Virus record (IMG/VR): IMGVR_UViG_3300017748_005032
Span: 1-36,995 of that record
From: a virus
Length of the DNA: 36,995 nucleotides
Strand: one strand, 5' to 3'
The notes under the pieces are model-generated. The model saw nothing but the letters and a program-made list of their open reading frames with translations. It had not been told where the DNA came from and did not search any database. Of this stretch, positions 1 through 36,995 are shown one piece after another. The number at the start of each line of letters is the position of its first letter. The first letter of the stretch is position 1. The position numbers and the translations under genes were made by a program.

Positions 1-410
1 CCACCATTCCAATTTCTAGCAATAACTTCATCGCTAGAGTCTTTATGGTGGTAATTTCTCCAAATATAAAACATTTCTTGTGATAAGCCACAACTCCATC
101 GGTCTTCTTTAGTAAATCGTTTATCGTTGTTTTGCTTGCGCAATATACGGTTTACTTCTCGTAACATAATGGGTCGTATTTGTAGGCAACCACAAGCGTT
201 TTCTTTTTTATTGAATGCTTTAGGATTACCAGCGGATTCAACCAAAATTAGGGCATCTACTAGGGTTTTTACTTTATTGGTTTTAAGTATTGGTTTTTGT
301 ATATCGGTTTGTATATACGGAGTAAGGGGTTGAATGGGTGATAGTAAGCTTTTTTGTTCTTGCTTTGTTGGCATTGCCACTAATCCCATTAGTAAAACTA
401 TGTGTTTCAT
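1..410 (-). CDS. Lysozyme/transglycosylase-like protein, C-terminus cut by window edge
   Basis: Open frame of 136 codons that starts at 410 and has no stop before base 1, so the C-terminus lies outside the window. Residues 50-80 carry a lytic-transglycosylase (SLT) type core: ALILVESAGNP with the likely catalytic Glu at about 58, followed by a GCLQI motif at 74-78, as in families that cleave peptidoglycan glycan strands. The first 13 residues (MKHIVLLMGLVAM) are short and hydrophobic and may be an export signal or membrane anchor. The start overlaps the stop of the HNH-like gene by an ATGA, which supports translation. Likely role: endolysin or virion-associated peptidoglycan hydrolase. The family is a motif-based call; the role as lysis enzyme rather than tail enzyme is inference. 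Confidence 0.75.
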   Translation of the reverse strand, partial: MKHIVLLMGLVAMPTKQEQKSLLSPIQPLTPYIQTDIQKPILKTNKVKTLVDALILVESAGNPKAFNKKENACGCLQIRPIMLREVNRILRKQNNDKRFTKEDRWSCGLSQEMFYIWRNYHHKDSSDEVIARNWNG

Positions 411-1060
411 ATTGTATCTATAAATTCGTCACCATCATCTCCGTCCCATAGACCGAGTTCCTTGAGGTGTTGAATGTGTGCATCATCTAAATCCCATGTT
501 GGTTCATCGTCCTTATTATTGGTATTCTTGTTTATTTGGTAGTCTTCCATTTGCTTGAGTTGGTTATCACTCCAAATGTTGCCTACGTTTAAAAAATAGC
601 AATTATAACATAGAAATTCTAAATTATCTTGTTTCCAATTGTGTTTGTTTTTGTCCTTAAAGTTAAGTACAAGTGGTACCTTATAATCTACAACACGTCG
701 TTCTTCAAAGCTACAACAATTACATTGTTCAATTAAAAACCCTTCTTGAATTAAACGTGCTTTAAGTATGTCAACTGTGTAATGAGAAACATCTACTCTA
801 CCCTCTAATACGTCTTCAAGTGGGGCCTTAATGTTTTTCTTTGGTTTACCGTATCCACCTAAATGTTTTTTAATACCCTTACCTTGACGATTTAAATGTT
901 TGTCAAATAGTGTTTTACCTGTTTCCTTATCGTTAAATGTAAGTGCATAACGCTTATAAACATTGTATGACACACCCAGGTAACGAGCAGCTGCTCTATT
1001 ACTTAAAGTATATTTTTGGGCTCTTAAAACGTCGTCCTTTGTAAGGATTATTTTGTTCAT
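407..1060 (-). CDS. Cys-finger HNH-like phage protein, catalytic histidines apparently missing
   Basis: 217 residues. The N-terminus (about 18-40) looks like a helix-turn-helix (NRAAARYLGVSYNVYKRYA). A zinc-finger-like module follows, with Cys at 113/116 and 151/154, arranged around PLVLNFKDKNKHN and LEFLCYNCYF. This is the layout of HNH nucleases, in which the usual sequences are LxLDHxxGN and LCxNCH. Here Phe134 stands where the first catalytic His is expected and Tyr155 replaces the last one. The protein is therefore probably DNA-binding and may not cut. The C-terminal 30 residues are strongly acidic. It overlaps both neighbours by 4 nt. Alternative: a regulator using the fold only for DNA recognition. 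Confidence 0.7.
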   Translation of the reverse strand: MNKIILTKDDVLRAQKYTLSNRAAARYLGVSYNVYKRYALTFNDKETGKTLFDKHLNRQGKGIKKHLGGYGKPKKNIKAPLEDVLEGRVDVSHYTVDILKARLIQEGFLIEQCNCCSFEERRVVDYKVPLVLNFKDKNKHNWKQDNLEFLCYNCYFLNVGNIWSDNQLKQMEDYQINKNTNNKDDEPTWDLDDAHIQHLKELGLWDGDDGDEFIDTI

Positions 1061-1449
1061 TTTAGTGATTGAATCAGGTCCCAGAGTTCTTCAGGTGTAT
1101 CAGATGGTATTTCTTCATCTGTTTCGGTGTTATTTAATTGTAAAACGTGTTCATCTCCTGTATTCCATTTATCGTATAACCACCAATGAATTATGTGGAG
1201 TTGATTTTTATTAAAGTTTAATTCAATTAATGCTTCGATTGATTGAACAAATGGTTCTTCAAAATTAACAAAATCAATTGCATGCTCCATTTTAAGCATT
1301 AATGCCCTATCATTAGCATATTTATAATTTTGAATAAATCTAATAAATGCTTCTTTTTTAATTAAACCTTTTACAGGACGTTCCTTACTGATATTTCCTT
1401 TGATTTTAAGAATATCTTTAAGGTCTTTTTTTAATTGATCATTTGCCAT
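1057..1449 (-). CDS. Hypothetical phage protein (130 aa)
   Basis: Not recognised. The protein is mixed-charge and predicted helical, with a Lys-rich N-terminal third and an acidic C-terminus (TETDEEIPSDTPEELWDLIQ). No Cys clusters, signal peptide or membrane segment are seen. I chose the ATG at 1449 because it overlaps the upstream stop by 11 nt; an in-frame ATG at 1464 would add five residues and lengthen the overlap to 26 nt. The downstream junction is a 4-nt ATGA overlap with the HNH-like gene, so the two are probably co-translated. Confidence 0.6.
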   Translation of the reverse strand: MANDQLKKDLKDILKIKGNISKERPVKGLIKKEAFIRFIQNYKYANDRALMLKMEHAIDFVNFEEPFVQSIEALIELNFNKNQLHIIHWWLYDKWNTGDEHVLQLNNTETDEEIPSDTPEELWDLIQSLK

Positions 1450-1624
1450 TACTTGGTTGTTCATAAACTGAGAATATTTCTAATATTTGATCGGGCCTTA
1501 ATTGTTTTATTTGGGAAAATAATTCTATAGCTTCTGAAATAGAAGTAGCTACTACTTTGTGAATTCTTTCTCCTCGTATCCCATCTTTTGTTTTAGTTTC
1601 TAAAACATATGTTGATTTAGTCAT
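1439..1624 (-). CDS. Hypothetical small phage protein (61 aa)
   Basis: Not recognised by name. The pattern is a strand-rich N-terminus (YVLETKTKDG), a HKVVATSISEAIELF segment, and a final short strand. This resembles the small alpha-beta proteins common in T4-like phages in which a SxxEAxxLF helix follows two strands. The 4-nt ATGA overlap with the gene before it and 11-26 nt with the gene after it argue that it is a real member of the operon. No function can be assigned. Confidence 0.5.
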   Translation of the reverse strand: MTKSTYVLETKTKDGIRGERIHKVVATSISEAIELFSQIKQLRPDQILEIFSVYEQPSNGK

Positions 1625-1920
1625 CTTATTTGATTAATTAAATTTAAGGTTTTAGAACATTTCTCATATTCTTCTACCTGTTCATAAAAATCCAATACTG
1701 TTTCTAAATTTGATTTAAACGAATCTTTAAGGATTTCTACATCTTTTAGTTTTTTACCATCATTTACACGTGCCATTACAAAACTTGGTTTACCATTTTG
1801 TAAACTTTGTTCAACACCATCAATGATGCTACTGTATAATATTTTTTGGTACTTAACTTTATTTTCTGTGTCTTCAAAGAAGTCAACAGGTAGCGTAGGG
1901 ATAATTCTTCTTTTTCTCAT
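1621..1920 (-). CDS. Hypothetical phage protein (99 aa)
   Basis: Not recognised. It begins with a basic patch (MRKRRIIPTLP) and is otherwise a helical protein with an acidic middle. No membrane segment, Cys motif or nucleotide-binding loop is seen. It is the first gene after a 44-nt gap, which holds an imperfect hairpin, and it overlaps the next gene by 4 nt. It may head the small leftward group that ends in the lysozyme-like gene. Confidence 0.55.
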   Translation of the reverse strand: MRKRRIIPTLPVDFFEDTENKVKYQKILYSSIIDGVEQSLQNGKPSFVMARVNDGKKLKDVEILKDSFKSNLETVLDFYEQVEEYEKCSKTLNLINQIR

Positions 1921-1933
1921 CTTATATTAATTT

Positions 1934-1975
1934 AAGAAGAAAGCTCCTAAAACCAAAATTCTTTTTAGTCTTCTT
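1934..1975 (-). other. Imperfect stem-loop between two hypothetical genes
   Basis: AAGAAGA at 1934-1940 pairs with TCTTCTT at 1969-1975, and CTAAAA at 1947-1952 pairs with TTTTAG at 1963-1968. This leaves a one-sided six-base bulge and a ten-base loop. It begins in the last codons of the gene ending at 1965 and fills the 44-nt gap. No U-run follows on the minus strand, so it is not a textbook intrinsic terminator. It could stabilise or process mRNA. Base composition here is so AT-rich that chance cannot be excluded. Confidence 0.25.
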
Positions 1976-2342
1976 TTTTATCGCCTTTAAGAGCTTTCAG
2001 GATTAAGTTTTTAATCTGTTGCAATGGGATGTAATAACCTAACACGTTAGGATTATCCGTTGCTTGTTTTATATCGGGATCGATATTAACCTGTAAATCA
2101 TATTTAGCTAATCTGGCATTCATCGCTTGTTGTACCTTTTGGTTAACATCTATCTTTTCATCTGGATCTACTAGTATAGTATCACCTTTAGGTATTAATT
2201 GAACTTTAACTCCTTTTTTAGTAGGATTTTTATTAACATCTACTTTAATAGTAAAGTCATTATCACCAGTAGCTAATTCAGCTTCTGTAAGATATTCTTG
2301 GAGGCTTTCTAGAACCAGATCGTGTAGTTCAGCTTTTTTCAT
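1965..2342 (-). CDS. Hypothetical phage protein (125 aa)
   Basis: Not recognised. The N-terminus (MKKAELHDLVLESLQEYLTE) is the short amphipathic Lys/Glu helix often seen at the start of virion or prohead-associated proteins in marine T4-like phages. The rest is soluble, with a strand-rich centre (VQLIPKGDTILVDPDE) and a Lys/Asp tail. A 12-nt gap separates it from the epimerase gene upstream, and a 44-nt gap with a hairpin follows it. It therefore sits between the sugar block and the small-gene group. A structural role is a weak inference. Confidence 0.55.
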   Translation of the reverse strand: MKKAELHDLVLESLQEYLTEAELATGDNDFTIKVDVNKNPTKKGVKVQLIPKGDTILVDPDEKIDVNQKVQQAMNARLAKYDLQVNIDPDIKQATDNPNVLGYYIPLQQIKNLILKALKGDKKED

Positions 2343-2354
2343 TGTGACTGTTTA

Positions 2355-3200
2355 TTATAAATATGAAACAAGATAGTCTTCCAAATTAATTTGTGGTTCC
2401 CACCCTAACATTTCTATTGCTAAACGGTCTGTATTAAGGGTGTTTCTTGCTTCACCAGGTTTACCAGGTTTATAGATAGGGCTAATGTTTAACATTTTAG
2501 CTATTTCATTTACTGAATAGTTTTTACCTCTACCTAATTCAAAATTATTATTATATGCTTGTTGTTTTTGGATTCTAATTAAGGCGTTTACTATATCGTT
2601 TACATGGGTAAAATCTCTACGTTGTTCACCATCGCCATATATTTCACATTCAATCCCCTTTTCTATATTATTTAACCATCTACCTATTAATGTAGTATAC
2701 CCCCCTTCTGTTAATTGGTAGGGACCATAAACATTGTAAAAACGAACAATAGACGCTTTCAAATTATAATGTTCTTGGTATAACTTAACTATTTCTTCAC
2801 CTACATCTTTACTAAATGTGTATGGGTTTTTAAATTTACCTGAATGGTGTGATGATGAACCTGCATATATTAAAGGCACATTATTTTTAGCACAATAATC
2901 TACTATTTCTAAAGTCCCATTAGCGTTAGTTGTAAAATATTTTTTGGGTTGTTCAAATGAAGGTTGAATTCGAGCAATAGCAGCCATATGGAATATTACA
3001 TCAGGGTGTTCATTATATACCCATTTATAATCATAGATGTTTCTAATATCAAAGTTTTCATATCTAACTCCTTCAATATGGTTTTCTTTTTTACCTGTTG
3101 AATAATTATCTATTGAAGTTACTTTATGTCCTAATTCTACTAGCTTTTTACATAGATTAGTACCTACAAAACCGGCTCCACCTGTTACTATTACTTGCAT
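2355..3200 (-). CDS. NAD-dependent nucleotide-sugar epimerase/dehydratase (SDR family)
   Basis: 281 residues, extended SDR fold. The N-terminal Rossmann motif TGGAGFVG (6-13) binds NAD(P). The catalytic Ser region is AGSSS (113-117) and the YxxxK pair is Tyr127/Lys131 in PYTFSK. The C-terminal part has the RRDFTHVNDIV motif typical of UDP-glucose/GlcNAc 4-epimerases and related GDP-sugar enzymes. It is somewhat short (usual 300-340). It is the last gene of the sugar block and overlaps the GT2 gene by 10 nt. Likely job: changing an NDP-sugar for the linked glycosyltransferases. The exact substrate cannot be read from the sequence. Confidence 0.88.
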   Translation of the reverse strand: MQVIVTGGAGFVGTNLCKKLVELGHKVTSIDNYSTGKKENHIEGVRYENFDIRNIYDYKWVYNEHPDVIFHMAAIARIQPSFEQPKKYFTTNANGTLEIVDYCAKNNVPLIYAGSSSHHSGKFKNPYTFSKDVGEEIVKLYQEHYNLKASIVRFYNVYGPYQLTEGGYTTLIGRWLNNIEKGIECEIYGDGEQRRDFTHVNDIVNALIRIQKQQAYNNNFELGRGKNYSVNEIAKMLNISPIYKPGKPGEARNTLNTDRLAIEMLGWEPQINLEDYLVSYL

Positions 3201-4393
3201 ATTATTAATTCGTTTTCAAATGTTATAAGATCCATAACATTAATTTTTAGATTACCTAATTCAAATTTCCCGATTTCACCACTATCTTGAATAATTTCTG
3301 AAAATTGATTAATAATTTGGAAATCTTGTTGTGTAAATCTATTACCATCTATCTCAACTAAGACATGATTATTTTTTTCGCTATCATGTGGTTTAATTTT
3401 ATCTTTAAGATTAAAACTTGACTTAGTTTGTTCTTTTTGGATATAATCATTGTAAACCCACCATTGCCCATCCCCGTAATAAGTACTACACCATGGTTCT
3501 AAAACTTCTAATAATTGGGCATTACTGTTAGTAACAATAAAACCTATGTTATATTTGGGGGGTATGATTGGTTTCATTAAGGTATCATGTTTACAAAAGT
3601 GACCCCATTTACGTAAAAATTCTCTGGTTGATTTTTGATTTTGTTTTAACCATTCGTCTGTTTCTCTGTTTTTCATAAACACTTCACCATTGGGGTTTCG
3701 TTTTGCACCATCAGCAAATCTTGAACCTCTACAGGTCATATGGTAAACACATCCATGCCATGTTTGAATAAGTTTAATACCATTTAACTGGAAACGATTA
3801 AATATGTCTGTGTCTTCTTTTGATTGTGGGGCAAATATAGGGTCATGTCCCCCTATTTCTTGGAAATCACTTTTCCAAAATGCCCAAGGAGCAAATATAC
3901 CTTCAGTAATATCATTATTAGGTACCCTTGAATCTAGAAAATCAAGTAAACCCTGTTCATTAAACTCTTCAGGTTCAATACCAAAGTCTTTGAGTATTTT
4001 TTCGGGGCCATCTGGATGAAGGGGTGGTTCAATTCTAGTAAGCGATACTATTGTTTTTTCTTTAAGTTCATCTTCAATAGCATCCAAAGCACCTGGGCAT
4101 AAGTACATATCTGCATGATATATCATACAAATATCGTTTGTAGCTACTTCATTGACTAATCTATCATATAATATAGTGTGGCCTAATCTATTTGGACCTT
4201 CATTTTTGATTGCCTTAAATAATGGGTCTTTATCCATCATTTTTAAACACCAATCCCAAGTACCATCATTACTAAAATCATCGGCAACACAAATTTCTAC
4301 TTCATGGTTACCCTGATTTTTACGTATTGAGTCATAAGACCACTTTAGGTACTTAAGGTTATTTCTACCTGGTTGTATTAAACTTATTTTCAT
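3191..4393 (-). CDS. GT2-family glycosyltransferase with extra C-terminal domain
   Basis: 400 residues. Residues 1-120 match a GT-A fold: ISLIQPGRNN at the start, the EICVADDFSNDGTW nucleotide-binding segment, and the DxD-like HADMY metal site near 94. Residues 160-250 form the acceptor half (FAPWAFWKSDFQEIGG, then a TWHGCVYHMTC motif). About 150 more residues follow that I do not recognise, unusual for a plain GT2. The start shares ATGA with the carbamoyltransferase stop. Probably cytoplasmic. Donor and acceptor sugars are unknown. Confidence 0.82.
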   Translation of the reverse strand: MKISLIQPGRNNLKYLKWSYDSIRKNQGNHEVEICVADDFSNDGTWDWCLKMMDKDPLFKAIKNEGPNRLGHTILYDRLVNEVATNDICMIYHADMYLCPGALDAIEDELKEKTIVSLTRIEPPLHPDGPEKILKDFGIEPEEFNEQGLLDFLDSRVPNNDITEGIFAPWAFWKSDFQEIGGHDPIFAPQSKEDTDIFNRFQLNGIKLIQTWHGCVYHMTCRGSRFADGAKRNPNGEVFMKNRETDEWLKQNQKSTREFLRKWGHFCKHDTLMKPIIPPKYNIGFIVTNSNAQLLEVLEPWCSTYYGDGQWWVYNDYIQKEQTKSSFNLKDKIKPHDSEKNNHVLVEIDGNRFTQQDFQIINQFSEIIQDSGEIGKFELGNLKINVMDLITFENELIICK

Positions 4394-6015
4394 TTTTTTA
4401 CTAAAATATTATAATCATAAAAGTATAAATAATCTATATCAGTTCCTTTATAACAATTAATGGCATCCTGGGGGGTTTCTACTATAGGCTCTCTATCATT
4501 AAAACTAGTATTTAATAAAATAGGTACACCCGTTTTTTCTTTAAAAATACTAATAAAATTATAATACCACTTATTATCATTTTTAGTTACAGTTTGTAAC
4601 CTACCTGAACCGTCAAAATGTACAACTGCTTTTGCTTTATTCCTAATAGATTCTTTAAATTTTAACACAAAAGACATGTAAGGGCTATCTATATCATGTT
4701 CAAACCAATTTTTAACTTCTTCTCTTAATATAGAAGGAGCAAAAGGTCTAAACCACTGTCTATGTTTTACTTTTTTATTAATTATATCTTTCATATTTTC
4801 ATTTCGGGGATCCGCTAGAATACTTCTATTACCTAGTGCCCTTCTCCCAGATTCTGAACCCCCTCCAAAAACTGATATTATTTTTTGGTCACAAATTAAA
4901 TCAATAACTTTTTCATCAGATGCTTCAGTCCAATCTAATTCTGATTCTTGTAAAGAGTTTAACACGTCTTCTTTATTATATTTAGGTCCTAAATAAGAAG
5001 TAGTATTATCTTTCCATTCAATTCTAGGGTTATCCAAAATATGATGCCAAAGATATCTAGAAGCACCTAAACATAAACCTCCGTCATATGGAATTGGATC
5101 AGCATAAAATTTAATATTAGGCCACCAATCTAACATTTTCCCTGTCATTAGGCAATTTAATGATACACCACCTGATAAACATATATTAGTAGGGTTATAT
5201 TTGTCTATATATTGTTGCATAACATTTTTAATAACCATTTCGGTCGCTTTTTGTAAGGAGGCCGCTACGTCAAATTTATCCTGTTCACTTTTATTAGCTA
5301 TTTCTTTATATTTTTTACAATTATCCCATACTTTAGGGTTATGTCCTCCACCCCCTATAACAAACCCTTCATAAAAATCATTAAAATATTTATTAGAGTC
5401 TCCTACACAAGCCATAGCCATAACGGTTCCTGATTGGTTTCCTTTGGGATAACCCGAAGATAAACCAAATATTTCACCCGTATATAATCTCCAAGGAGAA
5501 CCTACATTAAGGGTAGTAATAGGGATTAATTCTATAGGAGTTAATTTATTATCTTCCCCCTGCCATACTGTCAAAGCATGAGAAGTTCCGTTTTCTTCAA
5601 CACCACCCCCATCTAATGTAAATACTAAAGCATTATTAAAATTACTTGAATAGAAGGCATTTGCAGCATGAGATTTATGGTGGCCTATAGTATGAAATTC
5701 TGCATTATCTCTTGCTAATACTTTGTCTCTTAAATCGTTAGTTTCTTTACTTGAACATCTACTATCCCATTTCCCGTTAGTATATGCAAAATAGGGGTTA
5801 CCAAAAGCAAAATAGTCTACTTTTGATTCTTCACCTATTCTTTCAAAATACATTTTTAAACCATCACCCCATGGTTCTTTTATCCTTATTAATCTTTCTA
5901 ATTCCTCATGGATAATGGGTATTCCATTTTCTAAAATACAATATGATACATCATGTTTACCAGATTGGTATCCTACAATTCTTACTTTTTTATTTGATTT
6001 AATATCTTTTTCCAT
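4390..6015 (-). CDS. NodU/CmcH/TobZ-type O-carbamoyltransferase
   Basis: 541 residues, close to full length for the family (550-600). The N-terminal Kae1-like domain has GHHKSHA (111-117), whose His residues bind metal, and LDGGG (134-138). The C-terminal YrdC-like-linked portion carries SGRRALGNRSILADPR and the RPFAPSI motif. Family members move a carbamoyl group from carbamoyl phosphate, through carbamoyl-AMP, to a sugar hydroxyl (nodulation factor, tobramycin). The neighbours are glycosyltransferases, so a sugar is the likely acceptor. Related carbamoyltransferases acting on hydroxymethylated bases in viral DNA have also been described, and that alternative stays open. It overlaps the upstream gene by 34 nt and no better start is visible. 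Confidence 0.9.
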   Translation of the reverse strand: MEKDIKSNKKVRIVGYQSGKHDVSYCILENGIPIIHEELERLIRIKEPWGDGLKMYFERIGEESKVDYFAFGNPYFAYTNGKWDSRCSSKETNDLRDKVLARDNAEFHTIGHHKSHAANAFYSSNFNNALVFTLDGGGVEENGTSHALTVWQGEDNKLTPIELIPITTLNVGSPWRLYTGEIFGLSSGYPKGNQSGTVMAMACVGDSNKYFNDFYEGFVIGGGGHNPKVWDNCKKYKEIANKSEQDKFDVAASLQKATEMVIKNVMQQYIDKYNPTNICLSGGVSLNCLMTGKMLDWWPNIKFYADPIPYDGGLCLGASRYLWHHILDNPRIEWKDNTTSYLGPKYNKEDVLNSLQESELDWTEASDEKVIDLICDQKIISVFGGGSESGRRALGNRSILADPRNENMKDIINKKVKHRQWFRPFAPSILREEVKNWFEHDIDSPYMSFVLKFKESIRNKAKAVVHFDGSGRLQTVTKNDNKWYYNFISIFKEKTGVPILLNTSFNDREPIVETPQDAINCYKGTDIDYLYFYDYNILVKK

Positions 6016-6932
6016 GTTTCGTTATAACTTTTTTCTGAGAAATGTTTATTATACAATTCTTTTGATGTATTACTACAGTGTAAGTAAAAATCCTTATCTA
6101 ACCTAAGTTTTTTAGCTAATTCTTTTGCTTTTTTTAAATTATCAGGTTCTACTGATAAATCAGGAAAACATAATCTTTGGGTATTACTGTGTATATTTCC
6201 AATACAAGGTAAGCCAAGGTAACCACAATTTAGGCTAAATGTTCCCCCTATTGAATTAGGATTTAGATGAATAGCATATTTAAAATTATTTAGTGTTATT
6301 ATCCAATCTACCCATTCCATATAAGGAAGATGATTTAAATCTTCTAATTGTGTTTCCTCTTCATGCATTCTTCCCATTTGGGGGGCCCATATTTCTGTAT
6401 TGAATTCCTGTGCTGCTATTAAAGAATTAAAACCACCATACCAGCGTCTTAAGTTACCTCCTATTATAGCATTTTTTCGTTCTACTAAAGGTAAGTTTTT
6501 AATAGAGTCTTCAATCATCAAAGTAGGATTTATGTAACATTTTTTATTTAAAAGGCCTTCATAATATTCTTTATCTCTATCATTATGTGCTAATACAAAA
6601 TCTGCATTAAGCATTATATTATAAAACCAAAATGAATTGTTTATAGATAAATCTTGAAAATACCAGGAGGGACCTTCTTGCATAAATGTATATTGTTTAC
6701 ATACCCTTTTTAAATTCCCTATAATATCAAAATTCATAAAGTGTTCTACATGTTTGGGTATTATTATAACTCCTAAATCATAAGTATTATCTGGTAATTC
6801 TTGTAGTTTTAAAATATTATGGTGCATAGCATCTAAAGCTACAAACCATGCAAATTCTGTTCTCATATTTCTATGAGATCTAGGGGTTTTATTATTAAAC
6901 CCCATTTCTGAAAACCATGCTATTTTAGTCAT
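5982..6932 (-). CDS. Glycosyltransferase-like protein (GT-B fold, GT4-like)
   Basis: 316 residues from the chosen ATG (MTKIAWFSE). That ATG overlaps the upstream stop by 8 nt; a start at 7004 would add 24 residues lying inside the upstream gene. The C-terminal half resembles GT4 donor-binding domains: NLRRWYGG, then YAIHLNPNSIGGTFSLNCGYLGLPCIG, where a conserved acidic residue is expected but Ser/Gly stand. The nucleotide-sugar site may therefore be divergent. No signal peptide or membrane helix is seen. Function inferred from fold-like motifs and the surrounding genes. Confidence 0.65.
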   Translation of the reverse strand: MTKIAWFSEMGFNNKTPRSHRNMRTEFAWFVALDAMHHNILKLQELPDNTYDLGVIIIPKHVEHFMNFDIIGNLKRVCKQYTFMQEGPSWYFQDLSINNSFWFYNIMLNADFVLAHNDRDKEYYEGLLNKKCYINPTLMIEDSIKNLPLVERKNAIIGGNLRRWYGGFNSLIAAQEFNTEIWAPQMGRMHEEETQLEDLNHLPYMEWVDWIITLNNFKYAIHLNPNSIGGTFSLNCGYLGLPCIGNIHSNTQRLCFPDLSVEPDNLKKAKELAKKLRLDKDFYLHCSNTSKELYNKHFSEKSYNETWKKILNQIKK

Positions 6933-7701
6933 TATATAAATGTTTGTAAGTTCTTTCCATCCAATATGCTGTATTTCTATTATGGGGAGTAGTTGGAATC
7001 CCATTAAAGTGGTAAATGTATCCAGCCGCTAGAAATCTTAACTCATCAGGAAATCCCGAATATCCAGGTATGTGTAATAGAGATTTTTTGAATAAGTCTT
7101 GTAAATTATAACATTCTGGTAGGTAAACGGTGTCTATATTATTTTGTTGGGCTAAATAATTTATGATGGTTTGATCAGTTCCTGCTTTTATCTGTTTAGT
7201 TAAATGGTTAATATGGTTTATATTATTTGAATAATAATTTTGTACCTTTTTATAAAAGGGAATATGCTTTTTACTTGTTATTTGAAACCCACCGTTAAAA
7301 TATTTCCAGGTTTTGATTTTAGATTCATTAGGGAATAAAGCATTACCCCACTGTTCTATACTTCTTGTAACCCACTCATAACACCCATTATTAATTACTA
7401 CCCCAAATTTACCTTCGGTTTCCTTAAAAAAATTAGGGCAATTAGGATGTATAATAGTATCAGCATCAACTATTAATACCTGATCATATTCTATTTTGTT
7501 ATGTTCTAGTATATCATGTACCCAATAACGTTGTAAAGTTATTTTAAATAATTTGGGATCCATAATAGCTTCACTCCATTCTATAACTTCTATATCATCA
7601 TATTGTTCTGCCCATTTTTTATAACTTTTTACAGAATAGTGATAGGGGTTATTTCTATTATCCCCTGTGTTTATATTTGGTATAAAAATTATATTTTTCA
7701 T
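6925..7701 (-). CDS. GT8-like glycosyltransferase
   Basis: 258 residues from the ATG at 7701, which overlaps the GT2 stop as TAATG. The protein opens with KNIIFIPNI and has VLIVDADTIIHP, a DAD metal-binding motif at about 80-90, followed by KYFNGGFQITSK and a GTDQTIINYLA segment. This order (DxD, FNGG, DQ) is that of GT8 and related GT-A retaining enzymes. It sits between a GT2 and a GT-B gene in an overlapping run. Donor and acceptor are unknown. An in-frame ATG at 7719 would add six residues but lies within the upstream gene. Confidence 0.68.
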   Translation of the reverse strand: MKNIIFIPNINTGDNRNNPYHYSVKSYKKWAEQYDDIEVIEWSEAIMDPKLFKITLQRYWVHDILEHNKIEYDQVLIVDADTIIHPNCPNFFKETEGKFGVVINNGCYEWVTRSIEQWGNALFPNESKIKTWKYFNGGFQITSKKHIPFYKKVQNYYSNNINHINHLTKQIKAGTDQTIINYLAQQNNIDTVYLPECYNLQDLFKKSLLHIPGYSGFPDELRFLAAGYIYHFNGIPTTPHNRNTAYWMERTYKHLYND

Positions 7702-8342
7702 TATCCTATTCCTTTCCATGTTGCACCATTAGTAGTGTAAAAATGATTAATTGTGTGTGTAGGGTCATAATAGTAATTGTAACCCTTACTTATTATATCT
7801 GCTGCCCAATATCTATCTTCTTTAGTAGAATAAATTTCGGGCATAGGATTATCTAGTAAAAACTGTTTATTATAAAAACAAAAGGCATTATGTAAAAAAT
7901 GTCTGTTTTCTATTTGAGAAAACATATTTGTTACACGGTTTTCTTTAAAATGGCTCCAAATATATCTTTTTGATATTTTTTTACCTTTATATATAGGTGT
8001 TTGTTGACCAAATACTGCTGCAACCTCATTTAAATCATCTTTTATAACCTTTAAATCTACTTTAGTAATTTGAGAATGTGCTGATAAGACTAAAATTATA
8101 TCTTTGGTAGCATGTTTAGCACCTAAATTAATTGATTTACCTGGGGTATAATCGTTAATAGGGATAATTTTAATTGTAGTCCTATCTTTAAATAGATTTA
8201 CTATTTGAAGAGAATCATCAGTTGAATTATTATCTATTATTATAATTTCGGGTTTGTTAAAATGATCTAAACATGACTGGATCGCAAAGCCAATATATTC
8301 GTTTTCGTTTCTGTTTCTTATTATAATACTAATATTATCCAT
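7701..8342 (-). CDS. GT2-family glycosyltransferase (short form)
   Basis: 213 residues. The N-terminal GT-A core is clear: SIIIRNRNENEYIGFAIQS, then IIIIDNNSTDDSLQI and INDYTPGKSINLG. The metal-site position (about 87-91) reads LSAHSQI rather than a DxD, so metal binding may differ. The acceptor half has HNAFCFYNKQFLLDNPMPE, as in small GT2 enzymes. It overlaps the DAHP-synthase-like gene upstream by 8 nt and the GT8-like gene downstream by one base. Probably cytoplasmic. Confidence 0.82.
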   Translation of the reverse strand: MDNISIIIRNRNENEYIGFAIQSCLDHFNKPEIIIIDNNSTDDSLQIVNLFKDRTTIKIIPINDYTPGKSINLGAKHATKDIILVLSAHSQITKVDLKVIKDDLNEVAAVFGQQTPIYKGKKISKRYIWSHFKENRVTNMFSQIENRHFLHNAFCFYNKQFLLDNPMPEIYSTKEDRYWAADIISKGYNYYYDPTHTINHFYTTNGATWKGIG

Positions 8343-9144
8343 TGAATATATTATTTAAAGTATTATAATTAATAGCCTGAGCGGGATCACTAATAGATTC
8401 ATCTGGTCTTGGGTGACATTCTATAATTAGTCCATCTGCTCCTGCTGCTAATGCCGCTTTAGAAATAGGTTTAACAAAGTTTCTATATCCTGTTGAGTGA
8501 CTTGGGTCATATATAATTGGGATGTTAGTTAATTCTTTTAATGCAGGAATCATCATTAAATCAGGGGCCCATCTAATAGTAGGAAACACATGTCTATAGT
8601 TGGGCATACCAACTACACCTCTTAAACAAATAGCAATATTATCATTACCTCCTACCAAAATACGTTCACATGCCCCTAAAATTTCATCTATAGTACCCCA
8701 AGTACCTCTTTTTAATAATACAGGTGTATTACATTTACCTAAAGCATCTAATAATGTATAATTTTGGAAATTTCGAGTACCTATTTGAAATACATCAGCT
8801 ACTTGTGATACTTCATCAATCATGCTTGCATCCATAACTTCTGTTACAATAGGTAGGTCTGTTTCTTGTTTTACTTGTTGTAGTAATCTTAATCCCTCTT
8901 CTCTTAATCCTTCTTTCCAACCATTAGTTTCCTTTAGAACGGGATAAGTACACGGTTTATATGCACCTGCTCTAAATGCATTTGCACCTAATGATTTTAT
9001 TTTTTTAGCAATGTCTACTATTTCGGGTCCCTCTACAGAACATGGTCCCGCTATTTTAGTATATTTCCAATTAAAAGTTTTATTTTTATCAATAGAAATA
9101 TTTAATTTACCTGCTTCTTTTAGTGATTTAATGTAATCGTTCAT
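8335..9144 (-). CDS. DAHP-synthase-like (class I beta/KDO8P fold) enzyme, altered substrate loop
   Basis: 269 residues, a TIM-barrel aldolase that condenses phosphoenolpyruvate with an aldose phosphate. Seen: GPCSVEGPE with the metal-ligand Cys35, QIGTRNFQNYTLL (120-132), PVLLKRG with Lys145, the DPSH motif (213-216) and GADGLIIECHPRP. In DAHP synthases the erythrose-4-phosphate loop reads KPRT; here it reads KPCT (63-66). The phosphate-binding Arg is replaced by Cys, so the aldose may not be erythrose 4-phosphate. It lies directly after a CMP-sugar synthetase gene (17-nt overlap), suggesting it makes a 3-deoxy-2-ulosonic acid that is then CMP-activated. Simple supply of aromatic precursors is the alternative. 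Confidence 0.88.
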   Translation of the reverse strand: MNDYIKSLKEAGKLNISIDKNKTFNWKYTKIAGPCSVEGPEIVDIAKKIKSLGANAFRAGAYKPCTYPVLKETNGWKEGLREEGLRLLQQVKQETDLPIVTEVMDASMIDEVSQVADVFQIGTRNFQNYTLLDALGKCNTPVLLKRGTWGTIDEILGACERILVGGNDNIAICLRGVVGMPNYRHVFPTIRWAPDLMMIPALKELTNIPIIYDPSHSTGYRNFVKPISKAALAAGADGLIIECHPRPDESISDPAQAINYNTLNNIFNG

Positions 9145-9688
9145 TTATGTTTTTTTCTGCGTTTAATAAATCTTGTTCACTGTGGATATTAGTACAATTA
9201 TCTGTCATACTACCTACTCTTCTACTCATATATCCAGATTTAACGTGTTCTGTTTTAGTAATTCTAATTGAACCGTTTCTAGTACCATCAGGGTCTACTG
9301 TAAATAAGTCATCGTATTTATTTTCTACAGTATATGTTAACATTTTATCCAATGGTATTGTCCTATCAGGGTGATCTGGTTGTACACCTACTACATGAGT
9401 AAAACTATCATCACCATATTCCTGAAATATTTTTACATATACATCTGCTACTTCTCTTTCGCCCATAAAATCTTTATCTCTACCTACTACTTTAACCCCA
9501 TAGGATTCTGCTATAGATTTAATTTCTTTATCTTCAGTAGATACTATAATAGAAGATGCTAATATGGATTTTTTAGCATATTCAATTGAGTGTTCAAGTA
9601 ATGTTTTACCTGCTATAATTCTTTTATTTTTACCTACTAATCTTTTAGAATCACCTTTAGCAGGAATTATTACAAATGCTTTTATCAT
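9128..9688 (-). CDS. CMP-sugar (NeuA/KdsB-type) cytidylyltransferase, short
   Basis: 186 residues. The N-terminus has the CMP-ulosonate synthetase signature in the form IIPAKGDSKRLVGKNKR, followed by the TLLEHSIEYAKKS helix and IIVSTEDKEI. These enzymes activate sialic acid, KDO or related 2-ulosonic acids with CTP. It is about 40 residues shorter than usual NeuA or KdsB and lacks part of the C-terminal dimer region. It overlaps the hydroxyacid dehydrogenase gene by 4 nt and the DAHP-synthase-like gene by 17 nt. The three genes are probably one pathway. The sugar itself is unknown. Confidence 0.85.
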   Translation of the reverse strand: MIKAFVIIPAKGDSKRLVGKNKRIIAGKTLLEHSIEYAKKSILASSIIVSTEDKEIKSIAESYGVKVVGRDKDFMGEREVADVYVKIFQEYGDDSFTHVVGVQPDHPDRTIPLDKMLTYTVENKYDDLFTVDPDGTRNGSIRITKTEHVKSGYMSRRVGSMTDNCTNIHSEQDLLNAEKNINERLH

Positions 9689-10614
9689 AATTTATCTATT
9701 GACCATTTATATGCTTTAGTTTGACCTTCAATCGTCATACCCCCTATATGGGGTGTTGCTATTATATTTTTTCCTTCATTCATAGCCTTAATAATAGGAG
9801 ATTTAGTTATGTCATCAAATTCATTTTCAATAACATCTGTTCCATACCCAGTTAATTTTTTAGTATTTAGAGCATCTACTATATCTAATTCATTTACTAT
9901 TTCGCCCCTAGAGGTATTAATAATGTATAAATCTTTTTGGGTTAAGCCAAGTAAATCTTTATTAATCATATATTTTGTTTCATCTGTTACATGGACATGA
10001 AGAGATATCACATCACATATTTGAAACATTTGTTTAAGGGAAGTTTGAGGGGTGTTAATATAAGGGTCATAAATAAAAGTTTGGGCACCAAATGCTTTAC
10101 AATAACCATCCATCATTTTTCCTAAACGTCCATATCCAATAATTCCTATTTTTAAATCTTTAATTTGCCTTCCCATAAATTGAGTATAATCCCAATTATA
10201 CCTGGATACATGATTATTACATTCAGGGATATTTCTAAGTAAAGATACCATTAAACCAAAGGCTAATTCAGATGTAGAAGGTAATTGGTTAATTAATTCG
10301 TAATCATTTTTGTGGCATTGGACTTTAATATTGTTTTCTTTACAATAATCTAAATCAATATGGTTTAGGCCTGTAGAGCAAGAATTAATAGTACTAACAT
10401 TTGTATTATTTAATAATTCCTTATCTATTTTATAGGTTTGTTGATTAGGGTTACAAACTATAGTATCAATATTATGGGATAATAGTAATTCCCTTACAGT
10501 GTCTTTAGATGCTTCTTCATATAAAAAAGGAGTACCTTTAGTCATAAGTAAAGGTATAATACCTTCTAAATGGGACACAGGTGTTATAACTGCTATTCTT
10601 CTATTGTTACCCAT
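9685..10614 (-). CDS. D-isomer-specific 2-hydroxyacid dehydrogenase
   Basis: 309 residues, SerA/PdxB-like. The NAD-binding loop is IGIIGYGRLG, near 155-165. The catalytic triad is in place: Arg in INTSRGEIV, Glu in VIENEFDD, His in TPHIGGMT. Length fits the short family form without an ACT domain. Members reduce 2-keto acids or oxidise D-2-hydroxyacids. The gene ends 4 nt into the CMP-sugar synthetase gene, so it may act on the 2-keto group of a 3-deoxy-ulosonic acid or supply a D-hydroxyacid substituent such as glycerate. Both options are inference. A 13-nt gap separates it from the GT29-like gene upstream. Confidence 0.88.
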   Translation of the reverse strand: MGNNRRIAVITPVSHLEGIIPLLMTKGTPFLYEEASKDTVRELLLSHNIDTIVCNPNQQTYKIDKELLNNTNVSTINSCSTGLNHIDLDYCKENNIKVQCHKNDYELINQLPSTSELAFGLMVSLLRNIPECNNHVSRYNWDYTQFMGRQIKDLKIGIIGYGRLGKMMDGYCKAFGAQTFIYDPYINTPQTSLKQMFQICDVISLHVHVTDETKYMINKDLLGLTQKDLYIINTSRGEIVNELDIVDALNTKKLTGYGTDVIENEFDDITKSPIIKAMNEGKNIIATPHIGGMTIEGQTKAYKWSIDKL

Positions 10615-10627
10615 TTTTGTTCGTTGT

Positions 10628-11173
10628 TCATATCATTTCTATTTTATTTTGTTTGACTAAATCGTTAATGTATTTTTTTTCTTTGCCCCATTCATGTTTA
10701 CCGGGGATATCGGATATATTATGGTTACCCCAATAATGATTGCTTTTCCCAAAATCAAATCCCACTAATGTTAATTGGGAAAATTGTTCTAAAAAATAGT
10801 TAATTGCCAGAAGACCAGTAGTAGGTTTTGAATCAAAAAGGGGTTCAAATCTTTTATAAATAACTTCTATATCTACTTGTTTCTTAATTTTATTTATTTG
10901 TCCCTTATCTTTTGCTGTTGTTAGTATTAAAGCTTTTTCTAGGTTTGTTGTTTCTGATTTTATTTTGGGTAAATTTTTTACTAAATAATTCCTACTATCA
11001 GTAGTTAATTTATAATTTAATACCCAGTAGGTGCATTTTGTACCTAAGTCTTTTTCAAAATCTTTAACTTTAAACCTATTAAACCTAACTACATTTTCAA
11101 AACTATCAATATAGGATCCCAGTTCTTTATTTAGAATATTTGAACTATTTCCTACTAAAATACACTTACTCAT
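10628..11173 (-). CDS. GT29-like (sialyltransferase-motif) glycosyltransferase
   Basis: 181 residues. Near the start, ILVGNSSNI followed by GSYIDSFENVVRFNRF corresponds to the large sialylmotif layout of GT29-like proteins (VGNS...ID..D.V.R.N). Later, TTGLLAINYFL and LTLVGFDFG (about 117-141), then a His-rich HYWGNHN and a KHEWGKEKKYI segment, match the small motif and the final His/Glu region. The family transfers a sugar from a CMP-sugar donor. That would fit the CMP-sugar synthetase two genes downstream, and the pairing strengthens both calls. It overlaps the methyltransferase stop by 8 nt. Confidence 0.72.
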   Translation of the reverse strand: MSKCILVGNSSNILNKELGSYIDSFENVVRFNRFKVKDFEKDLGTKCTYWVLNYKLTTDSRNYLVKNLPKIKSETTNLEKALILTTAKDKGQINKIKKQVDIEVIYKRFEPLFDSKPTTGLLAINYFLEQFSQLTLVGFDFGKSNHYWGNHNISDIPGKHEWGKEKKYINDLVKQNKIEMI

Positions 11174-11786
11174 TTTTATTATTTATAATAATAAAATATC
11201 TAACACCTTTATGGGTAAGCCCATTATCGGGAATTCCTTCATTAACTAATACATCTACAATTTCATATTTTTCTTTAATAAAAGTTTTATATTCATCTAA
11301 TGTAGCCGCAAAAGGATCAGCTGCTTGAGATTTATTATCACAATCCGGACTATATTCTATAATACAAACTCCTTTATTATTTAGACATGACATCCATGTA
11401 TCTAGACATTCTTGTGGTTTACATGAGTGATCAAAAGAATTTGTATAAACTATGTCTGTATTATTGATCCATTCTGGTTTTGTTTCATGGAAATCCCATT
11501 GTATTGTATGAGGATAATCTGTAGCTGTGGGGCTTATTTCGGTACCAATAACTTCAGGAGTGTAGCCTAGAGGGTTCAAAAAATCAATAATATATTGTTG
11601 TTCTAATCCTCTTCTAGTACCATGACATAATATTAATTTTGGGTTTATATTTAGGTCTTTTACTAAATAATCAAGTAAAGAACATAAAGAATTAGGATCA
11701 ACATAAGAATTATTTATCTTTCTTATATTAGCATCAATTTGATTTTTTTTATAATCCTCGTAATTTTTGTATTTATATAATTCCAT
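11166..11786 (-). CDS. Class I SAM-dependent methyltransferase-like protein
   Basis: 206 residues. The central part shows a Rossmann methyltransferase layout: LILCHGTRRGLEQQYI in place of the usual GxGxG motif, EVIGTEISPTA (acidic loop that would hold the ribose), QWDFHE, and DIVYTNSFDHS before CLNNKGVCIIEYSP. The glycine-rich loop is divergent (CHGTRRG), a form seen in sugar-associated methyltransferases. It sits between two glycosyltransferase-like genes with 8- and 14-nt overlaps, so sugar O-methylation is a reasonable guess. DNA or protein methylation is not excluded. Confidence 0.68.
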   Translation of the reverse strand: MELYKYKNYEDYKKNQIDANIRKINNSYVDPNSLCSLLDYLVKDLNINPKLILCHGTRRGLEQQYIIDFLNPLGYTPEVIGTEISPTATDYPHTIQWDFHETKPEWINNTDIVYTNSFDHSCKPQECLDTWMSCLNNKGVCIIEYSPDCDNKSQAADPFAATLDEYKTFIKEKYEIVDVLVNEGIPDNGLTHKGVRYFIIINNKNE

Positions 11787-12549
11787 TATTTTGCTTTTTT
11801 AAAAAGGTTCTGTAAAGTTGGTAATCACTGTAACCCGTATTATTAGGTAATTCAGGCCCACATAATAATCTTTTAGTTTTATTAGGTAATAATTTTAATT
11901 TTTTTAGATGATAAACAGATAACATGTGGTTAGATATACTATTCCATACTGGACATTTTTCTTTTATAATATAGTCGTTAATATGGTTATAAAGTAAACT
12001 AAAATCATCCATGTTTTTACTATTACTAATACACCATAAATCGTCTATTTCATAATCAGTTCCACTTTTATTATTAGGCCATCCCCATGGTACTTTTCCT
12101 TTTGTAGTTCCAGGTATATAAAAAATATCTTTATTAAGATTTGCACAAATAACATCTACAGTCCAAATCATATCAAAACGGGAAGTTATAACAAAATCAT
12201 ATTTAAAATTATTATCGGCTTCATATTTTTGTCTTAGATCATTTACAACTTTTGTACTATACCATTTACTATAATGGGCTTGAACTCTTTTTGTGGGGCC
12301 CGAAACTGTATTTTCGAATACTTTTTGGGGTTCTGTTTTATATAATTTAGGGGTGTAATTTTTTACTAATTCTTTTTCAAATTCATAATCCCATGTATGA
12401 AAAAATACATCAGTGTTGTTTTTATTAATAATGTGTTTTTGGAATGAATTAGAACATTCTTTTAATACTTCATCAGTACCCCCCTTTTTATCATAGGACT
12501 TTCCTCTATCACTGCCTACTAATCCATAAAGACATAAAGCTACTCTCAT
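11773..12549 (-). CDS. Glycosyltransferase-like protein of the sugar block (258 aa)
   Basis: Not firmly recognised. MRVALCLYGLVG at the start, VFFHTWDYEFE in the first quarter and YDFVITSRFDMIW in the middle (about 115-127) recall a group of putative glycosyltransferases common in phage and plant-virus sugar clusters, where R-x-D acts in place of DxD. DLWCISNSKNMDDF and a C-terminal LCGPELPNN follow. No signal peptide or membrane helix is seen. It shares ATGA with the HAD gene upstream and overlaps the methyltransferase by 14 nt. Confidence 0.6.
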   Translation of the reverse strand: MRVALCLYGLVGSDRGKSYDKKGGTDEVLKECSNSFQKHIINKNNTDVFFHTWDYEFEKELVKNYTPKLYKTEPQKVFENTVSGPTKRVQAHYSKWYSTKVVNDLRQKYEADNNFKYDFVITSRFDMIWTVDVICANLNKDIFYIPGTTKGKVPWGWPNNKSGTDYEIDDLWCISNSKNMDDFSLLYNHINDYIIKEKCPVWNSISNHMLSVYHLKKLKLLPNKTKRLLCGPELPNNTGYSDYQLYRTFLKKQNNGII

Positions 12550-12908
12550 ATTTCTATACTTTTAATTCCTTTATTACGTTCTAAGTTTATGGCAAATGCA
12601 TAATTTTCATCACCATAAGGTTTTCTATCATTTATAATATAACGTTTACCACCACCAATACCCATTATTAATTGATCATAAATGATTCCTGCTTCCTCTA
12701 ATTGGTTTTTAGTTACTTCTCTAAGACTTTCCTTTCTACCCGTAGTAAGAATAATATTATAACCCAATTTATCCCACTCTAAAATTTTTTCTATAGTACC
12801 TTCTAATAGATTTAATTTATGTGAGGGCCTTTGTGAATCTGTAGGTTTAGTATGTGTTACTAAAGTACCATCAATGTCACAAAATATAGTAACTGGTCTT
12901 TTATCCAT
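12546..12908 (-). CDS. HAD-family phosphatase, small sugar-cluster type
   Basis: 120 residues from the ATG at 12908 (MDKRPVTIFCDIDGTLV). Another ATG at 12917 adds three residues but deepens the overlap with the upstream gene. Motif I is DIDGTL with both Asp, motif II is the T in ILTTGR, and motif IV is the acidic residue in IINDRKP. No large cap domain is present, as in capsule-cluster HAD phosphatases and PNKP-type domains. It follows the GatZ-like gene and the nucleotidyltransferase-kinase fusion, so it may remove phosphate from a sugar-phosphate intermediate of that module. Confidence 0.82.
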   Translation of the reverse strand: MDKRPVTIFCDIDGTLVTHTKPTDSQRPSHKLNLLEGTIEKILEWDKLGYNIILTTGRKESLREVTKNQLEEAGIIYDQLIMGIGGGKRYIINDRKPYGDENYAFAINLERNKGIKSIEI

Positions 12909-13845
12909 ATAACTCATATAATTTTTTCTTTATATTAGTTTTAATTTGGGTATCAATATTAGGTTTAATTTTTAAAAACTCAGGATTAGATAAAACATAA
13001 TGTCCACATATTTTAATTAAATCTTCTTTTTGTGTAAGTGGATCAAAATCTGTATTGACCCATTTTTCCCATCGTTTAGAATTATAACAGATTTCCCAAA
13101 ATTTATCTAAATCAATATTATTATCTATGTATGTTTGAGTTTCTATAAGACCAAATTCAGGGGCTATATTAATTGAATTTAGACCTAAAGACATTTTTTC
13201 TTTTATAAGATCTACAGGTATATAATCTCCATTATGTTCTTTAGAAAGTAAATTCCAAGATTTAGCTATTTTAACCATATTTAAAAGTCTATTTTTATTA
13301 TACTCTCCAGTATTTAAATTACCTTTTAAAGATGTACCTGATTGAATTACCAAGTATTTAATTTGAGCAAATATTTTTTCTTCTAATGTAGTATGAAGAT
13401 CATTTAATAACATATCTAATTTCCCGGGTTCAAATTTTCTTATGGCTTCCTCGGTTCCTACCTCAAACTCAATATTGGGATTAAGATTATAACAAAATTT
13501 AATCATTTTTATAGTCCATCGTAATCCATCTTTATATTTAGGATATTTTTTCCAGGGATCTATATGAATTAAATTAAAATATTTACAATCTTCTTTTAAA
13601 GAAGTAAAACCATCATCATCTGTATAACCTTGACCTGGACCAGAATGGTCTCTTTTAAGGATTAGTGAGATAGCATGTTTACTAAATTCTTCGGTAGTCC
13701 AGTTATTAACATATCCACCATTCCACTCTATTTGTCTCCTAGAAGGAATTAAGCCTATATTATGTTTTGTTTCATTGCAAAATTCAATAATAGCATTTAC
13801 TATATTTTTAGACATGGGTCCTATGTAATATTTAGGATAATTCAT
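12901..13845 (-). CDS. GatZ/KbaZ-like (tagatose-bisphosphate aldolase subunit-related) protein
   Basis: 314 residues, probably a TIM barrel. RRQIEWNGGYVNNWTTEEF, then LKRDHSGPGQG, then FNLIHIDPWKKY and IEFEVGTEE follow the order seen in the non-catalytic GatZ/KbaZ subunits of class II tagatose-1,6-bisphosphate aldolase (GGYTGM..F, GGDHLGPN, KIHLD, EVGTE). The phage protein is shorter than the bacterial ones (about 420). The GGDH site reads KRDH. It overlaps the fusion gene upstream by 4 nt and the HAD gene by 8 nt. It may act as a sugar-phosphate isomerase or aldolase on its own; no GatY partner is seen. Confidence 0.62.
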   Translation of the reverse strand: MNYPKYYIGPMSKNIVNAIIEFCNETKHNIGLIPSRRQIEWNGGYVNNWTTEEFSKHAISLILKRDHSGPGQGYTDDDGFTSLKEDCKYFNLIHIDPWKKYPKYKDGLRWTIKMIKFCYNLNPNIEFEVGTEEAIRKFEPGKLDMLLNDLHTTLEEKIFAQIKYLVIQSGTSLKGNLNTGEYNKNRLLNMVKIAKSWNLLSKEHNGDYIPVDLIKEKMSLGLNSINIAPEFGLIETQTYIDNNIDLDKFWEICYNSKRWEKWVNTDFDPLTQKEDLIKICGHYVLSNPEFLKIKPNIDTQIKTNIKKKLYELYG

Positions 13846-15368
13846 TGTAAGTTTTTATAAAAATTATATTTCCCAAAATTAAATAAAAATTTATTAAAGG
13901 GGTATTCATGTAATGGGGCCATGTTTAACCAAATTATAGAAGTAAGTAATTCTACCTTTTTAAGGTCATAACCATGTTCTATTATAAATTTATGTAATAA
14001 TTTTTTACATCTTAGCAAAGTACTATTACATAGTATATAACAGTTTTCGGGAGAGTGACTATATAATCCTTGATCTATAATACCATGGTTTACCGTTAAA
14101 TTATGGTTAAGTTTAGCTAGATCGTAGTAAATATCTCCTACTTCTAGATCGCCAGCAAAATCTTGTCTCCAATCTATTAGAGTAAAGTCTTTATTAGTTT
14201 CTATTATATTGTCTAAAATAAAATCACCGTGAAATTGGCTAGGTATTCCATTACATAATTTTTGTTTGTCAATTTGGTCAAATAATGAGTAAATAGATGG
14301 TAAAGACTCCCCATTTATATTGTTACAGTCAGTATATTCTTTTAGGTACAAAGAAATTCTATCCAAAGACTTATCTATATAAAATTTATGGCAGCTAGTT
14401 TTAAAAGAATCTTTAGTTGTTTTAATCCATAAGTTGTTATGGGCCCATTTTAAAAATTTAGTAAATGATACTTCATTTACAGATTTAGAAAAAAGTTTAC
14501 CCTCAGCTTTTTGGTACTTATAAAAATTATTAGTTGATCCTAATATTTGTGGGACTAGGGGGTATAATTTTAGAGCCCTATCTACCCTATTTTTATTAGT
14601 AACAGGATCAGAAAAAAATTTAATAACAAAGTTATCAAAAAAGTAAATTGATTCATTTAATTTGTCTAAAACTTCTATACTACTACCAAAATGTTTTCTA
14701 GTTTTATTTAATTCCGTAACGTTCCCTATATCTAACCATTTATCAATTTGTTTAAATTCAAAAGATATAGATTTTAACATTTCATTAATAACATGTACAT
14801 CCGACAAAGAATGTTTATTAGGAAGATTTTCTAAACAAGACCAGAATAATTTATAATCTTTAATACCACATAATCCTATATAAGGATAGTCATAGTTGAT
14901 TTCTCCTTTTTCATTTATAAGGGTAACTTTACTATTACTAACTCTTAAAGTTCTATATTGAGATGTTTCTTCTTTGTATGCTCCAGCACACCAGTTAGTA
15001 ATAGGGAGAGGAATTTTATCTTCTTTTGTTAGTATTGTATCGCTAGCATGAAATATGAAAGGACACTGGAGGTAAGATTTTGCCTGTAATATGGAATATC
15101 CTAAACTACTTCCTTCTCCTTTAAATTTATCTACATTAATAAATGTAAAATCTTTATCAGGATATGTTAGTTCTAAAAATTCTTTTACATATGAACCAAA
15201 ATGCCCTAAAGTAATAACAAATTTAGTATCTTTAGGATATGATTCTATTATATAAGATAGGGCAGGTTTATCTCCTACTCTAACTAAACATTTATTAGTA
15301 AAATCAGTAAGATTACCTAATCTACTACCAATACCACTTGTGGTTATCAGTACCTTATACTCTTCCAT
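13842..15368 (-). CDS. Sugar-nucleotidyltransferase fused to choline/aminoglycoside-type kinase
   Basis: 508 residues in two domains. Residues 1-230 are a GT-A-like nucleotidyltransferase: TSGIGSRLGNLTDFTNKCLV (glycine loop and Lys26), HASDTIL with the metal Asp110, and WLDIGNVTEL at the end. Residues 240-508 are an APH/ChoK-fold kinase: HGDFILDN (380-387, Brenner motif) and LIDWRQDF (398-405, metal Asp399). The pair resembles LicC plus LicA in one chain, so one protein could phosphorylate a sugar or alcohol and then activate it with CTP or another NTP. The small cupin gene overlaps its start by 14 nt. Confidence 0.85.
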   Translation of the reverse strand: MEEYKVLITTSGIGSRLGNLTDFTNKCLVRVGDKPALSYIIESYPKDTKFVITLGHFGSYVKEFLELTYPDKDFTFINVDKFKGEGSSLGYSILQAKSYLQCPFIFHASDTILTKEDKIPLPITNWCAGAYKEETSQYRTLRVSNSKVTLINEKGEINYDYPYIGLCGIKDYKLFWSCLENLPNKHSLSDVHVINEMLKSISFEFKQIDKWLDIGNVTELNKTRKHFGSSIEVLDKLNESIYFFDNFVIKFFSDPVTNKNRVDRALKLYPLVPQILGSTNNFYKYQKAEGKLFSKSVNEVSFTKFLKWAHNNLWIKTTKDSFKTSCHKFYIDKSLDRISLYLKEYTDCNNINGESLPSIYSLFDQIDKQKLCNGIPSQFHGDFILDNIIETNKDFTLIDWRQDFAGDLEVGDIYYDLAKLNHNLTVNHGIIDQGLYSHSPENCYILCNSTLLRCKKLLHKFIIEHGYDLKKVELLTSIIWLNMAPLHEYPFNKFLFNFGKYNFYKNLQ

Positions 15369-15699
15369 AGTTATCTTCTAATCTAACAATATCGTCTTCA
15401 CCAAAATAAGAACCCAACTGAACTTCAATAAATACTAAATCTGTGTTACCCGTGTTTTTTATTTGGTGTTTTGCTTCAACTGGGATATGAATTATTTGAT
15501 TTGCAATAACAGGGGTTATTTTATCATTTAATTTTAATTCCCCTTCACCCTGTACTACTACCCATACTTCTTCTCTTTTAAAGTGATATTGGTAGCTAGG
15601 TGATTGCCCAGGTTTAATTATAATTTGTTTTACCTTACAATAGTTTGAATCTAGTAGATTTTCAAATGTACCCCAAGGGCGAGTTTCTTTATAATTCAT
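15355..15699 (-). CDS. Phosphomannose-isomerase-type cupin (ManC C-terminal-like)
   Basis: 114 residues, a stand-alone cupin matching the C-terminal isomerase domain of type II ManA/ManC proteins. Seen: RPWGTFENLL at the start, IIIKPGQSPSYQYH with its metal His, EEVWVVVQGEGEL, IHIPVEAKHQI with the second His set, and the ending VQLGSYFGEDDIVRLEDNYGR. The family converts fructose 6-phosphate and mannose 6-phosphate. No GDP-mannose pyrophosphorylase domain is attached, though the nucleotidyltransferase fusion follows directly. It begins one base after the DUF616-like gene ends. Confidence 0.88.
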   Translation of the reverse strand: MNYKETRPWGTFENLLDSNYCKVKQIIIKPGQSPSYQYHFKREEVWVVVQGEGELKLNDKITPVIANQIIHIPVEAKHQIKNTGNTDLVFIEVQLGSYFGEDDIVRLEDNYGRV

Positions 15700-16377
15700 T
15701 TATTTTCTTTTTTGGTGTTTACCCGTTTGTAAAAAGTATTTATTTTTTCTACTATCACCCTCTAAATAATTAAATTTAAAATCATTTTTCCAAGCTATAT
15801 AATTAAAACTTAATTGATCTCTTCTAGAACCATATTTTATTTCAACCCACCAGTCTTCCATATTCTTTATTACATCGGGATCATTATGTTTCCTAAGTAA
15901 AATAGGGTTAGTAGCTAAACCATTGTTGGAGGGATATCCTTCATTTACATATCTACTTACTTGTTTATGCATTAATTGGGGATTATCTTTATAATTCCCA
16001 CTTTGTTGTCCTAATTGCATAATAGCATTATATTCTTGGTAAATACAATCTCTAGGGTCTAAAATAGTCTTATTGTGATCAAAAACTTGATAGTGACTTT
16101 TTTTAATTAAATCCCTAATATCTGATATTATTAAAATATTCCCATCTATCCATACAGAATAATCATAATCCTGAAGGTATCTATGTGGTAAAATTTTATA
16201 TTTTTTAGCGTTCCTGTTGGGGTCATTATATATAGGGGTTGATTTAATTATATTCCAAGTATTAGATTGTAAATCTTCATCCGTAAAACATAAATAATCT
16301 ACTCCTTCCATTTGGAATTGATCCTCATGGAGTATATCGTATTTACCAAATATTGAAGTGTATACTGCTATTCTCAT
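15700..16377 (-). CDS. DUF616-like (TOD1/MUCI70-type) putative glycosyltransferase
   Basis: 225 residues. MRIAVYTSIFGKYD at the start, VDYLCFTDED, then the NRNAKKYKILPHRYL block followed by YSVWIDGNI match the DUF616 family, which is GT-A-like with WIDGN in the DxD position. The C-terminal HNDPDVIKNMEDWWVEIKYG and RRDQLSFNYIAWK segments also fit. It shares ATGA with the upstream GT-B-like gene. Family members act in polysaccharide synthesis. The donor is unknown. Confidence 0.75.
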   Translation of the reverse strand: MRIAVYTSIFGKYDILHEDQFQMEGVDYLCFTDEDLQSNTWNIIKSTPIYNDPNRNAKKYKILPHRYLQDYDYSVWIDGNILIISDIRDLIKKSHYQVFDHNKTILDPRDCIYQEYNAIMQLGQQSGNYKDNPQLMHKQVSRYVNEGYPSNNGLATNPILLRKHNDPDVIKNMEDWWVEIKYGSRRDQLSFNYIAWKNDFKFNYLEGDSRKNKYFLQTGKHQKRK

Positions 16378-17213
16378 AGATATATTTCGCTTTTAATGTA
16401 ATTAGAACCTAATTTACCTCTAGGTACTGTGTAAGTAGGAACATAATTAGCTATTGTATCATTTACCCCTGTTTGGTTACCAACATTAAAAGTTGCTAAT
16501 GTTTTAATGCACAATTGTATACGAGTATCCACATGTCTTAAATCTAATGCTCTTTTGAATTTAAAACCACTATCTTTTTTAGAAGTCCAATAGAACATAG
16601 GTAAATTATATTCATCTAACTTTTGTTGAATTAATTTTTTCCCTTCATTTTTATAGCGGTTAGAAATTAGTAAAGTCCCAAATTTTCCATCACAGTGTTC
16701 TTTAATTATTTGTTTAGATAATTTTATTTCTTTATCTGTAAAGTATAACTCTGGTTCTATGTTATCAAAATTATTAAACTGCCAAAATCTTAGTAATTCC
16801 TCCATAAGGGGTGTATCACTACCATCTGTAATTCTGTAATGATCATTAAAAGCATCGCCTTCAAATGAATCAATAAACCCATCAATATGGGGGTTATTAT
16901 CAAAAATTGTATGAACTACTTGGAAGGGACTTGACCAGGAACTCCAGTTTTGTTCTAAATGCCCAAACATTTCTTTAAGTAATTTTGGTGATGGTATCCA
17001 TACTTTACAATTTGGGTATTTTTCTTTAAGTTTTCGTGGAAATGCTGATATAATTCCCCAATCACCTACACCGAAACAAGTTCTTAAAACTACAAAATTT
17101 TGCTTTTCTAGATACTCATTAGGAATATATGATGGGTCATTTAGTTGAAAGCCTAACATATTTACTTCTTGAGTAGGATATACCTTATTATTATATGTTC
17201 TCCAAAAAACCAT
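16374..17213 (-). CDS. GT-B-fold (GT9-like) putative glycosyltransferase
   Basis: 279 residues. The first half has NFVVLRTCFGVGDWGIISAFPRK, resembling the acceptor-side start of heptosyltransferase-type proteins (GDxI..P.....K...P). The second half has GTLLISNRYKNEGKK and, near the end, NVGNQTGVNDTIANYV, in the position where GT9 enzymes read GxDSGxxHLA. Key residues are only partly conserved, so function is uncertain. A seven-base gap separates it from the GT2 gene upstream and a 4-nt overlap from the DUF616-like gene downstream. Confidence 0.55.
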   Translation of the reverse strand: MVFWRTYNNKVYPTQEVNMLGFQLNDPSYIPNEYLEKQNFVVLRTCFGVGDWGIISAFPRKLKEKYPNCKVWIPSPKLLKEMFGHLEQNWSSWSSPFQVVHTIFDNNPHIDGFIDSFEGDAFNDHYRITDGSDTPLMEELLRFWQFNNFDNIEPELYFTDKEIKLSKQIIKEHCDGKFGTLLISNRYKNEGKKLIQQKLDEYNLPMFYWTSKKDSGFKFKRALDLRHVDTRIQLCIKTLATFNVGNQTGVNDTIANYVPTYTVPRGKLGSNYIKSEIYL

Positions 17214-17219
17214 TATATA

Positions 17220-17846
17220 TTAGATTGTATTATAAAAGTTGTTTTGAATTTCTTGTCTTTCTATGGATTTTGGGTGAATAAGACAAAACTCATCATTTGC
17301 TGGTAATTGTGTTTGGCTCTTATGCCCATATAATACCTCGTGTACCTTACTTACCCATTGTATTGTAGGTGTATTTTGGAGTATACGGCATTGATAGTCA
17401 GGAAAGTTAACTCTACCATTAGGTTCAACATTCCACCCCCATTTTTGAATATGTTCCTTAGTTAAACCATCTACAGTATTAATCCGGGGGACCCAAAATA
17501 CCTCGGTATTAGGGTTTTGTTTTAAGATAGTAGGAAGCATAGATATTAAATATTCCTCAGGTATTTCATCAGCATCAATTTGAAAAACCCAATCCCCAGT
17601 ACAATTATTTTTAAGATTATTTTTAAAACTTGCAAAATCCCTATTCAGGGGGAATTCAATAATCTTAATTTTATTATGATATTTATCTAATACTTTATAA
17701 ACATTTTCTGTAGTATTGCCTTTATCACATTGGACTACGATTTCATCTGCTTCTTTTTTATATTTTAAAAGATGCTTAATTAATCCATCTATTTCTTCGT
17801 ACTCATTATGTACGGGTATAGCGTAACTTATTTTAGGGTCTTTCAT
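17220..17846 (-). CDS. GT2-family glycosyltransferase
   Basis: 208 residues. ISYAIPVHNEYEEIDGLIKHL opens the GT-A fold, EIVVQCDKGNTTENV follows, and WVFQIDADEIPEEYLI carries the DAD metal site at about 93-96. The acceptor part has the VNFPDYQCRIL and WVSKVHEVLYGH motifs common in KdtX/WaaE-type GT2 proteins that act in LPS core synthesis. The start shares ATGA with the zinc-ribbon gene. It is likely the best-conserved small GT2 of the block. Confidence 0.88.
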   Translation of the reverse strand: MKDPKISYAIPVHNEYEEIDGLIKHLLKYKKEADEIVVQCDKGNTTENVYKVLDKYHNKIKIIEFPLNRDFASFKNNLKNNCTGDWVFQIDADEIPEEYLISMLPTILKQNPNTEVFWVPRINTVDGLTKEHIQKWGWNVEPNGRVNFPDYQCRILQNTPTIQWVSKVHEVLYGHKSQTQLPANDEFCLIHPKSIERQEIQNNFYNTI

Positions 17847-18298
17847 GATTCAAATAATCCTATTTCTTTAGCGGCATCCATAAAACAATCCTTTCCATAA
17901 CGTTTTATATTAGGAATATCCATTTTAAATTCATAAAATTCTCCTGGGTTAGTAGGATCTGGATATTTATCTTTTTCTTCTTCTGTTACGGGAATTGCTT
18001 TAACAGCAGCCCAATACCAATCTTTTATTCGTTTATTCCATTCGGGGAATACCATCCCCTTTTCGGGTAAGTTAATAACTTTAGGATACCAAGCCAAATT
18101 TTCATGTACTTGTTTTAGATCCTTTATTATTTCTGCGGTTTGGCTATAATTTTCTTTTTCAAATTCGCTTCCATCCTCCATTAGGTTATTAGTAGTCATC
18201 CCACAAGTCCAACATTGTTGGATAATATTACCATCAGAAGTAGGGGCTTTTGTGCAAGCATTTGACCCACAACAGGGACATATTTCAAAATTATCCAT
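17843..18298 (-). CDS. Zinc-ribbon phage protein inside the sugar block (151 aa)
   Basis: An N-terminal zinc ribbon is clear: CPCCGS at 7-12 and CWTCGM at about 29-34. The remaining 115 residues are Trp/Tyr-rich and acidic (NLAWYPKVINLP, KDWYWAAVKAIPVTEEE) and not recognised. Such ribbons usually bind nucleic acid or a protein partner. Its place between two glycosyltransferase genes, overlapping them by 8 and 4 nt, is odd. It may bridge the sugar enzymes to another target, but that is speculation. Confidence 0.65.
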   Translation of the reverse strand: MDNFEICPCCGSNACTKAPTSDGNIIQQCWTCGMTTNNLMEDGSEFEKENYSQTAEIIKDLKQVHENLAWYPKVINLPEKGMVFPEWNKRIKDWYWAAVKAIPVTEEEKDKYPDPTNPGEFYEFKMDIPNIKRYGKDCFMDAAKEIGLFES

Positions 18299-19616
18299 TT
18301 ATTTTTTGCAATTTAGGAAGTTTAAGTTTAGGCAATTCTGGTTTGCTTTCCTCACTTACTTTTTTAAGTTTAGGGAGTTGTAATCCGGGCATTTGAAAAG
18401 GTACATTTACTGACACATTTATGTTATCCATATGGTTTTTAAGTACCTTAGTCATTTTATCTTGGCTAAAGTTTTCTTTAAGCCACTTAGTTTGTTTACG
18501 ACTTTGTTCAACATATTTTCTATAGTTTTTATAAACATCCTTTATGGCATGTGATGCGGCTTCTATATTAATATTAAACCAACTAGCTTCTTTAAGTAAC
18601 CATTTATTAGCAGCAGATTCATGGATAGGTTTTAATTCACCCCCAATTAATACATTATATTGAGCATTAATAAAATCAATATGGCCGCTCCAATTTGTTG
18701 TAATTACTGGTTTACCTGTAATTGCTTGTTCTAATAGGGGGCGACCAAAGCCTTCTCCTTTAGTAAAGGATATAAACGCCTTAACTTTAGGATCATTATT
18801 TAATTTATTAAGTTCATCATTGGTAAATTCACCATGTAATATGTAAATGTTAGGGAGATTTTCTTTATTAGTAAATTCATTTCTAATTTTTCTAATATCT
18901 TTAAGAATATCTTCTTTATCTAATAAACTATAATCAACCTTATTAGTTTTTAATAGTAGAGCGGGTTTAATACCTTTCTTATTAAAAGTTTTAAGGAAAG
19001 TTCTAATCATAGTAGCAACATTTTTTCTATCTTCACCAAATTTACCAGGTAACCAATGACCCGTAAATAAGAAACAAAAACTTTCATCTATATTGTTAAG
19101 TAATCCTGATTTATTAGGTTCTTTAAAATATACCCCGGTATCTAACCCTTCGAATAATACTTCAATAGGTTTATCGAGTTTAATTTGATTAATAGGGTTA
19201 CCTTGTTTATCATTTTCAGTAAATTGAACTTGACTAAAGGTATCCTTAGTAAATTGGGAAGATACAAGATTCAAATCCATATTATTCATTCCCTTAATAA
19301 AATCAGGGGGTGGAACTGTTGATTCAATACCTGCAGTAACACCAATATTATACTTACCTACTTTTTGGAATTCATTAGGAATACTGATTTGCATCCAAAT
19401 TTCGGGTTGTTGGGTAATTTCATTTATAAAGCGTGAACGCAGTTTATCACTTTTATCTAAAAACCCCCATGGGGTGTTTCCCCACCTTTGAGGGAGTATT
19501 TTAATATCCCATTCTTTATCTTTTACCTCTATAAGTGAGCGAACAAAATCGCGCGAACGGTGCCCATATCCGCTAAAGGTATCTATTGGACAACTGATTA
19601 TACAAGTTGGTTTCAT
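18291..19616 (-). CDS. GT4-family glycosyltransferase with PKLK-repeat tail
   Basis: 441 residues. The N-terminal domain has GYGHRSRDFVRSLIE, a GT-B acceptor-side helix. The C-terminal domain shows FLFTGHWLPGK, the ribose/phosphate-binding stretch, and FTKGEGFGRPLLEQAITGKPVI, the EX7E signature of GT4. The last 35 residues are low complexity with LPKLK, LPKLK and LPKLQ repeats, which suggests a flexible basic tail, perhaps for docking. It overlaps the other GT4 gene by 4 nt and the zinc-ribbon gene by 8 nt. Confidence 0.85.
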   Translation of the reverse strand: MKPTCIISCPIDTFSGYGHRSRDFVRSLIEVKDKEWDIKILPQRWGNTPWGFLDKSDKLRSRFINEITQQPEIWMQISIPNEFQKVGKYNIGVTAGIESTVPPPDFIKGMNNMDLNLVSSQFTKDTFSQVQFTENDKQGNPINQIKLDKPIEVLFEGLDTGVYFKEPNKSGLLNNIDESFCFLFTGHWLPGKFGEDRKNVATMIRTFLKTFNKKGIKPALLLKTNKVDYSLLDKEDILKDIRKIRNEFTNKENLPNIYILHGEFTNDELNKLNNDPKVKAFISFTKGEGFGRPLLEQAITGKPVITTNWSGHIDFINAQYNVLIGGELKPIHESAANKWLLKEASWFNINIEAASHAIKDVYKNYRKYVEQSRKQTKWLKENFSQDKMTKVLKNHMDNINVSVNVPFQMPGLQLPKLKKVSEESKPELPKLKLPKLQKING

Positions 19617-21082
19617 GCTAAAACTTCTTTTAATTTTTGTTCAAATTCAGGGGTATATTGGACGGGGTTTGGGTTATATGTGGTGTGTCCGTCACCAACT
19701 TTTTCTATACTAAATTTTTCCACAGGTTCCCAATTTTCAAATAAATGATCAATATTATCTATAAAATTCTGACCCATACCACTAGCTGCCATTCTTGCTT
19801 CCTCAGATAATAACCAATCACGACCCTTTAATCCTCTGCGTTTAATTTCATCTTTTCCTAAATTGTAACATTTTAAAAGAGATAAACCAGCATCTTCTAC
19901 ATCTACTTGAGTAGCATAAATATATGGGGTAGGAGGTGAACCTTTTAATGAACGTGTTTTACCAAACATTGGTATAGCCCATTCTCCGCATTTTTTGTAT
20001 TTACCATTGCTATTAGTAGGAAATTCAGTCGTAAAATTAATCCAATCACCATTTTCATCTTCAAAACGCATTTGGTCTTGCATACCCCCCTGAACGGGTG
20101 CTATTAGCATATTACCAGCCATAAGGCCTTCTGTGAGTGATAATCCCCACCCTTCATTATCAGTCATCATAAATTGAGCATCTGCCATATTATAATAATA
20201 ATTAAGGGTTTTTTCATCACATTTACCATAAGTAAATTTAATTTTATTTTTATTAGGATCACACATAGTTTCAATAACTGCAGGTATATCTGTACCATTA
20301 TTATCTATAGGGTCTGTGTGCATTATGAATAAACAACGCTCAGCTTGTTCAGGGGTTAATTGGTCTGTAAATATTCTCCAAGCAGTAACTAAATCACCAG
20401 GATTTTTACGGCGAATATTTCTGCTATTCCAAAATACCACAAAATCATATTCCTTACCCTCATAGAATTTTTCTTTAAATGCTTCAAATTCAAAATCGTT
20501 AACAATAGGGAAGAATTTTTTATCATCTATGCCATGGGGGACATATTGGGTTTGCCAATCTTCTTTTGGGTAGTCCCTAAGTACATTTTTAACTAGATTT
20601 TTAGTTTGTTTAGAAATACAAAGAAGAAGGTCATCTGAACGATAAAAATCTCTATTATACATTGGATAAGGTAAATCATCCCATATAGTATAAAAAATCA
20701 TAGGGATTTTAGTTCTAATTTCCTTTTCCATTCTATATAACCATGTCCAATAACGTGGGTCCGTAAAATGAAGGATAGCATCTGGCTTTTCCTGTTCAAG
20801 AAGTTGACGGATAATTTGGTCATCTCCATACCCACTCCATGGAATTACTTTCACATTAGAATCAGATAACCCAGTTACTTCATTTATCTGGGGGCTCAAA
20901 TCATAAGCATTACCCTGTTCAGGGTGCTTAACGGCAGCCCCTAAATTTACCCAATTAAAATGATGGGCTGTGTTTAGGACAATCTCTTTGCCCATAGTAC
21001 CTATACCACTGTGTAATCTAATATCATCACAGAGGAATAGTATTTTTTTTCTCTCCCCTTGGGGAATATAACCTTTTTTCAT
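19613..21082 (-). CDS. GT4-family glycosyltransferase (489 aa), first gene of the sugar block
   Basis: 489 residues. The N-terminal half has KILFLCDDIRLHSGIGTMGKEI, the glycine-containing start of GT-B proteins. The donor half has VVFWNSRNIRRKNPGDLV and DNEGWGLSLTEGLMAGNMLIAP, the EX7E motif near 323-332. It lies 21 nt after the ribbon-helix-helix gene and is the first of the 22-gene sugar block, so any promoter for the block should lie at or upstream of this point. No membrane segment is seen. Sugar donor unknown. Confidence 0.87.
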   Translation of the reverse strand: MKKGYIPQGERKKILFLCDDIRLHSGIGTMGKEIVLNTAHHFNWVNLGAAVKHPEQGNAYDLSPQINEVTGLSDSNVKVIPWSGYGDDQIIRQLLEQEKPDAILHFTDPRYWTWLYRMEKEIRTKIPMIFYTIWDDLPYPMYNRDFYRSDDLLLCISKQTKNLVKNVLRDYPKEDWQTQYVPHGIDDKKFFPIVNDFEFEAFKEKFYEGKEYDFVVFWNSRNIRRKNPGDLVTAWRIFTDQLTPEQAERCLFIMHTDPIDNNGTDIPAVIETMCDPNKNKIKFTYGKCDEKTLNYYYNMADAQFMMTDNEGWGLSLTEGLMAGNMLIAPVQGGMQDQMRFEDENGDWINFTTEFPTNSNGKYKKCGEWAIPMFGKTRSLKGSPPTPYIYATQVDVEDAGLSLLKCYNLGKDEIKRRGLKGRDWLLSEEARMAASGMGQNFIDNIDHLFENWEPVEKFSIEKVGDGHTTYNPNPVQYTPEFEQKLKEVLA

Positions 21083-21103
21083 TAAATAAAACCTTTTTAT
21101 TGT

Positions 21104-21295
21104 TTATAATCCACTACCACTAACGGTTAGGTCAGTATGTGTATGTAAAGTTTTTGCAAATTCCTCATTAGTTAAATAAAGATGTATACTTCTATTTACT
21201 AGTTTTTGAAGGTTAAACTTTTGTCTAATTGAAGCAACTTTAAAATCTTCAAATAAACGTTCTTCTAATTTTACGGATGTTAATTTTAGTGCCAT
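21104..21295 (-). CDS. Small ribbon-helix-helix-like protein
   Basis: 63 residues from the ATG at 21295. A start at 21331 would add 12 residues (MIYVYVYVNIYN) that are simply the translation of a TATATG-type repeat, so I reject it. The pattern is a short strand (LKLTSVKLEERL), helix (FEDFKVASIRQKF) and helix (LQKLVNRSIHLYL), that of RHH DNA-binding proteins, which act as dimers. The perfect inverted repeat at 21299-21316 lies immediately before the start and could be its own operator. It precedes the sugar block, so it may regulate it. RHH assignment is from pattern only. Confidence 0.6.
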   Translation of the reverse strand: MALKLTSVKLEERLFEDFKVASIRQKFNLQKLVNRSIHLYLTNEEFAKTLHTHTDLTVSGSGL

Positions 21296-21298
21296 GTT

Positions 21299-21316
21299 GT
21301 ATATGTTTACATATAC
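21299..21316. promoter_or_regulatory. Perfect 8-bp inverted repeat next to the RHH start, possible operator
   Basis: GTATATGT, two bases, then ACATATAC forms a perfect inverted repeat. It ends three bases before the ATG of the small RHH-like gene on the minus strand. A further ATATAC copy follows on the right. It overlaps where a ribosome would bind, so protein binding to DNA or RNA folding here could control translation or transcription. The region is AT-rich and alternating TA sequence raises the chance of a coincidental repeat. Confidence 0.4.
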
Positions 21317-21327
21317 ATATACATAAA

Positions 21328-22365
21328 TCACAATTCCCCCGCCCTTTTAGCATGTTTTATTGCTTCTTTTACTCGAGGATGTTCTAGTATTTTTAATTTT
21401 TTTTCTATATTTTCCCCATAAACATTTGTTTTAGTTGATTCTTCAAATAAATCGTCACCCACTTCCTCTACCATTTGGTTTAAAACCATATCGTGAGCAT
21501 GATCTTCATCCCATTCTTCTTCTTCAACTATATTTCCTTTTTCTATAACTTTTTTTGGCTTTAATTGCTCAAACGCAAAATTTGCTGCAATAACAAGTGC
21601 AATTGCAAGTGGATCAAATACAAAAATTATAACCAATAAAAGTATATTAATAATCTGGTCCATTGGTTTACCTGTTAAACCAGATAAATACTTAAGGGGA
21701 CCAAGTTCGCCAGCTATGTTATTATTACTAGTTACCTCAACTATTTCGGTTTCATAATCGAATAGCTGTTGGTTTAGGTTATCTACTCTAGAGTTAATTT
21801 CAGTCTGTCTTTCAATAGCTTGATCAAGTTGTTTTTCTAAGGCTCTTCGAGTAGATGACGAAGTTGTTGTTATTAGTTGGCCAGTTTCTTTGTCTTTATA
21901 CTGTATTACATTGTTAGATAAGCCAGACCTCAGGTCGCTCACGGCCTCGTTAATAGAGGATTTTTCATCGCTGTATATCGTAAGTTGTTCTTTTACATTA
22001 TCCCTTTTAGTTTCTATAAGAGAGATTTGAGCATCTATATTGCCAGCTAAAGCCGCAGTTTCTTGATACGCAGCAGATAAGAAACCATAAATACCCATTG
22101 ATGTAATTAAAATTAATACCAAACAAGCTACTGAAAGGTAGTATTTTAATAATCGAGGTAAATTTTTTCGGTATTGATAAAGTAGTGAGGCTATTACTAA
22201 TTTAGCTATTTCAAGTGAAGCAGCCATTATTATAACAGCAAATGCCGCTCCAGCAAACAACTTACTTAAACCACTTATAGAGTAGAAAGCAGCTGATGCT
22301 GAAACGGAAAGAGCAGATAGTGCTATTATAAAAGGAAATAGCTTATTTTGTATGGTTTTTATCAC
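21328..22365 (-). CDS. Four-TM membrane protein with long coiled coil
   Basis: 345 residues. Predicted membrane helices lie at about 11-30, 35-58, 75-97 and 236-266. Residues 105-215 between the third and fourth are Gln/Glu/Lys-rich with heptad character (IDAQISLIETKRDNVKEQL), a likely coiled coil in the periplasm or cytoplasm. The C-terminal 80 residues are acidic, then basic. Similar four-TM, coiled-coil proteins occur in marine T4-like phages without known role. It overlaps the nuclease gene by 23 nt. Superinfection exclusion or lysis timing are only guesses. Confidence 0.7.
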   Translation of the reverse strand: MIKTIQNKLFPFIIALSALSVSASAAFYSISGLSKLFAGAAFAVIIMAASLEIAKLVIASLLYQYRKNLPRLLKYYLSVACLVLILITSMGIYGFLSAAYQETAALAGNIDAQISLIETKRDNVKEQLTIYSDEKSSINEAVSDLRSGLSNNVIQYKDKETGQLITTTSSSTRRALEKQLDQAIERQTEINSRVDNLNQQLFDYETEIVEVTSNNNIAGELGPLKYLSGLTGKPMDQIINILLLVIIFVFDPLAIALVIAANFAFEQLKPKKVIEKGNIVEEEEWDEDHAHDMVLNQMVEEVGDDLFEESTKTNVYGENIEKKLKILEHPRVKEAIKHAKRAGEL

Positions 22366-23272
22366 AGAATTCAGGTTTATCTTTAAAGGGACACCACTTA
22401 CAGTTTTTATCTGATGGGTTTTTAGTGTACTCCTTCACCTGATACATATCATCCTTAAAACAGTCTTCAATAAATTCATGGAGATGTTTAGATACACGAT
22501 TCATAGTTACCTTACCTGATGAGGGTTCATATGTTTGAATACGTGAAGCCATCGCAGGGTATTTTGGATCTTTTGGGATTTTACGTTTTACAATGAAATA
22601 TTTACAATCAATTGAATCAACTGGGATATTATATTGTTCCGCAAAATATCTTTTATATAGAACCATCTGAGCCATTTTAATTTTATTTTCTTTATCCCAT
22701 TTCCCCCAACCTCTAGTAGATGTTTTAATATCCCATATAGTTACTTTTTGAAGATCTTCATCATAGAATACTAAGTCAAGTTTACCATAAAGCATAATAT
22801 TAGGATGCTCTTCGTGAGGGGGTGTTAGTATAGGCATTTCTACACCTAATAATCTAGTTCCCCTTTTTGAAAAATACATCTGACGCCTTTGGAGAAAAAA
22901 ATCAATGATATTAAGACCATCATTTACAAACTCCATAATTTCTTTTTTAGTAGAAAAATTTTCACCAATTTGTTCTTTATAGTCCTTATACATCTGCATA
23001 AAGCGTTGTTGAAAATCTTCATAGATAGGAAACTCATCAGCGGCTTTAATTGATGTATTATACATTAAATCAAGATATTCTTGGAGAGTTTCATGCATTG
23101 CAGAACCAAATGCTAAATGTATATTTGGGGGTTGGCGCATTTTATCAATATACATTAATTTCCATTTATGGGGGCACTCTAACCATAAAGAAAGTTGAGT
23201 ATAGGAAATCATCCTATACTTTTCAAAGTCCATTTGGGGGACAACCGTATTTTGTATGTTTTCTAAAATCAT
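22343..23272 (-). CDS. Cas4/RecB-like PD-(D/E)XK nuclease with Fe-S cysteines
   Basis: 309 residues. Catalytic motifs: His60 in FGSAMHETL, Asp166 in YGKLDLVFY, the DIK pair at 181-183 (IWDIKTS), and Gln202 in MAQMVLYK. Cys33 (LECPHKW) and Cys291, 294 and 303 (NCKWCPFKDKPEFC) have the spacing of the 4Fe-4S cluster in Cas4, AddB and Dna2-type nucleases. These cut single-stranded DNA ends and usually act in recombination or repair. It lies between replication-linked genes and overlaps the Nmad1-like gene by 4 nt. Confidence 0.88.
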   Translation of the reverse strand: MILENIQNTVVPQMDFEKYRMISYTQLSLWLECPHKWKLMYIDKMRQPPNIHLAFGSAMHETLQEYLDLMYNTSIKAADEFPIYEDFQQRFMQMYKDYKEQIGENFSTKKEIMEFVNDGLNIIDFFLQRRQMYFSKRGTRLLGVEMPILTPPHEEHPNIMLYGKLDLVFYDEDLQKVTIWDIKTSTRGWGKWDKENKIKMAQMVLYKRYFAEQYNIPVDSIDCKYFIVKRKIPKDPKYPAMASRIQTYEPSSGKVTMNRVSKHLHEFIEDCFKDDMYQVKEYTKNPSDKNCKWCPFKDKPEFCDKNHTK

Positions 23273-23625
23273 TTAAACTTACCTTGTTGTACAATTTGCC
23301 CTATAATCCCATATACACTAAGATCTTTAAGTGTATCTTCTATAGGTTCTCCTACTGTATCAGGTTCTCCTACTACAACCAAGTTTTTTAAACGTTGGAT
23401 TTTATCATTTATCCTAAACCATAATCCTGTAAGTGCTAATTTAATATCAGCATCTGTTTCAAGATTGGTTCCTACATTTACATTTGAAGTACCATAATTA
23501 CGGTGTTTTTTACAGAATAAAACATACTGTTCCATCATAATTTTTTTATACTCTTCTGTCAATTCAGGGTATTTTTCTTCACACCACTTTACAGCGGCGT
23601 CATCTTCTTTAGTAAAGTTAATCAT
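23269..23625 (-). CDS. Nmad1 (DUF1599)-like nucleotide-modification-associated protein
   Basis: 118 residues from the ATG at 23625, which forms ATGA with the dehydrogenase stop. An alternative start at 23655 is less likely. FCKKHRNYGTSN, then LTGLWFRINDKIQRLKNLV and EPIEDTLKDLSVYGIIG, match the DUF1599/Nmad1 family pattern (DYG, RI.DKi.RL, DTL.DLA.Y), an all-alpha family found by comparative work next to phage DNA-base modification genes. The biochemical role is not established; a MazG-like nucleotide-binding fold is possible. Fits with the preQ0 genes and the MazG-like gene elsewhere in the window. Confidence 0.75.
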   Translation of the reverse strand: MINFTKEDDAAVKWCEEKYPELTEEYKKIMMEQYVLFCKKHRNYGTSNVNVGTNLETDADIKLALTGLWFRINDKIQRLKNLVVVGEPDTVGEPIEDTLKDLSVYGIIGQIVQQGKFK

Positions 23626-24458
23626 ATTATTGCTCTTCCTTTTTGTTGTTCCCAATCTCTATTAGATCTAACTTTATCGTTAGTTTCTAATGCTGATTTT
23701 AGTGTTTTTAGGTCTACACCTAATTGATCCCCTAAATAAATTAAAGCGTTCATGTCTTTAGGGAAACAATGTCCACCAAACCCAAAATCACTATCAGGTC
23801 CTGGGACTGCCCAGTGTGATTTACCTAACCTTTCATCATAGATAGCATATTCTATTACTTTATCATAATCAATCTCTAACTCATCACATAATTGATAAAT
23901 TTCATTAGCGAATGAAACTTTAGTTGCTAAAAAGCAATTAGTAATATATTTAACCATTTCAGCATGAGTAGATCCTGTTTTAATGATTTTAGCTTTAGGA
24001 AATACCTTTGCATAAATTCTACGTAATTTAGTAGTCCCTGGGCGGGGGCCTCCAAGTATAATTCTATTTTGATTGTTAAAATCCTCTACAGCGTTTGCTT
24101 CTGTAAGGAATTCAGGATTGAATATGATATTTAATGAACAATATCTATCATTCCATTTTGATATCGTGCCGGGTGATACTGTTGATTTTACTACAATTGT
24201 TTTTTTGACTTCTTGATCGTTTGCTAATAAATCTATGTTAACTAATTCTTTTTCTAAGATATCAGTATGACAACTCCCATCTCCATTCATCGGAGTTGGT
24301 AAACATAAAAATATAGTATCACTTTTAAAAACTAAATCTTTATATGTAGAGTTACATTTAGATTTATCTAAGTCATACGTTAATATGTCATAATAGTTTT
24401 TAAATTTTTGGTAAACTGCATTACCAACAAATCCTTGTCCTATAATTCCTATATTCAT
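23622..24458 (-). CDS. UDP-glucose/GDP-mannose dehydrogenase-like protein, lacking the C-terminal domain
   Basis: 278 residues. The N-terminal NAD domain has IGIIGQGFVGNAV (3-15), followed by LCLPTP (51-56), STVSPGT, and NPEFLTEANAV (114-123). The catalytic Cys231 is in FGFGGHCFPKD. Typical enzymes are 390-450 residues and have a third domain that binds the nucleotide; this protein stops about 47 residues after the Cys. It may act on another ligand or need a partner. It is separated from the main sugar block by the 21-23.6 kb genes and overlaps the gp62-like gene by 4 nt. Confidence 0.88.
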   Translation of the reverse strand: MNIGIIGQGFVGNAVYQKFKNYYDILTYDLDKSKCNSTYKDLVFKSDTIFLCLPTPMNGDGSCHTDILEKELVNIDLLANDQEVKKTIVVKSTVSPGTISKWNDRYCSLNIIFNPEFLTEANAVEDFNNQNRIILGGPRPGTTKLRRIYAKVFPKAKIIKTGSTHAEMVKYITNCFLATKVSFANEIYQLCDELEIDYDKVIEYAIYDERLGKSHWAVPGPDSDFGFGGHCFPKDMNALIYLGDQLGVDLKTLKSALETNDKVRSNRDWEQQKGRAII

Positions 24459-24868
24459 TTTTTTAAAAGTTGTTTAATTCTATTTTCTTGTAACCCTATA
24501 TGTTTAAGGAAGGTTTTAGTCTCTTTCTTCCCTAAAACATCTAAATATTCTTTAGCTTGCTTACATGAACACTCAAAATACGTACTTACTATAACAAGTA
24601 AATCAGAGTTATAAGATTTTTCCTTACTACCCTTTATCCATTTATTAAATCTAAATTTATCACCAGTCATAGATTGATAATATTTAAAAGATTCTTTTGG
24701 GGTAACATCGTATCCCTGTAAACGATTTACTATATCTAACATATTATTATTAAAACCTAAAGCTCTATTAATAATAAATTTATTATAGGTTTTTTGTTCG
24801 TCTTCATTAAGATCCTCCCATTTAATCTTTTTATCATGTACTAATTTTAGAAAATCAAAGGGAGTCAT
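24455..24868 (-). CDS. 62: Clamp-loader small subunit (T4 gp62-like)
   Basis: 137 residues from the ATG at 24868 (MTPFDFLKLV), which overlaps the zinc-ribbon stop by 14 nt; the ATG at 24895 would add nine residues. The pattern FKYYQSMTGDKFRFNKWIKG, followed by a LLVIVSTYFECSCKQAKEYLDVL segment, follows the order of T4 gp62 (FNYLMAAVP.GKRYGKWAK, then a YQVNTNDAINY-type helix). Gp62 joins four gp44 subunits to load the gp45 clamp. It is shorter than T4 gp62 (187). The gp44-like gene lies 300 bases upstream, supporting the call. Confidence 0.75.
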   Translation of the reverse strand: MTPFDFLKLVHDKKIKWEDLNEDEQKTYNKFIINRALGFNNNMLDIVNRLQGYDVTPKESFKYYQSMTGDKFRFNKWIKGSKEKSYNSDLLVIVSTYFECSCKQAKEYLDVLGKKETKTFLKHIGLQENRIKQLLKK

Positions 24869-25079
24869 TAGCTTCTTTAGGTAAGAATTCTTCATTTACA
24901 TGACCACACTTGGCACACGCAAACACAGAAATAGGGATCAATGCAGGTTGTCCATTAGGGGATAACATAGGTGATAATTTACGCATTAAGGATACTTCTG
25001 TAAAATGTTCATGGTGACATTTATCACAGTGAACTGGGGTTGTTTGTGATAGATCTATGTTGAATTGTTGTGGGTCCAT
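24855..25079 (-). CDS. Zinc-ribbon phage protein (74 aa)
   Basis: Two Cys pairs, CDKC (about 18-21) and CAKC (about 55-58), flank a strand-rich centre (ISVFACAKCGHV), forming a clear zinc ribbon. This arrangement occurs in small proteins next to clamp-loader genes of marine T4-like phages. Its start shares a TAATG with the 40-residue gene upstream. A TATAAATA octamer lies directly before the ATG, but too close to act as its promoter. Function unknown; nucleic-acid or polymerase contact is plausible. Confidence 0.72.
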   Translation of the reverse strand: MDPQQFNIDLSQTTPVHCDKCHHEHFTEVSLMRKLSPMLSPNGQPALIPISVFACAKCGHVNEEFLPKEANDSL

Positions 25080-25201
25080 TATTTATATGTTTTTTTTGGC
25101 TTTTTAAACCGGATTTTATCATAACGGTCATATTTCTTATTAAACCATTTATACCAATCTCTAAACTGTTCTAATCTTTGTTGGGGTGAATTTACACTCA
25201 T
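25079..25201 (-). CDS. Small basic protein (40 aa)
   Basis: Start ATG at 25201 overlaps the gp44 stop as ATGA, and the stop overlaps the zinc-ribbon start as TAATG, so this fills the gap exactly. The peptide is aromatic- and lysine-rich (FRDWYKWFNKKYDRYD, then KKPKKTYK), predicted helical, with pI clearly basic. No family recognised. The precise junctions argue that it is translated rather than spacer. It could bind nucleic acid or a replisome component. Confidence 0.6.
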   Translation of the reverse strand: MSVNSPQQRLEQFRDWYKWFNKKYDRYDKIRFKKPKKTYK

Positions 25202-26087
25202 AATTTTAATAATTTATTTAACATAGCGGCTACACAAATTTCTTTATCAATAACAAAACTATATTCATATTGATATTGAGATATTACTATAATGGCATCG
25301 CCTACCTTTGTAGTATACTCTTCTACATTATCGTATAAACACCTAAATAATGACTCAAATTGTTGTGCACCACTATCGGCAATTATTTGTCTAATATCAT
25401 TTAGTTTAGCTTTATTTTTTAAAGCAGCTACAACTTTATTCTCAAAATCAGTATTAACTAATGATTTTGAATCTAGAATTAATTTACCCCCCTTTACACT
25501 ACCTTGTACTGTGTTAAGGATTTTTCTAATATCTGGGTAATGGGTAATTATTATTTGTCCCAGATCTTCCTTAGTAAAGTTAATTCTTTCACTTTCACAG
25601 ATTTGTAAAATATGTTGTCCCACTTCTTTTTTAGAAGGTGGAGTAATTCCAAAGGCAACGCAACGAGACTGTAAGGGACTAATGATACGGTCCAGATAAT
25701 TACATGTAAATATAAAACGACAGCTAGTAGAAAACGTTTCAATAACGTTCCTAAGGGTTGCTTGGGCTTGAGCTGTAAGGTAATCTGCCTCATCTAATAT
25801 AACTATTTTTAGCCCATTAAATCCTATACTAGAGGCAAATGGGACTATTTTATCTCTAATTGTGTCAATTCCTCGTTCATCTGAAGCATTAATGTAAAGA
25901 TGATCAGCTTCTAATTGATCTACTATTAGTTTGGCCAGCGAGGTTTTTCCTGTCCCCGCTGGACCAAACAATAGTAGATTTTGTAGTTTACCTGTATCTA
26001 AATAATCTTGTATTTTGGTTCTAATAGTATTATCCCCAACAAAGCCATTTAAATCTTTAGGTCTATATTTTTCTACAAATAAATCCA

Positions 26088-26088
<1 letters not shown>
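25198..26088 (-). CDS. 44: Clamp-loader ATPase large subunit (T4 gp44-like, AAA+)
   Basis: 296 residues (T4 gp44 is 319). Walker A is GPAGTGKTS at 42-50, Walker B is VILDEAD at 96-102, sensor 1 is TCNY near 128-131, and the arginine-finger SRC motif is at 141-143. The opening MDLFVEKYRPKDLNGFVG is the usual clamp-loader N-terminus. It opens the sliding clamp ring at primer ends using ATP. The groEL stop overlaps its start at 26088. Clamp, loader ATPase and small subunit all lie within about 4.3 kb of each other. Confidence 0.95.
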
Positions 26089-27719
<1,631 letters not shown>

Positions 27720-27722
27720 TTA

Positions 27723-28019
27723 TTAATTTATAACTCCTAAAATTTCTGATTCTGATGAGAGTACATACTCTTCACCTTCGATTTCTACGGTATTTGCCCC
27801 GTACTTAGGCATAATAACTTTTTGTCCTACTTCTACTCTCATAGGTACCAGATTACCATTATTGTCATAACGGCCGGGCCCAACTGCAAGTACTGTTCCA
27901 AAGTCAGGACGATCCTTCCCCATATCAGGAACAACAATGTTCCCGTAGGTTGATTCTTCAGCTTCAATCGGTTGGATTAAAATCCGATCAGCCAACGGTG
28001 TAATAGGTATATTTTCCAT
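27723..28019 (-). CDS. groES: Phage-encoded co-chaperonin GroES
   Basis: 98 residues, normal length. ITPLADRILIQPIEAEE opens the protein and the mobile loop follows (about 22-32) as STYGNIVVPD, where host GroES usually has GGIVLP. The roof and core have FGTVLAVGPGRY and VGQKVIMPKYGANTVEIEG, and the ending EYVLSSESEILGVI is canonical. It lies five bases after the sliding-clamp gene and six before groEL, making a groES-groEL pair inside the replisome operon. Confidence 0.95.
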   Translation of the reverse strand: MENIPITPLADRILIQPIEAEESTYGNIVVPDMGKDRPDFGTVLAVGPGRYDNNGNLVPMRVEVGQKVIMPKYGANTVEIEGEEYVLSSESEILGVIN

Positions 28020-28024
28020 ATTTT

Positions 28025-28753
28025 TTATTGATTTTGATTTCTTACAAGATAATAATTACTTTCTAGGTCTCCAAATTTAAATGCAAAAGACATTAATCCT
28101 TTTGGATTTACTCTCATCCAACCTAATTCAAAACGTTTATTGTGTTTAAATATTTCTTTAACTAAATCCGCATTAAAAGGGATATTATCTAATGCTCCTT
28201 CAGAACTACTATCTTCTATATGAGAAGCAAAAGATACTGAATTAGATGTACTATTCCCTATAGTAAATTTTATTTCAGGTGAAGTAAACCCATCTTGGGT
28301 AGAAACATAAAATACTTCTTCACCTACTGCGTCTTTAGATTTAATAAAACGTGTAGTAAATTCTTCATTTAATTCTACATGAATATCATTTTCAGTTTTA
28401 TTAATATTAGGTACCTTAGGAATAACTTGAGGGTCTGCTAAGTTAAATTTAATATCCATAGCAGTATCCCCAATAGTAAATTTAGAGGGAATTTTATTTT
28501 CTTTGACTATTTCAAACATAACTTCGTTTTCAAGAATCCCTAACATTTTACTAAGTGTAGAAGTACTATAAATACCAAATTCACCTATAGGGAATTTAAA
28601 TTTTTTAGATACTACTTTACCTACTAAATTTTGAGAATCATTTATAAAGTCTGCTTTAAGGGATTCACCATCTGAAACCCACTTAACTCGTTCTATATTA
28701 CCACCTAAATGGTATTTACCTATAAAACTATCTATTATTCTTTTATCTGTCAT
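28025..28753 (-). CDS. 45: Sliding clamp (T4 gp45-like DNA polymerase processivity factor)
   Basis: 242 residues (T4 gp45 is 228). Two-domain clamp layout: an N-terminal half with VVSKKFKFPIGEFGIYSTSTLSKMLGIL (the T4 gp45 F-x-I-x-D/L-x-x-FL type strand-helix) and a C-terminal half with NIPFNADLVKEIFKHNKRFELGWMRVNPKGLMSFAF. The protein forms a ring on DNA for the polymerase. Its start overlaps the polymerase C-terminal gene stop as TAATG, and groES follows. Function call rests on size, layout and context. Confidence 0.85.
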   Translation of the reverse strand: MTDKRIIDSFIGKYHLGGNIERVKWVSDGESLKADFINDSQNLVGKVVSKKFKFPIGEFGIYSTSTLSKMLGILENEVMFEIVKENKIPSKFTIGDTAMDIKFNLADPQVIPKVPNINKTENDIHVELNEEFTTRFIKSKDAVGEEVFYVSTQDGFTSPEIKFTIGNSTSNSVSFASHIEDSSSEGALDNIPFNADLVKEIFKHNKRFELGWMRVNPKGLMSFAFKFGDLESNYYLVRNQNQ

Positions 28754-29679
28754 TAGAATGAGAAAAAATTATTTACATGTGTGTTAAGGGTTAAACTACC
28801 CCAACTTAAGTCTTTATAGAAGGTTTCTAACTTATTTTTTAAGATTGAATCAAATGCTTTGTTTCTATCTATATAAGTCTCTACGAATGTACGAATACCT
28901 TCTGGGAAATCAAAGTCTAAGAAACCCATTGTGTCAATCTTGTATGGGTTATCTTTTAAATATACCCATTTGATTTTATCTCCCTGTACAATTTGTGAGT
29001 GTTTTTTATCTAGACCTTTAAATCTAAGAAAATCATTATAACGAACAGCAGCTTTAACATTAACAGGTGCCCCTGTTTTTAATACTGTAAATATATTTCC
29101 GGCACCCGGGGGGCGTTCAACATATTTTTTAATGTCTTTTACTCCAGTAGGTTTGCCTAGCAATTCAAGTGGTAACTCATTTAGGCTATTTTTGAATTCA
29201 AGAATCTCTTGGTCAATTTCACTTCGAGTAGCACCAAATAGGATTTTATTAAGTATACCATTAAAGAATTTCTTAAATAAGGGTGGGAAATTTGATTTCA
29301 TAAAGTCAAGACCTTTAACATCAATATCCTCTACCTTCATACCCTCTTTTTTAGTAATATATTGGGCATATCTTCTTTTACCTGAGAAAAAACCAGAACG
29401 AATGGTACATTCGGTTTTCATTTCAAGTCGATGTTTATTGATATTAAATGCTTCCTCAGCTAATGTGTCATAGTATTCTGTAATGAGATCCTGATACTTA
29501 AGGGCCATTTTTTCTAAAAGATCATCTTGTTCTTCCTCTGACATTTCAGAGAAATTAGGATATAAATGTTTTAGAAGTGGCTCAGCATGGAAGTAATTAG
29601 AGTCTGTGTCAACATATGTACAGAAGTTTTTATCGTCTTCTTTACATATCCACCAGGGTATTTGTTCTTGATTAACCAT
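28753..29679 (-). CDS. 43B: DNA polymerase family B, C-terminal part (split gp43)
   Basis: 308 residues. Starts with a 21-residue lead, then motif C TYVDTDS at 21-27 with the metal Asp24 and Asp26. The rest is thumb and end: KRRYAQYITKKEGMKVEDIDVKG carries the KKRYA-type motif (polymerase motif KxY) and the tail DKIKWVYL.. NPYKIDTMGF. Together with the 571-residue N-terminal part this gives 879 residues, close to T4 gp43 (898), so nothing essential seems lost. Two separate starts are present: the small ORF between them has its own stop. It must assemble with the N-terminal part to be active. Confidence 0.93.
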   Translation of the reverse strand: MVNQEQIPWWICKEDDKNFCTYVDTDSNYFHAEPLLKHLYPNFSEMSEEEQDDLLEKMALKYQDLITEYYDTLAEEAFNINKHRLEMKTECTIRSGFFSGKRRYAQYITKKEGMKVEDIDVKGLDFMKSNFPPLFKKFFNGILNKILFGATRSEIDQEILEFKNSLNELPLELLGKPTGVKDIKKYVERPPGAGNIFTVLKTGAPVNVKAAVRYNDFLRFKGLDKKHSQIVQGDKIKWVYLKDNPYKIDTMGFLDFDFPEGIRTFVETYIDRNKAFDSILKNKLETFYKDLSWGSLTLNTHVNNFFSF

Positions 29680-29942
29680 TAAAATCTTTCGTCTATACCG
29701 GGAATTGTAATTATACCACCATCCTTTTCACCACGAGAATTTAAAATATTTTCGTTAATAGTAATTTCAAATAAATCCCCATTAATTTTTACATTTCCCC
29801 CTTGTTGGACCATTTTACGAAAATACGAAAGCTGTTTGTCATTCCAACCCTCACTTAATGTAAGTATTACTTCTTTTTTAACATATTCACCATTCATTTG
29901 AATGAGAACATTACTTCTTATTGATTGTGGAGATAATCCCAT
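29679..29942 (-). CDS. Small ORF (87 aa) between the two polymerase halves
   Basis: Not recognised. It is joined to both halves by exact TAATG junctions, so it looks like a cassette in the same mRNA. The sequence is alpha-beta: KKEVILTLSEGWNDKQL, then a YFRKMVQQGGNVKINGD segment, then ITINENIL and a GGIITIPG ending. It shows no intein ends, HNH, GIY-YIG or LAGLIDADG motif, so it is not a homing endonuclease or intein remnant by sight. It does not resemble the polymerase palm. It might help the two parts assemble. Confidence 0.75.
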   Translation of the reverse strand: MGLSPQSIRSNVLIQMNGEYVKKEVILTLSEGWNDKQLSYFRKMVQQGGNVKINGDLFEITINENILNSRGEKDGGIITIPGIDERF

Positions 29943-31657
29943 TATAATTCTATTTTTAATTCGCCCCTAAGGACTTTGTTCATGTGTGTGTTTGCAAATA
30001 ATGCTGATTCTTGGATGATTCTTTGACCACTTAATGTTATAGCTTCACTAAGGATAACGCTACCATATCTAAAACTAGGTAAGGCAGTTGCACCATAAAG
30101 TGAATTCAGCAAGATTTTCATGGTATACTGTTTAAGGTGATTTAATTCGCCTTCTTTTTTATTACCACTTTTATAAGCAACTTTCATTGCTTTCTTATAT
30201 CTGACTCGTTCATCAAACCACTTATCAAGAATAACAGACAATACAGATTCCTTATCAGTTCTAAACATAACCCCATTTGCAGTGATTGTTAAATCATGTT
30301 GTTTAATCTTACTGATTATATCACTTACACGCGTATTTTGCGTTTTACGTGCGGTATTTTCAAGTGGAAGGGTAGCTTCAGGGTCGTCGTTGACCATTTT
30401 TTCTAGGTCATTTAATCCAAGTCTATTATTTCTGTCATTATATAAATCCAATACCCTACCAATATATGTTTCTTTACCAATATTAAGTGACATAATGATT
30501 GAAGGGTATAGTGACGTAAGGTCTTCATCAAACATATAATTGTAGATACCTGTTTTAGGGCAGAATAAGTAGCCACCTGCGTAATTTTTCTTTGTAAGTG
30601 GATCTAAATCTTTATTAGGGGGAATAGTACCCTGAGAAATTAACCAGCTTGAAATTGCTCCATCATGAATACGAGATGATTGGTATACTTCTTCATATGA
30701 TACTTTTCCCTTATGGGCTAAGTTTTTAGTTAGATCAATATACTTAAATTTTTCATCAAGTTTCTTAAGGATTAAAACATCAACAAAGTTATATTCAATG
30801 AATTTCTCTTTATCTTCAGCAAATAATCTATCAAGTGATCCTTCGTATTCAATTTTCTTTTGATCTACGTATTTTTCACCTAATGAATCTAGTTTATAAG
30901 AAGGTTCGTCTTTAAAACTATATTTTTTATGCATTCTCATGTAATCAAGAGAAGCAACTCCTGCAATACGAATAGGCATATCTTCATCCCAATGTCTCTC
31001 TTCTATAATGTTAATGGGGGACATTCTTTTTACAGTACGACTACCCATAGTGTTTTTAATTCTATAATAGAGGTAGGGAATATCAAAATAATCACTATTA
31101 TACCCAACTAAAATATCAGGTTGAACATCCTCCATCATAGTAATAAACTTATCTAGTAAGTCTGTTTCTCTGGGTACGGGAATTACTTCTCTTCCTTGGC
31201 TATCAAATGTATGTTCAAGATTTCCTTCCTTATCAACAATAATAATTTTCCATTCATCTACCTGACGATCCCACCACGCAATTGAAGTAACAGGTTTAGG
31301 GGCAGATTTAATATATTCAGGGGTTAGTGCACCCCCCATCTCAATCTCAATATCGAAAAATACTTCTCTATGAGTAACAGAAGGTGTATCATCATCTCCA
31401 TATCTGTCAATAAGGAATTTAGTATGGATGTTACCTCTAGTATGATCCGAATAATGCATTCGAGGATCCTCTCGGTTCCAGTTAAATACTTTTTTTAGAT
31501 TTTCACCCTTCAAACCTTGGTGTGTGGCTTGTTCTTGATGACACTCTATATAACCATAATTTTGGAATTCTTCTTCAGAGTACCCTTCATCAGTCCAGAG
31601 ATGGATTCGGTAATGATTCCACTCATCACCTCGTTGAACATAACAATTTTTGTACAT
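29942..31657 (-). CDS. 43A: DNA polymerase family B, N-terminal part with exonuclease (split gp43)
   Basis: 571 residues. Proofreading exonuclease motifs: Exo I FDIEIE (101-106; Asp102, Glu104), Exo II GYNSDYFD (185-192), Exo III YNFVDV (289-294; Asp293). Palm motif A is DLTSLYPSII (379-388) and motif B is KILLNSLYGA (514-523). The chain ends at residue 571, about 48 residues after motif B and before motif C, which is in the separate downstream gene. It shares its first base with the thioredoxin stop. Split T4-like polymerases are known in some Aeromonas phages, so function is likely retained. Confidence 0.96.
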   Translation of the reverse strand: MYKNCYVQRGDEWNHYRIHLWTDEGYSEEEFQNYGYIECHQEQATHQGLKGENLKKVFNWNREDPRMHYSDHTRGNIHTKFLIDRYGDDDTPSVTHREVFFDIEIEMGGALTPEYIKSAPKPVTSIAWWDRQVDEWKIIIVDKEGNLEHTFDSQGREVIPVPRETDLLDKFITMMEDVQPDILVGYNSDYFDIPYLYYRIKNTMGSRTVKRMSPINIIEERHWDEDMPIRIAGVASLDYMRMHKKYSFKDEPSYKLDSLGEKYVDQKKIEYEGSLDRLFAEDKEKFIEYNFVDVLILKKLDEKFKYIDLTKNLAHKGKVSYEEVYQSSRIHDGAISSWLISQGTIPPNKDLDPLTKKNYAGGYLFCPKTGIYNYMFDEDLTSLYPSIIMSLNIGKETYIGRVLDLYNDRNNRLGLNDLEKMVNDDPEATLPLENTARKTQNTRVSDIISKIKQHDLTITANGVMFRTDKESVLSVILDKWFDERVRYKKAMKVAYKSGNKKEGELNHLKQYTMKILLNSLYGATALPSFRYGSVILSEAITLSGQRIIQESALFANTHMNKVLRGELKIEL

Positions 31658-31908
31658 TAATCTTGATTATATAAATCAATATACATAGGCTTTGATGCAA
31701 GGCCAATTTTCCTACCCTTTTCTACTCCATCTACTTGTAATACTACAGTAGGGACATTTCTAATATTAAATGATTGACAAATTTCTGGGTTTGAATCTAT
31801 GTCAATTTTTTGAACAGTATATCCCTCTGAGTTAAGTTCATCCATAATTGGACCTAAATGTCTACAAGGCCCACACCATGGGGCGCTAAAATATAAAAAC
31901 TTTTTCAT
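31657..31908 (-). CDS. Thioredoxin
   Basis: 83 residues, shorter than bacterial thioredoxin (about 105) because the N-terminal strand is missing. The active site is WCGPC at 11-15 in FLYFSAPWCGPC, and the cis-Pro is in VPTVV (about 53-57). Possible roles: reductant for ribonucleotide reductase, or polymerase processivity as with T7, though here a clamp exists. It overlaps the membrane-peptide gene by 4 nt and the polymerase start by one base. Confidence 0.93.
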   Translation of the reverse strand: MKKFLYFSAPWCGPCRHLGPIMDELNSEGYTVQKIDIDSNPEICQSFNIRNVPTVVLQVDGVEKGRKIGLASKPMYIDLYNQD

Positions 31909-32126
31909 ACTAATTCTTCTACAATTCCTACTACTTCACTTACAACTAAGACTACAGTAGCGGCAATTAGGTTAAATGGGATAAGTGCATATCCCGCAAT
32001 TCGGATTCCAGATTTAATAAATGAAATTATTCGATGCCACTTTTGATCTGGCATTTGGTCTATATTTTTTACTACAGGACGACTATTAAGACCCCTTTTA
32101 GCATTCATTATTTCTCTATCAGACAT
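31905..32126 (-). CDS. Small single-pass membrane protein (73 aa)
   Basis: The N-terminal 35 residues are charged (MSDREIMNAKRGL). One hydrophobic helix runs from about 40 to 66 (IRIAGYALIPFNLIAATVVLVVSEVVGIV). No signal-peptidase site is seen. Topology and role are unknown. It overlaps the MazG-like gene by 8 nt and the thioredoxin gene by 4 nt, so it belongs to the same operon. Not recognised as holin; the charged N-terminus is long for that. Confidence 0.65.
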   Translation of the reverse strand: MSDREIMNAKRGLNSRPVVKNIDQMPDQKWHRIISFIKSGIRIAGYALIPFNLIAATVVLVVSEVVGIVEELV

Positions 32127-32631
32127 TTTTTAATTCATTTTCAGTAAAAAATTGCTTAAGATCAGGTCTAAAATAGTTAATATTTTTCATAACTTTCTTG
32201 TCACGTGATCTGTATACAATATATTTATCACCACACTTTTCATAGTGGCATGCTTCCCCTTGTTCCCTAGCTCTAAGCTCCACTGTTTCTTTTGCTTCAG
32301 TCTCAGTCGAGCAAGCCTTTGATAAGTTTGAAGCTTGCACCTCTTGATAGGCTGGCCAAACTTTATCCTTAAGACCATGTAACATAGCTCCATTCCCCAA
32401 GGAAACGTAAGTAATGTCACACAAAGCATCCAAAACCTCGACGATGTCTCCGCGTTCACATGCTTCTCTATATTCCTCAAGCTCTTCCAATACGAAGTTG
32501 TATACAAACTCCCATTCTTTTTTTTCTGGTATTGTTGGTTCATAGTTATTGGGTTTATTCATTAAACTATTAAACTCCTCAACTTCATCCACAAACGGGA
32601 TATCTTTAAATAAAACTAATTGCTTTCCCAT
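32119..32631 (-). CDS. MazG-like all-alpha NTP pyrophosphohydrolase
   Basis: 170 residues from the ATG at 32631, which overlaps the upstream stop as TGATG; a GTG one codon earlier is also possible. The metal-binding pattern is EELEEYREA (50-58; EExxE) and EVLDALCDITYV (66-77; ExxD with Asp73). This is the MazG/PRA-PH arrangement that cleaves NTPs or dNTPs to monophosphates. Phage versions trim the nucleotide pool or help keep (p)ppGpp low. Hand-counted GC at 32281-32400 is about 43%, higher than in the sugar block (about 23% in one 120-base sample). Confidence 0.82.
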   Translation of the reverse strand: MGKQLVLFKDIPFVDEVEEFNSLMNKPNNYEPTIPEKKEWEFVYNFVLEELEEYREACERGDIVEVLDALCDITYVSLGNGAMLHGLKDKVWPAYQEVQASNLSKACSTETEAKETVELRAREQGEACHYEKCGDKYIVYRSRDKKVMKNINYFRPDLKQFFTENELKNV

Positions 32632-32831
32632 CACTCAATAACTTTTACTAATTTAATTTGCTTAAGTTGATCAACATGCCATTCCATAGAATATGTAGAA
32701 TATTCTTGTGTTAATTTAACTTCTGCGTCTGTTGCATTTTCTGCATTAACGAGGAATTGTTCAGTGGTCCATCTGGAGGCACCACGAGAGGTTTCCTCTT
32801 CAACCTTTACTTTTGCTAGCCAATATGCCAT
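32631..32831 (-). CDS. DUF4494-like small protein (66 aa)
   Basis: The layout resembles DUF4494, a short family common in Bacteroidota and their phages: an opening strand YWLAKVKVEEE, a loop, RWTTEQFLVNAENATDAEVKL, and a final strand KLVKVIE. In that family the motifs are KVxYE, LVDALSFTEAE and a C-terminal strand. Function unknown. Its start lies within the end of the upstream 49-residue ORF, overlapping it by 32 nt, and its stop joins the MazG-like gene. Family match by eye only. Confidence 0.6.
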   Translation of the reverse strand: MAYWLAKVKVEEETSRGASRWTTEQFLVNAENATDAEVKLTQEYSTYSMEWHVDQLKQIKLVKVIE

Positions 32832-32949
32832 AACTGTTTACTATTTTAAATGTAATATATGTCCCCGCTACTACTAAGCTGAGGTTAATTAAATGGGGGT
32901 GGTTATGTTCACCACAAAGCCCCAAAGCGTGATATAAAAATTCTATCAT
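32800..32949 (-). CDS. Small hypothetical peptide (49 aa)
   Basis: ATG at 32949, stop at 32800. The peptide (start MIEFLYHALGLCGEHNHPH) has a His/Cys-rich LCGEHNHPH stretch that could bind a metal, followed by a hydrophobic helix LINLSLVVAGTYITF. Similar short MEFLxHxLGLCGE proteins occur in tailed phages, from memory. It overlaps the DUF4494-like gene by 32 nt, more than most junctions here, and starts 5 nt after the 70-residue gene ends. Real gene likely, function unknown. Confidence 0.6.
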   Translation of the reverse strand: MIEFLYHALGLCGEHNHPHLINLSLVVAGTYITFKIVNSYGILASKSKG

Positions 32950-32953
32950 AACT

Positions 32954-33166
32954 TTATCCTTTTAATAATTGTTTCCCTGTATTATTTGTCCCTCCAAAAA
33001 ATTCATCTAAAAATTCTTTTGGGTAGAGCAAAACTTGTCCTGTATAACCTTTATGTTCTACATGGCGAGTACCAAATCGTATGTTTTTAGCCGCGGCTGC
33101 GGCTGCTACTCTTTTTCCTAAATCAGGACCAGCAGCATGTCCTAAATAATCATATAAACTTATCAT
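32954..33166 (-). CDS. Hypothetical phage protein (70 aa)
   Basis: Not recognised by function. ISLYDYLGHAAG opens, followed by an alanine-rich helix (KRVAAAAAAKNIRF), a conserved-looking YTGQVLLYPKEFLDEFF segment, and a Gly/Asn tail. This LYxYLGxAAG ... VxLYPxxFLxEFF pattern is one I recall from other T4-like and Bacteroidota phages without a known job. The 3-nt gap to folE and 4-nt gap to the next peptide place it in the operon. Confidence 0.65.
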   Translation of the reverse strand: MISLYDYLGHAAGPDLGKRVAAAAAAKNIRFGTRHVEHKGYTGQVLLYPKEFLDEFFGGTNNTGKQLLKG

Positions 33167-33169
33167 ATT

Positions 33170-33868
33170 TTATATATTATGTCCTCCGTTGTTAATCTTC
33201 AAGCTATCGAAAAATTCTTTACGAGCTTGGTTATTATCATCTCTAAAAGCACCTGATGCCTTTGTTGTAACCATTGCCGCACCCTGGTGTTTAACTCCTC
33301 TGCAACTTACACAATTATGTGTTCCTACAATAGTAACAATAACACCTTTATTACCTTCAGTAATTTTATCTACTGCATTGTGAATTGCAGATGTAAGTTG
33401 TTCTTGAATGGCTCCTCTACGACCAAATAATTCTACGATTCTGTTTAATTTAGATAAACCGATTACTTGGCCTTCTTCCCCTGCAATATAACCAATGTGA
33501 ACTACACCTCCAATTGTTTGGTGGTGGTGGGAGCACATTGATGTAAGTGGAATATTACGTTCAATAATAACTCCATCATAACCATCACTAGGAAAAGATG
33601 TAATGGGTGACATTGCTGTGTAACGACCTGCCCATAAATCATTTACATAAGCCTTAGCTACACGTCTTGGGGTTTCCATTGAGTTAGGATCATTTCTCCA
33701 ATCACATTTTAGTGCGTCTAAAAACTTGCCATATGCTTTTTCAGCTTGGTCAATCATTTTTTGTTTTTGCTTATCATTAAATGGGAACCCTTCCGCAACC
33801 CCATTTGCAAAACCTGTTTGTACCACTTCTAATTCTTCGTGGATTTTGCGTCTTTCATTTTCCATCAT
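33170..33868 (-). CDS. folE: GTP cyclohydrolase I
   Basis: 232 residues, full length. Zinc ligands: Cys112 and His115 in SMCSHHHQTIGG and Cys186 in HNCVSCRGV. The substrate motifs VVHIGYI, EGQVIGLSKLNRIVELF and QEQLTSAIHNAV are standard. The enzyme makes dihydroneopterin triphosphate, the first step to folate and, with QueD/E/C, to preQ0. Its neighbours are queE and a queC-like gene, so preQ0 is the likely goal; a queD is not in the window. Start could be 33868 or one codon later. The ATGA overlap with hpt supports 33868. Confidence 0.95.
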   Translation of the reverse strand: MMENERRKIHEELEVVQTGFANGVAEGFPFNDKQKQKMIDQAEKAYGKFLDALKCDWRNDPNSMETPRRVAKAYVNDLWAGRYTAMSPITSFPSDGYDGVIIERNIPLTSMCSHHHQTIGGVVHIGYIAGEEGQVIGLSKLNRIVELFGRRGAIQEQLTSAIHNAVDKITEGNKGVIVTIVGTHNCVSCRGVKHQGAAMVTTKASGAFRDDNNQARKEFFDSLKINNGGHNI

Positions 33869-34377
33869 ATTGTATAAATTGTTCCTAAATTCCTATTATG
33901 TCCATTTTCATCATCCATGCCATATCCTATATACCAAGGATCAAACATAGAATCCGTATCTTGTTTCAAGATATGGAGGACTTTATCGAAATCCAAATTT
34001 TCTTTATAAATTGCTGCAACAGGAGTAATAGTTTTAGGTTCTTTTACTTGTAAAAATTTAGATACAGCTTTCATTGTATTACCTGAATCTAAAATATCAT
34101 CTACAAGATAAACATGTTTATTTTTGATTTTGGTTTCTAAATCTTTAGTAACAACTAAGTCACCTTGTTTTCTACCATAATACGATTTACAACGGATAAA
34201 ATCAATCTCAATAGGTATATTGATTTGTTTTACTAAATCGCTAAAAAACATGAATCCCCCATTTAAAATACAGACAAGTACCACGGGTACAGGGTCATTC
34301 CTATGTTCATCATTTATTTTTTTAGCTAGAATCTTAATTTGAATATCTAGTTCTTTTTCAGTTATTGCTTTTTCCAT
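33865..34377 (-). CDS. hpt: Hypoxanthine/guanine-type phosphoribosyltransferase
   Basis: 170 residues. The PRPP-binding signature is VYLVDDILDSGNT (89-101). The pyrophosphate loop is VLVCILNGGFMFFSDLV (34-49), and EIDFIRCKSYYG (57-68) is the flexible catalytic loop as in Hpt proteins. It salvages hypoxanthine or guanine to the nucleotide. Its place between the queE and folE genes might instead reflect feeding GMP/GTP into preQ0 synthesis. Overlaps the 47-residue ORF by 16 nt upstream and folE by 4 nt. Confidence 0.92.
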   Translation of the reverse strand: MEKAITEKELDIQIKILAKKINDEHRNDPVPVVLVCILNGGFMFFSDLVKQINIPIEIDFIRCKSYYGRKQGDLVVTKDLETKIKNKHVYLVDDILDSGNTMKAVSKFLQVKEPKTITPVAAIYKENLDFDKVLHILKQDTDSMFDPWYIGYGMDDENGHNRNLGTIYTI

Positions 34378-34505
34378 TCTTCTTCTATAACTTTTTTTAA
34401 TTTATCTATTAACTCTTCTACATCATCGGGTTCCATAGTTACAGCACAACATATGCAAACATTTTCTCTTATTTCTTCTAAAATTTCGAGTGCTTGTTCT
34501 TTCAT
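34362..34505 (-). CDS. Cys-containing small peptide (47 aa)
   Basis: ATG at 34505 overlaps the queE stop as TAATG; the stop is at 34362 inside the start of hpt. The peptide is helical and acidic with ENVCICCAVTM at 14-24, a CxCC cluster, followed by DDVEELIDKLKKVIEEE. The exact junction with queE favours a real gene. It could bind a metal or an Fe-S centre, or act as a small partner of QueE, which is itself an Fe-S enzyme, but this is speculation. Confidence 0.55.
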   Translation of the reverse strand: MKEQALEILEEIRENVCICCAVTMEPDDVEELIDKLKKVIEEEWKKQ

Positions 34506-35278
34506 TATACTCCTCTTTCAGTGTTATATGCTATAATATGATCTCTACCAGTCATGTTATAACCATGTTCAGCTACCATTTCGAATACTTTAGGATACAT
34601 TTCTACTAAAGTTTCCCTAGTATCACCCGCAGGCATAACATATGTTTTATCTTTAGGAATATTCATTTTAACCCTAAAGTCTTCAATTTCAACTAAATTT
34701 TCATCTGTTCCATCCCATACTGGTTTGTAATGGTAGTCATCATGAAATTGGAGGGTTTGTTCTATAGCTTCATAATTGAGCCTAAACTTCTCATGCCGCG
34801 CGACAAACCTTTCATCAACAACTTTATCACCGGGAGTAGTAATACCCACACGAGGACGGGAATTAGAAAACTTAGGACTAAGAGATATGAGACCAATCGG
34901 ATAATCGGTAGGAACAAAATGTGATCCTTCGGTTTCGATTGTAATAAGGATTCCTCTTTCATTTGCAAAATGTGTTAATTCATTTACTAAGGCAGGATGC
35001 ATTGTAGGTGAACCACCCGTTAGCATCATTTCCTTTACATGCGGGTTCTCATCATAAATATTAATTATATCATTAAATGTAAATGTACCTTTCTGTGGAT
35101 GGATACTCGTATACCAAGAATCACACCATCCACCTTCACCAAACCAACATCGGTGAGTACACCCGGTAGTTCGAACGGCAATAGTGGGGCGCCCGAAACG
35201 GGAACCCTCACTTTGCACGCATCGATATACCTCTAATACAGGTAATACTTTATCGTAATCTTCTATTCTCTTACGCAT
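34505..35278 (-). CDS. queE: 7-carboxy-7-deazaguanine synthase, unusual Cys spacing
   Basis: 257 residues from the ATG at 35278 (MRKRIEDYDK); a longer open frame to 35362 overlaps the fasciclin gene and is rejected. Radical SAM enzyme converting 6-carboxytetrahydropterin to CDG. LEVYRCVQSEGSRFGRPTIAVR is the QueE N-terminus. The Fe-S cysteines are Cys40, Cys44 and Cys52 (GCTHRCWFGEGGWCDSWY), spacing CX3CX7C against the common CX3CX2C, so five residues are inserted. MLTGGSPTMHP (SAM-binding GGE-like region) and ETEGSHF follow. QueC, FolE and Hpt flank it, one preQ0 group. Confidence 0.92.
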   Translation of the reverse strand: MRKRIEDYDKVLPVLEVYRCVQSEGSRFGRPTIAVRTTGCTHRCWFGEGGWCDSWYTSIHPQKGTFTFNDIINIYDENPHVKEMMLTGGSPTMHPALVNELTHFANERGILITIETEGSHFVPTDYPIGLISLSPKFSNSRPRVGITTPGDKVVDERFVARHEKFRLNYEAIEQTLQFHDDYHYKPVWDGTDENLVEIEDFRVKMNIPKDKTYVMPAGDTRETLVEMYPKVFEMVAEHGYNMTGRDHIIAYNTERGV

Positions 35279-35285
35279 ACTAATA

Positions 35286-36260
35286 TTAGTTTTCAGTGCG
35301 GATGTACTGCTTACCGTTAAAAATATAAATTGTTCCAAACGGAATATCACGAGTATTATCAAATCTTTGACCCATAATATTATAATAGTTATTATCTAGT
35401 GGGCGTTGAGTGTTTTGAATTTCTCCTACACTATTTATTGAACCACTTTCACCACCATCTACAACTGTAATGGTGAATCCACTCACGAATCCATTTAACA
35501 TTCCTAATGAATCTACAGAAACTGATTGGCAAAAAGTATCATAACATCCTAGTGCATTATCTTCTATAATCAAACAAAGAATATGGGGACCATCTGTGGC
35601 ATACTCCCATGTAGGAAAAGGGTCATTGCTTATACCTTCGTCTCCAAAAGCCCAAGTATAAATCGCATTTGGGTTATAATCATAAATTGTAACCGTTAAA
35701 GAACCTAAGACAGGTTCATTACCTTCTACAGTCTGTGCCACATCAAAATAAGCATTACATGCACCTGTACCATTAATAGGTTGTAATACTTCATCAATTA
35801 CATGTACTACTCCATTATCTGTAATAATATCAAATGTTGTAACATTAGTAGTTCCATTTAGTACAACAGCATTACCTATTGATTGATAATAAAGTGGATT
35901 ATTCGTCAGTAAAGTAAGTAAATTATTAAATAAAGTATTTCCTAAATCATATAATTCATCGCTTAATACCACATCCCCTAGTACATGGTACATAAGGATC
36001 TCAGTAAGATCTGGTAGTTCAAGCAGTTGTTCAACTGGAACCCCTAATTCTTCTGCTAAAGCTATAAATGCAGCATCTGTAGGAGCAAATACTGTAAATG
36101 TACCTTCACCTTCTAAGGTGTCTTGCAATCCAGATACACTAATTGCGGCTTCAAGATAGGTGTGGTCTTCACTTCCTTCAATTACAGACCACACTGTGGA
36201 TTGGGAATAACTAGTTAGGGTGATTAAAGCCAACCCAAAGGCCATTAAAACGTTTTTCAT
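35286..36260 (-). CDS. Secreted fasciclin (FAS1) + PKD-like protein with T9SS-like C-terminal signal
   Basis: 324 residues. Residues 1-20 are a signal peptide (MKNVLMAFGLALITLTSYSQ), a form common in Bacteroidota. FAS1 runs about 22-161: FTVFAPTDAAF (H1), YHVLGDVVL, and NGVVHVIDEVLQP (H2). A PKD-like domain follows at about 168-250 (YTWAFGDEGIS, then YDTFCQSVSV). The tail at 291-322 (NYYNIMGQRF, then IYIFNGKQYI) resembles the short YNLxGQ..GIYI.NGK sorting signal of type IX secretion. FAS1 domains act in adhesion. The gene lies between queC and queE, so a phage may deliver a host-surface protein. A virion role is the alternative. Confidence 0.87.
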   Translation of the reverse strand: MKNVLMAFGLALITLTSYSQSTVWSVIEGSEDHTYLEAAISVSGLQDTLEGEGTFTVFAPTDAAFIALAEELGVPVEQLLELPDLTEILMYHVLGDVVLSDELYDLGNTLFNNLLTLLTNNPLYYQSIGNAVVLNGTTNVTTFDIITDNGVVHVIDEVLQPINGTGACNAYFDVAQTVEGNEPVLGSLTVTIYDYNPNAIYTWAFGDEGISNDPFPTWEYATDGPHILCLIIEDNALGCYDTFCQSVSVDSLGMLNGFVSGFTITVVDGGESGSINSVGEIQNTQRPLDNNYYNIMGQRFDNTRDIPFGTIYIFNGKQYIRTEN

Positions 36261-36296
36261 GATTTTTAGTTTTTTAATTGTTTATTTATTTGATGC

Positions 36297-36995
36297 TTAT
36301 GCATTCTCTAATACTTTTTCTACATGGTTTCGTACAGTTCCCCAATCAACAGGTCCTGTCTCGTCTGCATACTCGACTGGATCAGGTCTTCCCACTTTGA
36401 GAAAAGCCTCAACCCTCTCCACCGATGAAGCTGATTTATAATCACTGTACCAAGTACCACCAATATTAATGGGCTTGTAACTAGTGTTTGTGTTCCTATA
36501 TACTTTGTCAAAGTCAAGTCCGAGCTCATCACAACACCTGGCTCCATCCTGAAGAATGTCAAACTTATCACCATCAAGATAAGGGGTAATATAGCTAACG
36601 CGCTCAGCGTCCCAATTACCTTCGGTGAAGGCTGTATAGTCAGCGTCCCTGAATTCTTGTCTACAATCAGGATAAATTGCATGATCGCCTGCATGAATAC
36701 CCATTGCGATATTGACTTTTGTATCTTTTTCATTTGCTACTGATAATGCTACTGCTTGAATAATTGATGAAAATATTTTATTACGGTTAGGAACAACTGT
36801 TTCCTTCATATTATCTTGTTCATAGTGTCCTTCGGGCACTTCATCTCCACCTTCTACAAGGGCACTATTAAGCATAGGGGCCAAACCATCAAGTTTAATG
36901 GTTCCGTATTTTACTTTAGGGTATACTTTAACTAAATTCCCATCTAAATTAGGTTGAATAGCTTTTTCATTAATATAATCTACTAATGATTGGGC
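36297..36995 (-). CDS. queC: QueC-like 7-cyano-7-deazaguanine synthase, N-terminus beyond window, zinc Cys missing
   Basis: The frame is open to the right window edge, so the N-terminus is missing; about 232 codons are present. VVPNRNKIFSSIIQAVA (substrate and nucleotide region), GIHAGDHAIYPDCRQEF, and YITPYLDGDKFDI match QueC. In QueC the C-terminus has a zinc site (TSCY then CGxCxxCxxR). Here it reads TSYKP, then YKSASSVERV, with Ser/Tyr where the Cys are expected. The enzyme may lack zinc or do another adenylating reaction. Hand-counted GC is about 47% at 36301-36420, well above the sugar block. Confidence 0.88.
   Translation of the reverse strand, partial: AQSLVDYINEKAIQPNLDGNLVKVYPKVKYGTIKLDGLAPMLNSALVEGGDEVPEGHYEQDNMKETVVPNRNKIFSSIIQAVALSVANEKDTKVNIAMGIHAGDHAIYPDCRQEFRDADYTAFTEGNWDAERVSYITPYLDGDKFDILQDGARCCDELGLDFDKVYRNTNTSYKPINIGGTWYSDYKSASSVERVEAFLKVGRPDPVEYADETGPVDWGTVRNHVEKVLENA

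Follow-up and report, generated by a model that had tools for sequence, protein, structure and literature searches.

A phage-encoded FAS1 protein with a short C-terminal tail as a candidate cargo of the host type IX secretion system

The stretch of DNA analyzed here, called the window in the following, comprises positions 1 to 36,995 of the IMG/VR record IMGVR_UViG_3300017748_005032 from a marine virus. Close to its end, in between queC and queE, it contains a gene that resembles that of a secreted adhesin. What could a phage gain from such a gene, and where would the protein go? An original prediction, made from the letters alone, suggested that infected cells display the protein on their surface by means of the host type IX secretion system (T9SS). 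We followed up this idea with profile searches, structure models and comparisons against phage and bacterial sequences.

The gene, its product and the phage

The predicted open reading frame is real and encodes a protein of 324 aa. The features referred to below are the following:

35286..36260 (-), gene for a secreted protein with FAS1, PKD-like and short-tail parts; 324 aa, ATG start, relatives found
36201..36260 (-), Sec signal peptide, residues 1-20 (MKNVLMAFGLALITLTSYSQ); from sequence and hydrophobicity, no lipobox Cys
35778..36161 (-), FAS1 (fasciclin) domain, residues 34-161; PF02469, E=3.6e-24
35553..35669 (-), core of a PKD-like domain, residues 198-236; PF18911, E=0.0013, sub-threshold
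35289..35435 (-), putative short T9SS-type C-terminal signal, residues 276-324; from tail profile, host matches and fold
35364..35384 (-), motif B equivalent YNIMGQR, residues 293-299; classical CTDs align in the same register
35298..35339 (-), motif D/E equivalent FGTIYIFNGKQYIR, residues 308-321; predicted beta-hairpin
36297..36995 (-), queC; PF06508, E=6.2e-19, PHROG 1550; start beyond the window end
34505..35278 (-), queE; 257 aa, ATG at 35278, PHROG 2076, E=9.2e-47, radical SAM

The gene starts 36 nt past the stop codon of queC (36297) and stops 7 nt ahead of the queE ATG (35278), with all three genes on one strand. Both neighbors were identified by profile (Pfam, PHROGs), so that the predicted placement between queC and queE holds. 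For queE, a listed TTG start at 35362 was rejected as too early and the ATG at 35278 was taken instead.

The predicted domain make-up gained support as well. The signal peptide is evident from sequence, and hydrophobic N-termini of this type occur in 12 of the 12 complete tail-bearing phage ORFs examined, a 13th being cut by the contig end. The FAS1 domain lies well over the curated cut-off (PF02469, 85.8 bits vs. 22). In contrast, the PKD-like domain stays below it in the window protein (PF18911, 19.1 bits vs. 27). However, an orthologue (L004) exceeds the curated cut-offs in the aligned region, with 31.1 bits vs. 27 for PF18911 and 24.2 vs. 23.5 for PF00801. Thus the PKD-like reading of the window protein appears justified. 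A model of the full-length protein was poor (pLDDT 36.5).

The phage GroEL is nearest to that of Flavobacterium phage immuto (58.5%), followed by those of Bacteroides phages. Thus the host most likely belongs to the Bacteroidota, in agreement with the phage type that had been proposed. Farther along the window, Pfam and PHROGs profiles identified GTP cyclohydrolase I, a phosphoribosyltransferase, and the T4-type DNA polymerase, clamp and clamp loader. The T4-type capsid gene gp23 is absent from the window fragment but occurs on two contigs that carry tagged proteins, one of 270 kb and one of 166 kb. The polymerase is split (28753-31657): an ORF of 87 aa separates its two parts, which comprise 571 and 308 aa, and contigs of a cousin phage share this split. 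A further region, 3191-21082, comprises a run of genes resembling sugar or surface modification functions (a Nol-like carbamoyltransferase, glycosyltransferases, a DAHP-synthase-like aldolase and a GtrB-like match). The T4-type late promoter TATAAATA is not enriched in the window. The terminase family PF20441 gave no match in any record, which is uninformative for T4-type phages.

Anatomy of the short tail

Tails of the kind studied here span 49-51 aa and end at the stop codon; that of the window protein (YNIMGQ...FGTIYIFNGKQYIRTEN, 35289-35435) comprises 49 aa. It had been taken for a type IX sorting tail, and the original prediction named a profile search without a T9SS match as a result that would speak against it. 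Taken literally, this is the result we obtained: TIGR04183 and PF18962 match neither the whole window protein nor the isolated tail, which is thus no long type A signal, and none of the curated T9SS models matches the tail. However, as a control, TIGR04183 and PF18962 were run on short-tail proteins of bacterial hosts and on the C-terminal 130 residues of L095, the best bacterial match described below, and missed all of these too. Because the same models overlook this tail in T9SS bacteria, the negative result is not a refutation. The reading as a T9SS-type tail is supported, while its assignment to the standard type A is not: it rather appears to be of a short kind, about 50 aa long, that TIGR04183 and PF18962 do not see.

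Compared to the type A domain (TIGR04183/PF18962), the tail shows the same register of motif B (IYDLMGREI / YYNIMGQRF) and the same C-terminal position, whereas the YPNP part is missing and it is shorter by about 30 residues. Alignment to long CTDs by hhalign was weak and restricted to motif B (probability 4.4%, E=0.0093).

Short CTDs have been described from Prevotella intermedia, which according to the authors is the sole species of the phylum reported to possess both long and short ones (PMC11969387). They comprise 43-55 aa with a motif B (Tyr, an invariant Gly and a basic residue), a motif D (GxY or GxN followed by Ile; its Gly is invariant, and it lies 1-6 aa away from motif B) and a motif E (Lys/Arg). 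They are predicted to form a single three-stranded sheet and carry the cleavage motif PT/GI, and both cleavage and glycosylation were observed (PMC11969387).

The tail of the window protein resembles these short CTDs in length, in the Tyr, Gly and basic residue of motif B, in the basic motif E, and in being combined with a signal peptide and unrelated cargo domains. Its predicted fold agrees as well. In the AlphaFold2 model of the tail, a disordered and presumably flexible linker (pLDDT 34-38) precedes a three-stranded sheet from about residue 284 to 324 (pLDDT about 79-89), which bears a short helix in its loop. A PDB fold search with the 63-residue tail model returned nothing significant.

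Other aspects differ. Motif D reads GxxY instead of GxY in phage and host tails alike (GTIYI, thus GxxYI, in the window tail), and its Gly is replaced in several phage relatives. In the phages, the spacer between motifs B and D exceeds the published 1-6 aa, and the setting is one of Flavobacteriales and phages. Across 20 phage and host tails the Gly of motif B is invariant and its Tyr is conserved in at least 90%, while some phage relatives have the basic residue in a preceding position (GRE) or lack it (GQE). Motif E (NGKQYIRTEN) contains the Lys/Arg of the published motif. A possible cleavage site might be seen in the phage sequence SG/SINSVGE, which resembles TGINS; host tails begin with GI.E. 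We thus describe the tail, as judged from its residues, as short-CTD-like without filing it as a strict member of the short CTDs, from which motif D and the spacer differ.

Relatives in phages and bacteria

Two near-identical IMG/VR contigs represent the same virus (L002 with 0 and L003 with 1 nt difference in the gene). The orthologue L004 from IMG/VR is 70% identical to the window protein, and more distant gene copies reside on contigs of 10 to 270 kb. The reading frame is intact in every complete copy, and dN/dS between diverged copies is 0.13-0.27. Between L020 and L027 it decreases to 0.05 in the tail, the most constrained part of that pair. Among annotated phage records no relative of the window protein was found; with a bacterial FAS1-repeat protein as query, FAS1 was detected in a single record of this collection, which is 5.3 kb in size and carries no annotation.

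The tail follows FAS1 (L020, L027), FAS1-FAS1 (L014, L015, L018), FAS1-PKD (window) and FAS1-PKD-FAS1 (L004). It ends unrelated cargo as well (L032-L038), including proteins with unrelated middles in freshwater phages. A signal peptide is present in each of these architectures wherever the start is complete. On the grounds of these sequences we regard the C-terminal tail as a modular tag.

The position of the gene varies by phage group, queC-queE in one case and PEPCK-DHH in the other. The gene is kept in at least two phage groups, and the slot beside queE is conserved in two related lineages. Directly upstream of the FAS1/tail gene, three contigs encode a 490-aa ORF (L014:4405-5877, L004:1346-2818, L015:4405-5877). 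In L014, whose region is the same as in the 270-kb contig that bears gp23, this ORF encodes an ATP-dependent PEP carboxykinase of nearly full length (PF01293, E=5.5e-143).

A search for the same gene in the preQ0 region of other phages, as the original prediction had proposed, was successful: the cousin phage (contigs of 66-110 kb) shows the gene order queC-queD-FAS1/tail-queE, and its DNA polymerase is split as in the window. After queE it encodes an M43 metallopeptidase with the tail YNMMGQKV...TGIYII...KEKIF, and next a protein of about 500 aa (511 aa in L020) with a TIGR04131 type B T9SS signal (38.1/39.3 vs. a cut-off of 35). In L020 both lie directly past queE (7496-11004), the tail of the metallopeptidase being type A-like. 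Curated signals were found in other phages, too. On the 270-kb contig with T4-type gp23, a FAS1-FAS1-tail protein is accompanied by two type B proteins (PF13585), of which one is tag-only, and two other tag-bearing contigs encode TIGR04183 proteins above the cut-off.

The tag-only proteins deserve separate mention. L118:1976-2347 and L122:1265-1630 encode proteins of 121-123 aa that are composed of nothing but a signal peptide plus a type B T9SS signal (PF13585, E=4.8e-14) and lack a cargo domain; IMG/VR yielded no copies beyond these two. They could occupy the T9SS or serve as surface peptides. Beside the tag-bearing gene of a freshwater phage, L034:6162-7178 encodes a product that shows an SprB repeat along with a weak Hoc-like match and ends VDLMGKE...IRYIKE, similar to the short tail.

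An earlier scan of genome contigs with phage-only tail patterns gave no confirmed relative, and a profile search of whole genomes then revealed host tails. Within one order, sampled around a Flavobacteriales MAG, the tail profile matched in 24 of 299 genomes. At least 17 of the matched loci appear to encode short secreted proteins with this tail, one of them on a 2.2-Mb contig (L089). The best matches in the order are chromosomal secreted proteins ending, for example, GIEEL...DNKIYDLMGRELKEAPIGQLYIQNGKK, next to a few weak matches of another kind (e.g., L087, L088). A draw of 395 genomes across the phylum yielded 12 matches in 11 genomes, 10 of the 12 in C-terminal regions. The best one, L095, comprises 489 aa and ends TGINSIESEKSSHHSAYDNKYYNIMGMNVKNPVKGLFIYNGKKIIK (E=1e-8). 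Eight of the other 11 are type A signals of the classical long kind, with N[YF]PNPF... ahead of I/VYDLMGREI, and align at motif B. L096 is a further C-terminal end (YYDLMGREI), and two matches look like chance.

SprA is encoded in 17 of the 18 tail-positive genomes checked, the exception being the 1.7-Mb genome G296, and PorV was matched in all 18 (17 above the cut-off). This lends weak support to a link with the T9SS, as both proteins are common in Bacteroidota and the comparison covers tail-positive genomes only.

The nearest bacterial FAS1 relatives are mostly proteins from marine Flavobacteriales MAGs with the same start (..AQTTVVDVVVNSEDHTLLEAAV), most of which carry a long type A tag; L040, for example, passes TIGR04183. 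These Flavobacteriales proteins (L040-L047) share a signal peptide and a FAS1 domain of about 46-50% identity with the window protein, but differ in that FAS1 is repeated several times and a long type A tag takes the place of the short one. In addition, a freshwater phage cargo with the same short tail (L033:5611-6159) is 84% identical to a secreted protein of a host chromosome (L145:7626-8156). The host gene lies between dxr (DXP reductoisomerase) and pheT (Phe-tRNA synthetase beta) on a 137-kb Flavobacteriales contig, and the order dxr-gene-pheT is repeated in a second genome. Together, identity and gene setting point to an exchange between host chromosome and phage, in either direction. The window gene was probably acquired from Flavobacteriales hosts, in which FAS1 proteins bear long T9SS tags and the short tag occurs on other proteins.

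A probable phage-made cargo of the host T9SS and its alternatives

We consider it likely that the window gene encodes a phage-made cargo of the host T9SS, which would be displayed on or released from infected cells. The domain make-up, the modular tag, homologous tags in T9SS bacteria, the curated T9SS signals in related phages and purifying selection all argue for this reading, and the export proposed by the original prediction gains accordingly in plausibility at the level of sequence. The Sec signal peptide would direct the protein to the periplasm. There, the C-terminal tag of about 50 residues would be recognized by the translocon and shuttle of the host (SprA/PorV) and the protein would cross the outer membrane. 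The sortase of the host (PorU) would probably cleave off the tag, and what remains, the FAS1-PKD part, would be anchored to the surface or released.

Other scenarios could be envisioned. The protein might stay in the periplasm or associate with the outer membrane as an envelope protein, its tail being a generic beta-hairpin and no export tag. The missing match to any curated T9SS model and the weak hhalign result with long CTDs would fit. Nevertheless, the tail profile finds classical T9SS CTDs phylum-wide, at motif B, related phages carry curated T9SS signals, and the three-stranded fold agrees with the published short CTDs, so we hold this to be unlikely. Alternatively, the protein could decorate the phage particle in a Hoc- or fiber-like manner, with a tail left over from a bacterial ancestor. 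Ig-like and PKD-like domains are indeed often found on virions, and the weakly Hoc-like neighbor with the SprB repeat in the tag-bearing freshwater phage (L034) points in this direction. However, a Sec signal peptide would take the protein out of the cytoplasm, where virions assemble. The gene belongs to a queC-queE set and not to a structural module, the window shows no excess of T4-type late promoters, and the tail recurs in conserved form on unrelated cargo and is the most constrained part between L020 and L027 (dN/dS 0.05). A role on the virion thus seems quite improbable.

The gene might as well be a passenger, acquired from a host by accident and of no benefit to the phage. Its closest bacterial relatives being FAS1 proteins of hosts, and its genomic position differing between phage groups, are in line with such an origin. 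Yet the dN/dS values between diverged copies indicate purifying selection, all complete copies are intact, and the gene was retained in at least two phage groups with a conserved slot next to queE in two related lineages. We therefore give this explanation very little credence.

If the protein is indeed exported as T9SS cargo, its purpose is most likely a remodeling of the surface of the infected cell, either by masking or altering the phage receptor or by changing adhesion and aggregation. In Flavobacterium columnare, mutants in T9SS and gliding genes resist phages (PMC9233685), which makes such remodeling plausible. More specifically, a covered or altered receptor might exclude superinfecting phages. 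The same mutants indicate that T9SS-dependent surface proteins matter for adsorption (PMC9233685), and this very role was proposed by the authors of the Cryophage study for its cargo (PMC7468147). However, adhesion, aggregation or matrix binding by FAS1 would explain the anatomy of the protein equally well, so we put superinfection exclusion forward only tentatively, as a possible but doubtful function. Adhesion or aggregation through FAS1 is as compatible with the data as surface remodeling. The roles suggested by the original prediction, a block to other phages, clumping or altered attachment, are to be taken as guesses of equal standing.

The original prediction knew of no established example in T4-like phages. 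This has to be amended in part, since phage-encoded T9SS cargo has precedents. Cryophage encodes an endoglucanase, a GH39 and a PA14 protein as type A cargo, for which a surface role was proposed (PMC7468147), and in a gut phage an ORF with BACON cargo, located near the head module, carries a T9SS sorting domain (PMC6949934). Cryophage is a Bacteroidota phage whose proteins bear T9SS signals, as the window phage appears to be; in contrast to the latter, it is a 76-kb phage from cryoconite with long tags and other cargo, and lacks FAS1, the short tag and the que operon. The BACON ORF is likewise a phage ORF with a T9SS signal and differs in its cargo and in its location near the head module. 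A literature search of partial coverage, and hence to be read as weak evidence, revealed no precedent for FAS1 or for T4-like phages: it yielded neither phage-encoded FAS1 proteins nor short T9SS tags from phages or Flavobacteriales, nor any example among T4-like phages.

Taken together, we lean slightly toward a broader scenario. Tailed phages that infect marine and freshwater Flavobacteriales and are in part T4-like would carry whole sets of T9SS-addressed proteins. Their tags would be of three kinds (short, long type A and type B), attached to adhesins, peptidases and cargo of unknown nature, and the tag-only type B proteins would belong to these sets as well. In this way the phages would either remodel the infected cell's surface or keep its secretion system occupied.

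Current annotation models are blind to short tags, and many secreted proteins of this kind are probably labeled hypothetical. If our reading is correct, the short type of T9SS tag, reported in one oral species, would extend to Flavobacteriales and their phages, and lytic phages of Bacteroidota would possess a route to alter the surface of their host during infection.
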